Assembly (NCBI GenBank): GCA_000526575.1
Contig: JAGI01000002.1
Location: 2,837,501 to 2,901,500 of the forward strand
Source: Clostridium sp. 12(A)
Lineage (GTDB): Bacteria > Bacillota > Clostridia > Lachnospirales > Lachnospiraceae
DNA: 64,000 bases
Direction: 5' to 3'
Part shown: piece by piece, positions 1 to 64,000 of the stretch
Layout: each line of letters opens with the position of its first letter
Numbering within the stretch: the first letter of the stretch is position 1
Notes under the pieces: generated by a model
Seen by the model: the letters and a program-made list of their open reading frames with translations, nothing else
What the model was told of the DNA's origin: nothing
Database searches by the model: none
Program-made: the position numbers and the translations under genes

Positions 1-1973
1 TAAGTCAGCATAACCCGGGACATGGTCTCGCCGCTCTTTAATCCAAGCTGCCAGACCGGTATGTGGACTTCCTGCTCATTTTCATGGCTGTTTACTGCAA
101 CGGCGCAGATACTGTCTCCTGTAAAGCGACCGTATGCAATGAGATGGTCTCCTGCTAAAAGCTGCTTTAAGGAGCCAATGCGGAGCGCTTTGATGGACCG
201 GTGAAGATCAGTCATATACCGGTGGAATTCTATCAGTTCCATGTTTTCATTTCCCCAGGGGTAGGTTCGACGATTGTCTGGATCTGTCCAGCCGCAAACA
301 CCGGCCTCATCCCCATAATAGATGGCGGGAGCACCGGGCCAGGTCATCTGGAGCATCACACCCTGACGAAATATGCCGTAGCTGATTCCATCGGAAGCTC
401 CCTCCGGTCCTTCTGTAGCCGTACGGCCTATTTTTTTATTGGTTCTTGTAAGGAAACGGGAATGATCATGATTGGAAAGCTGGTTCATGGCAGTGAACAA
501 TGATCCCGCCATCATACGGCTCATATGGTGATTCATGGCCTTAAAAAAGGCTGTTCCGTCTCCAAAGAGCTTTTCATCCTTTTCATCACTATGTTTTTCC
601 ATACCAGTGAGAAACCAGGAGACCGGCTCCATAAAGGCATCGTAATTCATCACCGTATCCCATTCGTCACCCTTTAACCATTCTGAAGGGTCACCATAAT
701 GCTCCGCAAGTATGATGGCATCTTGATTGGCTGCCTTCACTGTCTTTCTGAAATCCTTCCAGAAGCTGTGATTGAATTGACTGCTTTGCCCTAAGTCGGC
801 AGCTACGTCAAGGCGCCAGCCGTCGGCATTGTATGGCTTAGAAACCCATTTGGCAGCTATGTTAAGGATATACTGGTAAAGAGTATCAGAGCCTTCATAA
901 TTAAGCTTTGGAAGTGTCGCATGACCCCACCAGCCATCATAAGAGCCGTTATAAGGCCAGTTCTCATCCTGGAAATTAAAAAAGGAATGATAAGGGCTTT
1001 CTTTTGAGACATAGGCTCCTGGCTCATAATTTCCTGAAAGCTCATAAATCCGTTCTCCATCCAGCCATTTGTGGAAAGAACCGCAGTGGTTAAACACACC
1101 GTCCAGTATGACCTTCATTCCCCTTTTGTGTACTTCTTTTATAAACCTGGAGAAGAAATCATTGCTCTCTTTTAGGTTTTCCTCTGCCGTGGTACGTATC
1201 ATGTATTTGGTGGCATTCTGGTTGCTGGTAGCTTCAGAATCTAAAACCATTCCCCCATCCATGGCTATGACGCCGTAATGGGGATCAATATGGTCATAAT
1301 CCTGACAATCGTATTTATGATTGGAGGGCGATACAAAAATGGGATTTAGATAAATTACTTCCACACCCAGATTTTCCAGATAGTCAAGCTTATCCCATAC
1401 CCCCTGCAAATCTCCACCATAAAAGCTGCATACATCAAACTGATCGGGATACTTATTCCAGTCCCTGATACCGGTTACCTTCCTTTTTAAATACACATAT
1501 TCGTCATCTACCACATCATTGGCTGGATCTCCATTGCAGAAGCGGTCCACAAAAATCTGATACATAACGGCACCCTTAGCCCAGTCTGGTGTGGAGAAGC
1601 CCGGTACCATTAAAAACCAGCCCTCAGATGGTATCTGATCTTCCACGCCCAGGCGGCTGTAATAACAGACCTGATTTCCTTTTACCACCTGAAAGCAGTA
1701 CCGAATGGGATCACAACCTGCTTTTTTTCTGTGCTCATAATAATCGAACATTTCATCAGAGCTGGTTCTTTTCATGGCAGTTGGTTGTTCACTGCCGGCT
1801 TCTATATAATAGACCCAATCAATATCATTCAAGGCCGTCCGGAAGAGAAGAACTACTTCGTCCCCTTCTTCTGGTTCACAGGGAAACCGGAAGCTGTCAG
1901 TCTCGTCGGTAAATAATGCCTCTTTATTTAAAGCAACTTGCTGAAAGCACATACGTTCTTTCTTTCCTTTCAT
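1..1973 (-). CDS. GH13 alpha-amylase family glycosidase (neopullulanase/cyclomaltodextrinase-like), 3' partial
   Basis: The frame is open from an ATG at 1973 to the left edge, so the C-terminus lies outside the window. The encoded ~657 residues start with a beta-rich N-terminal module (about residues 1-120), followed by the GH13 barrel. The three catalytic residues are visible: nucleophile Asp389 in GWRLDVA, acid/base Glu424 in ILAEHYGD, and transition-state Asp503 in LSNHDHSRF. The N-terminal module plus this motif set fits GH13_20-type enzymes that open maltodextrins, cyclodextrins or pullulan. There is no signal peptide, so it probably acts in the cytoplasm on imported oligosaccharides. 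A second in-frame ATG lies at 1952; neither start has a strong Shine-Dalgarno, so the exact start is uncertain. A TATAAT on the minus strand at 2009-2014 is a likely -10 box. Confidence 0.85.
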   Translation of the reverse strand, partial: MKGKKERMCFQQVALNKEALFTDETDSFRFPCEPEEGDEVVLLFRTALNDIDWVYYIEAGSEQPTAMKRTSSDEMFDYYEHRKKAGCDPIRYCFQVVKGNQVCYYSRLGVEDQIPSEGWFLMVPGFSTPDWAKGAVMYQIFVDRFCNGDPANDVVDDEYVYLKRKVTGIRDWNKYPDQFDVCSFYGGDLQGVWDKLDYLENLGVEVIYLNPIFVSPSNHKYDCQDYDHIDPHYGVIAMDGGMVLDSEATSNQNATKYMIRTTAEENLKESNDFFSRFIKEVHKRGMKVILDGVFNHCGSFHKWLDGERIYELSGNYEPGAYVSKESPYHSFFNFQDENWPYNGSYDGWWGHATLPKLNYEGSDTLYQYILNIAAKWVSKPYNADGWRLDVAADLGQSSQFNHSFWKDFRKTVKAANQDAIILAEHYGDPSEWLKGDEWDTVMNYDAFMEPVSWFLTGMEKHSDEKDEKLFGDGTAFFKAMNHHMSRMMAGSLFTAMNQLSNHDHSRFLTRTNKKIGRTATEGPEGASDGISYGIFRQGVMLQMTWPGAPAIYYGDEAGVCGWTDPDNRRTYPWGNENMELIEFHRYMTDLHRSIKALRIGSLKQLLAGDHLIAYGRFTGDSICAVAVNSHENEQEVHIPVWQLGLKSGETMSRVMLT

Positions 1974-2008
1974 CCTAACTCTAATTCTATTCTATCCGAT
2001 TGGTCCCC

Positions 2009-2014
2009 ATTATA
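2009..2014 (-). promoter_or_regulatory. -10 box of the GH13 gene promoter
   Basis: A perfect TATAAT lies 35 bases before the ATG at 1973. I see no good -35 hexamer 17 bases upstream, so the gene may need an activator. Confidence 0.4.
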
Positions 2015-2046
2015 CAACCCTGCCTAACCTCTAAAAAATGAAATAA

Positions 2047-2077
2047 AAAACGGTCAGCGGGGTAGCTGACCGTTTTT
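2047..2077. terminator. Bidirectional rho-independent terminator
   Basis: The arms CGGTCAGC and GCTGACCG around a 6-base loop are flanked by A-runs on the left and T-runs on the right, so the hairpin could stop transcription on either strand. It lies in the 348-base gap between the GH13 gene and ftsH. The rest of that gap (about 2080-2240) is AT-rich with no recognisable gene. Confidence 0.75.
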
Positions 2078-2242
2078 CGGAGAAGGTATTTCGTTTCTTA
2101 TGGGGTGTAGCAAAAACTATATAATGTATTGGGGGGGTTTACATTTATAAATATACCACGCTGGAGAAAATAAGTGTGCACAAACATCATTTTTTTCAAA
2201 ATAATTTTTTATGCATATTTTCCTATTCCGTCTATAGGTTAC

Positions 2243-2295
2243 AAAAAAGTGCAGATTCCAGAAAGCAAACTTGGATACTTTTCCGGATTCTGCAC
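2243..2295 (-). terminator. Terminator after ftsH
   Basis: An imperfect hairpin with outer arms GTGCAGA (2249-2255) and TCTGCAC (2289-2295) is followed, reading leftwards, by TTTTTT. It begins 27 bases after the ftsH stop codon and closes the spoIIE-tilS-hpt-ftsH direction of transcription. Confidence 0.6.
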
Positions 2296-2321
2296 CAATA
2301 TTTTGTTTAAGCCAGCAATAT

Positions 2322-4145
2322 TTATATCACTTCTGTGGGAACTTTGAAAAGTTCTTCAAACTCCTGCTGACCGATTTTTTCTTTTTCCATAAGCAGCTGA
2401 CAGCAGGCATGAAGTACATCTTCGTGTTTCACGAGAATTTCTCTTGCCTTCTGATAGCACTCATCAATGATTCGTTTCACTTCATTGTCAATGGTATTGG
2501 CAACCTGACCGCCATAGCTCTTGGTATGTGCCAGATCCCTGCCAATGAATACTTCATCACCGTCGTTGTCATAATTGATCATGCCTACCTTATCGGACAT
2601 ACCGAACTGGGTCACCATGGCACGGGCCAATGCGGTGGCCTGCTTGATATCCTGGGAAGCTCCGGTGGTAATATCACCGAAAATAAGCTCCTCAGCGATT
2701 CTTCCTCCCAAATCTACCATAATATCCTGCAGCATCTTTTCTCTGGTGTTGAACATATGATCTTTTTCCGGAAGAGGCATGGTATATCCGGCTGCACTCA
2801 TTCCCGTTGGTATAATGGAAATAGTATGAACCGGTCCCTCGTCAGGAAGGAGATGGAATAAAATCGCATGGCCTGCCTCGTGGTAGGCTGTGATCTTCTT
2901 TTCCTTTTCAGTAATGATCTTGCTCTTTTTCTCGGCTCCAATGCCGACCTTTACAAATGCTTTATCAATATCAGCCTGACTAATGAACTTCTTGCTGTGT
3001 CTGGCTGTATAAATGGCTGCTTCATTCATAAGATTTTCAAGATCTGCGCCGGTAAATCCAGATGTTGTCTGGGCAATTCTCTTTAAATCCACATCTTCAC
3101 CAAGTGGTTTTTCCTTGGAGTGAACCTTTAGGATATCTTCTCTTCCCTTTACATCTGGTTTTCCTACTCCTACCTTCCGGTCAAAACGGCCGGGACGAAG
3201 GATGGCAGGATCTAAAATATCCACCCGGTTGGTGGCTGCCATTACGATGATTCCTTCATTGATTCCAAAACCATCCATCTCAACGAGAAGCTGGTTTAGA
3301 GTCTGCTCTCTTTCATCATGGCCACCGCCCATACCCGTACCTCTTCGGCGGGCTACTGCATCAATTTCATCAATGAAAATGATACATGGGGCGTGTTTCT
3401 TACCTTCTTCAAATAAATCTCTGACACGAGATGCACCGACACCTACGAACATTTCCACAAAGTCAGAACCTGAAATGGAGAAAAACGGTACTCCGGCTTC
3501 TCCTGCTACTGCCTTGCCAAGAAGTGTCTTACCGGTTCCTGGAGGCCCTACAAGCAGGATTCCCTTAGGGATTCTGGCGCCTACGCTGGTGTACTTCTGA
3601 GGATTTTTAAGGAAATCCACCACTTCCTCCAGCTCTTCCTTTTCTTCCTCAAGTCCTGCTACCTTGCTGAAATTCACCTTGTTGGCATCTTTGGCAAGGA
3701 GTGCCCGGCTTCTTCCGAAATTCATCATCTTACTGTTGGCACTTCCGGCTCCTGCTCTGGCATTCATGACCATGAATAAAAACACCATGGCTACTGCTGT
3801 TAATATAAGCGGCAATGTTATAGTCAAAAACAGGTTTTCCTTCTGAACTGCGTCCACCGTATAGGTAATTCCATTGCGGTCTAAGCGGTCCTGGATTCCA
3901 AGTACATTGGATACGTTAGCCTGTTTTGACGTGCCGTCGTTCATTGTCATCTCAATTTTTCCCGTTGGCGGCGGGTCGCTCTGCCGGATCGTAGCCGAGG
4001 CTATGGTTCCATTATCGATTGCCTGCATAAGCTCCTGGTTGGTGATGATCTCACTTTTCTGGGGAAGCCTGCTGGCAAATATAAGCATGATAACCAGAAG
4101 GAGCAGAAATCCTAAGCCTTTAAATGGTTGCTGTTGTTTCAACAT
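2322..4145 (-). CDS. ftsH: ATP-dependent zinc metalloprotease FtsH
   Basis: Membrane-anchored AAA+ protease that degrades misfolded membrane and short-lived proteins. The 607 residues show a first membrane helix at about 9-25, a small external domain, and a second helix at about 105-127. The AAA module follows, with Walker A GPPGTGKT at 200-207, Walker B IIFIDE at 255-260 and the SRH region ending in RPGRFDR near 317-323. The zinc site HEAGH is at 422-426. The length is normal for the family. The start follows a GGAGG. The gene sits 9 bases after hpt, in the conserved tilS-hpt-ftsH order known from Bacillus. Confidence 0.97.
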
Positions 4146-4154
4146 GCTGCCTCC

Positions 4155-4682
4155 TTATTGCTGTTCTATAACTCCAATATATGGCAAATTCCTGTATATC
4201 TGATCGTAATCAAGACCGTATCCGATGATAAACTGATCCGGTACGGTGAAACAGGTATACTTTACCTGAACCTGCTTCTTTACCCGGCGTTCCGGTTTAT
4301 CAAGCAGGGTACAAAGCTCAATGCTGTTTGGATTTCTCTGTTTTAATACCTCAATCAAATAGGATAAGGTGTTTCCAGAATCAATAATATCCTCAACAAT
4401 GAGAACATCTTTTCCTTCAATCGGATCGTCAAGATCCTTTACAATCTTCACAATACCGCTTGATACGGTACCAGAGCCGTAGCTTGATACGGACATGAAA
4501 TCCAAAGTAAGGGGCAGAGTGATTCGTTTGGAAAGCTCACAGGTGAAGAAAACTCCTCCCTTTAAGATACAGATAAGATGAAGCTTCTTTCCTTCATAGT
4601 CCTTACTGATCTGCGCTGCAACTTCCTTGATTCTTTCTGCGATCTCTTCCTCTGATAACATTACACGTATCTTATCATCCAT
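4155..4682 (-). CDS. hpt: Hypoxanthine-guanine phosphoribosyltransferase
   Basis: Purine salvage enzyme making IMP and GMP from hypoxanthine or guanine plus PRPP. The 175 residues carry the PRPP-binding motif VLIVEDIIDSGNT and an N-terminal flexible-loop region typical of the family. Its first 8 bases overlap the end of tilS, which implies translational coupling. ftsH follows after 9 bases. The tilS-hpt-ftsH grouping is a long-conserved Firmicutes arrangement. Confidence 0.95.
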   Translation of the reverse strand: MDDKIRVMLSEEEIAERIKEVAAQISKDYEGKKLHLICILKGGVFFTCELSKRITLPLTLDFMSVSSYGSGTVSSGIVKIVKDLDDPIEGKDVLIVEDIIDSGNTLSYLIEVLKQRNPNSIELCTLLDKPERRVKKQVQVKYTCFTVPDQFIIGYGLDYDQIYRNLPYIGVIEQQ

Positions 4683-6051
4683 TGTCTTTTCCTCCGTCTA
4701 ACTGCATTTGTATTACTGTATGGGTATCATCTGTTATCTTATAGTATTCACTGATCCGGTATCCGATGACCCACAGGACATGGGAACCATCCGCAATTAA
4801 TGGAATTTTTCCACGTTCCTCTCTGGGAATCTTCTCATCTATCATAAATGCCTTGACGGTCTTTCTGCCGCCTCCGGTCAGTGTCAGGTAATCTCCGGTT
4901 TGCCGATACCTCACAGAGAGTGCACATTTGATTTTATCATAATCGAACCATTTCGTATACCCGTTTTTGGGAATTTCCTGACCTTTTTTATAGGGAAAGA
5001 CTTGAAAATCAACTTGGGGAAGTAAGATATCATTAGGATTATCCACAGTTTCATTCTTCATTTTATTCTTTATCCACAAATAGTCAGAACTTCTAAGAGC
5101 GATCCGTCCGCCCGGCAGATTAATCTGCTTGCCTGACTGTGCCCAAAGGAGAGCCTTTGTACCTTCCACATGAGTCATGGAAATATCCTTCATGGAGCCG
5201 GAAACTAAGCGGATCATGGCACGCAGGACATAGGTCCTTATAATATCCTCTTCTAAAATAAGACCTTCCGTTTTAACTCCAATCGAAAGTAGGGCCCCAT
5301 TTTCATCCCTTTTAAGGACGGCCCATTCCTTTAGAAATTTTTCCGCCTGCTTCTCTAAATATTCATCGGCTTTTGCAGCCATTTCTCCGGCGTGGATAAT
5401 ATTATCCTCTGCCCTTTGATTGATTTCTTTTTTAATGGCTGGAAGCAAGATTCCCCGAATCCGGTTTCTGGCATAATCGGTGTGGGAATTGGTGGAGTCC
5501 TCACAATATGATATCCCTTTTTCTTCCAGATATGCAAGAATTTCTGTCTTGCCAACAGACAAGAGTGGCCGGACAATCCGGTCTCTTTCCGGTCGGATTC
5601 CTCCAAGCCCTTTTAAGCCGGTCCCCCGGAACAAATGATGTAAAATCGTCTCCGCCTGATCATCCTTATGATGGGCCACAGCAATTTTATTGCCCCCAAA
5701 GCTTATGCGTTCATTTTCAAGCACTTCATAGCGAAGAAGCCTTCCCGCTTCTTCCACCGACAGCCTGTGTTCCCTGGCATAGCCTGTGACATCCACATGG
5801 ACACAGGAAAAAGGCAGGGAAAGGGACTGGGACAGCGTCTTTGCATACTCGCTGTCTCTGTCGGCCTCCCGGCCCCTCAGCCCGTGATGGACGTGGACGG
5901 CCTTTAAGGAAATTCCCAGCTCATCCTTACATTCATTTAAGACTACAAGAAGACAGACCGAATCGGCTCCTCCGGAAAGCGCCACGATGACGCGGTCCCC
6001 CGGGAGAAAAAGCCGGTTCCGTCTGATAAATTCCAATATCGTTTTGTACAT
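4675..6051 (-). CDS. tilS: tRNA(Ile)-lysidine synthase
   Basis: Adds lysine to C34 of the CAU-anticodon tRNA(Ile), so that it reads AUA codons. The 458-residue protein begins with the PP-loop ATPase motif SGGADS at 26-31, followed by the N-type ATPase fold. A C-terminal TilS substrate-binding region of about 80 residues follows (around TGGGRKTVKAFMIDEKIPREER). The length and domain order are those of the full-length form. A promoter lies just upstream, next to the spoIIE stop, and hpt overlaps its 3' end. Confidence 0.95.
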   Translation of the reverse strand: MYKTILEFIRRNRLFLPGDRVIVALSGGADSVCLLVVLNECKDELGISLKAVHVHHGLRGREADRDSEYAKTLSQSLSLPFSCVHVDVTGYAREHRLSVEEAGRLLRYEVLENERISFGGNKIAVAHHKDDQAETILHHLFRGTGLKGLGGIRPERDRIVRPLLSVGKTEILAYLEEKGISYCEDSTNSHTDYARNRIRGILLPAIKKEINQRAEDNIIHAGEMAAKADEYLEKQAEKFLKEWAVLKRDENGALLSIGVKTEGLILEEDIIRTYVLRAMIRLVSGSMKDISMTHVEGTKALLWAQSGKQINLPGGRIALRSSDYLWIKNKMKNETVDNPNDILLPQVDFQVFPYKKGQEIPKNGYTKWFDYDKIKCALSVRYRQTGDYLTLTGGGRKTVKAFMIDEKIPREERGKIPLIADGSHVLWVIGYRISEYYKITDDTHTVIQMQLDGGKDNG

Positions 6052-6093
6052 TAAGCCACCTTCCTTAGTTGATTCTCTCCCCTCTTTATTATA

Positions 6094-6122
6094 AATATAC
6101 CCTCAAAACATGTCTGTTGCAA
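6094..6122 (-). promoter_or_regulatory. Sigma-A-type promoter for tilS-hpt-ftsH
   Basis: TTGCAA (6117-6122), a 17-base spacer and TATATT (6094-6099) on the minus strand lie between the spoIIE stop and the tilS start. This would let the essential genes be expressed independently of sporulation. Confidence 0.6.
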
Positions 6123-6125
6123 TTA

Positions 6126-7541
6126 TTATTTTCGTTTCCAGATACCGGCGGTCAGCACCGTCATATCGTCAGCTGCCGTCTCCGTAAAGGATCTGGCGAA
6201 CAAAAGAATCCTGTCTGCCATATCCTGCGGATTTTTCACCGGCATACGGGAAATAAACTCTTTTAACATAAGCTCCTTATCATCGGCCGGAAGGGCATCC
6301 AGTATCCCGTCGCTTACCATGATGATCCGATTGTCATCCCATAGCTTTTTTGAAAGGAGCACAGGCTCCACCGGATTTAAAATACCCATGGGCACCTCCC
6401 CTGCCTCTAACAGCTCCACGCCTTTTTCACTGAGAATATAGGTCGCTGCCGCTCCCAGCTTCATGGCTTCTAAAATTCCAGTTTTAAGGTCAATGCAGCA
6501 TAAGTCCAGGGTGGCTGGATGTTGAGATAATCCGGTCAGCAAAAGAACGGTATTCACCATCTTAAGTGCTGCTCTGGTGGAAAATCCCGCCTCTAAAAGT
6601 CTTTGGGTCAGCTCGATGACCTGGCGGCTCTCTTCCTCTGCCGCCTTGCCGCTTCCCATACCGTCAGAAAGGCTTATAATGACTTGTCCAGGCTGAACCT
6701 GTCCAAAGGTATAATTATCTCCAGATACCTCTTCCCCGCTTTTTACGGCCTTTGCAGCTCCGTAGATGACACGGTATTCTCCTTTTTCCACAAACCGAAT
6801 GGTGTCCAGCTGCTTTGTCACCAGATTTCTGCCGTCCGGTGCCACGGCCCATTCTCCATCCTCCATGGCGTTTTCTAAAATCTCTGCGGCCTCCTTGACG
6901 GTGACACAGCGGCCATTTAAAGTCCTCATGGTCAAGTATGCCTCTCTCTGGTGATTTTCATATTCCAGAAGAAGCATTTTTTCTATCACGATATGGTTTC
7001 GCCGAAACGCCTTCTTTACTTCATCCTCCCAGTCCGGAGTGATGTCCATGGCGTGTTCCACCTGATGGGAAAATTCCTCTAAAATAACAGCCAGCTCCTT
7101 AAACTGGACAATGACCGCATCCCGGCTCTCTAAAAAACGGTTCTTCCACGCCAGATTCATGGTAGCCCTGCCCAGGTTACGGTTCAAATGAACCATGTAT
7201 TCGTCTTTCCTTTTACAGGTCTCCAGAAAAAAACGGGGCATGTCCCCGTAGTCCACGTTTCCTTTCTGTTCAAATGCACGAATCAGATAATTCAGATAAT
7301 ACTGATTGTCCGGTTCTTTTCCCGGAGCCACAAAGCATTTATTACAACCTGCGCATACCATGGCTGCAGCGGTCTCAAGCGCTGCCACACCATCTTCCTT
7401 CGTAAGTCCCTGTTCTGCGGACAGTTCATCTGTGCACGCCCTGGCAAGCTCACCCAATGAATTTGCCATGTCATTTAATCTTTTAGCCGTATATACATTC
7501 ACATTCGCCATATCATAATGTGCTGGCTTACGTCTGAACAC
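6126..7541 (-). CDS. spoIIE: Stage II sporulation protein E phosphatase, short form without membrane domain
   Basis: PP2C-type serine phosphatase that dephosphorylates SpoIIAA and so activates sigma-F. The C-terminal half has the SpoIIE/PPM motifs SLSDGMGSG, MVSDGILDAL and ADDMTVL. The N-terminal half resembles the cytoplasmic linker region, with a Cys cluster (CAGCNKC). The protein is only about 471 residues long and has no hydrophobic helices, whereas Bacillus SpoIIE has about 827 residues with ten N-terminal membrane spans. I chose the GTG at 7541 because AGGAGG lies directly before it. The first ATG (7565) is only 12 bases from the -10 box, about where transcription should begin. Its position between divIC and tilS matches spoIIE synteny. 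Confidence 0.85.
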   Translation of the reverse strand: MFRRKPAHYDMANVNVYTAKRLNDMANSLGELARACTDELSAEQGLTKEDGVAALETAAAMVCAGCNKCFVAPGKEPDNQYYLNYLIRAFEQKGNVDYGDMPRFFLETCKRKDEYMVHLNRNLGRATMNLAWKNRFLESRDAVIVQFKELAVILEEFSHQVEHAMDITPDWEDEVKKAFRRNHIVIEKMLLLEYENHQREAYLTMRTLNGRCVTVKEAAEILENAMEDGEWAVAPDGRNLVTKQLDTIRFVEKGEYRVIYGAAKAVKSGEEVSGDNYTFGQVQPGQVIISLSDGMGSGKAAEEESRQVIELTQRLLEAGFSTRAALKMVNTVLLLTGLSQHPATLDLCCIDLKTGILEAMKLGAAATYILSEKGVELLEAGEVPMGILNPVEPVLLSKKLWDDNRIIMVSDGILDALPADDKELMLKEFISRMPVKNPQDMADRILLFARSFTETAADDMTVLTAGIWKRK

Positions 7542-7577
7542 AAAAATCCCTCCTGCCTGTTTCATGCTTTAGACCAC

Positions 7578-7611
7578 ATTATATACAGACAGAAGGAATA
7601 TATTTTGTCAA
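7578..7611 (-). promoter_or_regulatory. Spo0A-type promoter of spoIIE (consensus hexamers, 22-base spacer)
   Basis: On the minus strand a perfect -35 TTGACA (7606-7611) and a perfect -10 TATAAT (7578-7583) are separated by 22 bases, too long for ordinary sigma-A use. B. subtilis spoIIE and spoIIG promoters have the same design (21-22 bases) and need Spo0A~P. TTTGTCAAA at 7604-7612, a close match to the 0A box, overlaps the -35. Confidence 0.7.
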
Positions 7612-7637
7612 AATGGCTGATGCGCTTCGTAAAATCG

Positions 7638-7644
7638 TGCGACA
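7638..7644. promoter_or_regulatory. Second possible Spo0A box upstream of spoIIE
   Basis: TGCGACA matches the inverted 0A box TTCGACA at six of seven positions. It lies about 30 bases upstream of the first box, a spacing that could allow binding of two dimers. Confidence 0.4.
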
Positions 7645-7763
7645 GCTTTCCACTTAAATATCTATGATTTTAGGGACATTAAGTTCTACCTGATGGGTGC
7701 TTTTCTTTCACAACCCACGATTTTTAGGACTTTTAGGGAGGGCCTGTTTGATATAAATTTTTC

Positions 7764-8087
7764 TTACTGCCTTTGGGAAGGCTTTAGCAAAATTTCGTCA
7801 GGCTTTACTAGGCCAAGCTTCTGCTTTGCCACCTCTTCTATGTATTGCTTTGTCTGAACATAGACGCGGTAATCCTCCAGCTTCTTGGCACGATCCTCTT
7901 CCTTGTCCACCTGGGCCTGAAGGTTTTCAAGACGGATTCGATACTCCCTCTCTCTTTCCTTCAAAGATGTGCCTTTGATTGTAACTGTCACGGCAAGGCT
8001 GAACACAACAAAAGTAATGCCAACGAGGGCCATTCGGTTACCCCACTTGTCTTTTCTTTTTCTTCTCGTTTTTCCTCTCACGCTCAT
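7764..8087 (-). CDS. divIC: Septum formation initiator, DivIC/FtsB family
   Basis: Bitopic division protein of 107 residues. A short basic cytoplasmic N-terminus (RGKTRRKRKDK) is followed by one membrane helix at about 19-38, an external coiled coil of charged heptads (about 42-80), and the family C-terminus around VAKQKLGLVKPDEIL. It lies between yabQ and spoIIE, as divIC does in Bacillus. FtsL-type proteins are similar in shape, but position and the C-terminal motif favour DivIC. Confidence 0.88.
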   Translation of the reverse strand: MSVRGKTRRKRKDKWGNRMALVGITFVVFSLAVTVTIKGTSLKEREREYRIRLENLQAQVDKEEDRAKKLEDYRVYVQTKQYIEEVAKQKLGLVKPDEILLKPSQRQ

Positions 8088-8104
8088 ACATTCACCAGTC
8101 GTCC

Positions 8105-8461
8105 TTATTGCCGCTTTTTCCGGCGGAAAATTATACGTATTTTCATTTTAAGATATTTCCAAAATTTTTTCAAGAACTTTAGAAAAAAACGGCTTATGGT
8201 CCTGTCATATAGGAACATGCCGAGAAAGACTCCGACAATGACATAGCCCCTTAACCCACCGTCATTTTGTTCATATAAAAGAGAAAAGGTGGTCAAAGAA
8301 GCATATACCCAGAATACCATGTCCTCGATCCCAACAAATACATAGGAGTGAGGAACAAAAATGCGAAATACACGCAACAGGTCATATGTCATCATAAGCC
8401 CTGCTCCCGTCAAAAAGCTGTAGAGCAGAAGTTTTACTTCATATACGATATGAACGCTCAT
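8105..8461 (-). CDS. yabQ: Spore cortex biosynthesis protein YabQ
   Basis: Small polytopic membrane protein of 118 residues, needed in Bacillus for cortex formation. Three to four hydrophobic segments are visible (about 7-30, 40-62 and 68-85), followed by a strongly basic tail ending RRKKRQ. AAGGAG precedes the start. It lies 17 bases after yabP and just before divIC, the same order as in B. subtilis. The assignment rests on topology, length and synteny. Confidence 0.85.
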   Translation of the reverse strand: MSVHIVYEVKLLLYSFLTGAGLMMTYDLLRVFRIFVPHSYVFVGIEDMVFWVYASLTTFSLLYEQNDGGLRGYVIVGVFLGMFLYDRTISRFFLKFLKKFWKYLKMKIRIIFRRKKRQ

Positions 8462-8478
8462 ATGACTCCTTCTGATCC

Positions 8479-8763
8479 TTATTTAAACAGCCTGGAAAGC
8501 AGGGATTCGCCGGACCGGCGAAGTGCCTCGTTAGAGGAATAATTTAAGCTTTCAATGCTCCCGTTTAAATCCACTTCTCCCTTTTCCAGAGTCAGACGGC
8601 TTACGTGAAGATCTTTTCCCTTCAGGGTAAGCAGTCCCAGGTCTGTATCAAGAATGACCTGATTCTCATCAAATGACACCACTTCCCGTATTCCTGTTAA
8701 CGTACCGGAGGCACGGTTTTCTATCGTCAGCCTATGAGGGCGAATATTCACTTTCTCTTCCAT
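8479..8763 (-). CDS. yabP: Sporulation protein YabP
   Basis: 94-residue protein of the YabP/YqfC family, made under mother-cell control in Bacillus and needed for the spore cortex. The family pattern is clear: HRLTIENRASGTLTGI near the start, then short beta strands ending in LTLKGKDLHVSRL, followed by a helical tail. Its Shine-Dalgarno (AGGAGG at 8772-8777) is one arm of a perfect 12-base inverted repeat, so translation may be blocked in read-through transcripts. Confidence 0.9.
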   Translation of the reverse strand: MEEKVNIRPHRLTIENRASGTLTGIREVVSFDENQVILDTDLGLLTLKGKDLHVSRLTLEKGEVDLNGSIESLNYSSNEALRRSGESLLSRLFK

Positions 8764-8771
8764 AAGAAAAA

Positions 8772-8806
8772 CCTCCTAATATACCTGTCTTAAGTATATT
8801 AGGAGG
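8772..8806 (-). promoter_or_regulatory. Inverted repeat that would sequester the yabP ribosome binding site
   Basis: The arms CCTCCTAATATA and TATATTAGGAGG pair perfectly around an 11-base loop. In leftward RNA the second arm contains the yabP Shine-Dalgarno and is followed by TTTTT, so the hairpin can act both as a translational lid and as a weak terminator after the hup-yabO unit. Confidence 0.75.
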
Positions 8807-8821
8807 AACGCTTCAATATTC
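8791..8821 (-). promoter_or_regulatory. Possible sigma-E promoter of yabP
   Basis: GAATATT (8815-8821) and TATACTTA (8791-8798) on the minus strand resemble sigma-E -35 and -10 elements, with a slightly long 16-base spacer. The start point would fall in or just past the loop of the inverted repeat, so this transcript would lack the blocking arm. This is inference only. Confidence 0.35.
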
Positions 8822-8852
8822 CTGAAATTTATCATACGTATAAGATTCAAAG

Positions 8853-9092
8853 CTAAAGATAACGATAAAGTTCCTTCGCCTCATCCTTTTTCACCGTTTC
8901 CGTTACATCAAGAACCTCAACTTTAACCGAACTGGTTCCAAAATGTATCTCGATTACGTCGCCTTGCTTGACGCTCAAAGAAGCTTTCGCCGGCTTGTCA
9001 TTGACAAGCACGCGGCCTGCATCACAGGCATCGTTGGCAACGGTCCTTCTCTTGATCAGGCGGGAAACCTTAAGAAACTTGTCCAACCTCAT
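8853..9092 (-). CDS. yabO: S4-domain RNA-binding protein (YabO/HslR/RqcP family)
   Basis: 79-residue protein consisting almost entirely of an S4 RNA-binding domain. MRLDKFLKVSRLIKRRTVA opens the protein, and the GRVLVND and VKQGDVIEI segments follow. In Bacillus the family member RqcP (YabO) helps 50S ribosome rescue by stabilising peptidyl-tRNA during alanine tailing. It starts 3 bases after the hup stop, so the two are co-translated. The position beside mazG and yabP is the conserved one. Confidence 0.93.
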   Translation of the reverse strand: MRLDKFLKVSRLIKRRTVANDACDAGRVLVNDKPAKASLSVKQGDVIEIHFGTSSVKVEVLDVTETVKKDEAKELYRYL

Positions 9093-9095
9093 GGA

Positions 9096-9371
9096 TTAAG
9101 CGTTTACCATATCCTTTAAAGCCTTACCAGCTTTAAACTTAGGTGTTTTGGAAGCAGGGATATTCATAACTTCACCGCTCTTAGGATTTCTTCCTTCTCT
9201 AGCAGCTCTTTCAGATACTTCAAATGTACCAAATCCAACTAACTGGATTTTCTCGCCTTTTACTAACTCTTCAGATATAACATCTGTCAGAGCTTTCACT
9301 GCCTTCTCTGCATCCTTTTTGGACAGTTCTGCCTTTTCTGATACTGCTGCGATTAACTCTGCTTTGTTCAT
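9096..9371 (-). CDS. hup: DNA-binding protein HU
   Basis: Histone-like nucleoid protein of 91 residues. [10 protein letters not shown] starts the dimerisation helices, and the DNA-binding arm carries GFGTFEV and the RNPKSGE region. I chose the ATG at 9371 because AGGAGGA precedes it; longer reading would add about 32 residues from the promoter leader, which are not typical of HU. A strong promoter lies 68 bases upstream. Confidence 0.97.
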
Positions 9372-9392
9372 TGATATCTTCCTCCTAAAAAT

Positions 9393-9407
9393 GTAGCTTC
9401 TAGCTAC
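9393..9407 (-). promoter_or_regulatory. Small hairpin in the hup leader
   Basis: GTAGCT and AGCTAC around a 3-base loop, followed leftwards by a short T-run and then the hup Shine-Dalgarno. It may stabilise the message or attenuate it; nothing decides between these. Confidence 0.3.
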
Positions 9408-9438
9408 GACTTTTCGCATTAACACGATTACTATATCA

Positions 9439-9467
9439 TTTATAGCTGTTTCTCCTGTTTTTGTCAA
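9439..9467 (-). promoter_or_regulatory. Strong sigma-A promoter of hup
   Basis: A perfect TTGACA (9462-9467), a 17-base spacer and TATAAA (9439-9444) on the minus strand. The -35 overlaps the last codons of mazG. Confidence 0.8.
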
Positions 9468-9856
9468 GGTTTTTCGCTCTTTTCACGAGCTTTCTCCTGC
9501 ATTTTTATTGCTTCCCACAGGGCTTCTCCTTCTTCCGACGAAATCACCTTTTTATCGCCAAAAACGTGTGGATGCCTGCGTATCATTTTTTCACAAATTC
9601 CATTTACAACATCATCAATGGTGAAATCCTGATTCTCCTTTGCGATCTGGCTGTGGATCATGACCTGGAAAAGAAGATCTCCCAGTTCCTCACACAGATT
9701 TTCCTTATCCTTATGATCAATGGCCTCTATTACCTCGCCGGCTTCCTCCAAAAGATATTGCTTCAGGCTCTCGTGGGTCTGCTCCTTATCCCAGGGGCAG
9801 CCATCTTTGGAACGCAGTTTACTTGTAATATTTACTAAATCACTGAAAGTATGCAT
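9464..9856 (-). CDS. mazG: MazG-family nucleotide pyrophosphohydrolase
   Basis: Hydrolyses (d)NTPs to monophosphates and pyrophosphate, a house-cleaning activity. The 130-residue, single-domain protein has the helix motifs [19 protein letters not shown] and [10 protein letters not shown] with the metal-binding acidic residues. HPHVFGD follows in the C-terminal half. It lacks the N-terminal methyltransferase domain present in Bacillus YabN. The start at 9856 follows AGGAGG; longer reading would add 14 unlikely residues. Confidence 0.93.
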
Positions 9857-9975
9857 TGATGAAACCTCCTTTTTTGAGATTATACCATATGCAAGCACAA
9901 ACTGGATGGACTTTCCAATTCTGAAGATTTTCTGACATTTGTCTCCCGCCCCTGTTAAAATGGAACGGATTCCGA

Positions 9976-9981
9976 TATAAT
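9976..9981 (+). promoter_or_regulatory. -10 box upstream of the MBL-fold gene
   Basis: TATAAT lies 33 bases before the ATG at 10014. The -35 is weak. The segment GGAACGGATTCC just upstream is a partial palindrome. Confidence 0.4.
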
Positions 9982-10013
9982 AAGAAATAATTTATTCACT
10001 ACCGGAGGTAACC

Positions 10014-10994
10014 ATGAAAGAATTTAATATCTGGAAAAAAATAGCAGCCGGTCTGCTGTTTCTAAACATTGTGTTTTCCGCCTTTCACATTCAGACCATC
10101 TCTCCTACCACAGGCGAGGGATCATTAAAGGCAAACTCCATGGGATTTGGTCCTTCCATCGCAGTAGGTCCTGGAAGCAAGCTCTTTAACGGCGGCAGCT
10201 TATCCCTTTTAGCCAATTATGACAAGCGTCAGATGCTATCCATGGTTTTGCAGGACAAAAGTGGCAACCTGGTCGTCATTGACGGAGGCTGGGACATTGA
10301 TGCGGATCACCTGACAGAGGTCATTGAACAAAAAGGCGGCCATGTTTCTGCCTGGTTCATTACTCATCCCCATTCTGATCACGCGGGAGCACTGGTGCAG
10401 ATACTTAACAATCCTGGAAGAAAGATCACCATTGACAACATCTATTATAACCTGGCAGACCAGTCCTGGTACGATAAGGTGGAACCGTCAAGATCCAATT
10501 TGGTCAATAACGTCAGAGCTGCCATTGCCACTCTTCCTGCGGACAGGCTTCATGTGGTCCACAAGGGTGACGAGATAAAAATCGGTCAGATTAAAGCTAA
10601 GGTTTTAAACGATCCTTACCTTCTCGATGTGACCTCAGTCAATAACAGTTCCGTTGCCTATAAGTTTTTCTTAAACAATGTAAGCATCCTGGTGCTGGGA
10701 GATATGGGTCCAGAGGCTGGAGCGCTTCTCCTTGAGCAGACAAGCAAGGAAGACTTAAAAAGCGATATCGTTCAGATGTCTCACCATGGTCAGTACGGGG
10801 TAAACAAAGATGTATACTCGGTAATAAATCCAAAAATCGCTCTGTGGCCCTGTCCTCTCTGGCTGTGGAACAATGACGGGGGATCCGGCATTGGAAGCGG
10901 CGACTGGAAAACCCTTGAAACAAGACAATGGATGGAGGAGCTTGGGGTAAAGCTTAACTACTGCATCAAAGATGGAGACCAAATCATCTATTAA
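10014..10994 (+). CDS. Secreted metallo-beta-lactamase-fold hydrolase (ComEC/Rec2-like domain)
   Basis: 326-residue protein with an N-terminal signal or anchor helix (about 8-26) and an MBL fold. The metal motif HPHSDHAG lies near residue 118, an aspartate near VLGDMG, and a further histidine pair at MSHHG. These are features of stand-alone relatives of the ComEC hydrolase domain, which act on nucleic acids or phosphodiesters outside the membrane. The exact substrate is unknown. The start follows CGGAGG. It is read opposite to its neighbours and ends in a strong shared terminator, so it looks like a single-gene insertion between mazG and spoVT. Confidence 0.8.
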   Translation: MKEFNIWKKIAAGLLFLNIVFSAFHIQTISPTTGEGSLKANSMGFGPSIAVGPGSKLFNGGSLSLLANYDKRQMLSMVLQDKSGNLVVIDGGWDIDADHLTEVIEQKGGHVSAWFITHPHSDHAGALVQILNNPGRKITIDNIYYNLADQSWYDKVEPSRSNLVNNVRAAIATLPADRLHVVHKGDEIKIGQIKAKVLNDPYLLDVTSVNNSSVAYKFFLNNVSILVLGDMGPEAGALLLEQTSKEDLKSDIVQMSHHGQYGVNKDVYSVINPKIALWPCPLWLWNNDGGSGIGSGDWKTLETRQWMEELGVKLNYCIKDGDQIIY

Positions 10995-11002
10995 ATAATT
11001 TA

Positions 11003-11059
11003 AAAAGACAGCCGCCGGTTGGTACAGTTTAATATCCTGTCCATCGGCGGCTGTCTTTT
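11003..11059. terminator. Bidirectional terminator between the MBL-fold gene and the spoVT unit
   Basis: 15-base arms AAAAGACAGCCGCCG (11003-11017) and CGGCGGCTGTCTTTT (11045-11059) form a long GC-rich stem with A/T runs on both sides. It ends two convergent transcripts. Confidence 0.85.
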
Positions 11060-11060
11060 A

Positions 11061-11204
11061 TTAATTTCCCCCGGGGCCATCCCGTCTGGGGCGCTCGGAT
11101 TCCGGCAGGGGTTCTATATAAAAACCATTTTCATAAGGTTCCGTGTCAACCTCCGGGATATCACCATCGTCATAATTATCTTCTTCTGGCATAAATACTT
11201 TCAT
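11061..11204 (-). CDS. Small acidic protein of 47 residues downstream of spoVT, unrecognised
   Basis: A short reading frame from ATG at 11204 to TAA at 11061 with an excellent Shine-Dalgarno (GGAGGTG). It starts 34 bases after spoVT and ends at the edge of the shared terminator. The product begins MKVFMPEEDNYDDGD, is rich in Asp, Glu and Pro, and ends with a short basic stretch RPRRDGPGGN. I do not recognise it and see no domain. The gene-like spacing, ribosome binding site and terminator argue that it is real, perhaps a sporulation-linked peptide made with SpoVT. Confidence 0.6.
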   Translation of the reverse strand: MKVFMPEEDNYDDGDIPEVDTEPYENGFYIEPLPESERPRRDGPGGN

Positions 11205-11238
11205 TTCTTTCACCTCCTGACTATGATAATGCTTCATT

Positions 11239-11787
11239 TTATCCTTCCATCTGACGGCCTAAGAATCCGGCAGCCGTAGTTGCAAGCTTTGTCTCCATAT
11301 CACCAAAACGTGCTCTTGGCTCTCTGCTTAAAAGTGCTACGGCACCAATTGCATCTCCCTCACAAATAATTGGAGCCACAACCTGGGCCGTAATCCCTTC
11401 CAGTACTTCTCCTGTCAGGGGGATAAAACCTTTTTCATCCTTTCCTGCAAGTACTACGGTACGCTCGTTGATAACAGTCTCTAACTGCTTACTTATGGTT
11501 TTTTGGAGCAGTTCCTTTTTAGAACCGCCTGCCACAGCAATGACCTGGTCTCTGTCGCTGATGCAAACAGTTAATCCCGTAGTCTGTGCCATTGCCTCAG
11601 CATACTGGGAAGCGAATGCGGTCAGCTCTACCATTGGGGAGTATTTTTTAAGGATAATTTCTCCTTCTCTGTCTGTGAATATCTCAAGCGGAGTTCCCTC
11701 TCTTAAGCGAAGTGTCCTTCTGATCTCTTTCGGTATAACCACCCTTCCCAGGTCATCAATTCTTCTAACTATGCCAGTTGCTTTCAT
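11239..11787 (-). CDS. spoVT: Stage V sporulation protein T, transcriptional regulator
   Basis: Regulator of late forespore genes. The 182-residue protein has an AbrB-type swapped-hairpin DNA-binding domain at 1-50 (MKATGIVRRIDDLGRVVIPKEI...) and a C-terminal GAF domain (about 60-180) for an unknown ligand. The length is that of SpoVT rather than the shorter AbrB. GGAGGAAT precedes the start. It follows the mfd region, as in Bacillus, and is probably co-transcribed with the 47-residue frame after it. Confidence 0.95.
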   Translation of the reverse strand: MKATGIVRRIDDLGRVVIPKEIRRTLRLREGTPLEIFTDREGEIILKKYSPMVELTAFASQYAEAMAQTTGLTVCISDRDQVIAVAGGSKKELLQKTISKQLETVINERTVVLAGKDEKGFIPLTGEVLEGITAQVVAPIICEGDAIGAVALLSREPRARFGDMETKLATTAAGFLGRQMEG

Positions 11788-11888
11788 GATTATAATTCCT
11801 CCATCTTGTACGTTTTAATATCACTGATATTATTTTGCTACGAATTAGGAAGATTATACTTAAGTCTGCCATTTTTCCCAAAATTTAA

Positions 11889-11927
11889 AATCAGGGTTCG
11901 GACCTAAAAATAGGCCAAACCCTGATT
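11889..11927 (-). terminator. Terminator after the 61-residue gene
   Basis: Perfect 10-base arms AATCAGGGTT and AACCCTGATT, followed leftwards by TTTTAAATTTT. It separates the small gene at 11987-12172 from spoVT. Confidence 0.65.
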
Positions 11928-11986
11928 CTTACTTTATTTTTCTATATATCTTAAGATTTTAGAAGAGAGACTTTTAGTGCTCCAGG

Positions 11987-12172
11987 TCAATAATCACCTT
12001 GTCTGACGTGGTGAGAAACTTCCTTCGAGGAAGTAATATAACCTTCATGCGCAACTTTGGCTGCTGCATTATTAGGAATGGGAGAAACAAATCGATTTTC
12101 AAAAGAACCATTCCTCTGAATCGTCAGTTCATCCGATACTCTTTGTAGAAGATACATACTTAAAACGTCCAT
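11987..12172 (-). CDS. Small protein of 61 residues, unrecognised
   Basis: The ATG at 12172 has AAGGTGG five bases upstream; a longer reading from 12196 has no such site. The product (MDVLSMYLLQRVSDELTIQ..., ending VSHHVRQGDY) is hydrophilic, with no membrane segment or cysteine, and resembles no family I know. It has its own promoter and terminator, so it is a single-gene unit between mfd and spoVT. A 6-base inverted repeat (ACTTCC/GGAAGT) lies inside the frame. The chance that it is only a structured RNA cannot be ruled out. Confidence 0.5.
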   Translation of the reverse strand: MDVLSMYLLQRVSDELTIQRNGSFENRFVSPIPNNAAAKVAHEGYITSSKEVSHHVRQGDY

Positions 12173-12247
12173 AGCTACCACCTTTCTCCGAAACAAACAT
12201 CTTGAAGTAAAGAAAGCATCTGGGACTAAATCCCTTCTTCTACTATT

Positions 12248-12276
12248 AGTATATCACAAAATACCCAAAAAATCAA
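12248..12276 (-). promoter_or_regulatory. Sigma-A-type promoter of the 61-residue gene
   Basis: TTGATT (12271-12276), 17 bases, TATACT (12248-12253) on the minus strand. The predicted leader is about 70 bases. Confidence 0.6.
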
Positions 12277-12315
12277 CCAAACGCCTTTTTATTTTTAGGT
12301 AAATTTTCATTTTTA

Positions 12316-15300
12316 TCAATCTTTTTCAGACAATTCCCCAATCTGCTTTAATAACACTTCCGCTTGGCTTATCATGGTATCTGTAGACAGATTTTTCTTT
12401 CGATCCAAATAGGTGAACCTTGGTTCTTCGCCCATAAGGAACTTTAAATCTCCACGGTACTGCTCCACGATTTTTGGAATTCCCTCTACCTTCAGGCGGG
12501 CATTTTTGTACATGGTGAGGCGAACTTCCTGACGGTTTATATTGACCTCTGTTACAAAGGCGCTGTGAGCCAGTGCTTTTAAGGCCGCAACCTTTAAAAG
12601 ATTCTCAACAGGCTTTGGGATATCTCCGAAACGGTCCATCAGCTCATCCTGCATATCCATGTATTCCTCTTCATTCTCAATGCCGGAAATACGCTTATAG
12701 ATATCAAGCTTCTGATATTCATTCTTAATATAGGAAGTTGGGATATAAGCATCGATATCGCAGTCCACCACAGTATTGTAGGTTTCCTCTTCCTTTCGCT
12801 CTCCCTTTAACTCCAATACAGCCTGATTTAAGAGCTTACAGTAAAGGTCATATCCAACGGCTTCCATGTGTCCGTGCTGTTCTGCTCCCAGCACGTTTCC
12901 GGCTCCACGGATTTCTAAGTCACGCATGGCGATCTTGATTCCTGAGCCAAGCTCTGTAAATTCACGGATGGCCTGGAGACGCTTTTCCGCCTCTTCCTTT
13001 AAAAGCTTATCTCGTTTATACATTAAAAATGCATAGGAAATCCGGCTGGAGCGCCCTACCCGGCCTCTGAGCTGGTAAAGCTGGGATAAGCCCATACGGT
13101 CCGCATCCTGTATGATCATGGTATTGGCATTGGGGATATCGAGACCTGTCTCAATGATGGTGGTGCAGACCAGAACATCAATTTCACCATTTACAAAATC
13201 AAACATGATTTTTTCCAGCTCATGCTCATGCATCTGTCCATGGGCAAAGGTTACATTGGCTTCCGGTACCAGCTTTGCGATGTGGTTTGCCACCTCATCA
13301 ATGTTGCTGACACGATTGTATACATAATACACCTGTCCGTCTCTGGAAAGCTCTCTATGAATGGCTTCACGGACCATTTCATCGTTGTGCTCCATGACGT
13401 AGGTCTGAATGGGCATACGGTCTACCGGCGGTTCCTCTAACACGCTCATATCACGGATTCCTACCAGACTCATGTGCAGCGTTCTTGGAATAGGAGTTGC
13501 GGTCAAGGTTAGAACGTCGATATTTTCCTTTAGCTGCTTGATCTTTTCTTTATGGGTCACGCCAAAGCGCTGCTCTTCATCTATAATAAGAAGTCCCAGG
13601 TCTTTAAACTGTATATCCTTTGACAGGACCCGGTGAGTTCCCACTACAATGTCCACCATGCCCCGTTTTAAATCCTCGATGGTCTTCTTGATCTGTCCTG
13701 GGGTTCTAAATCTTGACATCAAATCCACCCGGATGGGGAAGTCCTTCATTCTCTGGGCAAAGGTATTATAATGCTGCTGGGCCAAAATGGTGGTAGGAAC
13801 CAGATAGACCACCTGTTTTCCGTCCTGTACGGCTTTAAATGCGGCTCTTAAGGCGATCTCTGTCTTTCCGTAGCCTACGTCACCGCAAATAAGACGGTCC
13901 ATGATCTTCTTACTTTCCATGTCTCCCTTGGTGGCTTCAATGGCATCCCACTGGTCGTCGGTCTCCTCATAGGGAAACATTTCTTCAAATTCCTTTTGCC
14001 AGACCGTATCCTCGCCGTACTGAAAGCCATGAGTCTCCTGTCTTGCGGCATAGAGCATGACAAGGTCCTTTGCGATCTCTTTGACTGCACTTTTGACTCT
14101 TGTCTTTGTCTTGTTCCACTGCTCGCCGCCTAAGCGGTTCAGCTTTGGCTTTTTAGCATCGGCTCCAGCGTATTTCTGAATTCCGTCAAGTCTGGTGGCA
14201 GGAAGATACAGATTTCCGTTGTCCGCATATTGTACCTTTAAGTAGTCCTTGATCACGCCGTCCTGCTCGATTTTTTCAATTCCACGATAAACTCCAAGGC
14301 CGTGATCCTCATGAACCACATAATCGCCTACGGACAATTCAGAGAAGTTCTGGATTTTGGTGCCTTCGTAGGTGGTCTTTTTCCTCTTTCGCTTCTTTTT
14401 TTCTCCCCCAAACATATCGCCTTCAGTAATGACGATGAATTTAATCATGGGATACTCAAAGCCGCGGTGAAGCTTACCGTAAGTGACCAGGATCTCTCCT
14501 GGCTTTACCTCTCTGTCTTCTCCGCTGTCATCGGGACAGTAGGCTCTTAAATCATACTCTCTTAAATCTCCGGCAAGGCGGCTTGCCCTGGTTCTGGAGG
14601 CTGATAAAAGAACCACCCGGTAGCCTTCCTTTTTCCATCTGGCCAGGTCCTTGATTAAAAGCTCAAAGCCATTTTGGTAGGCACTTACATTTTTCACCTG
14701 AAAGCTGTAACGGTTCTTTACTGCGAAGCCAGTGAGCTTTTGTTCCAGGCCGGTTAAATAGACGGTAGTTCCAGTCTGGGTTTTTGCAAGCATCTCCTTA
14801 GCCGTAAAAAGGAGACCGGTCTGTCCAGGAAGAAGGTATCCATTGTTTAATCGATGGATCATACTTTCCCGGAATTCCATTTCCACAGTTTCCCCTTTTT
14901 CCTTTAACCGCTCTGGCTCATCTAAGAACACCACTGTGCTGTCTTTATCAAAATAGTCGAAAAAGGAAACGCTGTCCGGGCAAAAATAATGGATATAGCC
15001 GTCAAGGCCCTGCTGCTTAAAGCCTTCCTTAAGCCCTTCTAACAGCTCATTGATAATAGAGCGGATCCGCAGGGCTTCCTCCACCTTTGACTGGGCCTTT
15101 AAGTCTTTTTCATATTTTTTTATTTCCTTTTGGATTGCCTCAATTCCATCTTCGATCTGGGTTTTCGTCAGCGTCATTTCCGTAGCAGGATAAATCTGAA
15201 TTTCCTCCAGCTGGTCAATGGATCTTTGGCTTTCCAAATCAAAGGTACGAATGGAATCTACTTCGTCATCCCAAAGCTCAATTCGAACAGGAAGCTCTTC

Positions 15301-15855
15301 CGTCAGCGGGAATACATCGATAATACCGCCTCGAATGGAGAACTGTCCCATACCGTCCACCTGTCCCATTCGCTCGTACCCAAGCTCGCCCAGACGCTTT
15401 TTCCAGGTCTCTACCTCAATGGTCTGGCCGCTCTTTACGGAAAGCACCTGATTTTTCAGATACTTTAATGGAAGCAGGTGATCCATAAGTCCGTCAATGG
15501 TGGTAACGACCCAGCCGGTGTTTTCCTCCATCAGGCGGCGGAATACGGTCATACGCTGCTTGGTAAGTAAATTCCCATGGATATCGGCATTGAAAAACAG
15601 AAGATCTCTGGCCGGATATAACCACACATTTGTATCAAAATAGCTTAAATCCTCAAAAATCTCTCTGGCTCTGGTATCATCATAGGTCACCACCAGCTTC
15701 ATTCCAGCATTCTTTGCTGCTTCGTACATCAAGTGAACCTTTTGGGAATCCATGCAGCCGCTTGCCCCTATGGGCCCGGCCTTTTTTTCCAGATCTTTTG
15801 AGAGGTCTTCAAAGTCCTTAAGCTCCCTCAATGGTTTTTCAAATAATCCGCTCAT
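12316..15855 (-). CDS. mfd: Transcription-repair coupling factor Mfd
   Basis: SF2 translocase that removes RNA polymerase stalled at lesions and recruits UvrA. The full-length 1179-residue protein has the UvrB-like N-terminal module, then the RNA-polymerase interaction domain (VGDYVVHEDHGLGVYRG). The translocase core shows Walker A GDVGYGKTE near residue 660 and DEEQRFG as motif II. The RecG-like TRG region and a C-terminal regulatory domain follow. It starts 9 bases after pth, the conserved pth-mfd pair. Confidence 0.98.
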   Translation of the reverse strand: MSGLFEKPLRELKDFEDLSKDLEKKAGPIGASGCMDSQKVHLMYEAAKNAGMKLVVTYDDTRAREIFEDLSYFDTNVWLYPARDLLFFNADIHGNLLTKQRMTVFRRLMEENTGWVVTTIDGLMDHLLPLKYLKNQVLSVKSGQTIEVETWKKRLGELGYERMGQVDGMGQFSIRGGIIDVFPLTEELPVRIELWDDEVDSIRTFDLESQRSIDQLEEIQIYPATEMTLTKTQIEDGIEAIQKEIKKYEKDLKAQSKVEEALRIRSIINELLEGLKEGFKQQGLDGYIHYFCPDSVSFFDYFDKDSTVVFLDEPERLKEKGETVEMEFRESMIHRLNNGYLLPGQTGLLFTAKEMLAKTQTGTTVYLTGLEQKLTGFAVKNRYSFQVKNVSAYQNGFELLIKDLARWKKEGYRVVLLSASRTRASRLAGDLREYDLRAYCPDDSGEDREVKPGEILVTYGKLHRGFEYPMIKFIVITEGDMFGGEKKKRKRKKTTYEGTKIQNFSELSVGDYVVHEDHGLGVYRGIEKIEQDGVIKDYLKVQYADNGNLYLPATRLDGIQKYAGADAKKPKLNRLGGEQWNKTKTRVKSAVKEIAKDLVMLYAARQETHGFQYGEDTVWQKEFEEMFPYEETDDQWDAIEATKGDMESKKIMDRLICGDVGYGKTEIALRAAFKAVQDGKQVVYLVPTTILAQQHYNTFAQRMKDFPIRVDLMSRFRTPGQIKKTIEDLKRGMVDIVVGTHRVLSKDIQFKDLGLLIIDEEQRFGVTHKEKIKQLKENIDVLTLTATPIPRTLHMSLVGIRDMSVLEEPPVDRMPIQTYVMEHNDEMVREAIHRELSRDGQVYYVYNRVSNIDEVANHIAKLVPEANVTFAHGQMHEHELEKIMFDFVNGEIDVLVCTTIIETGLDIPNANTMIIQDADRMGLSQLYQLRGRVGRSSRISYAFLMYKRDKLLKEEAEKRLQAIREFTELGSGIKIAMRDLEIRGAGNVLGAEQHGHMEAVGYDLYCKLLNQAVLELKGERKEEETYNTVVDCDIDAYIPTSYIKNEYQKLDIYKRISGIENEEEYMDMQDELMDRFGDIPKPVENLLKVAALKALAHSAFVTEVNINRQEVRLTMYKNARLKVEGIPKIVEQYRGDLKFLMGEEPRFTYLDRKKNLSTDTMISQAEVLLKQIGELSEKD

Positions 15856-15864
15856 GAAATCTCC

Positions 15865-16431
15865 TTATTTCTTTCTGTTATACTGATTCATCGCAGCATC
15901 TGCTCCGTCTGTTACTATCATAATGGAAGCCTCGGCTGCTGCTCCATACGCTTCTTCCATGATGGCTTCCTGAGCCTTTGGAAAACGTCCGAGAACATAA
16001 TCCGCCAGGTCCATCTCCTTAGGCTTTTCTCCCACTCCCACCCGGATTCTTAAAAATTCCTGGGTTCCTAAATGGCTGATGATATTTTTAAGTCCATTAT
16101 GGCCTCCGGCACTTCCCTTCGCCCGAATTCTAAGCTGTCCTTCTTCTAAATTGATGTCATCGCAGATGACTATAATGTGGTCTGGCTCTACCTTATAATA
16201 GTCTGCCATGGAACCAATGCTTTCTCCGCTTAAATTCATGTATGTCTGGGGTTTTGATAAAATCACCTTTTCCGTTCCAATCATTCCCATACCGCTAAAT
16301 GCCCGGTGCTTTTTATCGGTAACTTGAATCCCAAGTTTGTCCGCCAGAATATCAATGGCTTCAAAACCAACATTGTGTCTGGTCTTTTCATATTCTCTCG
16401 ATGGGTTTCCTAATCCTGCGATGATATACAT
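15865..16431 (-). CDS. pth: Peptidyl-tRNA hydrolase
   Basis: Releases peptides from peptidyl-tRNA dropped by ribosomes. The 188 residues begin with GLGNPSREYEKTRHNVGF, which includes the catalytic His of the family. QTYMNLSGES and the VICDDINLEEG segment with its conserved Asp follow. Length and motifs are standard. It heads the pth-mfd unit. Confidence 0.97.
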   Translation of the reverse strand: MYIIAGLGNPSREYEKTRHNVGFEAIDILADKLGIQVTDKKHRAFSGMGMIGTEKVILSKPQTYMNLSGESIGSMADYYKVEPDHIIVICDDINLEEGQLRIRAKGSAGGHNGLKNIISHLGTQEFLRIRVGVGEKPKEMDLADYVLGRFPKAQEAIMEEAYGAAAEASIMIVTDGADAAMNQYNRKK

Positions 16432-16506
16432 GATAATTCTCCTTATTATTGTCTATATTAACGGTATTTTTAATTCATGACATTTCTGGCTTTGGAACGC
16501 CCGAAA

Positions 16507-16541
16507 AGCGCTAGATTTTCACCATAGGGGGATCTAACGCT
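16507..16541. repeat. Imperfect inverted repeat in the pth/oxidoreductase intergenic region
   Basis: AGCGCTAGAT and ATCTAACGCT pair with one mismatch. Read leftwards the hairpin is followed by TTTT, so it could be a terminator for transcripts entering from the right. The 307-base gap around it holds no gene that I can see. Confidence 0.4.
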
Positions 16542-16610
16542 GCATTTATTATTCTAACAGTTTCAAAAAAAGATGTAAAGGCTATCAACGAATATTTAAT
16601 ATCTTATCCC

Positions 16611-16640
16611 TTGTAATTCCTGTATTTCTTATGATAGAAT
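16611..16640 (+). promoter_or_regulatory. Promoter of the FAD oxidoreductase gene
   Basis: TTGTAA (16611-16616), an 18-base spacer and TAGAAT (16635-16640), about 100 bases before the start codon. Confidence 0.45.
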
Positions 16641-16738
16641 GATACCGTTGCGCTTATATAAGTTCAAACTCGGTTGTTATTTCCACCGGCTGCGTGATGG
16701 CTGTTTCTAAGGGTTAGAAGGAAAAAGGAGTGATGTTC

Positions 16739-18154
16739 ATGAAGGATGCAAACAAAAAATACGATGTGATCATCATTGGTGCAGGCCCCTCCGGCATTTT
16801 CTGTGCCTATGAACTGATTGAGAAGAAACCGGAACTTAAGATACTTATGATTGAAAAGGGACGCCCCATTGAAAAACGGATGTGCCCAAAGCGTACCACC
16901 AAGACATGCGTTGGCTGTAAGCCCTGCTCCATTACCACAGGCTTTGCAGGAGCCGGAGCATTCTCTGACGGAAAGCTTTCTTTATCTCCTGATGTGGGAG
17001 GCAATCTTCCGGAGATTTTAGGATACGATAAAACTGTGGAGCTGTTAAAAGAATCCGATAATATCTATTTGAAATTCGGCGCAGATGAAAATGTTTACGG
17101 CGTTGACAAGCAAAAGGAAATCCAGGAGATCCGCCGAAGTGCCATCAATGCCAATTTAAAGCTGATTGAGTGTCCCATCCGCCATTTAGGTACGGAAGAG
17201 GGCTATAAGATCTATACCCGCCTCCAGGAGCATTTACTGGAACAAGGCGTGGAGATGTCCTTTAACACTATGGTAAAGGATATTATCATTGAAGATAATA
17301 AGGCAAAGGGCATTATTACCGATAAGGACGAGACTATCTTTGCAGACGAAATCGTGTCTGCCATTGGACGGGAAGGCTCTGACTGGTTCAGCCACATCTG
17401 CAATCATCATAACATTGAAACAATGGTTGGAACCGTAGACATCGGTGTCCGGGTAGAAGTCCGGGACGAAGTCATGGAGTTCTTAAATAAGAACCTTTAC
17501 GAAGCCAAGCTTGTGTATTACACTCCTACCTTTGACGACAAGGTGCGTACCTTCTGTACCAACCCTTCCGGTGAGGTAGCCACAGAATATTATGAAAATG
17601 GACTGGCCGTTGTCAACGGTCATGCTTATAAATCCCAGGAATACAAGACGAACAACACAAACTTCGCCATTCTTGTTTCCAAGAACTTTACAAAACCATT
17701 TAAGACCCCTATTGAATACGGCAAGCACATTGCCCAGCTTAGCAATATGCTTTGCGATGGCAAGATTCTGGTTCAGACCTTTGGAGATTTTCAGAGGGGA
17801 AGAAGAACCACAGAGGAGAGGTTATGCAGAAATAATATCATCCCAACCTTAAAGGATGCCGTACCGGGAGACTTATCTTTAGTTTTCCCTCACCGTATTA
17901 TGGTTGACATAAAAGAGATGCTTCTGGCTCTTGATAAAGTAACACCTGGTATCGCCAGCGATGAGACTTTATTATATGGAGTTGAAGTTAAGTTCTACTC
18001 AAATAAGGTAGTTGTGAATGCTGACTTTGAGACCAGTGTGGAAGGGCTTAGAGCCATTGGAGATGGAGCGTCTGTGACCAGAGGGCTACAGCAGGCATCT
18101 GCGAATGGGATTAGTGTGGCTAGAAGTATACTTAATAAAAATAGATCCAAATAG
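16739..18154 (+). CDS. FAD-dependent oxidoreductase (NAD(P)/FAD family, 'FAD-dependent dehydrogenase')
   Basis: 471-residue protein with an N-terminal dinucleotide-binding motif (VIIIGAGPSG) and a C-terminal FAD segment ending in AIGDGASVTRGLQQASANG, the shape of a two-dinucleotide flavoprotein. A Cys-rich stretch (CPKRTTKTCVGCKPC) follows the first motif and may bind metal or form disulfides. The family is widespread in Firmicutes but its substrate is not established. AAGGAG precedes the ATG at 16739 by 8 bases; the GTG and ATG just upstream are too close to that site. A terminator follows. Confidence 0.8.
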   Translation: MKDANKKYDVIIIGAGPSGIFCAYELIEKKPELKILMIEKGRPIEKRMCPKRTTKTCVGCKPCSITTGFAGAGAFSDGKLSLSPDVGGNLPEILGYDKTVELLKESDNIYLKFGADENVYGVDKQKEIQEIRRSAINANLKLIECPIRHLGTEEGYKIYTRLQEHLLEQGVEMSFNTMVKDIIIEDNKAKGIITDKDETIFADEIVSAIGREGSDWFSHICNHHNIETMVGTVDIGVRVEVRDEVMEFLNKNLYEAKLVYYTPTFDDKVRTFCTNPSGEVATEYYENGLAVVNGHAYKSQEYKTNNTNFAILVSKNFTKPFKTPIEYGKHIAQLSNMLCDGKILVQTFGDFQRGRRTTEERLCRNNIIPTLKDAVPGDLSLVFPHRIMVDIKEMLLALDKVTPGIASDETLLYGVEVKFYSNKVVVNADFETSVEGLRAIGDGASVTRGLQQASANGISVARSILNKNRSK

Positions 18155-18221
18155 TAAATATACGTTATTTCATGGAACAATATATCACTTGTTCTAAACA
18201 TAAATAGATCATATAGAAAAG

Positions 18222-18246
18222 TCCGTGGAAAACCACGGATTTTTTT
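18222..18246 (+). terminator. Terminator after the FAD oxidoreductase gene
   Basis: TCCGTGG and CCACGGA around a 4-base loop, then seven T residues. Confidence 0.85.
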
Positions 18247-18249
18247 AAT

Positions 18250-18672
18250 GAGAATCTTTATGCGCAGATCGCAGTTTTCTTTATTGAACAATCAAGCAGA
18301 TACATATCATACTGATATATATTACCTCAATTGGAAGAACTGTTTTATAATATAGTAAAATACTTCCAAACACTCGATAAAACAAATTTAGTACAAATAT
18401 TGGCATCCAATATGTATAATTTTGGCACTTTGATTGATTTTAGTTCATTTCATGTTACCATTGTTAATAATATAAAGAAATATATTTATTTTCTTAATTT
18501 GTTATAAACGCGCGCTTTTATATATGTCACTACTAACATATCTATTTCTATTCGTTTTATGAAATAGAACAATTCATAGAAAGATAAGTAATTAATTATA
18601 CTAGAACTTATTGATTAATCGAAATAACTGTTTTAGTTATTAAAAACTTGTTTTCTAGGAGGGAGTTATATT
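18250..18672. other. AT-rich intergenic segment
   Basis: About 420 bases with much lower G+C than the flanks and no frame with a convincing start. An inverted repeat AATAACT/AGTTATT (18623-18641) lies just before the ribosome binding site of the next gene and may be an operator. The composition suggests this segment and the next two genes were acquired together. Confidence 0.5.
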
Positions 18673-19335
18673 ATGTCAAAAACAAAAAGAATTGTTTGTA
18701 TTTTTTTTAGTGCTATGCTTGTCATGTTAAATGCAACTACAGCCTTTGCATCAGCGAATAATACCACTAATAATAATACTTCAATGCAAACCGAATTAAA
18801 TAATAATTTGGTTACTCTTTTAGCTAAAAATGGGATTAAAGCGTCTATTAGTGGCAATCAGGTTTTCTTAGACGATTTGTCCGACATTAATAAAGCTAAT
18901 GATATTGTAGCTCACAACACAAAAAAGCGCCTTAATACAACGTTAGGATATAGTGCCAAGACTTCTTATCCCACACCATACTATGGTCCCTTTGCTGAAT
19001 ATTATAATAATGAGAAGTTTAAAAAAGCAGGTAAAACCGCACTTGCAGCTACTGTTAGCGCTTGGGCAACCGGAGTCAAGGTTCCAAAAGCTTTAGCTGC
19101 TACATTTGTAAGTACATATATTTCCTATTGGTTCATAGAATCTGACTCAGTAAATATTTATACGTCTGTATTATACTACTATTCAGAACTTGGCCCTGGA
19201 ACATTTGGTACTTATGGTAATTTTATTGGTGACTACAGAATAAAGAAAGTTACACGTATCACTAACAACTCGGATTATACAGGTGGAAAAACAAAAACTG
19301 AATATATGAATGATTCACAATTGACACAATTTTAG
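18673..19335 (+). CDS. Secreted protein of unknown function, possible toxin or bacteriocin-like
   Basis: 220 residues with a clear signal peptide (basic MSKTKR, hydrophobic core, AFA-SA cleavage near residue 26). An Asn/Thr-rich linker, a polar middle, a Gly/Ala-rich hydrophobic stretch (about 118-150, KTALAATVSAWATG...) and a Tyr-rich end follow. I do not recognise a family. GGAGGGAG precedes the start. The gene is AT-rich and AAT/AAA-biased, unlike its neighbours. It is followed by a 62-residue membrane protein, an arrangement seen in secreted toxin/immunity pairs, but that reading is inference. Confidence 0.6.
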   Translation: MSKTKRIVCIFFSAMLVMLNATTAFASANNTTNNNTSMQTELNNNLVTLLAKNGIKASISGNQVFLDDLSDINKANDIVAHNTKKRLNTTLGYSAKTSYPTPYYGPFAEYYNNEKFKKAGKTALAATVSAWATGVKVPKALAATFVSTYISYWFIESDSVNIYTSVLYYYSELGPGTFGTYGNFIGDYRIKKVTRITNNSDYTGGKTKTEYMNDSQLTQF

Positions 19336-19371
19336 TTATGTTGAATAAGATTTTATATAAAGGAAAAAACA

Positions 19372-19560
19372 ATGAAAAAAAGATTGGTTTTTTGGGGTAA
19401 GTATATACTTATTATAATATTAATAATGATATGTAATTATATTTTTGCAGAACAAGAGTGGATATCCTATCCTGCTGTGATACTCGGCCCTGTCATAGGA
19501 CTTCTATTTTTTGATGTGATCAATTACATTTATAAAAAATTCAAAAAACCAGATGATTAA
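19372..19560 (+). CDS. Small membrane protein, 62 residues, possible immunity-like partner
   Basis: Two membrane helices are visible (about 9-26 and 32-52) with a basic C-terminal tail (KKFKKPDD). It starts 36 bases after the secreted protein, shares its AT-rich composition and ends at a strong terminator, so both are probably on one transcript. The shape is like that of small immunity proteins, but there is no sequence motif to prove it. Confidence 0.55.
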   Translation: MKKRLVFWGKYILIIILIMICNYIFAEQEWISYPAVILGPVIGLLFFDVINYIYKKFKKPDD

Positions 19561-19570
19561 AAGTAATTTT

Positions 19571-19616
19571 AAAAAGACAGGGGCAAAGTTTAGAAAGCTT
19601 TGCCCCTGTCTTTTTT
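19571..19616. terminator. Bidirectional terminator
   Basis: A long perfect stem, AAAGACAGGGGCAAAG paired with CTTTGCCCCTGTCTTT around a short loop, flanked by A-run and T-run. It serves the small membrane gene on the right-reading side and the HAD gene on the left-reading side. Confidence 0.85.
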
Positions 19617-19670
19617 GTTCATAATTCTTTATCTTCTAGATAGATAGCTATTCAACTACCTTCTCACAGC

Positions 19671-20468
19671 TTATATAAGTCCAAGCTTCTTCATCGCATA
19701 AGCCACGCCGTCATCTTCTACATTCTTTGTAAAGAAGGTAGCATACGGCTCCAGTTCCACGCTGTGATGCCCCATAAGCACACAGTTTTTCGCAAACTGG
19801 AACATGGGGAGGTCATTGGTGCTGTCACCGAACACGTAGACGTCGGATAAATCAATGTCATAGTGCTTCATAATCAGCTCAATGCCAGTTGCCTTGGTGT
19901 GTCCGGTTGGAACGCATTCGTAAAAGCCATTCCCTCTGTTAATGATGTCAATATCATCTTTCAGTGCCTGGTAAAATCCTTTGATGTCACTGTTTTCATC
20001 TGACAGGACAAAGAACTTGTCAAAGTCGTAGCAATCTTCCTCCCAGCCAAAGGTGGAAACTTTCCCTTCCTTTATCATCTGGTCTTTCATCTTGGCTACT
20101 ACAGGCATCCAGGAATCTTCTTTTCTGAAATAACAGCCTTCCGTTCCTTCCAGTACTCCGTCAAGCTTATGTCTCATGATGATCTGCTTAATTTCGCTGC
20201 CTCTTTTTCTGGGTATGGTAGTGGAATAAAGAATCTCCTCCCCTGCCACAACTCTGGTGCCACAACCGCAGCAATAGCCGTCTACTTCCACCATACGCGC
20301 TACAGGGCCGATCAGGCTGTAGGTCCTCCCGGTATTGACAAATACCAGATGACCATTCTTTCTGGCCTGATCAATGGCCTCCTTGGCGCTTACCGGAACG
20401 TTCCGGTTGATTTCAGAAAACAGCGTGCCGTCTATGTCAAAGAACAGCGCCTTCTGTCTTTCGTTCAT
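19671..20468 (-). CDS. HAD-superfamily phosphatase, Cof/YidA type
   Basis: 265-residue hydrolase with motif I FFDIDGTLF near the start, a C2-type cap domain in the middle and motif IV FGDSTNDLPMF near residue 215. This class dephosphorylates sugar phosphates, flavin precursors or nucleotides; the substrate cannot be read from sequence. It overlaps the end of xpt by 4 bases (ATGA), implying co-translation and perhaps a nucleotide-linked role. Confidence 0.85.
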   Translation of the reverse strand: MNERQKALFFDIDGTLFSEINRNVPVSAKEAIDQARKNGHLVFVNTGRTYSLIGPVARMVEVDGYCCGCGTRVVAGEEILYSTTIPRKRGSEIKQIIMRHKLDGVLEGTEGCYFRKEDSWMPVVAKMKDQMIKEGKVSTFGWEEDCYDFDKFFVLSDENSDIKGFYQALKDDIDIINRGNGFYECVPTGHTKATGIELIMKHYDIDLSDVYVFGDSTNDLPMFQFAKNCVLMGHHSVELEPYATFFTKNVEDDGVAYAMKKLGLI

Positions 20469-21049
20469 TTGTCACCTCTGAAACAAATAGTGCCGGTAGT
20501 CTCGTCCATACGTTCAACGATGGCAAGGGATTCCACCTTAACACCTTCTGCTCTCAACCGGTCACCTCCCGGCTGGAAGCCCTTTTCAATTACGATACCT
20601 GCGCCAATAAGCTCAGCGCCGGAATCCTTTACAATCGCAGCCAATCCTTCCAGGGCTTTTCCGTTGGCTAAGAAATCATCAATTAAAAGCACTTTGTCTC
20701 CTGCCCCAAGAAATTCCTTGGATACCATGACATCATACGTTCTTCCATGGGTAAAGGACTCCACCTGTGTGGTGTATACGTCACCTGCGATATTCTTTGT
20801 CTTTGATTTTTTGGCAAATACTACCGGCACGTCAAAATACTGGGCAACGATACAGGCGATTCCGATCCCAGAAGCCTCAATCGTTAAGATTTTATTGACT
20901 TCACAATCAGCAAAGCGTCTTTTAAACTCTTTTCCGATCTCAACAAACAGCTTAATATCCATCTGGTGATTTAAAAAACTATCTACCTTAAGTACGTCAC
21001 CGGATTTAATCTTGCCATCCTTACGTATTCTGTCCTTTAACAGCTGCAT
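20465..21049 (-). CDS. xpt: Xanthine phosphoribosyltransferase
   Basis: Converts xanthine and PRPP to XMP for purine salvage. The 194-residue length is typical. The opening MQLLKDRIRKDG and SFLNHQMD segments are those of Xpt, and the PRPP site VLLIDDFLANGKAL is present. It lies 24 bases after the trigger-factor-like gene. There is no room for the purine riboswitch that usually controls xpt in Firmicutes, so it must be read from an upstream promoter. Confidence 0.93.
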   Translation of the reverse strand: MQLLKDRIRKDGKIKSGDVLKVDSFLNHQMDIKLFVEIGKEFKRRFADCEVNKILTIEASGIGIACIVAQYFDVPVVFAKKSKTKNIAGDVYTTQVESFTHGRTYDVMVSKEFLGAGDKVLLIDDFLANGKALEGLAAIVKDSGAELIGAGIVIEKGFQPGGDRLRAEGVKVESLAIVERMDETTGTICFRGDK

Positions 21050-21073
21050 AAAGGTTCCTCCTGTTGAATTTAA

Positions 21074-22171
21074 TTATTTGATCACTGCGTTCTGCATTAA
21101 GTATTCCATTACCTTGTTATTCATCACATAATCGTCTACTTCAAACTGACCTTCTGCCTTAATCAGTTCCTCTGCGTTCTCATAGCCTAACTCAGTAGCA
21201 ACTTCTTTCCGGTCATCATCAGTCACAGCGAGCTTCTCTTTTTCAGCAATGGCATTGACGATCAGTCTCTGCTTTACGATCTCTTCTGCCTGTGTCTTCG
21301 CAGCTGTCTTAAAGTCTTCCTCTTTCATGCCGGTAAATGCAGTGATAAAGGTAGTGAAATCCATACCGTAAGCAGCTGCCTGGTTGGTGTATCTTGCAAT
21401 CAGGTTATCATAATTGGCATCAATGGCCTTCTGCTCTGGCTCTACCTTGCAGTTTGCTGAAATGGCTGTATAAATGTCATTCTTAACCTTCTGCTCTGCT
21501 GCATCGTTTTTGCTCTTTAAAAGAGTCTGCTTTGTCTCTTCCTTGTACTCGTCCACGGTCTTTGATTTTGTATTTTCCTGTACGTATGCATCATTTAATT
21601 CAGGGACCTGTTTCTCCTGTACGGAATTCACAGTAACTTCGAACACAACCGGCTTTCCTGCCAGGTCTTTGTTCTGATAATTTTCCGGGAATGTTACATT
21701 TAAGGATACCTTGTCTCCTTTTTTAGCGCCGATCAGCCCATCTTCAAATCCATCGATAAACTGGTTGGAACCAATGGTAAGGTCATAGCCTTTTGCTGTG
21801 CCTCCGTCGAATGCAACGCCATCCTTGGTGCCGGCATAATCGATATTGACCACATCTCCGTCCTTAACTTCACGGTCAACATCAACTTTTTTCTCATGAG
21901 CTGCCAGATCCTGGTCAATGGCCTGCTGGAGCTCTTCGTCAGTCACTTCTACAGGGTCTTTTGTGACCTCGATTCCTTTATACTCTCCAAGAGTTACTTT
22001 ACCGTTATCAATATTAGTTAAGTCCTGTGTTGCCACGGTTTCCTGTGCAGAGGACTCGGTAGCTTCTGTGCTTGTTTGTGTCGTTTCTTTTACATCTTTT
22101 TTGGAACAGCCGGAAATAAGGGTGGCGGCAACCATACCGCACATGCATACTTTAAAAATTTTCTTCATCAT
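21074..22171 (-). CDS. Trigger-factor-like peptidyl-prolyl isomerase lipoprotein
   Basis: 365 residues. The N-terminus is a lipoprotein signal with lipobox LISGC (Cys22), followed by a Thr/Ser/Glu-rich linker. The middle is an FKBP-type isomerase domain (about 95-190, with VNIDYAGTKDG and FIDGFEDGLIGAKKGD). The C-terminal half is the helical trigger-factor chaperone region. The ribosome-binding N-domain of cytoplasmic trigger factor is replaced by the lipoprotein signal, so this should be a membrane-tethered foldase outside the cell. It heads a unit with xpt and the HAD gene. Confidence 0.88.
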   Translation of the reverse strand: MMKKIFKVCMCGMVAATLISGCSKKDVKETTQTSTEATESSAQETVATQDLTNIDNGKVTLGEYKGIEVTKDPVEVTDEELQQAIDQDLAAHEKKVDVDREVKDGDVVNIDYAGTKDGVAFDGGTAKGYDLTIGSNQFIDGFEDGLIGAKKGDKVSLNVTFPENYQNKDLAGKPVVFEVTVNSVQEKQVPELNDAYVQENTKSKTVDEYKEETKQTLLKSKNDAAEQKVKNDIYTAISANCKVEPEQKAIDANYDNLIARYTNQAAAYGMDFTTFITAFTGMKEEDFKTAAKTQAEEIVKQRLIVNAIAEKEKLAVTDDDRKEVATELGYENAEELIKAEGQFEVDDYVMNNKVMEYLMQNAVIK

Positions 22172-22294
22172 ACAATCCTTTTTCTTTCTATTTTAATGAT
22201 TAACAGGAAAAACACTTCCTGTTTGTTATACCATATTGGGCATGGGAAAAAAAGCATTTTGCAGAAATTAACAAAAATTTCAAGAATAATTCTG

Positions 22295-23689
22295 TTATTT
22301 GTAAAAAGCTCGGAATGCCTTATATGTATTGTATACATCAAGTTTGGAGGAAAGCTCAAATGGGGAATGCATGGAAAGAATGGGGACACCCAAATCCACA
22401 ACATCTACATCCATGGCTGCGATATATTTGGCAATGGTACCGCCGCCGCCCTGGTCAACCGCTCCAAGCTCACCGATCTGCCAGTATACTCCTTCTTCTT
22501 CCATGAGTGCAATCACCTTTGCCATCAGCTCTGCACTGGCATCGTTGGAACCGCCTTTTCCTCTTACTCCGGTATATTTGGTAAGAACACAGCCCTTGTT
22601 TAAAAAGCAGGCGTTGCGTTCCTCATACACCTGAGAGAAGGTGGGGTCATAGGCTGCGTTCACATCTGAGGATAAGCACATGGAGTTACGCAGAATGGTT
22701 CTTGCCGGAACGTCTGCCATCTCAGCCAGATCCTCAATAAAATGAAGCACGAAATCAGAGTTTAAGCCTGTATTTCCGTCGGAACCGATTTCTTCCTTGT
22801 CTGCAAGAACGGTTACTGTGGTGTACTGAGGCATCACTGCATCAATCTCTGCCATCAGTGCAGTATAGGCACAGACTCTGTCATCCTGTCCGTAGGCACC
22901 GATCATGCTTCGGTCAAATCCAACGTCACATGCCTTCTGAGCAGGTACCAGCTCGATTTCTGCCCGTAAGAAATCTCCTTCTGTGATTCCATAACGGTCA
23001 TGAAGAAGCTTTAAGGCCAGAAGCTTAACGGGATCCTTTAAATCTGCGTCATCTACATAAGGGATGGAACCGATTAAGATGTTAAGCTCTTCTCCTTTTA
23101 ATCCGTCTCTTAATTTTCTCTCATTCTGCTCTGCTGCCAGATGAGGAAGAAGATCGGTAACACAAAGAACCGGGTCACCTGGCTTTTCGCCAATGTTGAC
23201 TTCCACGATTTCCCCATTTTTCTTAATGATTACGCCGTGCATGGCAAGAGGAGTGGTGCCCCACTGATATTTGCGGATACCGCCGTAATAATGAGTCTTA
23301 AAGTAAGCCAGATCATTTTTTTCATAAACCGGATTTGGCTTTAAGTCAAGTCTTGGGGAATCGATATGTGCTCCATTGATACGGACGCCCTGATCCACGC
23401 CCTCTTTTCCAAAGGTGGTTGCAATAATGGCTTTTCCACGGTTTACATAATATACCTTTTCTCCTGCTTTGTATTTTTTACCGGTTACAAAAGGTACATA
23501 ACCCTGCATCTCAAGCATTGCCACTGCTTCTCTTACACATTCACGCTCTGTTTTGCCATTGTCTAAAAACCGCTTGTAGCCCTCACAAAATATCTCAGCG
23601 TCTTCCATCTGCTGAGGTGCAACTTTTCCAATGTGAGGGAACATAAATGTCAGTTCTTCCTGTAATAGCTGTCCCTTTGTTTTCTCCAT
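22295..23689 (-). CDS. M18-family aminopeptidase
   Basis: Zinc aminopeptidase of about 464 residues, cytoplasmic, probably removing N-terminal acidic or neutral residues from peptides. The metal and catalytic motifs are visible: GAHIDSPRLDLKP, DKEEIGSDGNTG, and near the C-terminus a histidine in SMHSPFE. I chose the ATG at 23689 (MEKTKGQLL), which has GGAGG upstream, rather than a longer reading that overlaps dtd. Confidence 0.92.
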   Translation of the reverse strand: MEKTKGQLLQEELTFMFPHIGKVAPQQMEDAEIFCEGYKRFLDNGKTERECVREAVAMLEMQGYVPFVTGKKYKAGEKVYYVNRGKAIIATTFGKEGVDQGVRINGAHIDSPRLDLKPNPVYEKNDLAYFKTHYYGGIRKYQWGTTPLAMHGVIIKKNGEIVEVNIGEKPGDPVLCVTDLLPHLAAEQNERKLRDGLKGEELNILIGSIPYVDDADLKDPVKLLALKLLHDRYGITEGDFLRAEIELVPAQKACDVGFDRSMIGAYGQDDRVCAYTALMAEIDAVMPQYTTVTVLADKEEIGSDGNTGLNSDFVLHFIEDLAEMADVPARTILRNSMCLSSDVNAAYDPTFSQVYEERNACFLNKGCVLTKYTGVRGKGGSNDASAELMAKVIALMEEEGVYWQIGELGAVDQGGGGTIAKYIAAMDVDVVDLGVPILSMHSPFELSSKLDVYNTYKAFRAFYK

Positions 23690-23744
23690 GATCCATTCCT
23701 CCATCTTTTCTATGGGCATCTGCCCGATATTTTTATTCGTACTG

Positions 23745-24197
23745 CTAACTGCAGATCTCGTCGCTGTCAAGGACCAGTGTAAACGGCCCGTCATTTAAAA
23801 GCTCCACCTTCATATCCGCCCCGAAAATACCTTTTTCCACCCGGTGACCATTGGTTCTTAAATGTTCTACCATATATTCATACATGTGGTTAGCATGCTC
23901 CGGTCCTCCAGCCTTTGTAAAGCTGGGCCGGTTTCCTTTTTTGCAGTCTGCATACAGGGTAAACTGGCTGACTGCCAAAATATCTCCTGATACATCGGAA
24001 AGGGATAAATTGGTCTTTCCATCCCCGTCTTCAAATATTCGAAGCTTACTGATCTTGTCTGCCATCTTTCTGGCAATGTCTTCTGTGTCCGTATGGGATA
24101 CACCGATAAACAGCAGAAAGCCTTTCTTAATCTCACCGGTAACGCTTCCCTCTACGGTAACGGAAGCCTTCCTTACACGCTGTAAAACAACCTTCAT
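23745..24197 (-). CDS. dtd: D-aminoacyl-tRNA deacylase
   Basis: Hydrolyses D-amino acids mischarged on tRNA. The 150 residues have the family motifs SQFTLYADCKKGNRPSF and GPEHANHMYEY. The usual Gly-Pro pair of the chiral-proofreading site is near the latter. The length matches the family exactly. It lies between the membrane phosphodiesterase and the aminopeptidase, all read leftwards with short gaps. Confidence 0.95.
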   Translation of the reverse strand: MKVVLQRVRKASVTVEGSVTGEIKKGFLLFIGVSHTDTEDIARKMADKISKLRIFEDGDGKTNLSLSDVSGDILAVSQFTLYADCKKGNRPSFTKAGGPEHANHMYEYMVEHLRTNGHRVEKGIFGADMKVELLNDGPFTLVLDSDEICS

Positions 24198-24210
24198 GTT
24201 TCTCTCCTGT

Positions 24211-26010
24211 CTATTTCAGCACCAACCTTAAATACTCCAAAAGATTCTCAGCGGCTTCCTCCCGGTATATGATCTCTCTGGCTAGAACCGGATAATCCGT
24301 GATGATATTGTCTACGGAAAGCATCTTCATCCGCTCCATCTCACTTTTTGAGTTCACCGTCCAGGCATGGACTGCCTTGCCCTTTTGGTGGGCAGCTTCC
24401 ACCAGCCGCTCCGTCACAAAGCTGGACTGGAGGCTGATTAAATCAATATCGTCACTGGAATAATAGTTTCCGTAAGCGGCTGAAACGATATATCCGGTAC
24501 GAATCTTTTCATCAAGCTTTTTTATCCTGGAAAGATAAGTAAATCTTGATGAGGTGACCACACACTGCTCTGCCATCTGATATTTGTCGATGAGAAGAGC
24601 CACCTTTTCCGGAAGGAGACTGTCATCTCCTGCTCCCTTGATCTCAATATTTAAGTTAATCTTACCCTTACAGTATTCCATGACCTCTTCGAGGGTTGGT
24701 ATCTTCTCCTCTTTAAAATCCTCGGAAAACCACACACCCACATCAAGGGCCTGAAGCTCCTCAAAGGTATAGGAGCCTATGGTCCTGTTGACACCGGCAA
24801 CCCGCCTTAATGTGGAATCATGTCCCAGTACTACAACGCCATCCTTTGTCTCCTGGACATCGATCTCCGCGTAATCAGATAAATCTGCAACGGCCTGTTT
24901 AATGGCTGCCATGGTATTTTCCGGTGCTTCCTTAGAGCTTCCTCTATGGGCCGTAATCTGAACCGTCGAAAGAATCCCACCGGCAATGGCTGAGCCATTA
25001 TACACCACATGAAACAGGGTCAGCAGGCTGAAAATCGTTGCCGCTGATATGGAGATAAGGGCTGTTTTTCTGTTTGCCCAACGGGTACCGGAATCAGAGA
25101 TGTTTCCTGATTTTTTAAGTACCCTGCTGCTGAACTGAAAATACTGGACACTTAAAGCCCCGTAATTTCCCATGGCAAGAAGCATGCTGCTTAAGAAAAG
25201 AAGCACTAAGTCAATCCGTGCGCATGCAGCCGGAAGAAAGGCGAGGGCCAGTCTGTTATCCGTAAACAAGATCACTGCCACGGCTGTAATAAGTACGCAG
25301 AAGAAGTAAACCAGCTTTAAGAGTAACACAAAGGCACCGTAATAAATCGTTAGCAAGCATATGACCTTGGGAATCCTGTGCCTTAAAAGCCACCAGCTTC
25401 TAAGATACCCCTCCCGGAAATTCTTCTGCTCCACCATGCAGGCATGAAAGGTGTATAGGCCAGGAACCACTGCCACTAAAAGCAGTATGATGACCAGCGT
25501 TATAAGCACCTTTCCCAGAGGCTCAGAAAGAATCTCGTCCATGACAAAATCAAGGGGCTTTATATGTGTGAAGAACCGGTAAATCAGATATAAATTTGCC
25601 AGCGTATAATTTGCCAGTATAAGTAGTCCAAGTCCCCAGTTCTTTTTACGGATTTCATCCCAAAGCTTTATGAGGCCACCGGATAAAATCTCCCAAGGCT
25701 TTAGCTTTCTGGTATAATAAATTCCCTGAAAAAGCGTAAGAAAGCAGCCCGTCTCAAATATGAGAATGAGGATGCCAAAAAAGATCAGAACAGCCAAAAT
25801 CACAATGGTCCAGGGCTTTAAGAGAAAATCTCCGATGTTGGCAGCTGTCAGATAACTGTAGCCCGCCAGTTTAAGGGCTATGAATAAGCCCCGATCCAGC
25901 GCAAATAAATAAAGCGTAGTCGTTACCAGACGGAATGCCAGAGAAAAAAAGAACGCATTCTTCCTGTTATATTTTAGAATCCTTAAGGTGTCTTTTGTTA
26001 ATGTGCTCAT
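24211..26010 (-). CDS. Membrane-anchored glycerophosphodiester phosphodiesterase
   Basis: 599-residue protein in two parts. The first ~335 residues hold about eight membrane helices of the GPDPase_memb type. The C-terminal ~250 residues are a GDPD barrel with the catalytic start TAHRGSSKEAPENT, the metal residues in AEIDVQETKDG, and LGHDSTLRR. It would split glycerophosphodiesters from lipids to glycerol-3-phosphate plus an alcohol at the membrane. dtd follows 13 bases later. Confidence 0.92.
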   Translation of the reverse strand: MSTLTKDTLRILKYNRKNAFFFSLAFRLVTTTLYLFALDRGLFIALKLAGYSYLTAANIGDFLLKPWTIVILAVLIFFGILILIFETGCFLTLFQGIYYTRKLKPWEILSGGLIKLWDEIRKKNWGLGLLILANYTLANLYLIYRFFTHIKPLDFVMDEILSEPLGKVLITLVIILLLVAVVPGLYTFHACMVEQKNFREGYLRSWWLLRHRIPKVICLLTIYYGAFVLLLKLVYFFCVLITAVAVILFTDNRLALAFLPAACARIDLVLLFLSSMLLAMGNYGALSVQYFQFSSRVLKKSGNISDSGTRWANRKTALISISAATIFSLLTLFHVVYNGSAIAGGILSTVQITAHRGSSKEAPENTMAAIKQAVADLSDYAEIDVQETKDGVVVLGHDSTLRRVAGVNRTIGSYTFEELQALDVGVWFSEDFKEEKIPTLEEVMEYCKGKINLNIEIKGAGDDSLLPEKVALLIDKYQMAEQCVVTSSRFTYLSRIKKLDEKIRTGYIVSAAYGNYYSSDDIDLISLQSSFVTERLVEAAHQKGKAVHAWTVNSKSEMERMKMLSVDNIITDYPVLAREIIYREEAAENLLEYLRLVLK

Positions 26011-26041
26011 AGAATGACCTTCTTTGCAGCGGATTGTTCTG

Positions 26042-26731
26042 TCATGGCTGTTCTAGTTCCCCTTCTCTAAACCGCTTCTCTCCCCCTGAATCTTCATGGG
26101 TCTGGGCGCTCAGCTCAAGAATCGCCTGGTTTAAGGAAAACATCTTTGCGTCCAGCATATTCACAACATCCGCACAGGCCTTTAACTCCTGCTGAAGATA
26201 CGCAGGGGCGTTGCCTTCAAATTTATAATAAATCTTATGCTCAAGGCTTGCCCAAAAATCCATGGCTACCGTTCTGATCTGAATCTCAACCTTGGTATCC
26301 ACTGGCCCATCGGTGAGATAGATGGGTATGGTCACTACCATGTGATAGCTTTTGTATCCGTTTGGTTTTGGACTTTTAATATAATCCTTGACATAAAGCA
26401 CGGTCACATCACTTTGCTTTGCAATCATCTGTGCAATCTGGTATATGTCCGAGGTAAAGGAACAGATAATCCTGATTCCTGCAATGTCGCTTAACTTCTC
26501 CACCATATTATCGATGGTCACCTCATAACCGTAGCGCTTTAGCTTCTTTACGATGCTGTCCGGCGTCTTCAGTCTTGATTTGACGTGTTCGATGGGGTTG
26601 TAGCTATAGATATGAACAAACTCGTTATTAAGTATCTCTATTTTTGTACTGATTTCCTTTAGTGCTGAGTCATACAAAAACATCACTGATTTCCATTGGT
26701 CGACCTGGTTAAATGAACTGGGAACGTTCAT
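26042..26731 (-). CDS. Small alarmone synthetase, RelQ/RelP type
   Basis: 229-residue single-domain (p)ppGpp synthetase without the hydrolase and regulatory regions of long Rel proteins. The synthetase motifs are intact: RLKTPDSIVKKLKRYGY, DIAGIRIICSF, PKPNGYKSYH and EIQIRTVAMDFWASLEH. It would make (p)ppGpp or pGpp under stress. The C-terminal tail is charged and ends GELEQP. Confidence 0.9.
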   Translation of the reverse strand: MNVPSSFNQVDQWKSVMFLYDSALKEISTKIEILNNEFVHIYSYNPIEHVKSRLKTPDSIVKKLKRYGYEVTIDNMVEKLSDIAGIRIICSFTSDIYQIAQMIAKQSDVTVLYVKDYIKSPKPNGYKSYHMVVTIPIYLTDGPVDTKVEIQIRTVAMDFWASLEHKIYYKFEGNAPAYLQQELKACADVVNMLDAKMFSLNQAILELSAQTHEDSGGEKRFREGELEQP

Positions 26732-26861
26732 TTCTCATTCCCCCTCTCCTTTGCCCGAAATGCGGGTCAGTGAGACAGGGGCAAGCCATCGCCGGCAGCC
26801 CCTGCTCATAAAAGATATTATACCATAGAAACCCGATATTTTATATATTTTTCCCGACTTT

Positions 26862-27797
26862 CTAAAATTTTAATCCTTTTAACAATGCGGATAAGTCTGT
26901 AGAAGCGCTTCCATTTTCCTCATAATCAAAGGTAACTGCTTCCGCTGCTTCCTCCTCTTCCTGCACTGCCTTCATGCTTAAGCTAATCTTATGATCCGCG
27001 GTGGAAAGAATTTTTACCTTTACCTTCTGACCTTCCTTTAATACAGCGCCCGGGTGTTTGATTCTCTGGCTGCTGATCTGGGAGATGTGTAAAAGACCGG
27101 TCAGCCCATTTTCCAGGTTTATAAATGCACCGTAGTCTTTTAGGCTGTCTACGGTTCCTTCCATGACTGCCCCTACCTGGCACTTTGCAATTTTTATGTT
27201 ATTCTCTTCCTTCTGCTTTAAGAGGGCTGGCTCTCTGCCGGAAAGGATGAGCTTTTTATTCTCTTCGTCAGCGGTAACAACAGTAACCTCAATGGATTTT
27301 CCCTGATAGGTTTCCAGATCCTCTACATATTCTGCTGCCAGCTTGGAAGCAGGAATAAAGCCGCGGATTCCTTCCAGATAAGCGACAGCTCCGCCCTTTA
27401 CGATTTCTGTGATCTTTACGGTTACAATGGTTCTGTCATTTAACAGGGTACTGCATGTTTCCCATGCCTTCTGGTCACCTAACAGCTTTGCGGATAAAAG
27501 AACGTTTCCTTCGCCGTCATCTGGTCTTAAGACTGTTGCAGTGATTTCATCTCCAGGATGAATTTCTGCAGCCAGATGATAATCCGGATCACCGTTTATA
27601 TCTTCCTTATGAATGATTCCTCCGGCAAAATATTTTAAATCCAGTAACACAGCTTCCTCTGTTACACTGACAACGGTTCCTGTAAGCACGTCCCCTTTTC
27701 TTACTCTTTGAAAGGACGCTTCTAACTCTTCCATGTAGTCTGCCATGGTTTCTACTTTCTCTTCCACCACATCGGTCTCATTGTGTTCCTGACTCAT
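26862..27797 (-). CDS. S1-domain RNA-binding protein (ribosomal protein S1-like)
   Basis: 311-residue protein with three to four S1 repeats, at about 35-105, 120-185 and 205-275, the last being canonical (VGAVMEGTVDSLKDYGAFINLENGLTGLLHIS). An acidic head and tail flank them. It is shorter than Gram-negative S1 and resembles the Firmicutes YpfD type. The start is at 27797 (MSQEHNETD) because GGAGG lies 8 bases before it; the ATG 15 bases upstream is part of that Shine-Dalgarno. Confidence 0.88.
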   Translation of the reverse strand: MSQEHNETDVVEEKVETMADYMEELEASFQRVRKGDVLTGTVVSVTEEAVLLDLKYFAGGIIHKEDINGDPDYHLAAEIHPGDEITATVLRPDDGEGNVLLSAKLLGDQKAWETCSTLLNDRTIVTVKITEIVKGGAVAYLEGIRGFIPASKLAAEYVEDLETYQGKSIEVTVVTADEENKKLILSGREPALLKQKEENNIKIAKCQVGAVMEGTVDSLKDYGAFINLENGLTGLLHISQISSQRIKHPGAVLKEGQKVKVKILSTADHKISLSMKAVQEEEEAAEAVTFDYEENGSASTDLSALLKGLKF

Positions 27798-27973
27798 ATC
27801 GTTTTCCTCCATTCATAATTCCTTATTTTTTGCGTAAAATCTTATTATATATTTAACACATCCAGCCCGATATTTCTATAGTTTTCTATGGAATTATGTG
27901 ATATATTTTAGGTAATCGACAATGACTTTTCCGGCGGTCTCATGCCGGGTGCCGATAAAGAAAGGACAAGAAC

Positions 27974-28699
27974 ATGAACGACATAATGGATTTGCATACC
28001 CATACCATTGCCAGCGGACATGCGTACAACACGTTATATGAGATGGCAAAATCAGCTTCGGAAAAAGGCCTGGCCCTTTTTGGCTCCACGGACCATGCCC
28101 CTAAGATGCCTGGAACATGCCACGAGTTTTATTTTATAAATTTCAAGGTAATACCCAGAAAGCTGTATGGTATCAACATTTTAATGGGTGCAGAGTTAAA
28201 TATTATAGATTATAAAGGAAGAGTGGATTTAAGAAGGGGACTTTTGGAAAGACTTGATTATGGGATTGCAAGCATTCATGAGCCATGCTATCAAAGCGGA
28301 ACTGTCACCCAGAATACCAGTGCCTACGTTGGGGCCATGGAAAACCCTCTCATTCATATTATCGGACATCCGGATGACAGCCGTTTTCCTGTTGATTATG
28401 ATACCCTGGCGGCCGCTGCTTTTGAGAACCATACTCTTTTGGAGGTCAATGCAAGCTCCCTTCACCCAAACAGCGTCCGGGGAAATGCGAAGGAAAAATA
28501 CGTTACGTTACTGGAACGATGCAAACATTATAAAACAAACATTATTTTAAACAGCGACGCCCACGTAGAGGCGGATGTGGGAAATCACAAAAGAGCCTGG
28601 GACTTAATTGAGGAAATAAATTTTCCAAAAGAGCTGATCGTTAACGATTCTATTGATAAGCTTCTTCCCTTTATTCCCAAGCTGGAGGCTTACCTATGA
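27974..28699 (+). CDS. PHP-domain phosphatase (YcdX-like)
   Basis: 241-residue protein of the polymerase and histidinol phosphatase superfamily. The metal ligands DLHTHT and STDHAP open the barrel; further residues are GHPDD in the middle and NSDAH near the end. YcdX-type proteins hydrolyse small phosphate esters with three metal ions. The stop overlaps the start of the next gene by 4 bases, so the phosphatase and the LysR regulator are co-translated. Confidence 0.85.
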   Translation: MNDIMDLHTHTIASGHAYNTLYEMAKSASEKGLALFGSTDHAPKMPGTCHEFYFINFKVIPRKLYGINILMGAELNIIDYKGRVDLRRGLLERLDYGIASIHEPCYQSGTVTQNTSAYVGAMENPLIHIIGHPDDSRFPVDYDTLAAAAFENHTLLEVNASSLHPNSVRGNAKEKYVTLLERCKHYKTNIILNSDAHVEADVGNHKRAWDLIEEINFPKELIVNDSIDKLLPFIPKLEAYL

Positions 28700-29634
28700 T
28701 TAACTTCCTGAATCTTGAATACTTTCTAGCCGTTGCAGAGGAATTAAATATTACAAGGGCCGCCAAACGACTTTATATCTCTCAGCAGTCCTTAAGCAAT
28801 CACATTTCCAATATGGAAAAGGAATTCGGCGTTCAGCTTTTTAACCGCACCATGCCCCTGACCTTAACGTATGCGGGACGTTCCTTAAAAACAAGGGCCA
28901 AGCAGCTGCTAGATCTTAAGGATGAGACTTACCGGGAGCTTTCTGATATTAAGGATTTTACGACAGGACAGCTTTCCATCGGCGTCTCCCATACCAGAGG
29001 ACGTTTTCTCCTTCCTGCCATTCTCCCTTCTTACCGGGAGAAGTTTCCTAATATTGAGTTAAATCTGGTGGAGGGAAATTCACAGGAGCTGAGCACGGCT
29101 CTCATTCATGGAGAAATTGATTTAATGATCGACCTTCTGCCCTTTAAGGCAGAAAATGTGGAATCTATCCCTATTTGTGAGGAAGAGATTCTTCTTGTGG
29201 TTCCTGACCAGATTCTGGATCAGTATTTTCCTGGAGAACAGGAAGAGATCAAGCGGAAGCTTTCTGAAAATCCTGACATTCTTTTGTTAAAGGATTGCCC
29301 ATACCTTCTTATTCACAAAGGAAACCGGGTCAGAACCATAGCGGACGAGATTTTTGAGGATGCCCAGCTGGCTCCTACCGTTCTTCTTGAAACAGAGAAC
29401 ATTGAAACTGTCTTAGCTTTGGCGGCAAAAGGCATGGGAATCACCTTTTATCCAAGAATGTTCGTTTCCGGCAGTACAGATAACGGAGATGTGGCAGTCA
29501 GAAAATCAGGACTTAATTATTATTCCTTAAATTATAACCGCAGTCACGGCGTTCTCGCCTTTGGATGCCACAGGGGACGATACTTATCTCAGGCAACGAA
29601 AGAATTCATAAGAATTGCCAGAGAAAACATATAA
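28696..29634 (+). CDS. LysR-family transcriptional regulator
   Basis: 312 residues. The N-terminal winged helix-turn-helix (about 1-60, FLAVAEELNITRAAKRLYISQQSLSNH in outline) is followed by the two-lobed effector-binding domain. It differs from most LysR regulators in being coupled to a co-directional gene (the PHP phosphatase) instead of a divergent target. The ligand is unknown. Confidence 0.92.
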   Translation: MINFLNLEYFLAVAEELNITRAAKRLYISQQSLSNHISNMEKEFGVQLFNRTMPLTLTYAGRSLKTRAKQLLDLKDETYRELSDIKDFTTGQLSIGVSHTRGRFLLPAILPSYREKFPNIELNLVEGNSQELSTALIHGEIDLMIDLLPFKAENVESIPICEEEILLVVPDQILDQYFPGEQEEIKRKLSENPDILLLKDCPYLLIHKGNRVRTIADEIFEDAQLAPTVLLETENIETVLALAAKGMGITFYPRMFVSGSTDNGDVAVRKSGLNYYSLNYNRSHGVLAFGCHRGRYLSQATKEFIRIARENI

Positions 29635-29652
29635 CAGTTTTTTAGCAATACA

Positions 29653-29681
29653 TTGACAAAGCGTGGGGAATCTACTATTAT
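29653..29681 (+). promoter_or_regulatory. Sigma-A promoter of perR
   Basis: Perfect -35 TTGACA (29653-29658), 17-base spacer, TATTAT (29676-29681). The predicted start point falls in the adjoining palindrome. Confidence 0.8.
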
Positions 29682-29685
29682 TTAA

Positions 29686-29700
29686 TAGTAACGATTACTA
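29686..29700. promoter_or_regulatory. PerR/Fur-type 7-1-7 operator before perR
   Basis: TAGTAAC-G-ATTACTA is a near-perfect palindrome over the expected transcription start of perR, so it implies autoregulation. The same core AGTAA-N3-TTACT recurs before the rubrerythrin gene. Confidence 0.7.
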
Positions 29701-29732
29701 ATATAATTATCATTTATAGGAAGGAAGCGGCC

Positions 29733-30119
29733 ATGAAAACATTAAAGTATAGCCGTCAACGGGAATCCATTAAAGCTTGTCTGATGGCAAGGCATGACCA
29801 CCCCACTGCCGACGCTCTATACACCGCCATCCGAGAGGAATATCCAAACATCAGCTTAGGTACGGTTTATCGTAACCTAAATCTCCTTGTTGAGCTTGGA
29901 GAGATACAGAAGCTGACTTGCGGAGACGGGGCAGACCATTTTGATGCTGACACATCACCCCACTATCATTTTGTTTGCAGAACATGCGGGCAGGTCAAGG
30001 ATCTGCGCTTAGACTCCATGGAAGAAATCAATCATCTTGCTCAGGAACATGCGGATGGGCAGATTGAGAGCCATACCATTTACTTTTATGGAACCTGCAA
30101 TCATTGTTTGAAGAATTGA
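29733..30119 (+). CDS. perR: Fur-family peroxide regulator, PerR-like
   Basis: 128-residue metalloregulator. The N-terminal winged helix spans about 1-75 (HPTADALYTAI... GTVYRNLNLL). The metal-binding half has HFDADTSPHYHFVC and two zinc-type Cys pairs (CRTCG and CNHC). The adjacent rubrerythrins and shared palindromic operators favour PerR over Fur or Zur, but the metal cannot be proved from sequence. It would repress peroxide-defence genes with Fe bound and release on oxidation of the His ligands. Confidence 0.85.
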   Translation: MKTLKYSRQRESIKACLMARHDHPTADALYTAIREEYPNISLGTVYRNLNLLVELGEIQKLTCGDGADHFDADTSPHYHFVCRTCGQVKDLRLDSMEEINHLAQEHADGQIESHTIYFYGTCNHCLKN

Positions 30120-30139
30120 GAAATAATTCTTAATAAGAC

Positions 30140-30168
30140 TTGACATAAGAGAAAAGCTATGCTAAATT
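30140..30168 (+). promoter_or_regulatory. Sigma-A promoter of the first rubrerythrin gene
   Basis: TTGACA (30140-30145), 17-base spacer, TAAATT (30163-30168). Confidence 0.75.
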
Positions 30169-30173
30169 AATAT

Positions 30174-30188
30174 CAGTAATCATTACTG
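30174..30188. promoter_or_regulatory. PerR-type 7-1-7 operator before rubrerythrin
   Basis: CAGTAAT-C-ATTACTG is a perfect 7-1-7 palindrome placed over the predicted transcription start, and matches the operator before perR in its core. Confidence 0.75.
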
Positions 30189-30245
30189 TTATTTGATTGC
30201 GACAAAAAGATAAATAAAAAATTAAAATAAAGGAGACATGAGATC

Positions 30246-30788
30246 ATGAAAAAATGGGTTTGTACTGTATGCGGTTATGTTCACGAAGGAGAGGCAGCTC
30301 CAGAGTTCTGTCCAATCTGTAAGGCTGGTTCTGAGAAGTTCAAATTACAGGATGCTGATATGTCCTGGGCTTGCGAGCATGAAATCGGTGTTGCTCAGGG
30401 TTCTCCAGAAGATATCATGAAAGATTTAAGAGCTAACTTTGAGGGCGAATGCTCTGAGGTTGGTATGTATCTTGCTATGTCAAGAGCCGCTCACAGAGAG
30501 GGATATCCAGAAATCGGCTTATACTATGAGAAGGCAGCTTTTGAAGAGGCTGAGCATGCTTCTAAATTCGCAGAGTTACTGGGTGAGGTCGTTACCTCCA
30601 GTACAAAGAAGAACCTTGAATTAAGAGTTGCTGCTGAGAACGGTGCAACTGCTGGTAAGTTCGATCTTGCAAAACGTGCGAAAGAACTTAATCTTGATGC
30701 AATCCATGATACTGTTCATGAGATGGCTAAGGACGAGGCTCGTCACGGTAAGGCATTCAAGGGCTTATTAGAGAGATACTTCGGTTAA
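30246..30788 (+). CDS. Reverse rubrerythrin (N-terminal rubredoxin domain)
   Basis: 180 residues. A rubredoxin-like centre comes first, with Cys6, Cys9, Cys22 and Cys25, followed by a ferritin-like di-iron four-helix domain. That domain carries glutamates in [18 protein letters not shown] and [10 protein letters not shown]. This domain order is the reverse of classical rubrerythrin and is known from clostridial peroxide reductases. It reduces H2O2 (and in some cases O2) to water with electrons from NADH via rubredoxin reductases. Control by PerR is indicated by the operator over its promoter. Confidence 0.93.
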
Positions 30789-30873
30789 TATTTTTAGGGG
30801 GCGGCGCTTCTTACCGCTCTCCCATTTTACATACGAAATCAGCCAATAGGTATAAAATCAGGAGGGTTAACTT

Positions 30874-31410
30874 ATGTCAAAATATGCGGGTACTAAAACA
30901 GAACAGAATTTAAAAGATGCATTTGCCGGGGAATCCATGGCAAGAAACAAGTACACCTTTTTCGCTTCCGCAGCAAAAAAAGCCGGATATGAGCAAATGG
31001 CTGCCTTATATCTGGAAACTGCTGACCAGGAAAAGGAACATGCTAAGATGTGGTTTAAGGAACTTCACGGAATCGGCACCATGGAAGAGAACCTTGCGGC
31101 AGCTGCCGAAGGGGAAAACTACGAGTGGACCGATATGTATAAGCGTATGGCACAGGAAGCCAGAGAGGAAGGATTTGAAGAGCTGGCATTCAAATTCGAA
31201 TTCGTGGGAAAAGTGGAAGCTGCCCATGAAAAACGCTACTTAAAGCTTCTTGACAGCTTAAAGAATGACAAGACCTTTAAGGGAGATGCACCTCTTGGCT
31301 GGAAGTGCCGCAACTGCGGTTATATCCACGAAGGACCTGATGCCCCGGAAATTTGTCCGACCTGTGCACACCCGAAAGCTTATTTCGAACGAAAAGTGGA
31401 AAATTATTAA
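30874..31410 (+). CDS. Rubrerythrin (classical order)
   Basis: 178 residues. The di-iron ferritin-like domain (about 1-135, with [24 protein letters not shown] and [12 protein letters not shown]) precedes a C-terminal rubredoxin centre (CRNCG and CPTC). It is a peroxide reductase complementing the preceding reverse rubrerythrin. AGGAGG precedes the start. I see no separate operator, so it is probably read through from the PerR-controlled promoter 700 bases upstream. A strong terminator follows. Confidence 0.95.
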
Positions 31411-31414
31411 TAGG

Positions 31415-31449
31415 AAAAACCGGCTGGGAACCATCCCGGCCGGTTTTTT
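31415..31449 (+). terminator. Terminator after the rubrerythrin genes
   Basis: AAAACCGGC-TGGGA paired with TCCC-GGCCGGTT around ACCA, then six T residues. Confidence 0.85.
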
Positions 31450-31523
31450 CGTGCCTTGGTTTTTCCCCTGTCTCATGGTATACTAAAGGAAGAAAAATTT
31501 TATGAACCCATTGAGGATTATCT

Positions 31524-32231
31524 ATGATGAAACTTGCAATTGTCGAAGACGAAGCCCAATATGCAGAAACACTGAAAAGCTATCTTAAACGCTACGAAAC
31601 AGAGAACGGGGAGCATTTTCAGATTCAGGTATTTTCCGATGGTCTGGATATTATAACGGATTATGCGGCAAGCTATGATATCATTTTGCTTGATATTCAG
31701 ATGAAACACTTAAATGGTATGAAAACAGCCCAGAAGATACGGGAATTTGATGAGGATGTGATTTTTATCTTTATCACTTCTTCCACTCAGTTCGCTCTGG
31801 AAGGTTATCTTGTGGATGCCCTTGGATATATGTTAAAGCCGGTTCCTTATCTTTCCTTTTCAAAGCTTCTTAAAAAGGCCGTGGAACGAACAAAAAAGAA
31901 AAAGGAAGCTCATTACATCAATGTGGTGGTGGACGGCGGCACCATGCGAATCAGCCTGGATTCGGTTTCTTATATGGAAAGCCAGCTCCATCAGCTTCTG
32001 ATTCATACGGATAAAGGGAATTACTTGGTTCCCGGTCCCATGAAGCGGATGGAAGAGACATTAATGCCCTATGGATTTTCCAAATGCCACCATGCTTATC
32101 TTGTGAACTTAAGCCATGTGACAGGGATACTTAACAATCATGTCCAGCTATCCTCTGACCAGCAGGTGCCTTTAAGCCGTACCAGGAAAAAGCAGTTTAT
32201 GGATTGCCTGACGGAATATCTGGGAGGTTAA
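31524..32231 (+). CDS. LytTR-type response regulator
   Basis: 235 residues. The receiver domain has Asp57 in DIILLDIQM and Lys in LKPVPY; the LytTR DNA-binding domain follows (about 130-230, with SYMESQLHQLLIHT and KCHHAYLVN). AgrA/LytR-type regulators bind 9-base direct repeats with central spacing. Its partner kinase follows after one base. No target is identifiable in the window, and no autoinducer peptide gene is adjacent. Confidence 0.9.
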   Translation: MMKLAIVEDEAQYAETLKSYLKRYETENGEHFQIQVFSDGLDIITDYAASYDIILLDIQMKHLNGMKTAQKIREFDEDVIFIFITSSTQFALEGYLVDALGYMLKPVPYLSFSKLLKKAVERTKKKKEAHYINVVVDGGTMRISLDSVSYMESQLHQLLIHTDKGNYLVPGPMKRMEETLMPYGFSKCHHAYLVNLSHVTGILNNHVQLSSDQQVPLSRTRKKQFMDCLTEYLGG

Positions 32232-32232
32232 T

Positions 32233-33555
32233 ATGAACGCTGTTGATCTGATGAACACTCCCCGCCCCTATACTGCCCTTGCAGAATGGATGGCCTGCTT
32301 TCTCTATGTTCTCATGCTGAGGAAGAAATTTAAGGGGGTTCAACTGGCTGCTTTTATGACTGGCATGCTGGGTGTATTCCTGGTATTTCACCACATTGCC
32401 GGTATGCTTCCCTTATTTTTGTGGTTTCCGGGAATGATGACTGCTATCCTGATGATTTATCTTACCATCTATTTATCCTGTCAGGTATCTTCTTATGATG
32501 CCTTGTTTCTGTGCATCCGGGCCTTTGTACTGGCTGAGTTTGCGGCCTCCCTGCAGTGGCAGTTATATGTGTGGTGGGCCATTATGTTCCAAAGGGAAAG
32601 TAAGACAATTTCCCTTGGCGTCATGACGGTCACTTACCTTTTTATTTATACGGGATATTACTTTCTGGAACGGGAACACATTCCAAAAGAGGAAGGTATG
32701 GATGTGGAGAGAAAGGAACTTCTTGGCACTGCCTCCATGGGACTTGGCGCTTTTTTAATAAGCAACATCAGCTTTGTCATGCCAAACACTCCATTTTCCA
32801 GTGCAGCCAGTTCTCTGCTCTATGTCCGGACCCTGGTGGACTTTGGAGGTGTGATTATGCTCTACGCCCAGCAAAACAGGAGAAAAGAGCTTCAGGTCCG
32901 AAGTGAAAATCATGCCATGAACGTAGTACTTCAAAGGCAGTATGATCAGTACCGTATGGCTCTTGATAATATGGAGCTGCTTCGAAGAGAATTTCACGAC
33001 TTAAAGCATTACATGATTGCCATTCGGGCAGAGTCTGACCCCTTAAAAAAGGAGCAGTATCTAAAGGAGATGGAACAGGCCATCCTCACGCAGGAGTCTC
33101 TGTTAAACACCGGAAATCAGGTACTTAATGTAGTTCTCACCACGAAAAGCACGTATTGCAGCCAGAATAACATTTCCTTTACCTGTATGGCAGACGGAAA
33201 GCCGGTTTCCTTTCTCCATGTAAAGGATATTTGCTCCATTTTCGGAAATGCGCTTGATAATGCCATTGAATGCGTTTCCCAATACGATGACCCGGAAAAG
33301 CGTGTGATTACTCTTACGGTTGGTAAGAAAAATGGATTTTTACTCATTCAGTGTGAGAATTATTCCGATGGTCCTCTCATTATGGCCGACCGGGGTCTGC
33401 CTTCTACCACAAAGAATAACAGTAAATTTCATGGCTATGGGCTAAAAAGCATACAGGCCGCCGCGAATAAATACGGCGGGTCCATGACGGTCGCCTCTAG
33501 GGATCAGTGGTTTGTTTTAAAGATACTCATACCCATTCCCGAAGAGGTAACATAA
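32233..33555 (+). CDS. AgrC-like sensor histidine kinase
   Basis: 440 residues. About six membrane helices occupy residues 12-215, followed by a cytoplasmic helical segment with the phosphoacceptor His in FHDLKHYM. A GHKL ATPase domain follows, with N box GNALDNAIECV and G box YGLKSIQ. The topology resembles peptide-sensing AgrC/ComD kinases. The signal is unknown. It forms a two-gene operon with the preceding LytTR regulator. Confidence 0.88.
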   Translation: MNAVDLMNTPRPYTALAEWMACFLYVLMLRKKFKGVQLAAFMTGMLGVFLVFHHIAGMLPLFLWFPGMMTAILMIYLTIYLSCQVSSYDALFLCIRAFVLAEFAASLQWQLYVWWAIMFQRESKTISLGVMTVTYLFIYTGYYFLEREHIPKEEGMDVERKELLGTASMGLGAFLISNISFVMPNTPFSSAASSLLYVRTLVDFGGVIMLYAQQNRRKELQVRSENHAMNVVLQRQYDQYRMALDNMELLRREFHDLKHYMIAIRAESDPLKKEQYLKEMEQAILTQESLLNTGNQVLNVVLTTKSTYCSQNNISFTCMADGKPVSFLHVKDICSIFGNALDNAIECVSQYDDPEKRVITLTVGKKNGFLLIQCENYSDGPLIMADRGLPSTTKNNSKFHGYGLKSIQAAANKYGGSMTVASRDQWFVLKILIPIPEEVT

Positions 33556-33623
33556 GCCCTTGGGCTGGTTCTATGTATGTGTCATGAAAGCCAGCCGTAG
33601 CATAATATAAGGTATAAACAAAT

Positions 33624-33681
33624 ACACGCCTTAAAACGGAAATATAATTTTAATTATATCAATTTCCGATGTAAGGCGTGT
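33624..33681. terminator. Long bidirectional terminator hairpin
   Basis: Outer arms ACACGCCTTA and TAAGGCGTGT with inner pairs CGGAAAT/ATTTCCG form a stem of more than 20 bases, flanked by T-rich sequence, between the convergent kinase and GtrA-like genes. Confidence 0.75.
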
Positions 33682-33719
33682 TTTTAATTTCTCTGTTTTA
33701 GATAAGCGTTGGCCTAATC

Positions 33720-34310
33720 TTAAGCTTCATTTTTAAATATAATTTTAAAGATTGGGAAGAACACCCAGAATGAAATGGCTGAATTAATCAGCATGGTAAT
33801 TACATCTGCAACTGTCTCTCCCCCTGCTCCCATTCCCAGACCATTGATAAAGAAATGATAGATAGGAGCCTTATAAACTCCTTGAAGCGCCGCTGCACCT
33901 ATGGTTATGATGACATATGCAATTACATACCACATAGCAGCCTTTAACGCGCTGTTATTGGCCTTAAAGGTTACATTTCGCTGGAGGAAGAAGTTGATCA
34001 CCTGTGCAATTGCCATGGTTATTTCCACTGCCAGAAAGTAGGCCAGACCGCCTCCGCCGCCTTTTGACAGCTCCCCGGCTGCATAGTTGAAGATATAATA
34101 AGGAGTTCCATCGGGGTTTGCTCCCAGATGCCATACTTTAAAATCCGTATTCACCAGAGGAGTCAATCCAAGCATGCTCTTAAATGCTGGCATTAATATC
34201 ATTTGAAGCACGGTCACGCCGTTAGATACCAGAAAAAAGAGTAAGAACTGGGCGACTGTGGGGTGCTTTTTAACAAATGACTTCCAACCTGTTTTTATGC
34301 TGGTCAGCAT
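33720..34310 (-). CDS. GtrA-like membrane protein
   Basis: 196 residues with four membrane helices (about 20-40, 88-112, 125-145 and 168-190) and the family's loop ending QRNVTFKAN. GtrA-type proteins are linked to movement or modification of lipid-linked sugars. GGGGTG precedes the start. It is 11 bases after the GH3 gene, in a three-gene unit with two GH3 enzymes, so a role with glycosides or glycoconjugates is likely but undefined. An unusual glycine run (SKGGGGGLAYF) lies in the second loop. Confidence 0.7.
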   Translation of the reverse strand: MLTSIKTGWKSFVKKHPTVAQFLLFFLVSNGVTVLQMILMPAFKSMLGLTPLVNTDFKVWHLGANPDGTPYYIFNYAAGELSKGGGGGLAYFLAVEITMAIAQVINFFLQRNVTFKANNSALKAAMWYVIAYVIITIGAAALQGVYKAPIYHFFINGLGMGAGGETVADVITMLINSAISFWVFFPIFKIIFKNEA

Positions 34311-34321
34311 GGTATCACCCC

Positions 34322-36748
34322 CTATTTTCCTGATAATTTCTTTTCATATAGTTTGTTCGCCTTTGCATTGGTAAAATATCCGCCAATGATCTTTTTGATT
34401 CCTTTAAAGAAATGACCATTTGCCGCCAGGACCATTCCTTCTGCCATTTCCATACTGACTGCACCATTTGTCATTTTTGCTATGCCGCGAAATGGGATAT
34501 TGTAAATAAAAATAAGGTTCAGATTCGGCTTTCCCTTTGCTTCACTTCTGTTCTTTAAGCCTGTCAGAATGCGATAAACCAGTCTTGCCAGGGGGCTTTT
34601 TGCCCCATGCATCTGGCAGAGAGCGTCATTTAGACTCAGAGCATCTGACCGGATTTCATTTGGCACGGTATGGCCTAACAGGGCTTCAAATTCTTCCGTT
34701 TCTACGTCTCTTACGGCTGCCGTGTAATAGGATTTCATTTTTTCCGGGTCATAGGGAAGAATCTCAGTCGTCCCTACTACTTCTATTGTCCCACTTAACC
34801 GCACGTCATCTGCATTGCCGCCAATATGCAGGTTATAGTTACCGGCCTCCACCTCAAACTGTCCGGTTGCTGTATTATAATAGCGGAAGGTCTTATCATC
34901 AAAGGATATGGATACTTGTTTGCTTTCCCCTGCCTTTAAAAATACCTTTGCAAAGCCCTTTAACTCTTTTTCCGGACGGAAGATGGTTTCCCTGGGACCG
35001 CCCACATAAAGCTGGGCCACTTCTTTTCCGTCGACGCTTCCTGTATTGGTCAGAATAAAGCTGACACCTTCCTTTGTGACCGTCAGCTCTGAATATTCAA
35101 AGGTGGTATAGGAAAGACCATATCCAAAGGGATATCGGACGGAAACGCCTGCCGTCTGATAATAGCGGTATCCTACGTACAGGGCTTCCCGGTATTCACT
35201 GTTACGTCCTTTTCCCGGAAAATACCGGAAAGAAGGAGTATCCACATAGGATAAGGGATAGGTCTCATTTAAGTGTCCCGATGGGTTGACTGCCCCTGTG
35301 ATGATATTAAGCATGGCCCCTGGACCTGCCTCACCGCTTAAATAGCCGTGAAGAATGGACTTACAATGCTCTTCCCAGGGCATCTCTATAGCGGAGCCAG
35401 CACTGATAATACCAACAATGGATGGATTCACCTCTTCCAGGGACATAAGAAGTCTTATCTGGTTTTCCGGGATTCTCATGTGGCTTCGGTCCATTCCTTC
35501 TGTCTCGCTTAATTCATCGAGTCCAAAGCAGTAAAGAACTACGTCCGCATGCTTTGCCAGCTCAACGGCCTGGGACTCCAGGGAGCTGTTTTCCCTTCCA
35601 CTTCGTTCATAGCCATTTGCCACTCCCACCACCTGTAAGGGATACTTAGAGATAACCCCTTCCATAGTTTCCAGTCCTATTGGATTTACCAGAGAGGAAC
35701 CCGCTCCCTGATACCGGGGTTTTACTGCAAAGTCTCCAATCAGGGCCACCTTACAGCCTGATGGCAGGGGCAGTAGGGACTCCTGGTTCTTAAGGAGTAC
35801 GATGCTTTCTTCTGCCCCCCTTTCCGCCAGTCTGTGATGCTCCTTCTGATTAAAGGTGGTTTTCCGTTCGCTGCTTTTCCTTGTCAGATCAAACACAGCG
35901 CTTAAAACACCATCGACGCAAGAATCCAGCTCTTCCATGGTCAGACTGCCCTCATCTATGGCTTTTAGAAGCCCTCTTGCAGAATCAAGCCCTGGAGACG
36001 GCATCTCTAAATGGGAACCAGCCGCCACACCTTTCACATGGTCGTTAGAACCGCCCCAATCCGTGACCACAAGGCCGTCAAAGCCCCAGTCATCTCTTAA
36101 GATATCCTTTAAGAGATGCTTATTTTCATTGGCATAGGTTCCGTTCACCTCATTGTAGCTGGTCATTATGGCTTTTGCATTGCCTTCCTTTACTGCAATT
36201 TCAAACCCTTCCAGGTAGATTTCCCTTAAGGTCCGCTCATCGACTACGGAATTCATTGCCATTCGACGAAGCTCCTGATTATTGACTGCAAAATGCTTGG
36301 GGCAGGCGTACACGCCCTGGTTCTGGATTCCTCTGACGTAAGAGGCTGCCAGCTTTCCCCCATGATAAGGGTCTTCGGAGAAATACTCAAAGTTTCTTCC
36401 GCAGAGGGGATTTCTCTTAATATTAAGTCCCGGTCCTAAGAGAACATTCACCCCCTGGGAGTTTGCTTCCTCTCCAAGGGCATTGCCGATCTCCTCACAA
36501 AGGGCCTCATCCCAGCTGTTTGCAACAGCGGCTGCCGTTGGAAAGCAGGTGGCGGGCAGGGAGGGATTAAGCCCCAAGTGGTCTCCCTCACTTGCCTGCC
36601 TCCGGACCCCGTGGGGTCCGTCAGCCAGGAAGATGGAAGGGATGGATAAGCGGTCAATGCTACGAGTCTCCCATACGTTTTTTCCGCTTAGGATGGCCGC
36701 CTTTTCTTCCAGTGTCATGGTATCTAAAAAATTTTTATGCTTCATCAT
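34322..36748 (-). CDS. Glycoside hydrolase family 3 beta-glycosidase, canonical domain order
   Basis: 808 residues. The catalytic barrel comes first, with substrate-binding KHFAVNNQE and nucleophile Asp230 in VVTDWGG. The alpha/beta sandwich (IVLLKNQESLLPL onward), a fibronectin-III-like domain and a ~110-residue C-terminal extension of unknown role follow. No signal peptide, so it is probably cytoplasmic. Beta-glucosidase or beta-xylosidase specificity cannot be decided. Its start overlaps the 3' end of the second GH3 gene by 14 bases. Confidence 0.9.
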   Translation of the reverse strand: MMKHKNFLDTMTLEEKAAILSGKNVWETRSIDRLSIPSIFLADGPHGVRRQASEGDHLGLNPSLPATCFPTAAAVANSWDEALCEEIGNALGEEANSQGVNVLLGPGLNIKRNPLCGRNFEYFSEDPYHGGKLAASYVRGIQNQGVYACPKHFAVNNQELRRMAMNSVVDERTLREIYLEGFEIAVKEGNAKAIMTSYNEVNGTYANENKHLLKDILRDDWGFDGLVVTDWGGSNDHVKGVAAGSHLEMPSPGLDSARGLLKAIDEGSLTMEELDSCVDGVLSAVFDLTRKSSERKTTFNQKEHHRLAERGAEESIVLLKNQESLLPLPSGCKVALIGDFAVKPRYQGAGSSLVNPIGLETMEGVISKYPLQVVGVANGYERSGRENSSLESQAVELAKHADVVLYCFGLDELSETEGMDRSHMRIPENQIRLLMSLEEVNPSIVGIISAGSAIEMPWEEHCKSILHGYLSGEAGPGAMLNIITGAVNPSGHLNETYPLSYVDTPSFRYFPGKGRNSEYREALYVGYRYYQTAGVSVRYPFGYGLSYTTFEYSELTVTKEGVSFILTNTGSVDGKEVAQLYVGGPRETIFRPEKELKGFAKVFLKAGESKQVSISFDDKTFRYYNTATGQFEVEAGNYNLHIGGNADDVRLSGTIEVVGTTEILPYDPEKMKSYYTAAVRDVETEEFEALLGHTVPNEIRSDALSLNDALCQMHGAKSPLARLVYRILTGLKNRSEAKGKPNLNLIFIYNIPFRGIAKMTNGAVSMEMAEGMVLAANGHFFKGIKKIIGGYFTNAKANKLYEKKLSGK

Positions 36749-39632
36749 TTTTTCCTTCTAAAACTGCCTCTTCTGTCACTTCTGATTCCCGTTTGGCTTT
36801 ATAGCGCTTCCACATGAAAAGCTCCAGATAGACAAGACCGGCAGCCAATATAACATCAATTCCAATGGCTAAAATCTGCCAGCTCATCAAACCGCCTTTT
36901 GCGTTATTTCCTTCGTAAGCCCTGCTGTTGACTACGGTATACATAATGTTCTTTGCAGACTGTCTCATGGCCTTTATACTGGTGGCGCTTTCTGTATCCT
37001 TTAAATGGTTTGTTTCCGTATCATAAGCGACCAGCATGGCATCGTTTCCGTTTCTGATTTCCTGGTCCGCATTCTGGTAACCGTAGCCGCCAAAATAATC
37101 GGTGAGCACAAAGCCCTGAAAGCCCCATTCTCCTCTTAGAACGGTTTTAAGAAGGGCACTGGAGGCACCTGCATACTCGGTTCCGATATAGTTAAAGGAT
37201 GACATGACAGCTTTCGCACCACCCTCTTTTACCGCTATTTCAAAGGGCTTTAGGTAAATCTCACGGATTGCCTGCTCCTCTGACCAGGTGCAAAGCATGC
37301 TTAAACGGTTGGTCTCCTGATCATTTAATGCAAAGTGCTTGATATAACCGTAAACGCCATGCTCTTCGGCTCCTTTTAAAGCGCTGGCAGCCATCTTGCC
37401 TCCCAGCAGGCCATCCTCTGAGTAATACTCGAAGTTACGTCCTCCAAAGGCAGAACGATGGGTATTCATGGCAGGTGCATACCAGCCTGACACATCCATT
37501 TCATCTGCCATGGCTCCTATGCTTTCACCAAAGGCTTTGGCAATGTCTTCATTCCACGTACAGGCAATCATAACGGCAGAAGGGAAGCCAATGGAGCCTA
37601 CCCCTGTAAAGTTATTGTTAATGGAAGCCGGTCCGTCACAATCCACGGTTCCTACCTTTTTTACGCTCTTGGCTGCAGAGGTCTGATAGCCTCCGATTGC
37701 CACCATGGTATCCATCTCGGTTACTGTAAGCTGGTCAAGCAGCTTCTCCCACTGGGGATCGTCATAAGGAAGTCCCCGCATACTGGCTAGTGTGAGGCCA
37801 TTCTTTGCTCCAGTTACCGGCATCTCATCTGCCGGGTCATTGTAATCCTTAGGGTCATAATTTTTATTGTTTACAAAGGTCTTTTTATATTCCTCCGGCA
37901 TGGTCATGGTCTTTGGAGGTGCCGTCACCTCTTTATAATTGGAGAACCCATCTGCTCTGGAGAGGACCTTTAAGTCGCCTTTGGCTTCCTTAAACTGATT
38001 CACAGCTGCTACTTCGTCGGTAGACCGTGGATTGGATTCGTTATAAACGATTTGGGAAGGAACGTTCATGGTCTGTTCCTCTATGATCCGGTGAGAATCA
38101 TTTCGAATGGAAATGCCGTAATCTCCAGCATCCAGAACGTAACCGCCAGTTCCAGTGGAATCATAAGAGGCCATGTCCTCCGTTCCAAAGGAAATGGTTA
38201 TTGTCTCGGATTCTCCCGGCTTTATCAGGCCGGTTTTCTTGAATGCAGCAAGATTTGCTGTGGCTTTTTCCATTCCTCCGTTGGTATAAGGAGGATTATA
38301 ATAAACCTGAACCACATCTTTTCCAGCCACTTCCCCTGTGTTGGTGACCGTCACATCAAAGGTAATCATACCATCTGCCTCGGTCAGCGCTCCCATCTTC
38401 TGGGTAAATCCTGTGTAGGATAGTCCATAGCCAAAGGGGTAGACGACGGTGTTATCATAGTCAATCAAGCCTTCCTCTGCTGCGGTCTCATAGAAACGGT
38501 ATCCTACATAAATGCCATCTACATAGTTAACAAAGCTCGGATAGGTATCTTCACCTTTAAATGCCTTTCCTGAGAAGTCAGCCATATTGTCATAGGTAAA
38601 GCTTCCAAAGTTGTTATATTCAGGTGTTTTTGTTAAGTCCTTAACAAAGGTATCACTTGTTTTTCCTGATGGATTGATGTCTCCGCTTATGATTTCTCCA
38701 AGAGCTTCGAATCCGGACTGACCGGTTCCAGGACACCAGATGGCACTTTTGATCTGTTTATATTCGTTTAAGAATCCTAGCTCCATGGCATTGGCACCAT
38801 TGTAAACCAGGATAACATTGTCAAAGTTCGAGCAGACCAGATCCACCAGATCTTTTTCTGTCTTGCTCAGCTGAAGATAATGGTCTCCCGCTTCAAAATC
38901 TTTATAATCCTTGGAATTATCTGTATAAGTAACTTTGCTCACATCGGAAGGAAGATCTGCTCCTTCCCCGCCCACACGGGTGATGACCACCATGGCGGTG
39001 TCTGAAAATGACTTGGCGCCTGACAGCATTTCCTGGCTGTAAGAAGTCTTTACCGGTTCGGGAAGTGTCCAGTCCTGGGCCCACATTCCTACACTAGGAC
39101 GATCTGCCCGGTATTCCTTATAAAAATCAGACAATGCGTTGTTTAACTTAAATCCGGCATCTTCAAGTCCCTTTAGCAGGGATACCGTTTCATAGGCATC
39201 AGAGAGTGAACCGGAACCAGTTCCGCCATAGCATGGGTTGGTGGAAGCCCAACCGAATACATTTAAGTTTGCGTCCGCTTTTAGGGGAAGCAGGCTGGAA
39301 TCATTTTTTAACAGTACGATTCCTTCTTCTGCAATTTCTGTGCAAAGCTCCGTAGCTTTATTCGATGTTTCCTCGGTGATGGTTCCGCTTCCAGTGGCAA
39401 GGGAAATAAGGCTTGCCATTGGCCCCCAGCAGATTAAATTCACCGTAATGATGAGAGCCAGAACCATTGCCATAATTCCCTGACTCCGGATCAGATACTT
39501 TTTAGCCCCTATTTTCTTTCTGCATGTGATAAATACGGCAATGATGGCAGCAAGTGCGATGCCAAGACCGATTAAATAGGGCGCACAGAGCTTGACAATA
39601 TTCATGACATCATCAATATTAATCTGTAACAT
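36735..39632 (-). CDS. Membrane-anchored GH3 glycosidase with reversed domain order
   Basis: 965 residues from the ATG at 39632, which follows GGAGGA; a longer reading adds ten residues from the leader. Two membrane helices (about 20-38 and 52-75) open the protein and a third (about 920-940) closes it. Between them the usual GH3 order is inverted. The sandwich domain comes first (EEGIVLLKNDSSLLPL, about 90-400), then a fibronectin-like domain (about 415-525). The catalytic barrel is last, with KHFALNDQE and nucleophile Asp845 in LTDYFGG. Reversed GH3 enzymes are known from Ruminococcus. It would act at the cell surface beside the cytoplasmic GH3. Confidence 0.85.
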   Translation of the reverse strand: MLQINIDDVMNIVKLCAPYLIGLGIALAAIIAVFITCRKKIGAKKYLIRSQGIMAMVLALIITVNLICWGPMASLISLATGSGTITEETSNKATELCTEIAEEGIVLLKNDSSLLPLKADANLNVFGWASTNPCYGGTGSGSLSDAYETVSLLKGLEDAGFKLNNALSDFYKEYRADRPSVGMWAQDWTLPEPVKTSYSQEMLSGAKSFSDTAMVVITRVGGEGADLPSDVSKVTYTDNSKDYKDFEAGDHYLQLSKTEKDLVDLVCSNFDNVILVYNGANAMELGFLNEYKQIKSAIWCPGTGQSGFEALGEIISGDINPSGKTSDTFVKDLTKTPEYNNFGSFTYDNMADFSGKAFKGEDTYPSFVNYVDGIYVGYRFYETAAEEGLIDYDNTVVYPFGYGLSYTGFTQKMGALTEADGMITFDVTVTNTGEVAGKDVVQVYYNPPYTNGGMEKATANLAAFKKTGLIKPGESETITISFGTEDMASYDSTGTGGYVLDAGDYGISIRNDSHRIIEEQTMNVPSQIVYNESNPRSTDEVAAVNQFKEAKGDLKVLSRADGFSNYKEVTAPPKTMTMPEEYKKTFVNNKNYDPKDYNDPADEMPVTGAKNGLTLASMRGLPYDDPQWEKLLDQLTVTEMDTMVAIGGYQTSAAKSVKKVGTVDCDGPASINNNFTGVGSIGFPSAVMIACTWNEDIAKAFGESIGAMADEMDVSGWYAPAMNTHRSAFGGRNFEYYSEDGLLGGKMAASALKGAEEHGVYGYIKHFALNDQETNRLSMLCTWSEEQAIREIYLKPFEIAVKEGGAKAVMSSFNYIGTEYAGASSALLKTVLRGEWGFQGFVLTDYFGGYGYQNADQEIRNGNDAMLVAYDTETNHLKDTESATSIKAMRQSAKNIMYTVVNSRAYEGNNAKGGLMSWQILAIGIDVILAAGLVYLELFMWKRYKAKRESEVTEEAVLEGKNDEA

Positions 39633-39783
39633 TTTTTCATCCTCCTCCATACTGATTGCCACAGTTTTTCGTGGTAATCAGACTTTATCATAAAAAGGAA
39701 GCCTTTAAGTTGTCTCTCCCATAACTGGTCAGTTTTTTTGCATAATCTGCAGGCGGTCTGTCCAAAAAGTAATTTCCTGTTAC

Positions 39784-39814
39784 AAAAAAAGCTTCCGGCA
39801 GGGTCGGAAGCTTT
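39784..39814 (-). terminator. Terminator of the microcompartment regulator genes
   Basis: AAAGCTTCCG and CGGAAGCTTT around a 7-base loop, followed leftwards by seven T residues, 10 bases after the response regulator stop. Confidence 0.85.
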
Positions 39815-39823
39815 AGACATGAC

Positions 39824-40837
39824 TTACAGAGAACATTTTTTGCGCGTTTCACTTTTATATTCTTTCACAGTTACCTTCTCATATTTCTTAAATACCTTGC
39901 TAAAATAGCTGCTTTCATTATAACCAAGGCGAAAGGCTACATCGGCAATGCTGTCCTCGGTAAAATAAAAATACCCTTTTGCCAGGTGTATCTTTTTCAT
40001 ATGAATGTACTCTGTCACACTTACATTAAGCTGCTCACGGAAAATACGGCTTAGATATCCCTGGCTGATGGCACAGTTTTCTATAATAGTGTTAAGAGTA
40101 ATATCTTCTTTGATATGATTTTCTATATAAAGAAATATATTTTCCAACAGGGAATATCGGTTGATGCTGTTTTGCTGAAACAAATAATCCATCACTCGAA
40201 AGAGCCAGAGCTCTGATGTCTTTCTTTCGAGAATCAGTGCTTCATTAATAGGAAACAGCTCTCCAATCTGCACATTTTCATCGTAGACCATTCTGGTGTC
40301 CAAAAGATTCTGTCCAATATAAGTGAAAAGTTTAATCAGTCTTACGGAATCCCCACCTGCCATCTCATAAATACCGTCAATGATTCCGGAAAGACTTCTG
40401 TAAAACTCCCCAAAGTCTTTTTGCCTTAGAAGCATTGCAAGTGCCTCATGATGATTCATAACGGTATCTTCATGATTGGTCTTGTAGTTCTCCAGTATCT
40501 TTTTTAAGTGGCCCCATGTAACGGGTTTCTCCAAAACATCCTTTACTTCATCTCTTGCCATGCTCCGGACAAAAACATGAGTGGAAAAGGCGGAAAGCAT
40601 ATAAATGGTGATCTCCGGATCAGACTGATGAATGATTCTGCCGGCTTCCAGACCTGTCATTCCAGGCATCATCATATCCATAAATACAATGTCTATGGAA
40701 CCTTCTTTGCATGCTCTTACCGCGCTCTCCCCATCGCCTACTACCTGGACTATTTGGAATGATTCATCTCGGGATATTAAAATCTTTAAGGCTTCCTGCA
40801 TTAATATATCATCATCTGCAATCAGAACCCTATACAT
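39824..40837 (-). CDS. Response regulator with AraC-type DNA-binding domain (microcompartment locus)
   Basis: 337 residues. The receiver domain has Asp54 in IVFMDMMMPG, with acidic residues at 8-10 and Lys in VLEKPVT. A helical linker follows (about 125-235), then two AraC helix-turn-helix motifs at the C-terminus (ISQGYLSRIFREQLNVSVTEYI and RLGYNESSYFSKVFKKY in outline). It starts 2 bases after the PocR-domain sensor gene, so they form a pair. It is the likely activator of the dehydratase operon and would bind in the 509-base region around 54938-55446. Confidence 0.9.
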   Translation of the reverse strand: MYRVLIADDDILMQEALKILISRDESFQIVQVVGDGESAVRACKEGSIDIVFMDMMMPGMTGLEAGRIIHQSDPEITIYMLSAFSTHVFVRSMARDEVKDVLEKPVTWGHLKKILENYKTNHEDTVMNHHEALAMLLRQKDFGEFYRSLSGIIDGIYEMAGGDSVRLIKLFTYIGQNLLDTRMVYDENVQIGELFPINEALILERKTSELWLFRVMDYLFQQNSINRYSLLENIFLYIENHIKEDITLNTIIENCAISQGYLSRIFREQLNVSVTEYIHMKKIHLAKGYFYFTEDSIADVAFRLGYNESSYFSKVFKKYEKVTVKEYKSETRKKCSL

Positions 40838-40839
40838 GA

Positions 40840-42171
40840 TTATTCCGTCCTTTCTTCATAATGTTCAGGCCAGATCAGAACGTTTTTGCACCCCTTATTC
40901 CTGGTGCCCTCTGATATGATTTTATACTCTTCACCAAAAAGCCTCCTCATCTTATCCCTGGCATAATCTTTCCCCAAGCTAATGTAATACCCTTCGTGCT
41001 TGTCCTTAAATGCCTCATATTTGGCTTCTAATTCCACTTCTGAAAGACTGGGTCCATCGTCGCTGATCTCAAGGACTATGTTGTTATTCCTTATGGAGCC
41101 TCCTATGGAAATCTTTCCCCCCTGTTTTTTTAATGCAATTCCATTATACAGGGCATCTTGAACAAATGGCAGTAAGATACCGGAAGGCATCTTTCTCATA
41201 TGCATCTCTCTTGGCACCTGAATGGAATAATTAAGCCGGTCTCCCAGCTTCTTTTTTTGAATCAGCAGATAATTTTCTGCATGATCCAGTTCTTTTGATA
41301 TAGGGACAAAGGTACCCTTGTCCATACATTTATATTTAGTATATTCAATAAAAGAACCCAGAAATTCCTGAAATTGTTCTTTATCTTCTATAATGGATAG
41401 GTTCATGAGAGAAGTCATGACATCCATGGTCTCACAGGGATTGAAATTCATCTTCAGTTCCTGGAGTTCCATGTTCTTTTTTGCAATTTCTTTGACTAGG
41501 AGCTGGTTGGCTCCCTGAATTCCTTTTATCCGCTTCTTTAATGCGTCTTCATGTAGATGCTTGCTGACTTCATTTTCACTTAGCTGATTGATTACAAGGA
41601 AAACCAGATTGGCGATATCTAAAAACTTCTCATAGGGAAAAACAGGAATTTCCTTTCGAAACTCCTCACATTTTTCTCTTACCTCTTTTGATTGGTCCGA
41701 ACGCATCACAGAAGCCAGGCGGCTTACAGATTCAGGGGCATCCACACACTGGACCTGTCCCCCGATAAAGCCTCCCAGATAGTGCCCTCTGACAATAATG
41801 GGGATTGCCATCTCTAACAGTCCACAGGGGCAAAAATATACATTGGCCTTTTTTGTGACTGCTGCCTGGATAGATCCAAAGGCATCCGAAGATTTGCAGC
41901 CTTCTATGGCCTCTTTGCTGTTTCGAACCTGATTGCAGAAGCCGGAAAAAAACGTTGCATCCGTAATAGGTTCCCCTCTAAAATCCACCGTAACAAATGC
42001 CACACCGGTAGCTTTTGAAAGACTCTTTTGGATATTCTCCAGCTTTTCCTTTCCAAACAAGTGGATGATATCCAGTTTTGTCATGTTACCGTCTTCATCC
42101 ATACTGAAATAGTCATCTGCGGAATCCGACTGCATCTCGGCTAAATGAAGCAGTTCCTGATATTCTTCCAT
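40840..42171 (-). CDS. PocR-domain sensor protein with degenerate LytS-type kinase module
   Basis: 443 residues. The PocR ligand-binding domain (about 33-195) keeps its four cysteines (Cys79, Cys92, Cys114, Cys116 in YFCPCGL); in PocR this domain senses 1,2-propanediol-type ligands. A coiled coil and a His_kinase/GHKL region follow. The canonical NPHF of LytS-type kinases reads NPCE here, so the phosphoacceptor His is Cys246. The N box (VQDALYNG) and the second G box (YISLGKDY) are also altered. Phosphotransfer is therefore doubtful. It may control the adjacent regulator by binding, or receive a partner kinase. There are no membrane helices. Confidence 0.82.
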   Translation of the reverse strand: MEEYQELLHLAEMQSDSADDYFSMDEDGNMTKLDIIHLFGKEKLENIQKSLSKATGVAFVTVDFRGEPITDATFFSGFCNQVRNSKEAIEGCKSSDAFGSIQAAVTKKANVYFCPCGLLEMAIPIIVRGHYLGGFIGGQVQCVDAPESVSRLASVMRSDQSKEVREKCEEFRKEIPVFPYEKFLDIANLVFLVINQLSENEVSKHLHEDALKKRIKGIQGANQLLVKEIAKKNMELQELKMNFNPCETMDVMTSLMNLSIIEDKEQFQEFLGSFIEYTKYKCMDKGTFVPISKELDHAENYLLIQKKKLGDRLNYSIQVPREMHMRKMPSGILLPFVQDALYNGIALKKQGGKISIGGSIRNNNIVLEISDDGPSLSEVELEAKYEAFKDKHEGYYISLGKDYARDKMRRLFGEEYKIISEGTRNKGCKNVLIWPEHYEERTE

Positions 42172-42249
42172 CCTTATAACCTCTCCTTGCTGCTATGTTT
42201 TATGTCATCTTCTTGTAAATGATTTATTTCTATATCAGAATAACACAAG

Positions 42250-42283
42250 AAGACCGGGCTGTCATATAAAACAGCTCGGTCTT
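42250..42283 (-). terminator. Hairpin between the alcohol dehydrogenase and sensor genes
   Basis: 13-base arms AAGACCGGGCTGT and ACAGCTCGGTCTT with one mismatch, but the following leftward sequence is CTTGTGTT, poor in T. It may be a partial terminator or processing site that lowers regulator expression relative to shell genes. Confidence 0.55.
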
Positions 42284-42292
42284 ATGATATTA

Positions 42293-43435
42293 TTATCCTT
42301 TTCTGCCACTCTTCCTGCCCTCGTAAATATCCAACAGAATTTTCTGTATCCCGGGACCTGCGATTTTAGTAGGGGTGGTGGCAAAACAGGCATCCATAAG
42401 AGCATTATCTACCATATTTTTAAGTTGCTTTTCATATTCCATCCGGTCAATTCCAAGTTCCATAACAGACTCCGGCATCTTCATGCAGCGCATCAGAGCG
42501 GTAATCAGTCCTTTGATTGCTTTTACGGCATCTCTGGAATCTTCCCTTGCTTCTGCTAACTGTACTTTTACAGCAAGTGCGGCATACTTATTCATAATCT
42601 CCTGGCTTGTACAATTATATTCTATTACATGATTTAACAATATAGCATTTGCCAGGCCATGGGGAATGTGAAAGGTTCCCCCAAGCTGATGGGCTATGCT
42701 GTGATTGATACCAAGACCAGCCGTATTAAATGCGATGCCTGCAAGGGTAGAGGCTTCCTGCATCCTGGTTCTGGCTTTTAAATCATTTCCATCCTTGTAG
42801 CAGCCCAGCAGAGATTTTAGTAGTAGCTCTATTGACTTTTCTGCCATGGCATCAGAGAAAGCGTTGGCACCTGTGGCAACATAAGCCTCTAACGCATGGG
42901 TCAGCACATCCATTCCGGTATTTGCTGTAACGGCCTGAGGGACTGACAAGGTCAGCGTGGGATCTAGAACAGCTACATCGGGAAGGATTTCATCGGACGA
43001 AATCAGGTGCTTGCTCTTGTTATCAGGATCTGTTATGACAGAAGCCTGGGTTACCTCTGATCCGGTTCCGCTGGTTGTCGGTACTGCAATAAAGAGGGGC
43101 TTTTTAACCAGTTCTTTTACCATGGAAAAATAAATGATTCCTTTTGCGGTATCAATGGCAGATCCGCCTCCAAAACCTATGACAATCTCCGGTTTTACCT
43201 GATACATCATACAAAGTCCCGATCCTACCACCTGGATGGTGGGATCAGGGATGGCTTTGTCAAATAATTCTACGGCATTGCCGGAACAAAGAATGTCTGT
43301 TAAATACGTAACAGCTCCATTCTCTGAAAGGAACTTATCACAAACGATTAAAATCCGCTTATTTTTTATGCCTTTTAAATACTCTCTTGCCTGCTTGCCT
43401 TCCTGTATTCTGGTTTTCATGGTTACATTTGACAT
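42293..43435 (-). CDS. Iron-containing alcohol dehydrogenase of the microcompartment (PduQ-like)
   Basis: 380 residues. The nucleotide-binding motif GGGSAIDTAKG is at 89-99, and the iron ligands Asp176, His180, His245 and His259 are all in place. It would reduce part of the aldehyde (propionaldehyde if the substrate is 1,2-propanediol) to the alcohol, regenerating NAD+ for the aldehyde dehydrogenase inside the shell. There is no obvious N-terminal targeting helix. It is the last enzyme gene before the hairpin, 43 bases after pduP. Confidence 0.92.
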   Translation of the reverse strand: MSNVTMKTRIQEGKQAREYLKGIKNKRILIVCDKFLSENGAVTYLTDILCSGNAVELFDKAIPDPTIQVVGSGLCMMYQVKPEIVIGFGGGSAIDTAKGIIYFSMVKELVKKPLFIAVPTTSGTGSEVTQASVITDPDNKSKHLISSDEILPDVAVLDPTLTLSVPQAVTANTGMDVLTHALEAYVATGANAFSDAMAEKSIELLLKSLLGCYKDGNDLKARTRMQEASTLAGIAFNTAGLGINHSIAHQLGGTFHIPHGLANAILLNHVIEYNCTSQEIMNKYAALAVKVQLAEAREDSRDAVKAIKGLITALMRCMKMPESVMELGIDRMEYEKQLKNMVDNALMDACFATTPTKIAGPGIQKILLDIYEGRKSGRKG

Positions 43436-43478
43436 CTGCGTTTCTCCTTCTTATTCCAAGAATATAAGCCGAACCGCT

Positions 43479-44894
43479 TTACCTGATACTGAATGCATCG
43501 GCAAGAACGCATTTCCGTTTTCTGCAGAAAGATCTTGCTGAGGTAAGGCCTTCTCCTGTAGGTCCTGCAATGGTGAATGTGGTATGGCCTTCTCCGCCTG
43601 CTCCGATTCCTGCAAAGGATGGTGCATTTTTAACAAAGATTGTTGTTTCTAATATTTTTGCCATTTTGCTTAATTTCTCGACGTTCTGAGAGTGCATGAT
43701 TGCTGTATGACGGTTTCCCTGCTCTGCTTCATAGGCATATTCAATGGCAGTGTCCACGTCAGAAACACGTACAATTGGAAGGATGGGCATCATCATCTCT
43801 TCCTGAACAAACAGATCATCCTTTGGTACTTCCATGATAATCACACGAACAGAATCTGGTACCTTAACCCCCAGCTGATCCAGGATATAGACTGCGCTCT
43901 TTCCAACGAAGGAAGTCTTTGGGCCGCCTTTTTCTGTGGTTACAAGAGCTTTTAATTCCTCGATCTGCTGTCTATCTGTCATCAGATAAGCACCATTATC
44001 CTTCATATACTGAATGAGGTGATCACAGATGGAATCTACGGCAAATACTTCTTTCTCTGCAATGCAAGGAACATTATTGTCAAAGCTGCAGCCATCTACA
44101 ATATCCTTTGCTGCTTTTTTAATATCTGCGGTTTCATCAACGACCACAGGAGGATTGCCTGCACCTGCTCCGATGGCTTTCTTTCCGGAGGAGAGAACTT
44201 TCTTTACAATGGAAGGACCGCCGGTAGCAACTAAAAGGCGAACTTTGGGATTGCTTATCATTTTTTCCGTGTTTTCTAAAGATGGCTCTTCCACCATAGA
44301 GATTAAGTCAGAAGGAGCACCAGCTTCTATTAATGCTTTGTTTAACATCTTAACAAGAAGTCTGGACACCTTTTTTGCTCTTGGATGAGGGCTGAAAAGA
44401 ACGGTGTTTCCACCAGCGATCATGGAAATGGAGTTATTGATAATGGTCTCCGTTGGATTGGTGGTAGGAGTAATGGCTCCTATGACACCAAAAGGACAAT
44501 ACTCTATCAGAGTAAGACCGTTATCCCCTGTGACTGCCTCAGAAATCAAATCTTCTGTTCCAGGAGTCTTTTCCGCTGCCAGACGGTTCTTAATAAGCTT
44601 ATGCTCATAACAGCCTATCTCTGTCTCTTCCACTGCCAGTCTTGCGATCAGCTCTAAGTTTTCTTTGTTTAAGACCGTTTTTCGGATCACATCCACATAT
44701 TTCTGGCGGTCAGCCATGCCAGTATAAAGAAGTTTTTTCTGTGCCTTTTCAGAAGCTTCTATCGCCTCCTCTATTGTTGAGAAAAGACCGTATCCTTCTT
44801 TTCTTTTCTCTGTTACACTCATCATCTGTTCTGACTGAATCTCACGTAAAACCTGTTCTACCATTTGTTCAATTGCTTTTAAATCCATATCCAA
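43479..44894 (-). CDS. pduP: CoA-acylating aldehyde dehydrogenase (PduP-like) with encapsulation peptide
   Basis: 471 residues. The first ~20 residues form an amphipathic helix (LKAIEQMVEQVLREI) typical of microcompartment encapsulation peptides, joined by a short linker to the dehydrogenase. The catalytic Cys277 lies in NNVPCIAEK; VATGGPSIV and the C-terminal RKRKCVLADAFSIR are family features. It would oxidise the dehydratase product to acyl-CoA with NAD+. pduL lies 46 bases upstream and the alcohol dehydrogenase 43 bases downstream. Confidence 0.94.
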   Translation of the reverse strand: MDMDLKAIEQMVEQVLREIQSEQMMSVTEKRKEGYGLFSTIEEAIEASEKAQKKLLYTGMADRQKYVDVIRKTVLNKENLELIARLAVEETEIGCYEHKLIKNRLAAEKTPGTEDLISEAVTGDNGLTLIEYCPFGVIGAITPTTNPTETIINNSISMIAGGNTVLFSPHPRAKKVSRLLVKMLNKALIEAGAPSDLISMVEEPSLENTEKMISNPKVRLLVATGGPSIVKKVLSSGKKAIGAGAGNPPVVVDETADIKKAAKDIVDGCSFDNNVPCIAEKEVFAVDSICDHLIQYMKDNGAYLMTDRQQIEELKALVTTEKGGPKTSFVGKSAVYILDQLGVKVPDSVRVIIMEVPKDDLFVQEEMMMPILPIVRVSDVDTAIEYAYEAEQGNRHTAIMHSQNVEKLSKMAKILETTIFVKNAPSFAGIGAGGEGHTTFTIAGPTGEGLTSARSFCRKRKCVLADAFSIR

Positions 44895-44940
44895 GTGTCT
44901 CTACCTTCTTTCCCTTATTGTAAATCTGTTTTAGAAATCC

Positions 44941-45582
44941 TTACCGTTCTTTTCTAATGATTACATGATCACCATTGCTTAATGAAAAGGCATTGGCTTC
45001 ATCAACGTCTACGTGCATTTCCAATGCAAACTGATCCGATATACGAACCAGAACATCTCCAAATACACCCCGTCTTTCGCCAAATGTCTCTACTTCTACC
45101 ATATCTTTGTCCTTCAGACCCAGAGCATCTGCCTGTACAGGCGTCATATGGATATGGCGTAAAGCAACAATCGCACCATTCGAAAGAGAAACAATGCCTT
45201 GGGGACCGATTAAATCCAGTCCCGGGGTTCCTGTTAAGTCTCCGGATTCCTTTATGAGAGGACGGATTCCAAGACGGAAACTGTCGGTCTTTGATACTTC
45301 GACCTGACTTTGTTTTCTCACTGGTCCAAGAATCCGTACCCGTTCAAATTCTCCCTTAGGGCCTCGTATTGTTACTGTCTCATTGCTTGCAAACTGTCCC
45401 GGCTGTTTTAAGTCGCTTTTCCTGGTCAGTTCATAATCCTTTCCGTAAAGTATGTCTAAATCCTGTCTGGATACATGGACATGCCGGTTCGATACCCCAA
45501 TGGGAACTTTATGTATGTCATAATCTTTCATTTTCTCCATTACCCGCCTGGTAACAAGCTTGATTAATTCTTCTTTATCCAT
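44941..45582 (-). CDS. pduL: Phosphate propanoyltransferase PduL
   Basis: 213 residues. An N-terminal targeting helix (DKEELIKLVTRRVMEKM) is followed by two PduL half-domains. The zinc-site histidines are His34 and His36 in NRHVHVSR, His143 and His145 in RHIHMTP, and His190 in EMHVDVDEAN. It converts acyl-CoA to acyl-phosphate and frees CoA within the shell; acetate kinase encoded at 56897-58090 can then make ATP. Confidence 0.95.
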   Translation of the reverse strand: MDKEELIKLVTRRVMEKMKDYDIHKVPIGVSNRHVHVSRQDLDILYGKDYELTRKSDLKQPGQFASNETVTIRGPKGEFERVRILGPVRKQSQVEVSKTDSFRLGIRPLIKESGDLTGTPGLDLIGPQGIVSLSNGAIVALRHIHMTPVQADALGLKDKDMVEVETFGERRGVFGDVLVRISDQFALEMHVDVDEANAFSLSNGDHVIIRKER

Positions 45583-45619
45583 GATTCCCTTTTCCTTTTG
45601 AACTGGTTTTTACTCCTTA

Positions 45620-45895
45620 TTATAATTTTGGCAAAATCTTCTCCACATCTGTATGAGGTCTTGGAATGACATGGCAGGATACCACTTCCCCTACATTTGC
45701 CGCAGCCGCTGCACCTGCGTCTACGGATGCTTTTACAGCGCCTACGTCTCCGCGAACCATAATTGTTACAAGACCAGAACCGATTTTTTCGTATCCTATC
45801 ATTGTTACATTTGCTGCTTTCGTCATTGCGTCTGCTGCTTCAATTGCGCCTACCAGACCTTTTGTTTCCACCATTCCTAATGCTTCATTAGACAT
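45620..45895 (-). CDS. BMC-H microcompartment shell protein (PduA-like)
   Basis: 91-residue single BMC domain that forms hexamers tiling the shell facets. [18 protein letters not shown] opens the fold, and [22 protein letters not shown] and [13 protein letters not shown] follow. It is nearly identical to the BMC-H at 50348-50626 (same length, same start, [13 protein letters not shown] against VLP), so the two are recent duplicates. It lies between metK and pduL. Confidence 0.97.
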
Positions 45896-45939
45896 TTGTT
45901 TTTCCTCCTATTTTTTGTTATACGAACCTTCTATTAAAA

Positions 45940-47124
45940 TTAAAATGCTAACTGTCTTAATATCCATGCCTTATCTGTTTCTTCCCAGCAAAATCCCTGA
46001 TTTGTTCTTCCAAAATGCCCGTAAGCGGCTGTCTTTTGGTATTGGGGCCTTAGAAGCTTTAATTTGGAAATGCAATCGGAGACGCCAAAAGAGAACACAT
46101 TTTTTACAAGCGCTTCCATCTGATGATCGGAAATGGTACCGGTTCCAAAGGTGTTGACCGTAATTGCCTCTGGCTCGATACCTCCGATGACATATGCAAG
46201 CGCTACTTCACATCTGTCTGCCAGACCTGAGGCAACAATGTTCTTTGCCACGTAGCGAGCCATATAGGCTGCCGAGCGGTCTACTTTCGTAGGATCTTTG
46301 CCAGAAAAAGCACCTCCGCCATGCTTTCCAATGGTACCATAGGTATCCACCATAATCTTTCTTCCGGTGACTCCCGTATCCCCAGCCGGACCTCCTATGA
46401 CAAAACGTCCCGTAGGATTGATATGGATTCTTGTCTCAGGCGTTATAAGGCCGGAATCTATCACCGGCTCAATGACCATACAGCGGATGAATGCATGAAG
46501 TACCTCCCGGCTAACTGCTTCGCTGTGCTGGGCAGATACAACAATGCTGTGTATTCCCACAGGTTCACCTGCCTGGTTGTAGCGCACAGTAACCTGGGTC
46601 TTTCCATCCGGATATAAAAAAGATGCTCCCTGGGTCTTTCTAACAGAATCAAGCCGCTCTGCCAGACGGTTTGCCAGATAACAGGGCAGAGGCATCAGAC
46701 TCTCTGTCTCATTGACCGCATAGCCGTACATGACACCCTGGTCTCCTCCGCCAAGCACTTCCATCTCCCCTTCTTTGCCTTTGGTGACACCAAGGGAAAT
46801 GTCTGGAGACTGATTATGTATATTGGTAAATATCATGCAGGTATCTGCATCAAACCCTTTTCCAGGTTCCACATATCCAATGTCTCTGATAACCTTCCTG
46901 GCGGTTTCCACCACATCAATCCGGGCGGTTGAGGTGACTTCTCCTGCCAGCATCAGGGTGTTTGTAGAAGCCATGACCTCTACTGCCACTCTGGATGCTG
47001 GGTCTTCCTTCAAATACGCATCTAAAATCCCATCTGCAATCTGGTCACAGACTTTATCCGGATGCCCCTTTGTAACGGATTCAGAGGTCACCAAATAGGT
47101 TCTATCCTTGCACCTTTCAAACAT
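45940..47124 (-). CDS. metK: S-adenosylmethionine synthetase encoded inside the microcompartment operon
   Basis: 394 residues, full length. ATP and methionine motifs are intact: GHPDKVCDQ at 20-28, GGGDQGVMYG, and HGGGAFSGKDPTKVDRS. It differs from typical housekeeping MetK in places (GGIEPEAITVNTFGTG where AIGVAEP-type sequence is usual). It lies 24 bases after the second aldehyde dehydrogenase and 44 before a shell gene, on the same strand. This suggests a dedicated SAM supply for the glycyl radical activase. No targeting helix is seen. Confidence 0.93.
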   Translation of the reverse strand: MFERCKDRTYLVTSESVTKGHPDKVCDQIADGILDAYLKEDPASRVAVEVMASTNTLMLAGEVTSTARIDVVETARKVIRDIGYVEPGKGFDADTCMIFTNIHNQSPDISLGVTKGKEGEMEVLGGGDQGVMYGYAVNETESLMPLPCYLANRLAERLDSVRKTQGASFLYPDGKTQVTVRYNQAGEPVGIHSIVVSAQHSEAVSREVLHAFIRCMVIEPVIDSGLITPETRIHINPTGRFVIGGPAGDTGVTGRKIMVDTYGTIGKHGGGAFSGKDPTKVDRSAAYMARYVAKNIVASGLADRCEVALAYVIGGIEPEAITVNTFGTGTISDHQMEALVKNVFSFGVSDCISKLKLLRPQYQKTAAYGHFGRTNQGFCWEETDKAWILRQLAF

Positions 47125-47148
47125 TCCTTCAACCTGCTTTCTCGATGA

Positions 47149-48462
47149 TTAACGGAGGGCGAAGCCGTCGGTCAGTGTACACCTTCTCCTCCGGGTAAAA
47201 TGCCTTGCAGTGGCAGTTCCCTCTCCGGTCGTGGTTGCAACCGTAAAACTGGCGTGCCCTTCCAGATCAAATCCAACTCCCAGTAAAGACGGACCGTTTT
47301 TTATAAATACAGAGGTCTGCATCTTTTTTGCTGCACGGCTTAAATGTCCAATACACTGGGAATGAATGGTGGCTGTGTGCTTCAGTCCCTGTTCCACTTC
47401 AAGAGCCGTCTCCAATGCTTCATCAAAATCAGTAACCTTAATCAGAGGGACCAGGGGCATTAAAAGCTCAAGAGTCACAAAGGGATGGGTCTTATCCGTT
47501 TCTGCCACAATCAGCTTTACAGGAGATGAACAGGAAATTCCTGCGCTGGCAAGTATCTTATCAGCACTTTTTCCTTCCAGCTTTTTATTCACCATTAAGT
47601 CTTCTGTTACAGCAGCTTTAAGAAGCTTTTGAATCTCTTCCTCGCTCTTTACATAATAGACCCCGTTCTTTAAAAGCTGATAAATAAAAGCGTCTGCTGC
47701 CTGCTCTGTCACGATCATGCACTTTTCGGAGGTACACATTAAATTGTGATCAAAGGCTGCACCGCGGACAATGTCATACGCTGCCTGCCTGATATCAGCC
47801 GTCTCATCTACAATTGCAACCGGGTTTGCCGGTCCTGCTGCAATCACCCGTTTACCGGAAGCCATTGCCTGATTCAGAGAGTCCGCACATCCGGTGCACA
47901 CCACCAGGTCTACATCCGGGTGACTCATAATCTCTTTTGTATATCCCATAAGACTTTCATGGAGCGTTACCACAAGATCCGGAATATTACAGGTGGTGAA
48001 TACGGCATTGCTAATCACCGCTGTCACCAGCTGGGATACCCGCAGTGCTCTGGGATGAGGGCAATGTATCACGCTATTTCCTGCTGCAAGCATACCAATG
48101 GTATTATTAATGAGGGTCGCGCAAGGGCTGGTGGAGGGCAAAACCGCACACACAACGCCTACGGGAGCAAGCTCATATAGAGTCATGCCGTGATCCCCTG
48201 TGTTGATTTCTGAAATGAGATCCTCCACACCTGGAGTTTTTTCTATGGCAAGACGAATTTTCTCCGTCTTATCCGCTTCATTTCCCATACAGGTCTCTGC
48301 CACAGTCAGTGCCGCCAGTTCTCCTGCCATGGGGCGAAGTGCCGCTCTTACGGCTTCTACAACTTCACGCCGCTCATTTAAAGTCAGCTCTGCATATTTT
48401 GCGGATGCGGTCTTTGCTGCTGATACCGCAGCCGTTACACTGGAGTAAATACTGCTAATCAT
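47149..48462 (-). CDS. Second CoA-acylating aldehyde dehydrogenase, lacking an encapsulation peptide
   Basis: 437 residues, about 34 shorter than the PduP at 43479-44894 because the N-terminal targeting helix and linker are missing. The catalytic Cys243 (NLMCTSEK) and the C-terminus RRRRCTLTDGFALR are kept. The segment VCTGCADSL replaces the usual ATGGP-type loop, which may change cofactor or substrate handling. GGAGG precedes the start, 45 bases after the pentamer gene. It may be a second isozyme, a heteromeric partner of PduP or a structural paralogue. Confidence 0.88.
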   Translation of the reverse strand: MISSIYSSVTAAVSAAKTASAKYAELTLNERREVVEAVRAALRPMAGELAALTVAETCMGNEADKTEKIRLAIEKTPGVEDLISEINTGDHGMTLYELAPVGVVCAVLPSTSPCATLINNTIGMLAAGNSVIHCPHPRALRVSQLVTAVISNAVFTTCNIPDLVVTLHESLMGYTKEIMSHPDVDLVVCTGCADSLNQAMASGKRVIAAGPANPVAIVDETADIRQAAYDIVRGAAFDHNLMCTSEKCMIVTEQAADAFIYQLLKNGVYYVKSEEEIQKLLKAAVTEDLMVNKKLEGKSADKILASAGISCSSPVKLIVAETDKTHPFVTLELLMPLVPLIKVTDFDEALETALEVEQGLKHTATIHSQCIGHLSRAAKKMQTSVFIKNGPSLLGVGFDLEGHASFTVATTTGEGTATARHFTRRRRCTLTDGFALR

Positions 48463-48507
48463 ATGAATTCTTACCTCCTTTCCTTTAAAGCTGACAAGGA
48501 GAGCCTT

Positions 48508-48771
48508 TTAACCTACGACGGTATCAACGATTCCAATAATCGCCATGTCAATAACAGCTTCCCGCTTCTTCTTATCTACGCGGACAGAAGAACCCTGGCC
48601 AATTAAAACGATTTCGCCCACTCCTGCCCCTACATAATCTACTGCCACTTCTTCAGAATCTATGAAATTACCTTGGGAATCAATCCTGCGAACGATCATC
48701 AGCTTGTAGCCCGTTAAGGTCTCATCTTTCCTGGTCGCTACAACAGTACCTGTAATCTTTGCCAGTCTCAC
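48508..48771 (-). CDS. BMC-P pentameric vertex protein (EutN/CcmL/PduN family)
   Basis: 87 residues, all within the family fold. MRLAKITGTVVATRKDETL opens it, and DYVGAGVGEIVLIGQGSSVR and AIIGIVDTV follow. Pentamers cap the twelve vertices of the shell and close it. This is the only vertex protein in the locus. It lies between the extended BMC-H and the second aldehyde dehydrogenase. Confidence 0.96.
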   Translation of the reverse strand: MRLAKITGTVVATRKDETLTGYKLMIVRRIDSQGNFIDSEEVAVDYVGAGVGEIVLIGQGSSVRVDKKKREAVIDMAIIGIVDTVVG

Positions 48772-48840
48772 TTACGTTCCCTTTCCTTTCCCGGCCACAA
48801 AAATTCCCCACGAACTTTGTGTACCGCCTAAATCCTGAGA

Positions 48841-49548
48841 TTAATTTTTTGTTTTATGTCCAGCCGTTTTTTTCGTTCCGGATGGGGTTGCAGAAGATTT
48901 CTCTTTTCCCGCCTGCGGTTCAGTCTGTAATTCAGACTGAGCTCCAGCCTGTGGTTCCTGAGCTGATTTTTCTTCTGCTGCCTGTTCCACTAATGCTGGT
49001 TTTTCTTCTAATTTATCTTCTAGTTGAACTGCTGATTCAACTGCGGGTTCAACTACTGGTTTAATTTCTGCTTTAAATGCTGATTCAGCTTTTGGTTTAA
49101 CTTCTGGTTTAACTTCTATTTGAACTTCTGATTTTTCTTCTACTTCTGGTTCTACCGTCTCTTTTATAGCTACTTTTACGACTGTCTTCCCTGTTATCGC
49201 ATCTTCCTTTTCTGTCTGCGTTTGCACATGAGCAGAATCGGACGGCTGTATGGGCGCATCTGTTTTTGTGTTTTTAGCAGCTCCAAAAATCTGTTCCACA
49301 GAATCTGCAGGCCGGGCAATGACCTTAAAGGACACCAGCTTCTGGTTTTCCAATCCTGTCTGCTTTCCTGCGCTTACAGCCGCATTGACTGCTCCCACAT
49401 CTCCGGCAACCTTAACGGTCATATAGCCTTGACCTTTGGAGTTTTCAATCTCCAGAATTGTTACATTGGCTGCTTTGACCATGGTATCTGCTACCAGCAC
49501 TGCCGTTGACAATCCCTGGATTTCTACCAATCCTAATGCCTGTTTCAT
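48841..49548 (-). CDS. BMC-H shell protein with a long acidic Pro/Glu/Lys-rich tail
   Basis: 235 residues. Residues 1-92 are a complete BMC domain (ALGLVEIQGLSTAVLVAD, then VKVAGDVGAVNAA and KVIARPADSVEQIF). Residues 93-235 form a low-complexity extension built of VEPEVEEK, EVKPEVKP and similar units. It ends in a small basic tail KKTAGHKTKN. The DNA holds an exact 12-base tandem repeat at 49094-49117. EutK and PduK also carry tails, but with a helix-turn-helix or metal-site module, which I do not see. The tail may bind cargo or link compartments. Confidence 0.9.
   Translation of the reverse strand: MKQALGLVEIQGLSTAVLVADTMVKAANVTILEIENSKGQGYMTVKVAGDVGAVNAAVSAGKQTGLENQKLVSFKVIARPADSVEQIFGAAKNTKTDAPIQPSDSAHVQTQTEKEDAITGKTVVKVAIKETVEPEVEEKSEVQIEVKPEVKPKAESAFKAEIKPVVEPAVESAVQLEDKLEEKPALVEQAAEEKSAQEPQAGAQSELQTEPQAGKEKSSATPSGTKKTAGHKTKN
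49094..49117. repeat. Tandem 12-base repeat in the BMC-H tail
   Basis: Two exact copies of GGTTTAACTTCT, encoding EVKP twice on the minus strand; degenerate copies continue on both sides. Slippage here would change the tail length without a frameshift. Confidence 0.7.
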
Positions 49549-49570
49549 TGAATCACCTCACAACTTATGT

Positions 49571-50305
49571 TTACTGTAAGACAATGTTTAATAACCTTGC
49601 CCTGTCTTTTGCTAAATCTGTAATGATGTCCCCCTCTTTTAAAAGAAGTACTCCATCTGATGCATGTTCTTCTACATTGGATGCCGTTATGAGCCTTTTC
49701 CCATGGGTTTCACAATTACTGGTCTTTTCCTTTTCAGTAACGCTCTTAAAGGAATCTGACCGGGAAAGACTTTTACAGGAACCGATTTCTATTCCATATT
49801 CCAAAAGCTTTCTGTAATAAGATAAAATCTGCTCCTGATAGGCTGGCTGTTCCTTTCCTGAAAATGGAGTAAGTCCGGACTGTAAAAACAGAATTCTGCT
49901 TCCCGCCCGAAAACAAGCTGCCAGCCAGATAGTCTCAAAGGTATCGTGAATGCACAGAGCGGTCTTTACCGCCACCTCTGTGGTAACCACTGGAAAAACC
50001 GTGACTGCATCTTCTAAATCTGACGGAATCCCCTGGGAAGCATACCGTACTCCTTCACAGGATGAAAAATTTCTAAAACAGGCTTCCCGTCCCTCCGCCT
50101 GCCATTCATCAGGAATGACAGGGCAGACACGGTATTCACCTGTTTTATGTATTTCTTCTAAAAATTCGTAATATCTTTCATCCCAGGCTGAGGTACAGAC
50201 CATATACAAGCGATTTTTTTCTCTTTTTTCCTCTTCTTCCAGTCTCTTTAAGATTTTTAGCACCAGCTGCTTTAGCTGCTCTTCACTGATCGTCAATTCA
50301 TCCAC
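49571..50305 (-). CDS. Microcompartment-associated flavoprotein-like protein of unknown function
   Basis: 244 residues. The N-terminal ~28 residues (EEQLKQLVLKILKRLEEEE) form an amphipathic helix like the encapsulation peptides of PduP and PduL. An alpha/beta domain follows (VVTTEVAVKTALCIHDTF, LAACFRAGSRILFLQSGL). The C-terminal part ends ITASNVEEHASDGVLLLKEGDIITDLAKDRA in outline. It resembles the hypothetical protein found between shell genes in clostridial eut/pdu loci, sometimes called flavoprotein; I cannot assign a reaction. The helix suggests a lumen location. Confidence 0.65.
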   Translation of the reverse strand: MDELTISEEQLKQLVLKILKRLEEEEKREKNRLYMVCTSAWDERYYEFLEEIHKTGEYRVCPVIPDEWQAEGREACFRNFSSCEGVRYASQGIPSDLEDAVTVFPVVTTEVAVKTALCIHDTFETIWLAACFRAGSRILFLQSGLTPFSGKEQPAYQEQILSYYRKLLEYGIEIGSCKSLSRSDSFKSVTEKEKTSNCETHGKRLITASNVEEHASDGVLLLKEGDIITDLAKDRARLLNIVLQ

Positions 50306-50347
50306 CTCATTTCTGGTAACGGGGCTATCATCGCCCCATAACCATAT

Positions 50348-50626
50348 TTACTGAAGAGTTGGAAGAACTTTTTCAACGTCAGTATGAGGACGTGGAATTA
50401 CATGAGTAGAAACGAGTTCACCTACGGATGCTGCTGCGGAAGCCCCTGCATCTGTTGCTGCCTTTACAGCTCCAACATCTCCTCTTACCATAACAGTTAC
50501 AAGTCCTGAACCGATTTTTTCATATCCAACTAATGTCACGTTTGCTGATTTTACCATTGCATCTGCTGCTTCAATTGCTCCTATTAAGCCTTTTGTCTCT
50601 ACCATACCTAATGCATCTGCGCTCAT
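50348..50626 (-). CDS. BMC-H microcompartment shell protein (PduA-like)
   Basis: 92-residue single BMC domain, a close paralogue of the protein at 45620-45895. It carries [36 protein letters not shown] and [16 protein letters not shown]. It should be a major facet hexamer. It lies 37 bases after the trimeric shell gene. Confidence 0.97.
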
Positions 50627-50663
50627 TGTAAAGCCTCCTTATGATTCCTGAATGTTTTTTTAG

Positions 50664-51437
50664 TTAAATGTAAGGGGTCTCAGAGGTTTTTGGTTCATCT
50701 CCCAAGGCTCCAAGCATTTTCTTGCCTGCTTCGATGGCGGCCTGCACGGCCTGCCTTACTGCTCCGGAATCTCCGGTAAAGGTTAGGATTACCTCGTTGG
50801 AATAGCTGGTTCCTGATGCCGGGGAGCTATAGCCCACCACTTCAACATTGGCTGCTTTAACTGCAATATCAGCCAAAACAGTACCAATGGCTGCGGGACC
50901 TGCACAGGTCATTCCAAATGCCTTGCCTACCGGTGCTCCAAGTGCCTTTTCCAGACAGTAGCTGGCTCTTGCCGTATACTGGAATTCCAGATGTCCTGCA
51001 TCATTGGAGTAAACATCTCCAAAGTATTTTGGAAGTACCTGAAGTGCGATTTCCACTGCTCTTCTGGCATCGGATACATCTTCTGCACCGATATAGATTA
51101 AACTTCCGTGTCCGGCTCCGCCTTTGGTATCTCTTGGAAGCTCTACAGAAATAATCTCTGTATTGGTTGCCTTTACTGCTTCATCTACAGCCCATATCTG
51201 GGGGCCGGCTCCGACTCTGCCCCCAATAATACCAACCGAACGGTACTTACCTAATTTCATAGCCTCGGCAAGCATTGGGTCAACACTGGCAATTACAAGT
51301 CCTATGGTATCACCAATGGCAGTTCCCACAAATTCAGTCATCCCGATTCCGTTAGCTGCCGGACGTGTTGTTTCTTTCTTGATTCCAAGCTCATCAGATA
51401 CTTGTTTCATTACTTTTTCAATTAACTGCTGATCCAT
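50664..51437 (-). CDS. BMC-T trimeric shell protein (PduB-like)
   Basis: 257 residues with two fused BMC domains (about 35-145 and 150-245), forming pseudohexameric trimers. The N-terminal helix (QLIEKVMKQVSDELG) resembles the PduB extension that links shell and lumen. GSGTSYSNEVILTFTGDSGAVRQA and GAGHGSLIYIGAEDVSDARRA mark the two halves. It lies 26 bases after the activase gene and is the only trimer gene of the locus. Confidence 0.95.
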   Translation of the reverse strand: MDQQLIEKVMKQVSDELGIKKETTRPAANGIGMTEFVGTAIGDTIGLVIASVDPMLAEAMKLGKYRSVGIIGGRVGAGPQIWAVDEAVKATNTEIISVELPRDTKGGAGHGSLIYIGAEDVSDARRAVEIALQVLPKYFGDVYSNDAGHLEFQYTARASYCLEKALGAPVGKAFGMTCAGPAAIGTVLADIAVKAANVEVVGYSSPASGTSYSNEVILTFTGDSGAVRQAVQAAIEAGKKMLGALGDEPKTSETPYI

Positions 51438-51463
51438 TCTTTTCCTCCAGTCTCAATTTGAAT

Positions 51464-52381
51464 TTATCCACCAATTACGCACCGAAAACCGTACTTTTCC
51501 ACAACTTCCTTACACTCTGTAAGATCTTCCGGATTCAGTGGCTTTACATGTTCCAGTTCGTACTTCTTCCCTAACAGCTCATATTTGTTCTCTCCAAAGG
51601 AATGGTAGGGAAGAAGGTGTATGGTTCTGATACCTGTCAGTTTTTTTGCATATGCTGCAATTTCACCAATCGCCTCCAGGGAATCATTGAAACCTGGAAT
51701 CACAGGAACCCGGATTACCGTATCTGATATCTGGGTAATATGGGGAGCATTTTTTAATACCACTTCATTGTCCGCTCCCGTAAACCGCTTATGCTGTTCC
51801 GGGTTCATATGCTTGATATCCAAAAGAACCGTATCTACATATGGGATAACCTGTTCTACCGCTTCCTCCGTTCCGATTCCGGTGGTCTCAATGGCAGTGT
51901 TCCAGCCCTGCCCCTTACTGGCTTTTAAAATCTCTGCTGCAAACTCATACTGCACCAGTGGCTCACCGCCAGAGAGGGTGACTCCCCCTCCGGAGCGGCG
52001 GTAAGTAGTGGCATCTTTTTTTAATTCCCGTATCACCTGCTGAACGGACATGGTCTTTCCTTTAGAAACAAGGGCTCCTGCCGGACATGCATTGGCACAT
52101 TCTCCGCAGCTGGTGCATACTTTTCTGTCTATCCAGTTTTCATTTTCCGTGCTGATGGCTCCTGCTTTGCACACATTGATACAGCGTCCGCAATGAATGC
52201 ACTCATCTTTTTTATACATCATGACCGGCTTCATACTCTGGGATTCCGGATTACTGCACCACTGGCAGGAGAGAGGACAACCCTTTAAAAATACGATTGT
52301 ACGGATTCCCGGACCATCGTGCAGGGAAAACCGCTGGATATCAAATACGGTTCCCGTCAGATTATAATTAATTGACTCCAT
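51464..52381 (-). CDS. Glycyl radical enzyme activase (radical SAM)
   Basis: 305 residues. The radical SAM cluster motif is Cys35-x3-Cys39-x2-Cys42 (GCPLSCQWC). Two ferredoxin-type [4Fe-4S] motifs follow (CIHCGRCINVC and CTSCGECANAC, about 62-108), as in dehydratase and pyruvate-formate-lyase-2 activases. SGGEP is the SAM-binding segment. It generates the glycyl radical on the dehydratase encoded 33 bases upstream, consuming SAM. There is no targeting helix. Confidence 0.96.
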   Translation of the reverse strand: MESINYNLTGTVFDIQRFSLHDGPGIRTIVFLKGCPLSCQWCSNPESQSMKPVMMYKKDECIHCGRCINVCKAGAISTENENWIDRKVCTSCGECANACPAGALVSKGKTMSVQQVIRELKKDATTYRRSGGGVTLSGGEPLVQYEFAAEILKASKGQGWNTAIETTGIGTEEAVEQVIPYVDTVLLDIKHMNPEQHKRFTGADNEVVLKNAPHITQISDTVIRVPVIPGFNDSLEAIGEIAAYAKKLTGIRTIHLLPYHSFGENKYELLGKKYELEHVKPLNPEDLTECKEVVEKYGFRCVIGG

Positions 52382-52414
52382 GCCGACTCCCTTCTTTTTC
52401 TATGCCGGAACCCT

Positions 52415-54937
52415 TTATAACGTCTGCTCGGTACGGCTTATAATGTCATCCTGAACTTCTTTTGCAAGCACAGTAAACTGCGCACTGTAGCCAGCGACTC
52501 GGACTACAAGATCCTTGTACTGATCCGGATCCTTCTGAGCCGCAAGAAGGGTTTCACGGTCGATTACGTTAAACTGCACATGCATGCCCTTGTGATCAAA
52601 GTAAGAACGTACAATGGAAGCGAAATGCTTTAAGCCTTCATCTCCAGCAAGGGCTGATGGAAGGAATTTCTGGTTATATAAGGTTCCGTTTGAATAGTTT
52701 GCATGATCCAGTTTAGAAACTGACATGGCAGCCGCAGTGGGACCATTGGTATCTTTTCCCTGTCTTGGGGATACGCCGTCTGCAAGAGGTGCTTTCGCCA
52801 GTCTTCCGTCAGGAAGGGCTCCTACATCCTTACCAAACAATACATTGGCGGATACGGGATAGCAGCCTGCCTGGAACTGACCGCCTCTTGGGTTTTTGTA
52901 TTTCTCAACTTCATAGGAATAAATCTGTCCGCAGCGTCTTGCAATCATATCCACTTCGTCTTCATCGTTACCAAACCATGGTGTATTCTCAAGAATTCTC
53001 TTAATCTGCCCATAGTCTTCCTTGCTGCCTGAAGCTTCTTTTTGAGGCTTGCTCAACTGTGCCTGTAAATCAGCAAGATTGATGGAACCGTTATTGCTTA
53101 AAATTCTCTTTACTGCTTCATAAATTCTGTCTTCATCCGTAGATTCCGCTAAAGAACAAGTCTTGTCACAGCAGTTGCCGAAATTATGATCAAGCGCTTC
53201 TTTTAACTGTGCCATGGTAATCTCTTTGTTTTCAAAGACATGCTTCTTGATCGCACAAAGGGAATCTCCTGCATCAGCAACACCAAACGCCTGTGGTCCG
53301 GTGAAGTTATAGATCGCTCCGCCTTCCTGAACACTCTTACCACGGCCGATACAGTCATCCACCAAAGCAGATAAGAATGGAAGGGGTGCACGCTCTGCAT
53401 GGGCATAATCCACACAGTTATCTGCCTCTGCAAGATGGTAAACAAAATACTCCATCTGCTTTTTGTAGGCCTCGAAAAGCTGCTCTAAATTAGTAAAGGA
53501 GGTAATATCACCTGTTACAGGACCCAGCTGCTTATCCCCAACTTTTCCGTTATTCAGAGTGATTTCAAGAACCTTTGCAATATTAAAGAATGCGGCATCG
53601 TGCCAGCCTTCTGTTTTATGAGGACACTGTGGCTCCACACAACCGATGATACAGTAATTCCTTGCGTCTGCTAAGGATACGCCTCTGTTGCAGAGAGCTG
53701 GAATAATTACTTCGTCGTTATACATGGCAGGGACACCAAGGCCTAAACGAGTAAGCTCACAGGCACGGTAAAGGAATTCGTCCGGTGTGTTCTGATGCAC
53801 ACGAATGGAGAATGATGGTGCAGGGAGTTTAACATGTGCAACCGCCTCCATACACATATAAGACATTTCATTTGTTGCATCCAGTCCGTCTTCTGTCTGA
53901 CCGCCTACAATTAAGTTCTGGAATACTGCGTATCCAGCAAATGCCTGGGCAGAAACTTCATCTCTGGTCTTATTGATATCATTTAACTTGACCCATACAC
54001 AGTCTACCAGTTCCTGTGCAAACTCATGGGAAATGTCTTTATCCATGGCAAGATAGGGATTCATGTACTGGTCAAAACGTCCTGGTGAGATGGAATGTCC
54101 ATTGGCTTCAATCTGAAGCAGAATCTGTACAAACCAGAAGGACTGGCATGCCTCATAGAAGTTCGTCGCACCCTGCTTTGGAACCTTGTCGCAGTTTGCT
54201 GCAATCTGAAGCAGTTCTGCTTTTCTTTTCGCATCGAGACAAACCGCTGCCATCTCTTTTGCTTTTTCTGCATAACGATGTGCGAACCGAGTGGCTGCCG
54301 TATATGTAATGATGAGGGCTTCATAGAAATTTTTCTTCTTAATATAATCCGGGTCACTGGTATCAAGCTTTGCCATTGCTTCCATGACCTGACGGATAAT
54401 ACCGGTAAATCCGATTTTTAATACTTTGCCGTAATCCACGCACACGTGTCCCACGCCGCCATAGAAATAGTTTCCTACGGTAAATACACCATTGCTGATG
54501 CAGTCTTTTGTCTCCTGGGACATATAGGAATCTGCCAAGGCACTGGTAGTCTTTCCATCCCAGTACTTAAATGCTTCCTTTAATTCTGCTGCAGTCTCCT
54601 TTGGAATCTGAAATGGGTCCGCGATTCTGGTTGCCATGGTATCAAATTCTTTCTCTACCCAATCATAGGAAAATTCAGGGCAGATTTCGGTGGAACGGAG
54701 GTTCTTTGTAATTGCACCAACAATCAGTTCATTGTCATGAATGGTGATTGGAAGACTATTAAAAATCTTCTCCGCGGCCTTTGCTCTCCTCATAATCGGA
54801 GACAGCCCTTCCGTCTCTTTATAAGATTCTGTTACTAAAACAGCTCGTTCCGATTCAACATATGGAATTGCATCCACAATGGCTCTTTTCAGTTTTTTTA
54901 TACGCTCCGTTGGCTCTGTAAACCCTTTTGCAAGCAT
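52415..54937 (-). CDS. B12-independent glycyl radical diol dehydratase (1,2-propanediol/glycerol type), microcompartment signature enzyme
   Basis: 840 residues. Active-site residues fall at the positions known for Clostridium butyricum glycerol dehydratase: His164, His281, Ser282, Cys433, Glu435 (GCVEPQ) and Asp447 (GWHD). The radical Gly816 lies in RVAGYS, 24 residues from the end. The diol-type Asp447 and histidines argue against choline lyase. The N-terminus has no extension. Instead about 53 residues appear inserted at 589-641, including CCDKTC and a helix DRIYEAVKRIL. It dehydrates the diol to the aldehyde. AAGGAGG precedes the start. It is the first gene of the operon. Confidence 0.95.
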   Translation of the reverse strand: MLAKGFTEPTERIKKLKRAIVDAIPYVESERAVLVTESYKETEGLSPIMRRAKAAEKIFNSLPITIHDNELIVGAITKNLRSTEICPEFSYDWVEKEFDTMATRIADPFQIPKETAAELKEAFKYWDGKTTSALADSYMSQETKDCISNGVFTVGNYFYGGVGHVCVDYGKVLKIGFTGIIRQVMEAMAKLDTSDPDYIKKKNFYEALIITYTAATRFAHRYAEKAKEMAAVCLDAKRKAELLQIAANCDKVPKQGATNFYEACQSFWFVQILLQIEANGHSISPGRFDQYMNPYLAMDKDISHEFAQELVDCVWVKLNDINKTRDEVSAQAFAGYAVFQNLIVGGQTEDGLDATNEMSYMCMEAVAHVKLPAPSFSIRVHQNTPDEFLYRACELTRLGLGVPAMYNDEVIIPALCNRGVSLADARNYCIIGCVEPQCPHKTEGWHDAAFFNIAKVLEITLNNGKVGDKQLGPVTGDITSFTNLEQLFEAYKKQMEYFVYHLAEADNCVDYAHAERAPLPFLSALVDDCIGRGKSVQEGGAIYNFTGPQAFGVADAGDSLCAIKKHVFENKEITMAQLKEALDHNFGNCCDKTCSLAESTDEDRIYEAVKRILSNNGSINLADLQAQLSKPQKEASGSKEDYGQIKRILENTPWFGNDEDEVDMIARRCGQIYSYEVEKYKNPRGGQFQAGCYPVSANVLFGKDVGALPDGRLAKAPLADGVSPRQGKDTNGPTAAAMSVSKLDHANYSNGTLYNQKFLPSALAGDEGLKHFASIVRSYFDHKGMHVQFNVIDRETLLAAQKDPDQYKDLVVRVAGYSAQFTVLAKEVQDDIISRTEQTL

Positions 54938-55103
54938 AAAATATCCTCCTTCTACCTAATAAGTTTTTGGCTGATTCCTCTGTCCACATCATATCCCATC
55001 CAGGTGAAAACACTGAAATATTATTAAAACATAAAAGTTGTACAATCCAGACTTCTTCTATCCTGACCTGATATCCAGGCTTTTAACCCCTCTTAAATCA
55101 GGG

Positions 55104-55280
55104 CTTAAGGTGCCGAGAACCTTTTGTCTCGTATGCTTCAGCCTAGGTGAGTCTGAAAACTGCCTGTTTCAAGATGTGCGTTACACTTTGTGGGAGATTT
55201 GCTTCATATGAAGGTGACGAAGCGGGGCGTGGAGATTGGGGCAATGAGCTTTCAGACATCCCCTGACAATGAGACTTAAG
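55104..55280. ncRNA. Candidate structured RNA or leader element, orientation unknown
   Basis: Nested pairings: CTTAAG (55104-55109) with CTTAAG (55275-55280); GTCTGAAA (55151-55158) with TTTCAGAC (55250-55257); TGCC (55161-55164) with GGCA (55240-55243). Local hairpins are CGAGA/TCTCG (55114-55131) and GCTTC/GAAGC (55201-55223). It could be a leftward leader of the dehydratase operon or a separate RNA. The pairs were found by eye and have no covariation support. Confidence 0.35.
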
Positions 55281-55377
55281 ATTCCAGTAATCTACAGACT
55301 GATTTCATGTATTTTTGAAACCTCCGCATTTTACATCATCTGTATTGGATTGTCCCTTTTTTCGGATTGTACTGTAA

Positions 55378-55406
55378 TTGAAAGCAAAAGGCTTCCCTTA
55401 TATAAT
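55378..55406 (+). promoter_or_regulatory. Sigma-A promoter of the GlcG-type gene
   Basis: TTGAAA (55378-55383), 17-base spacer, perfect TATAAT (55401-55406); predicted leader about 34 bases before the GTG start. Confidence 0.8.
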
Positions 55407-55446
55407 GATGTTAAGTCCATGAAAGTCCCTATAAGGAGGTATTCTT

Positions 55447-55908
55447 GTGAGTGATTCCCAAATGGCGGGAGAAATTGCAGCGGCTGTCATTGAAGCCTTA
55501 AAAAGTGAGCGCATGACTTTAGAAGAGGCTATAAGTATTATGAAGCGAGGGGAAGAGATGGCCAGGTCACTTCACGTTCCCATGGTATTTACCGTGGTGG
55601 ATGACGGAGGAAACATGGTTGCCATGCACCGTATGGATGATTCCCTCCTTGCCGCAATATCGGTTTCCCATGCAAAAGCATATACTGCAGCTGCCCTGCG
55701 CATCTCCACCGAAGAAGCGGGCAAGACCGTTCTTCCGGGACAGCCTCTTTACGGTCTCCAGCAGACCCACCCCGGAAAATTCTGCGTCTTTGGAGGCGGT
55801 GTCCCCTTGACCAGTGGCGGCCGCTTCCTCGGCGGACTAGGTGTTTCAGGTGGCACAACAGAGCAGGATATTGCCGTAGCCAGACACGCTGCGGCCAGCT
55901 GCCCATAA
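55447..55908 (+). CDS. GlcG/HbpS (DUF336, PduO C-terminal-like) protein with putative encapsulation helix
   Basis: 153 residues from a GTG start with AGGAGG seven bases upstream. Residues about 5-22 (QMAGEIAAAVIEALKSER) form an amphipathic helix like microcompartment targeting peptides. The rest is a DUF336 domain (VVDDGGNMVAMHRMDD and FGGGVPLTSGGRFLGGLGVSGGT in outline). In PduO this domain binds haem or flavin-like cofactors; its role here is unknown. It is read opposite to the dehydratase operon from its own strong promoter and ends in a hairpin terminator. Confidence 0.85.
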   Translation: MSDSQMAGEIAAAVIEALKSERMTLEEAISIMKRGEEMARSLHVPMVFTVVDDGGNMVAMHRMDDSLLAAISVSHAKAYTAAALRISTEEAGKTVLPGQPLYGLQQTHPGKFCVFGGGVPLTSGGRFLGGLGVSGGTTEQDIAVARHAAASCP

Positions 55909-55911
55909 CGC

Positions 55912-55957
55912 AAAATAAGCATGACCCGCTGCGCCAGCAGGTCATGCTTATTTTTTT
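55912..55957. terminator. Bidirectional terminator
   Basis: AAATAAGCATGACC paired with GGTCATGCTTATTT, followed by T residues on the right and TTTTG on the left strand. It separates the convergent GlcG-type and membrane protein genes. Confidence 0.85.
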
Positions 55958-55962
55958 ACGGA

Positions 55963-56847
55963 TTAGGTCAGGAAAAAACCGTTTCCAAATAATATATTTA
56001 CAAGAAAGGTAAAGATAAAAATGGTACATGCAGGAGGATCCACATGGGTATCACAATGACTGTTAAATGTCCTTCCCACAAAATCACCAAACAGCGCGGT
56101 CAAAATACCAAACAACACTCCCATCAGAGGGTTGCCGGAAAGCACTGCCGCTAACGCGGAGACCAGGGCAATGTGATGGGTGGAGGGAACACCAAAACCT
56201 GTCTGGGCAAATATTAAAGAAAGTGCTGCGATCCCAAAACAAAGGACGGGAAAGTTTCCAGTCACTGCTTCCGGTGCTCCTGCCGCTGCCATCGTCTGAT
56301 ACACAAATCCAGTGGCAGTCCCGATTCCGGCACCAAGCAGAATCAGGCAGAAGAGCTCTTTTCCTCCTGCGATATAGGTCCTTTTTTCCCCTTGCTCCAC
56401 CTTTCCCATGAGGCCAGTGCTTCCAAAAGCAAAACGTGCGATGAGAGCGGATGCAATAACCGTAATACCCGGTAGATCCGTATTTAACTTTAGGACGCCT
56501 CCTGCAAGATAATGAATGACAAATCCAAGGACTCCAAACACTCCGCCCACGATGAGGGTCATAGGATCAGACAATCCGAAGAGAGGGGTCAATATATCCG
56601 TGCCGCTTTTTAAAAGCTTCTTTTTTCCTGCGTAAGCTGCAGCCGCAACTCCGCCTGCAAAGGCAACATGAGGACCCAGATAAGAACCAAATGTAACGTA
56701 GCTTAAGGTTGCATCCGCTCCTCCTGCCATTGCCACCGCCGCTCCTGCAAGTGCAAGTACCCCAGTCAGTATAAATGCTGGAAGTGCTCCTAAATAAGCC
56801 CCAATAACGCCTCCGCCAAACGCCCCAATTAAAGCAAAAATACTCAT
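55963..56847 (-). CDS. Polytopic membrane protein of unknown function next to ackA
   Basis: 294 residues with about eight to nine membrane helices, rich in Gly and Ala. Conserved-looking loops include FGSYLGPHVAFAGG, FGLSDPMTLIVGG, GFGVPSTHHIALVSA and FNSHCDTHVDPPACT. The last, with Cys and two His, could be a metal site. I do not recognise the family. It follows ackA by 49 bases, so they are probably co-transcribed. That placement suggests a transporter for a substrate or acid product of the microcompartment, but this is inference. Confidence 0.6.
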   Translation of the reverse strand: MSIFALIGAFGGGVIGAYLGALPAFILTGVLALAGAAVAMAGGADATLSYVTFGSYLGPHVAFAGGVAAAAYAGKKKLLKSGTDILTPLFGLSDPMTLIVGGVFGVLGFVIHYLAGGVLKLNTDLPGITVIASALIARFAFGSTGLMGKVEQGEKRTYIAGGKELFCLILLGAGIGTATGFVYQTMAAAGAPEAVTGNFPVLCFGIAALSLIFAQTGFGVPSTHHIALVSALAAVLSGNPLMGVLFGILTALFGDFVGRTFNSHCDTHVDPPACTIFIFTFLVNILFGNGFFLT

Positions 56848-56896
56848 TTCTTTCCTTCTCCTTTTGCTTATTTATTAGTATCCATTGATATATGGA

Positions 56897-58090
56897 TTAC
56901 TGAACAATAGAAATTGTCTCTCTGGCAATTGCTAATTCTTCATTGGTAGGAATCACTAAGACTGCTACGTTTGAATCAGTGGTTGAGATTAACTGCTCGC
57001 TTCCTCTCTTTGAATTCGCCTCTTCATTCAAACCAATTCCTAAAAATGCGAGCTGATTACAAATTTTCTTTCTTATACTTCCATCATTTTCCCCAACGCC
57101 TGCGGTGAACACAATGGCATCGATTCCCCCCATAGCAGCTGCATAGGCCCCAATATATTTTACGACCCGGTATGTAAAGGAATTAAGGGCTGTCTGCGCT
57201 CTGTGATTTCCTTCTTCTGCTGCCTTCATAATATCACGAAAATCACTGGATACTCCGGACACACCAAGCACACCAGATTTTCTGTTTAATACGTCAAGCA
57301 TCTCAGCAATGGTCAGCTCCTCTTTCATCATGAGAAACTGTATGGCACCAGGATCAATGTCTCCGCTCCTGGTTCCCATTAAGAGCCCTTCCAAAGGAGT
57401 AAATCCCATGCTTGTATCCACGGACTTTCCATTTTGTACGGCTGAAATACTGGAACCGTTCCCCAGATGACATACGACAATCTTCATGTCCTCATAATTC
57501 CTGTTCAGATATTCTGCCGCCCTCATGGAAACATAGCTGTGACTGGTTCCGTGAAATCCATATCTTCGTACCTTATATTTCTCATAATATTCATATGGAA
57601 TCCCATAGAGATAAGACATCTCCGGCATGGTCTGATGGAATGCCGTATCAAATACTGCTACCATGGGAGTGTCTGGCATCAGCTCTTTGCAGGCACGAAT
57701 TCCGGTCAGACTGGCTGGATTATGAAGGGGAGCTAATGCACAGCACTCTTCAATGGCTTTTAATGTCTCCTCTGTGATGAGCGCGGAGGATGTGAAAATC
57801 TCTCCTCCATGGGCCACTCTGTGTCCCACGGCGCCCACTTCGTCTAAACTCTTTATCATACCCGACTGTTCATCGGTAAGCAATTTCTGCATCATGTTAA
57901 CTGCTTCTTTGTGCGTGGGCATAGAAGCTTTCACTACACTCTTTTCTTCGCCCTTTCTCTGGTACGTGACCATGCTTCCATCAATTCCAATCCGTTCGCA
58001 AAGTCCAATTGCCATCACTTCCTCTGATTCCTTCTCAATTAACTGGAATTTAAGGGAAGAGCTTCCGCAGTTAATTACCAATGTGTACAT
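56897..58090 (-). CDS. ackA: Acetate (propionate) kinase
   Basis: 397 residues of normal length. NCGSSSLKFQL at the N-terminus is the phosphate-binding start; GYRVAHGG-type sequence (VGHRVAHGGEIF), FHGTSHSYVS and FTAGVGENDGSIR follow. It makes ATP from acyl-phosphate, completing the PduL branch of the microcompartment pathway, and also serves general acetate metabolism. It lies just upstream of the microcompartment genes, in a separate leftward unit with the membrane protein gene. Confidence 0.96.
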   Translation of the reverse strand: MYTLVINCGSSSLKFQLIEKESEEVMAIGLCERIGIDGSMVTYQRKGEEKSVVKASMPTHKEAVNMMQKLLTDEQSGMIKSLDEVGAVGHRVAHGGEIFTSSALITEETLKAIEECCALAPLHNPASLTGIRACKELMPDTPMVAVFDTAFHQTMPEMSYLYGIPYEYYEKYKVRRYGFHGTSHSYVSMRAAEYLNRNYEDMKIVVCHLGNGSSISAVQNGKSVDTSMGFTPLEGLLMGTRSGDIDPGAIQFLMMKEELTIAEMLDVLNRKSGVLGVSGVSSDFRDIMKAAEEGNHRAQTALNSFTYRVVKYIGAYAAAMGGIDAIVFTAGVGENDGSIRKKICNQLAFLGIGLNEEANSKRGSEQLISTTDSNVAVLVIPTNEELAIARETISIVQ

Positions 58091-58224
58091 AATGTTCCTC
58101 CTGCCTCGTTCATCTAACTGTTCTTTCAGACAGGAACATTATAACATCATGACCACCGGGACAAGGTGCATTATACAGACAGAAAACCAGTAAAATACAT
58201 ACCAGTTGCATGCGCATTGCAGAT

Positions 58225-58322
58225 AGAAAAAATCCTCCAAATATGATTATTTACATGTTATCGGTAATCGTCTGAATGCTCTAAACAATTATGATTTTCG
58301 TAAACATCCTTATTGGAGGATT
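58225..58322 (-). terminator. Large structured terminator after the FAH-family gene
   Basis: AATCCTCCAA (58231-58240) and TTGGAGGATT (58313-58322) enclose a 72-base region that has its own weaker pairing (TTTAC/GTAAA), and a T-run follows leftwards. The arms resemble a Shine-Dalgarno and its complement, so an anti-ribosome-binding role is also possible, though no gene starts there. Confidence 0.6.
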
Positions 58323-58345
58323 CTAAAGTAAACGTACTTCCTTTG

Positions 58346-59245
58346 TTAAACTACTTTATTAATGATGGAACCGATGCCCTCGATCTTACATTCCACTTCG
58401 TCTCCGACCTGTAGAAACTTAGGAGGTTCAAATCCCATCCCAACTCCTTTTGGAGTTCCAGTGGAGATAATGGTTCCCGCACGAAGAGTCATTCCCTTTG
58501 ATAATTCACTGATAATCTGATCAATGTGAAAGATCATAAGCTTTGTGTTACTGTCCTGTCTCAGCTCTCCGTTTACCTTAGACTGAATGCTAAGCTCCGG
58601 AGGATAGGAAAGGGATGCTGCTGTCAAAATGCAAGGACCCATAGGCGTAAAACCGTCAAGGCTCTTTCCAAAATACCACTGTTTGTGCTTGTTCTGCACG
58701 TTGCGGGCGCTTACATCGTTTAAGATGGTATAACCAAAGATATAATCTCTGGCTTTCTCTGCCGGTACATTTTTCGCGTCTTTTCCAATGATCACGGCCA
58801 GCTCTGCCTCATAATCCAGGCTATCCACCATGTCACTGTGGCTTTCTATGTCTCCATAAGGGCCTACGGCCTCATTCACCCGTTTGGAGAAATAAACCGC
58901 ATTGGCGCGTGTTCCATCGAATTGTTCTTTTTTAAAGCGTGCGGATTCCTCAGCATGTTCCATGTAATTGATCCCCAGACAGATGATATCCTGCTCTGGT
59001 CTGCAGATTGGAGCCATAAGCTTTACTTCTTTTCTCATAGCAGCTCCCACAATGTTGTTGCTGTATGGGTCTAGCCCGGAAGCATGCTCCAGTAAATCAA
59101 GTTCTGACTGGCTCAGTCCTTTTACAACCTCCAGCATCTCCTTGTACTCCATACCAAAAGCCCTGAGAGGAAAGACCCATGTCTCATCCTTACTCATGAC
59201 CCCGATATCTCTTCTCCGGTCAACCTCGTATGTAACTAATTTCAT
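58346..59245 (-). CDS. Fumarylacetoacetate hydrolase (FAH) family protein
   Basis: 299 residues. The N-terminal ~75 residues are an FAH-type cap, then the catalytic fold with EHAEES, the metal-binding DYEAELAVIIGKDAKNV, and ISTGTPKGVGMG. These enzymes hydrolyse or decarboxylate 2-keto-acids such as acylpyruvates or oxaloacetate. The substrate is unknown. It begins 12 bases after glpP and must share its transcript, an unusual partner for a glycerol regulator. Confidence 0.87.
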   Translation of the reverse strand: MKLVTYEVDRRRDIGVMSKDETWVFPLRAFGMEYKEMLEVVKGLSQSELDLLEHASGLDPYSNNIVGAAMRKEVKLMAPICRPEQDIICLGINYMEHAEESARFKKEQFDGTRANAVYFSKRVNEAVGPYGDIESHSDMVDSLDYEAELAVIIGKDAKNVPAEKARDYIFGYTILNDVSARNVQNKHKQWYFGKSLDGFTPMGPCILTAASLSYPPELSIQSKVNGELRQDSNTKLMIFHIDQIISELSKGMTLRAGTIISTGTPKGVGMGFEPPKFLQVGDEVECKIEGIGSIINKVV

Positions 59246-59257
59246 TGCATCCTCCTT

Positions 59258-59818
59258 TTACATGAACCATAACTCTTCCTTGGTAGTGGAGATTGCATCC
59301 GCACCTGCGGAAAAAGCCGCAATAATATCCTTTTTATCAGATATCAGCCCGCCTGCAATAATGGGAATATTTGTATAGGCACGAATCTCTTTTAACACCT
59401 TGGGCATGACACCAGGCATCACTTCAACTACATCGGGATGGAAGGTATCAATCTGCTTCTTCATGGTGCTCATGGCAAGAGAATCTATGATAAAGGTTCT
59501 CTGTACCCCGATTAAGCCAAGCTCTACGGCCCGCTTCACCAAAAGAGGCTTTGTACTGATAATTCCATCTGCGAAGGTATTCTGCTTTAAAAAATCCACA
59601 GCAATCTCTTTGGAGCTTAGTCCCTGGGCCAGATCCGCATGTACAATCGCATACTTTCCGTGTTCTTTTATCTGCCGTACGATTCCACCGATATTAATAA
59701 TATTTCCATACAGGACAAATACCATCTGGCAGTCTGATTCAAAGCATTTATGAAGTCCGTTTTCATCCTTAACCGCTGCAATTACTGGAGATGTCTCCAA
59801 CAGTTCCATTGCTTTCAT
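59258..59818 (-). CDS. glpP: Glycerol-3-phosphate-responsive antiterminator
   Basis: 186-residue single-domain protein of the GlpP family. VIAAVKDENGL, VFVLYGNIINIGGIV, HADLAQGLSSKEIAV, VEVMPGVMPKV and PIIAGGLISDK are the expected segments of its phosphate-binding barrel. With glycerol-3-phosphate bound it lets polymerase pass a terminator before glpD-type genes. The ATG at 59818 has GGAGG seven bases upstream. The hairpin at 63122-63171 is its likely RNA target. Confidence 0.93.
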   Translation of the reverse strand: MKAMELLETSPVIAAVKDENGLHKCFESDCQMVFVLYGNIINIGGIVRQIKEHGKYAIVHADLAQGLSSKEIAVDFLKQNTFADGIISTKPLLVKRAVELGLIGVQRTFIIDSLAMSTMKKQIDTFHPDVVEVMPGVMPKVLKEIRAYTNIPIIAGGLISDKKDIIAAFSAGADAISTTKEELWFM

Positions 59819-59857
59819 CAATATTCCTCCACACCCACAAAATATGGATCTTGTTCT

Positions 59858-59886
59858 ACTTTATCAATCCTTTCCCCCACCGTCAA
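59858..59886 (-). promoter_or_regulatory. Promoter of glpP and the FAH-family gene
   Basis: TTGACG (59881-59886), 17-base spacer, TAAAGT (59858-59863) on the minus strand. A tandem TTTGACC repeat lies just upstream of it at about 59894-59907 and could be an operator. Confidence 0.6.
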
Positions 59887-59928
59887 GGCTATTTTTGACC
59901 TTTGACCATTTTCTTTGGAAATAAAAGT

Positions 59929-59985
59929 CCCGGCAAGAGGGAGAATGGAGCGAAAAATCTCTCATTTCTTCCTGTGCCTGCCGGG
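59929..59985 (-). terminator. Terminator after the DUF1667 gene
   Basis: CCCGGCA (59929-59935) and TGCCGGG (59979-59985) form the base of a long hairpin followed leftwards by ACTTTTATTT, 17 bases after the stop of the DUF1667 gene. Confidence 0.65.
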
Positions 59986-60001
59986 TATTTTCTCGGTCGC
60001 T

Positions 60002-60367
60002 TTATGATTTCGTATCTACATTCCTGGTTGCCACAATGGACACGCCGGTCCCGGCGCAGTCCTTAATGATTACATCGCCGATGGCAACCGGCGCATGGAC
60101 TGTAACCTTACGGATTTCTTCCATGCAGTCAAAGATTTTATCCTTTGGAATATCCTGGCTGGTCTTAACGGAGACCATGATATGTTCTCCTCCCTTGACA
60201 CGAACCGAGGAGGTGACCATTCTGGTGGGGCTTAAGACTTCCTTTTTCCCGTATTCAATGCCCCGGTTACAGGAGTTGCCTGTTACGCTAATCTCATTTT
60301 CTTCTATGGTAACCTTCAGCTGACATCCAAGTGGACAGCGGATACAGGTCAGTTCTCTCGTCTCCAT
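60002..60367 (-). CDS. DUF1667 protein, partner of the glp oxidoreductases
   Basis: 121 residues. The N-terminus has a CxxC-x3-C arrangement (CIRCPLGCQLKV) with a further Cys in GNSCNRG, suggesting an Fe-S or zinc site. The rest is a small alpha/beta fold. In Firmicutes this family regularly follows a GlpA-type dehydrogenase and an FAD/NAD oxidoreductase, as here, and may take the place of an electron-transfer subunit like GlpC. It starts one base after the oxidoreductase stop. Confidence 0.85.
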   Translation of the reverse strand: METRELTCIRCPLGCQLKVTIEENEISVTGNSCNRGIEYGKKEVLSPTRMVTSSVRVKGGEHIMVSVKTSQDIPKDKIFDCMEEIRKVTVHAPVAIGDVIIKDCAGTGVSIVATRNVDTKS

Positions 60368-60368
60368 G

Positions 60369-61631
60369 TTATTCCACCTCCGTACAGATCACGATTTTTT
60401 TAAGCTCTGGAAATTCACTTAAGCTTTCCTTCTTTATAATCACCTGTTCCATCTCACCAGGTGCCAGCACCCGTTTCTTTTTGTGGGATACCCGCTTCCC
60501 GTCGTAATAGACACTGATGTAACGATCCTTATAAACATCAGCCACACGGAACCTTACGGTGATCTGATCTTTCATGTGCTCTATATCAAGCCTTTGAGGT
60601 ACGGTATAACGAACCCCTTGTTCCGCCGCTATTTCCACAAAATCAGTCCTGGTTCTCTGCCCAACCGTTACAAAGGAAGCCGCACTGACACCTGCCATGG
60701 CTGCCTCTTCCGATACATAGTCAACAAGGTCATGGACATGAAGTACGTTGCCGCAGGCAAAAATGCCTTCCGTGCTGGTCTCCAGGCTGTCATCTACCAG
60801 TGGCCCCGAAGTCACAGGGTTTAAATCTACCCCGGCACTTCTGGAAAGCTCATTTTCCGGCAAAAGGCCAACGGAAAGCAGTAAGGTATCGCAGCTTATG
60901 GTTTCCTCTGTCCCTGGAATTGGCCTGCGGTTTTCATCTACTTTCGCTAGGGTGACACCGGTGACCCGTTCTTTTCCCTGAATATCCACTATGGTGTGGC
61001 TTAATTTCAGTGGAATTCCATAGTCATCAAGGCACTGGACAATATTTCTCTTTAAGCCGCCGGAATATGGCATCAGCTCTGCCACCACCTTTACCTTGGC
61101 TCCCTCTAAGGTCATACGTCTTGCCATAATCAGGCCGATATCACCGGAACCAAGAATGACCACTTCCTTTCCTACGGTTTTGCCTTCCATGTTCACAAAG
61201 CGTTGGGCAGTTCCTGCGGAATAGATTCCTGCCGGGCGGTAGCCAGGTATGTTTAAGGCTCCTCTTGGACGCTCTCTGCAGCCCATGGCTAAGATGATGG
61301 CACGTGCCTTAATCACCGTAAGACCTTCTTCCCGGTTTATTAAGGTCACTTCTTTGTCCTTATTAATATCGAGTACCATGGTATTTAAAAGATAAGGGAT
61401 GTTCTCAGCTTCTACCATATCAATAAAGCGGGCGGCATATTCCGGGCCGGTCAGCTCTTCTTTAAAGGTATGAAGCCCAAAACCGTTGTGAATGCACTGG
61501 TTTAAGATTCCTCCTAAGACTCCGTCCCTCTCCAGAATGAGGATATCTTTGATCCCTTCTTTTCTGGCGGCAACGGCTGCTGCAAGGCCTGCAGGACCTC
61601 CTCCTATGATTACAATGTCATGCTCTCTCAT
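60369..61631 (-). CDS. FAD/NAD(P)-dependent oxidoreductase of the glycerol-3-phosphate operon
   Basis: 420 residues. The FAD motif IVIIGGGPAGLAAAV opens the protein, a second nucleotide motif VVILGSGDIGLIMARR lies in the middle, and FACGNVLHVHDLVD is the C-terminal FAD contact. I chose the ATG at 61631, which follows GGGAGG and overlaps the dehydrogenase gene by 14 bases. A longer reading runs 49 residues into that gene without support. It probably accepts electrons from the GlpA-type enzyme. Confidence 0.9.
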   Translation of the reverse strand: MREHDIVIIGGGPAGLAAAVAARKEGIKDILILERDGVLGGILNQCIHNGFGLHTFKEELTGPEYAARFIDMVEAENIPYLLNTMVLDINKDKEVTLINREEGLTVIKARAIILAMGCRERPRGALNIPGYRPAGIYSAGTAQRFVNMEGKTVGKEVVILGSGDIGLIMARRMTLEGAKVKVVAELMPYSGGLKRNIVQCLDDYGIPLKLSHTIVDIQGKERVTGVTLAKVDENRRPIPGTEETISCDTLLLSVGLLPENELSRSAGVDLNPVTSGPLVDDSLETSTEGIFACGNVLHVHDLVDYVSEEAAMAGVSAASFVTVGQRTRTDFVEIAAEQGVRYTVPQRLDIEHMKDQITVRFRVADVYKDRYISVYYDGKRVSHKKKRVLAPGEMEQVIIKKESLSEFPELKKIVICTEVE

Positions 61632-63078
61632 TAGCTGCGCCTCCCTCTTCTCTTTCAAGCATATTGGAACCTGGCCGGTTCTTACAGATGTCTTCAATGT
61701 CTCTGCCAGTCTCTCTTGCCAGAATTTCCATGGTCTTAGGCCCGCAAAATCCTGCCTGACACCGTCCCATACCGGCACGTACCCTGCGCTTGATTCCGTC
61801 TAAGGAAACAGCTCCCAGAGTACGGGTAATGGAATCTACGATTTCTCCTTCACTGACGCCTTCACAGCGGCAGATAATGGTACCGTATCTTGGATCTTCC
61901 TTAATTAACTTACTCCGTTCTTCCAGAGTCAGCTTTCTTGTATCAATGATTCCCTTGCGGACAGGGTTAAAGTCAGCTTTCTTTTTTGCGCCGGCTTTCT
62001 CTGCCACCAGTTTTGCCACATAGACTCCAATGGCAGGAGCGCTGGTAAGCCCTGGGGATTCAATGCCAGCGGCATCAAAAAATCCATGAGCATCTTTTAC
62101 TTCTCCAATAACGAAATCATTGCCTGCCTCATGAGCTCTTAAGCCGGAAAAGGAGATGATGACCTGGCGAAATGGGATGTTCTTAACGCCGAATGCTGCC
62201 TTTGTTAAAATATCAGAAAGCTCCCCTGCCGTAGTGCTTACATCTTCCTTGCTTTCCACATCAGAAGCTGTAGGCCCGGCAAGAAGGTTTCCGTGAACCG
62301 TAGGAGTGACAAGGACTCCTTTTCCCATCTTTCCGGGAAGCTGGAAAATCGTGTGGGATACATGGGTTCCTGCTTCTTTATCAAGAAGAAGGTAATCTCC
62401 CTTTCTAGGGATAATGGTGAGCTTTTCTTCACTGACCATGTTGTGGAACTCATCTGCATATACGCCAGCCGCATTGATGACGTATGTGGCATGGATGATT
62501 CCTTCATTTGTCGTTAGATCATAGCCCTCAGAGGTCTTTTCAATGCCAGTTACCTCTGTGTTTAAAAGAAATTCCACTCCGTTGTCACAGGCATTTTCAG
62601 CCAGGGCAATGGTAAGACCAAACGGACAGACGATGCCGCCAGTCGGCGCATAGAGTGCCCCTACCACCTGTTCTGTAACATTAGGCTCCATCTTACGGAC
62701 TTCATCTCCCGACAGGATAGAAAGCCCTTCTACACCGTTTTTAACCCCTTTTTCGTAGAGTTCCTGTAAGCCCTTCCTATCCTCTTCTGAAAAACAGAGA
62801 ACAAGGGAACCATTCTTAATAAAGGAAAAATCAAGCTCCTTAGAAAGTTCTTCCATCATGCGATTGCCTTCCAGGTTAAACTTTGCTTTTAAGGACCCTG
62901 GGTATGCGTCAAATCCCGCATGGACGATGGCACTGTTTGCCTTTGACGTACCGGAACAGACATCCTCCTCCCGATCCGCCACACAGATTTTCATGTCATA
63001 ACGGGCCAGCTCTCTTGCGATTGCCGATCCGATGACACCGCCGCCGATAATTGCCGCATCGTAATGCATTTCCTTCAT
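61618..63078 (-). CDS. glpA: Glycerol-3-phosphate dehydrogenase, GlpA type with C-terminal [2Fe-2S] domain
   Basis: 486 residues. The FAD motif AAIIGGGVIGSAIAREL is at the N-terminus, the DAO-type catalytic domain follows to about 380, and a BFD-like cysteine domain closes it (CRCEGVSEGEI, then RCQAGFCGP). It oxidises glycerol-3-phosphate to dihydroxyacetone phosphate. The ATG at 63078 follows GGAGGA; a longer reading would add 11 leader residues. The terminator hairpin just upstream is the expected GlpP control point. Confidence 0.92.
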   Translation of the reverse strand: MKEMHYDAAIIGGGVIGSAIARELARYDMKICVADREEDVCSGTSKANSAIVHAGFDAYPGSLKAKFNLEGNRMMEELSKELDFSFIKNGSLVLCFSEEDRKGLQELYEKGVKNGVEGLSILSGDEVRKMEPNVTEQVVGALYAPTGGIVCPFGLTIALAENACDNGVEFLLNTEVTGIEKTSEGYDLTTNEGIIHATYVINAAGVYADEFHNMVSEEKLTIIPRKGDYLLLDKEAGTHVSHTIFQLPGKMGKGVLVTPTVHGNLLAGPTASDVESKEDVSTTAGELSDILTKAAFGVKNIPFRQVIISFSGLRAHEAGNDFVIGEVKDAHGFFDAAGIESPGLTSAPAIGVYVAKLVAEKAGAKKKADFNPVRKGIIDTRKLTLEERSKLIKEDPRYGTIICRCEGVSEGEIVDSITRTLGAVSLDGIKRRVRAGMGRCQAGFCGPKTMEILARETGRDIEDICKNRPGSNMLEREEGGAANERA

Positions 63079-63121
63079 GTTTTCTCCTCCATATGCCCAA
63101 TGAATATTCATTTTAGAATGT

Positions 63122-63171
63122 AAAAAAGAGCAAGGAAAATAAACGGATTAATCCGTGTTATCTCCTTACTC
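63122..63171 (-). promoter_or_regulatory. Leader terminator between glpK and glpA, likely GlpP antitermination target
   Basis: A hairpin of about 20 pairs (63128-63171) runs GAGCAAGGA/TCCTTACTC at the base to ACGGA/TCCGT at the tip, with one or two mismatches. It is followed leftwards by TTTTTT, about 45 bases before the glpA start. Position and form match the B. subtilis glpD leader terminator. Confidence 0.75.
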
Positions 63172-63240
63172 TCTCGTCTCAAAGGTTTGTTATTTAATTA
63201 ATTTCATGCTATCACAGGTAAGACCAGGTGTCAAGTGTTT

Positions 63241-64000
<760 letters not shown>

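Follow-up and report, generated by a model that had tools for sequence, protein, structure and literature searches.

The window, the whole 64,000-nucleotide stretch of Clostridium sp. 12(A) DNA that was analysed, very probably carries a GRM3 microcompartment locus, a set of genes for a protein shell in which this anaerobe would ferment 1,2-propanediol without B12, and no evidence contradicting this reading was found. The genes, the catalytic residues, the family placement and the conserved gene content can be read directly from the DNA, and judged by sequence the locus is complete and ordinary, one more well-preserved clostridial GRM3. At its centre is a 13-gene operon (positions 42,293 to 54,937), all on the minus strand and with every gene open, in which the 12 gaps between genes measure 22–69 bases (Table 1). 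An earlier note on this DNA had listed a dehydratase, its activase, five shell proteins, aldehyde dehydrogenases (AldDHs), an alcohol dehydrogenase and PduL, and family searches together with the open frames confirm all of these, with two aldehyde dehydrogenases of the predicted acylating type. The functional locus exceeds the range first noted and runs from 39,824 to 58,090. Downstream of the operon are a histidine kinase with a PocR domain and an AraC-type response regulator (39,824–42,171). Three more genes lie upstream: one for a DUF336 protein, encoded on the opposite strand, one for a GrpO-like membrane protein and one for a member of the acetate-kinase family. Directly beside the locus, and near the GrpO-like gene, is a glycerol operon with GlpP, GlpA-like and GlpK-like genes. 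The window had no Rfam match, ARAGORN predicted no tRNA in it, and a plasmid search with the operon as query returned a single 172-base match.

Table 1. Genes of the locus in window positions, with the family models or similarities that identify them (percentages are identities to E. coli Grp proteins).
Feature	Positions	Strand	Evidence and remarks
Response regulator with AraC DNA-binding domain (GrpQ type)	39824..40837	-	PF00072, PF12833
PocR-domain sensor histidine kinase (GrpP type)	40840..42171	-	PF10114, PF06580
Iron-containing alcohol dehydrogenase (GrpA type)	42293..43435	-	PF25137, PF00465; 39% to GrpA
Aldehyde dehydrogenase 2 (AldDH2, PduP/GrpJ type)	43479..44894	-	NF011927, 702 bits; 61% to GrpJ; N-terminal encapsulation-peptide-like helix
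PduL phosphate propanoyltransferase	44941..45582	-	PF06130; N-terminal encapsulation-peptide-like helix
BMC-H shell protein 2 (GrpH type)	45620..45895	-	PF00936; 80% to GrpH
MetK, methionine adenosyltransferase (GrpR type)	45940..47124	-	TIGR01034
Aldehyde dehydrogenase 1 (AldDH1)	47149..48462	-	NF011927; Cys/Glu/His kept; without N-terminal encapsulation peptide
BMC-P vertex protein (GrpE type)	48508..48771	-	PF03319
BMC-H with 150-residue Glu/Lys/Ala-rich tail	48841..49548	-	PF00936 at residues 4-80
Distant relative of GrpD-type flavoprotein, 244 aa	49571..50305	-	Weak TIGR02536; family profile to GrpD 1.7e-15
BMC-H shell protein 1 (GrpH type)	50348..50626	-	PF00936; 84% to GrpH
BMC-T shell protein PduB (GrpI type)	50664..51437	-	TIGR04501, 383 bits against cut-off 310
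Radical-SAM activating enzyme with ferredoxin-like insert (GrpN type)	51464..52381	-	TIGR02494, Fer4; 54% to GrpN
Glycyl-radical 1,2-propanediol dehydratase (GrpM type), 840 aa	52415..54937	-	PF02901, PF01228; 70% to GrpM
DUF336/HbpS-like protein (GrpF type)	55447..55908	+	PF03928; 38% to GrpF
GrpO-like membrane protein, 294 aa, candidate 1,2-propanediol/glycerol facilitator	55963..56847	-	40% to GrpO
Acetate/propionate kinase (GrpG type)	56897..58090	-	TIGR00016; 44% to GrpG

The dehydratase keeps both the PFL-like and the Gly_radical domain in family searches, and the catalytic residues named in the earlier note (His164, His281, Ser282, Cys433, Glu435, Asp447 and Gly816) were all found in its sequence. 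Two traits of GRM3 systems are an internal insertion of about 60 residues that acts as an encapsulation peptide and a cognate radical-SAM activase with a ferredoxin-like insert. Both the insertion and such an activase are present here, with encapsulation itself being a prediction. The insert lies near residues 590–640, has an amphipathic stretch at 602–619 and is missing from the solved glycerol dehydratase 1r8w. Shell proteins of the BMC-H, BMC-T and BMC-P types and the core AldDH, alcohol dehydrogenase and PduL of GRM3 were also found. The shell set consists of one PduB-type BMC-T, three BMC-H proteins and one BMC-P; the BMC-H protein with a tail has GrpH (51%) and then GrpS (45%) as its best E. 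coli matches.

To follow up the class assignment, a quick maximum-likelihood tree was built; its 85 rows are the window, 79 of the 80 related loci described below, E. coli GrpM, this genome's own CutC and three solved structures. In it the window dehydratase sits in a starred group that unites 78 GRM3 rows. Among the solved structures, the diol dehydratase 5i2a, a GRM5 enzyme, groups with two Blautia rows, 9rco falls next to Raoultella planticola, and 1r8w groups with Tepidibacter and Photobacterium rows, with modest support for its exact neighbours. The CutC of the genome is far off on a very long branch, in a quick tree that has long end branches. This is the phylogeny that the earlier note had proposed as a check, and in it the dehydratase groups with GRM3 and apart from the choline lyase, the GRM5 enzyme and the glycerol dehydratase. 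The note had also preferred GRM3 over GRM5 and seen no fuculose-phosphate aldolase, and both statements hold: the dehydratase is apart from 5i2a in the tree, and none of the genome's three matches to the class II aldolase model PF00596 falls in the locus or anywhere else in the window. A choline (GRM1) or fucose/rhamnose (GRM5) compartment would likewise be a glycyl-radical compartment, and a choline-type locus does exist elsewhere in the genome, but the CutC model scores 571 bits on the window dehydratase against a cut-off of 1050, and 1675 on the enzyme of that other locus. With the aldolase lacking from the locus and the tree separating the dehydratase from both 5i2a and CutC, the probability of such a compartment is close to nil.

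Within GRM3, the ancillary genes agree with the assignment. Axen 2014 (PMC4207490) lists acetate kinase, MetK, a two-component pair and DUF336 for this class, and all of them are present; a membrane protein is not mentioned in that ancillary listing. No PduS, PduT or GrpU was found in the locus, which agrees with GRM3 and not with GRM3b as PMC6325248 describes them. The motif G-x-CPQ of GrpU, an iron-sulfur BMC-H, is absent from all six frames of the window; among the best 80 of 115 relatives 39 loci have it, but not one of the 17 with two AldDHs does.

These relatives come from one scan of genome contigs, with 136 pattern matches and 115 relatives; the analysis used the 80 best. Each locus spans about 10 kb to each side, and more distant genes are missed. 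The earlier note had called the combination of two AldDHs, MetK and a tailed BMC-H distinctive, but the combination is recurrent. Among the best 80 of the 115, MetK is present in 58 loci, a BMC-H frame that measures 150 residues or more from stop to stop in 71, and both AldDHs in 17, with the AldDH1 line in 29 and the AldDH2 line in 63. PduB is found in 74 of the same 80 loci, BMC-P in 71, PduL in 62 and DUF336 in 58. MetK and second AldDHs have already been published for GRM3, the latter in some Clostridium loci (PMC4207490). The nearest relatives, [Clostridium] aerotolerans and Lacrimispora algidixylanolytica, have dehydratases with 98% and 96% identity and an identical gene order. It is worth considering whether the locus might be present but no longer working, whether decayed or silent. 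The AldDH1 line keeps its cysteine in 27 of 30 rows and has His in its place in three (L035, L037 and L079), that is, in 3 of 29 relatives, so such loci can decay in part. Here, however, all genes are open, the catalytic residues are kept and close relatives retain the gene order at high identity, which makes a defunct locus extremely unlikely.

The enzymes that would act after the dehydratase differ in how strongly they suggest encapsulation. In a scan for amphipathic stretches of 18 residues, the top 3% of those computed across 20 proteins included the dehydratase insert and the N-termini of AldDH2, PduL and the GrpD-like protein, while no stretch of AldDH1, the alcohol dehydrogenase or MetK reached that level. 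In the GrpD-like protein, which is missing from the earlier note's list and whose relationship to GrpD is detected only by family profile, the stretch at residues 11–28 belongs to an N-terminal helix that resembles an encapsulation peptide. AldDH2 has the residues Cys277, Glu366 and His396, and their spacing of 89 and 119 is the published Rhodopseudomonas palustris spacing. Since AldDH1 is without a strong amphipathic stretch, it may work outside the shell or bind other cargo. A second copy of MetK is found in the genome at C2:2743624. A dedicated GRM lineage for the MetK of the window was considered, but is unsupported because its identity is equal (50%) to the other genomic MetK (410 bits) and to E. 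coli GrpR (357 bits).

From studied relatives we infer the reactions, the encapsulation and the induction of the GRM3 compartment as follows. The PocR-domain kinase and the AraC-type regulator are probably the system that detects the diol and turns the genes on. This substrate would enter from outside, possibly via the GrpO-like protein as a putative transporter, or come from L-rhamnose breakdown. The activase, using AdoMet that the local MetK would supply, is expected to make the glycyl radical at Gly816, from where the radical would pass to Cys433 and the dehydratase would convert the diol to propionaldehyde within the shell. AldDH2 would then form propionyl-CoA, from which PduL would make propionyl phosphate; the acetate/propionate kinase would turn this into propionate, yielding ATP, and the alcohol dehydrogenase would restore NAD+ by making 1-propanol.

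The identity of the substrate deserves closer attention. One could argue that glycerol is the main substrate of the dehydratase, with 3-hydroxypropionaldehyde as the product, as the glycerol dehydratase 1r8w, which is about 55% related, matches over the whole length and a glycerol operon lies directly beside the locus. Position 339, beside the substrate, is a residue that we take to bear on glycerol binding. It is Phe in the window and in all 79 aligned relatives, as well as in 5i2a and 9rco, but Tyr in 1r8w, so the Tyr339 looked for in a B12-independent glycerol dehydratase is Phe here; two relatives that group with 1r8w also carry Phe339, and the residue does not track the tree exactly. In addition, Zarzycki 2017 (PMC5311937) reports that the GRM3 enzymes of R. 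palustris convert 1,2-propanediol to propionyl-CoA and that glycerol gave no corresponding product. Because of Phe339 and this published result glycerol is an unlikely substrate, and its being the main one is very unlikely. For 1,2-propanediol itself, PMC12016505 describes GRM3 genes, growth and polyhedral bodies on this diol in C. ljungdahlii. Of the earlier suggestion that free 1,2-propanediol or glycerol is taken up, the first substrate is therefore retained and the second is not.

The same suggestion had taken the lack of a local aldolase to mean that the diol is taken up as such, and this argument is weakened. Elsewhere in the genome rhaA adjoins a class II aldolase gene (rhaD), flanked by mutarotase-like and kinase-like frames (named by eye), and there is a single Fucose_iso_C match in the genome. 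In a comparable case, L-rhamnose induces the GRM3 genes of C. beijerinckii and is converted to propanol and propionate (PMC6384099). Given rhaA and the aldolase, and the rhamnose-fed GRM3 of C. beijerinckii, the diol may also be formed internally, which by this analogy would be as likely as uptake.

Comparison with named systems shows how conventional the locus is. It shares dehydratase, activase, PduB, BMC-H, BMC-P, AldDH, alcohol dehydrogenase and PduL with the GRM3 loci of Axen 2014 (PMC4207490) and Ferlez 2019 (PMC6325248), but here the acetate/propionate kinase, DUF336 and the GrpO-like gene are upstream of the dehydratase. The RefSeq annotation NZ_CP033092 (E. coli ATCC 11775) has 19 genes, grpA–grpS, of which 16 have counterparts here, fifteen by BLAST and GrpD by family profile alone. 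The gene order differs, and there is one extra aldehyde dehydrogenase here. For the GrpC chaperone, the GrpK iron-sulfur-type BMC-H and the GrpL protease no match was found in the window. With the GRM3 of R. palustris BisB18 (PMC5311937) the locus shares the internal encapsulation insert of the dehydratase and the AldDH Cys/Glu/His spacing; that organism is an alphaproteobacterium, whereas the Firmicutes loci have AldDHs of a second lineage. The clostridial GRM3 of Clostridium beijerinckii DSM 6423 (PMC6384099) likewise has two AldDHs and a MetK, and it receives its diol from L-rhamnose. In C. ljungdahlii (PMC12016505), the GRM3 locus has an aquaporin gene and its printed table has no MetK; here there is a GrpO-like protein instead of the aquaporin.

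This GrpO-like protein has no Pfam or NCBIfam match, E. coli GrpO has none in NCBIfam, and a sequence search against solved structures gave the window protein chance matches only. An alignment of 32 family members has an invariant His224-His225 and a D-x3-DPPA motif. Among the best 80 of 115 relatives, GrpO homologues are found in 31 loci (in 30 of these within 8 kb of the dehydratase) and a frame with the two NPA motifs of an aquaporin in 13 (five were checked, all MIP); no locus has both and 36 have neither. In proteobacterial loci the slot after the activase holds a GrpO-like gene in 8 and an aquaporin in 12. The hypergeometric value for the two never co-occurring is 0.0008, a figure that ignores kinship. 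On the tree, 3 changes suffice to explain the pattern over the 45 labelled rows, and 1 over the 20 enterobacterial rows, so the exclusion rests on few events. By DNA search, 536 of 5426 E. coli genomes have grpO, with permease as its name in the ten matches listed, and a homologue occurs in 23 of 299 Firmicutes genomes. Twenty Firmicutes neighbourhoods, in which several gene names were read by eye, comprise 5 that are PDU-like, 6 that are glycerol-linked and 9 that are neither; one family (f28) supplies 5 of the 6 glycerol-linked and 2 of the 5 PDU-like ones, which are thus not independent. None of the papers searched deals with GrpO together with propanediol; an E. coli genetic study (Lundin 2020) is cited in PMC13210347. 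The exclusion of and shared slot with the aquaporin, the PDU-like and glycerol-linked neighbourhoods and the adjoining glycerol operon favour a small-polyol facilitator. We would give even chances to this being an unmodelled family that takes the place of PduF, an aquaporin, in many loci for B12-free propanediol use and has a further role in operons of the PDU type and for glycerol.

The locus corrects the idea of an unusual gene set. Many bacteria are known to have close copies of it, and the GrpO-like membrane protein is its single little-studied part. If the facilitator reading is true, this family, unmatched in two curated libraries, would be a second, non-aquaporin route that admits 1,2-propanediol and perhaps glycerol.

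The GRM3 locus is adjoined by genes for an FAH-family hydrolase and a GlpP antiterminator and by a glycerol operon; among 80 loci (the best 80 of 115 relatives), only 2 have GlpP and FAH genes close to those of GRM3. Pfam and NCBIfam searches gave no model matching the GrpO-like membrane protein, and its gene occurs together with an aquaporin gene in none of these best 80 loci. Glycerol and PDU-type genes are found near GrpO-like homologues in other Firmicutes too.

The AldDH1 line of aldehyde dehydrogenases in Firmicutes GRM3 loci is missing the N-terminal encapsulation helix, and in three loci (L035, L037 and L079) its catalytic Cys is gone.

The same genome has another microcompartment locus ∼61 kb ahead of the window start, which belongs to the choline type (CutC, GRM1). 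It encodes a BMC-H protein with a GSCPQ motif, and its second aldehyde dehydrogenase has another residue instead of the catalytic Cys (FDYGIVSAAEQ). A further stretch (L093) holds a small satellite, made up of two EutS/PduU-like shell protein genes on either side of a small GTPase-like gene, and no other BMC genes.

In a relative, Candidatus Symbiopectobacterium 'North America', the dehydratase looks broken from its sequence, because it is split over two separate open frames.

Coordinates of the features discussed
Feature	Stretch	Position
AldDH1	window	47149-48462
GrpO-like membrane protein	window	55963-56847
FAH-family hydrolase, GlpP, glycerol operon	window	58346-63930
Choline-type locus (L092)	G000:C2:2757001-2776500	
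Two EutS/PduU-like shell proteins flanking a small GTPase-like gene	L093 (G000:C2:439001-450000)	4972-6313
Split dehydratase	L066	3088-5730
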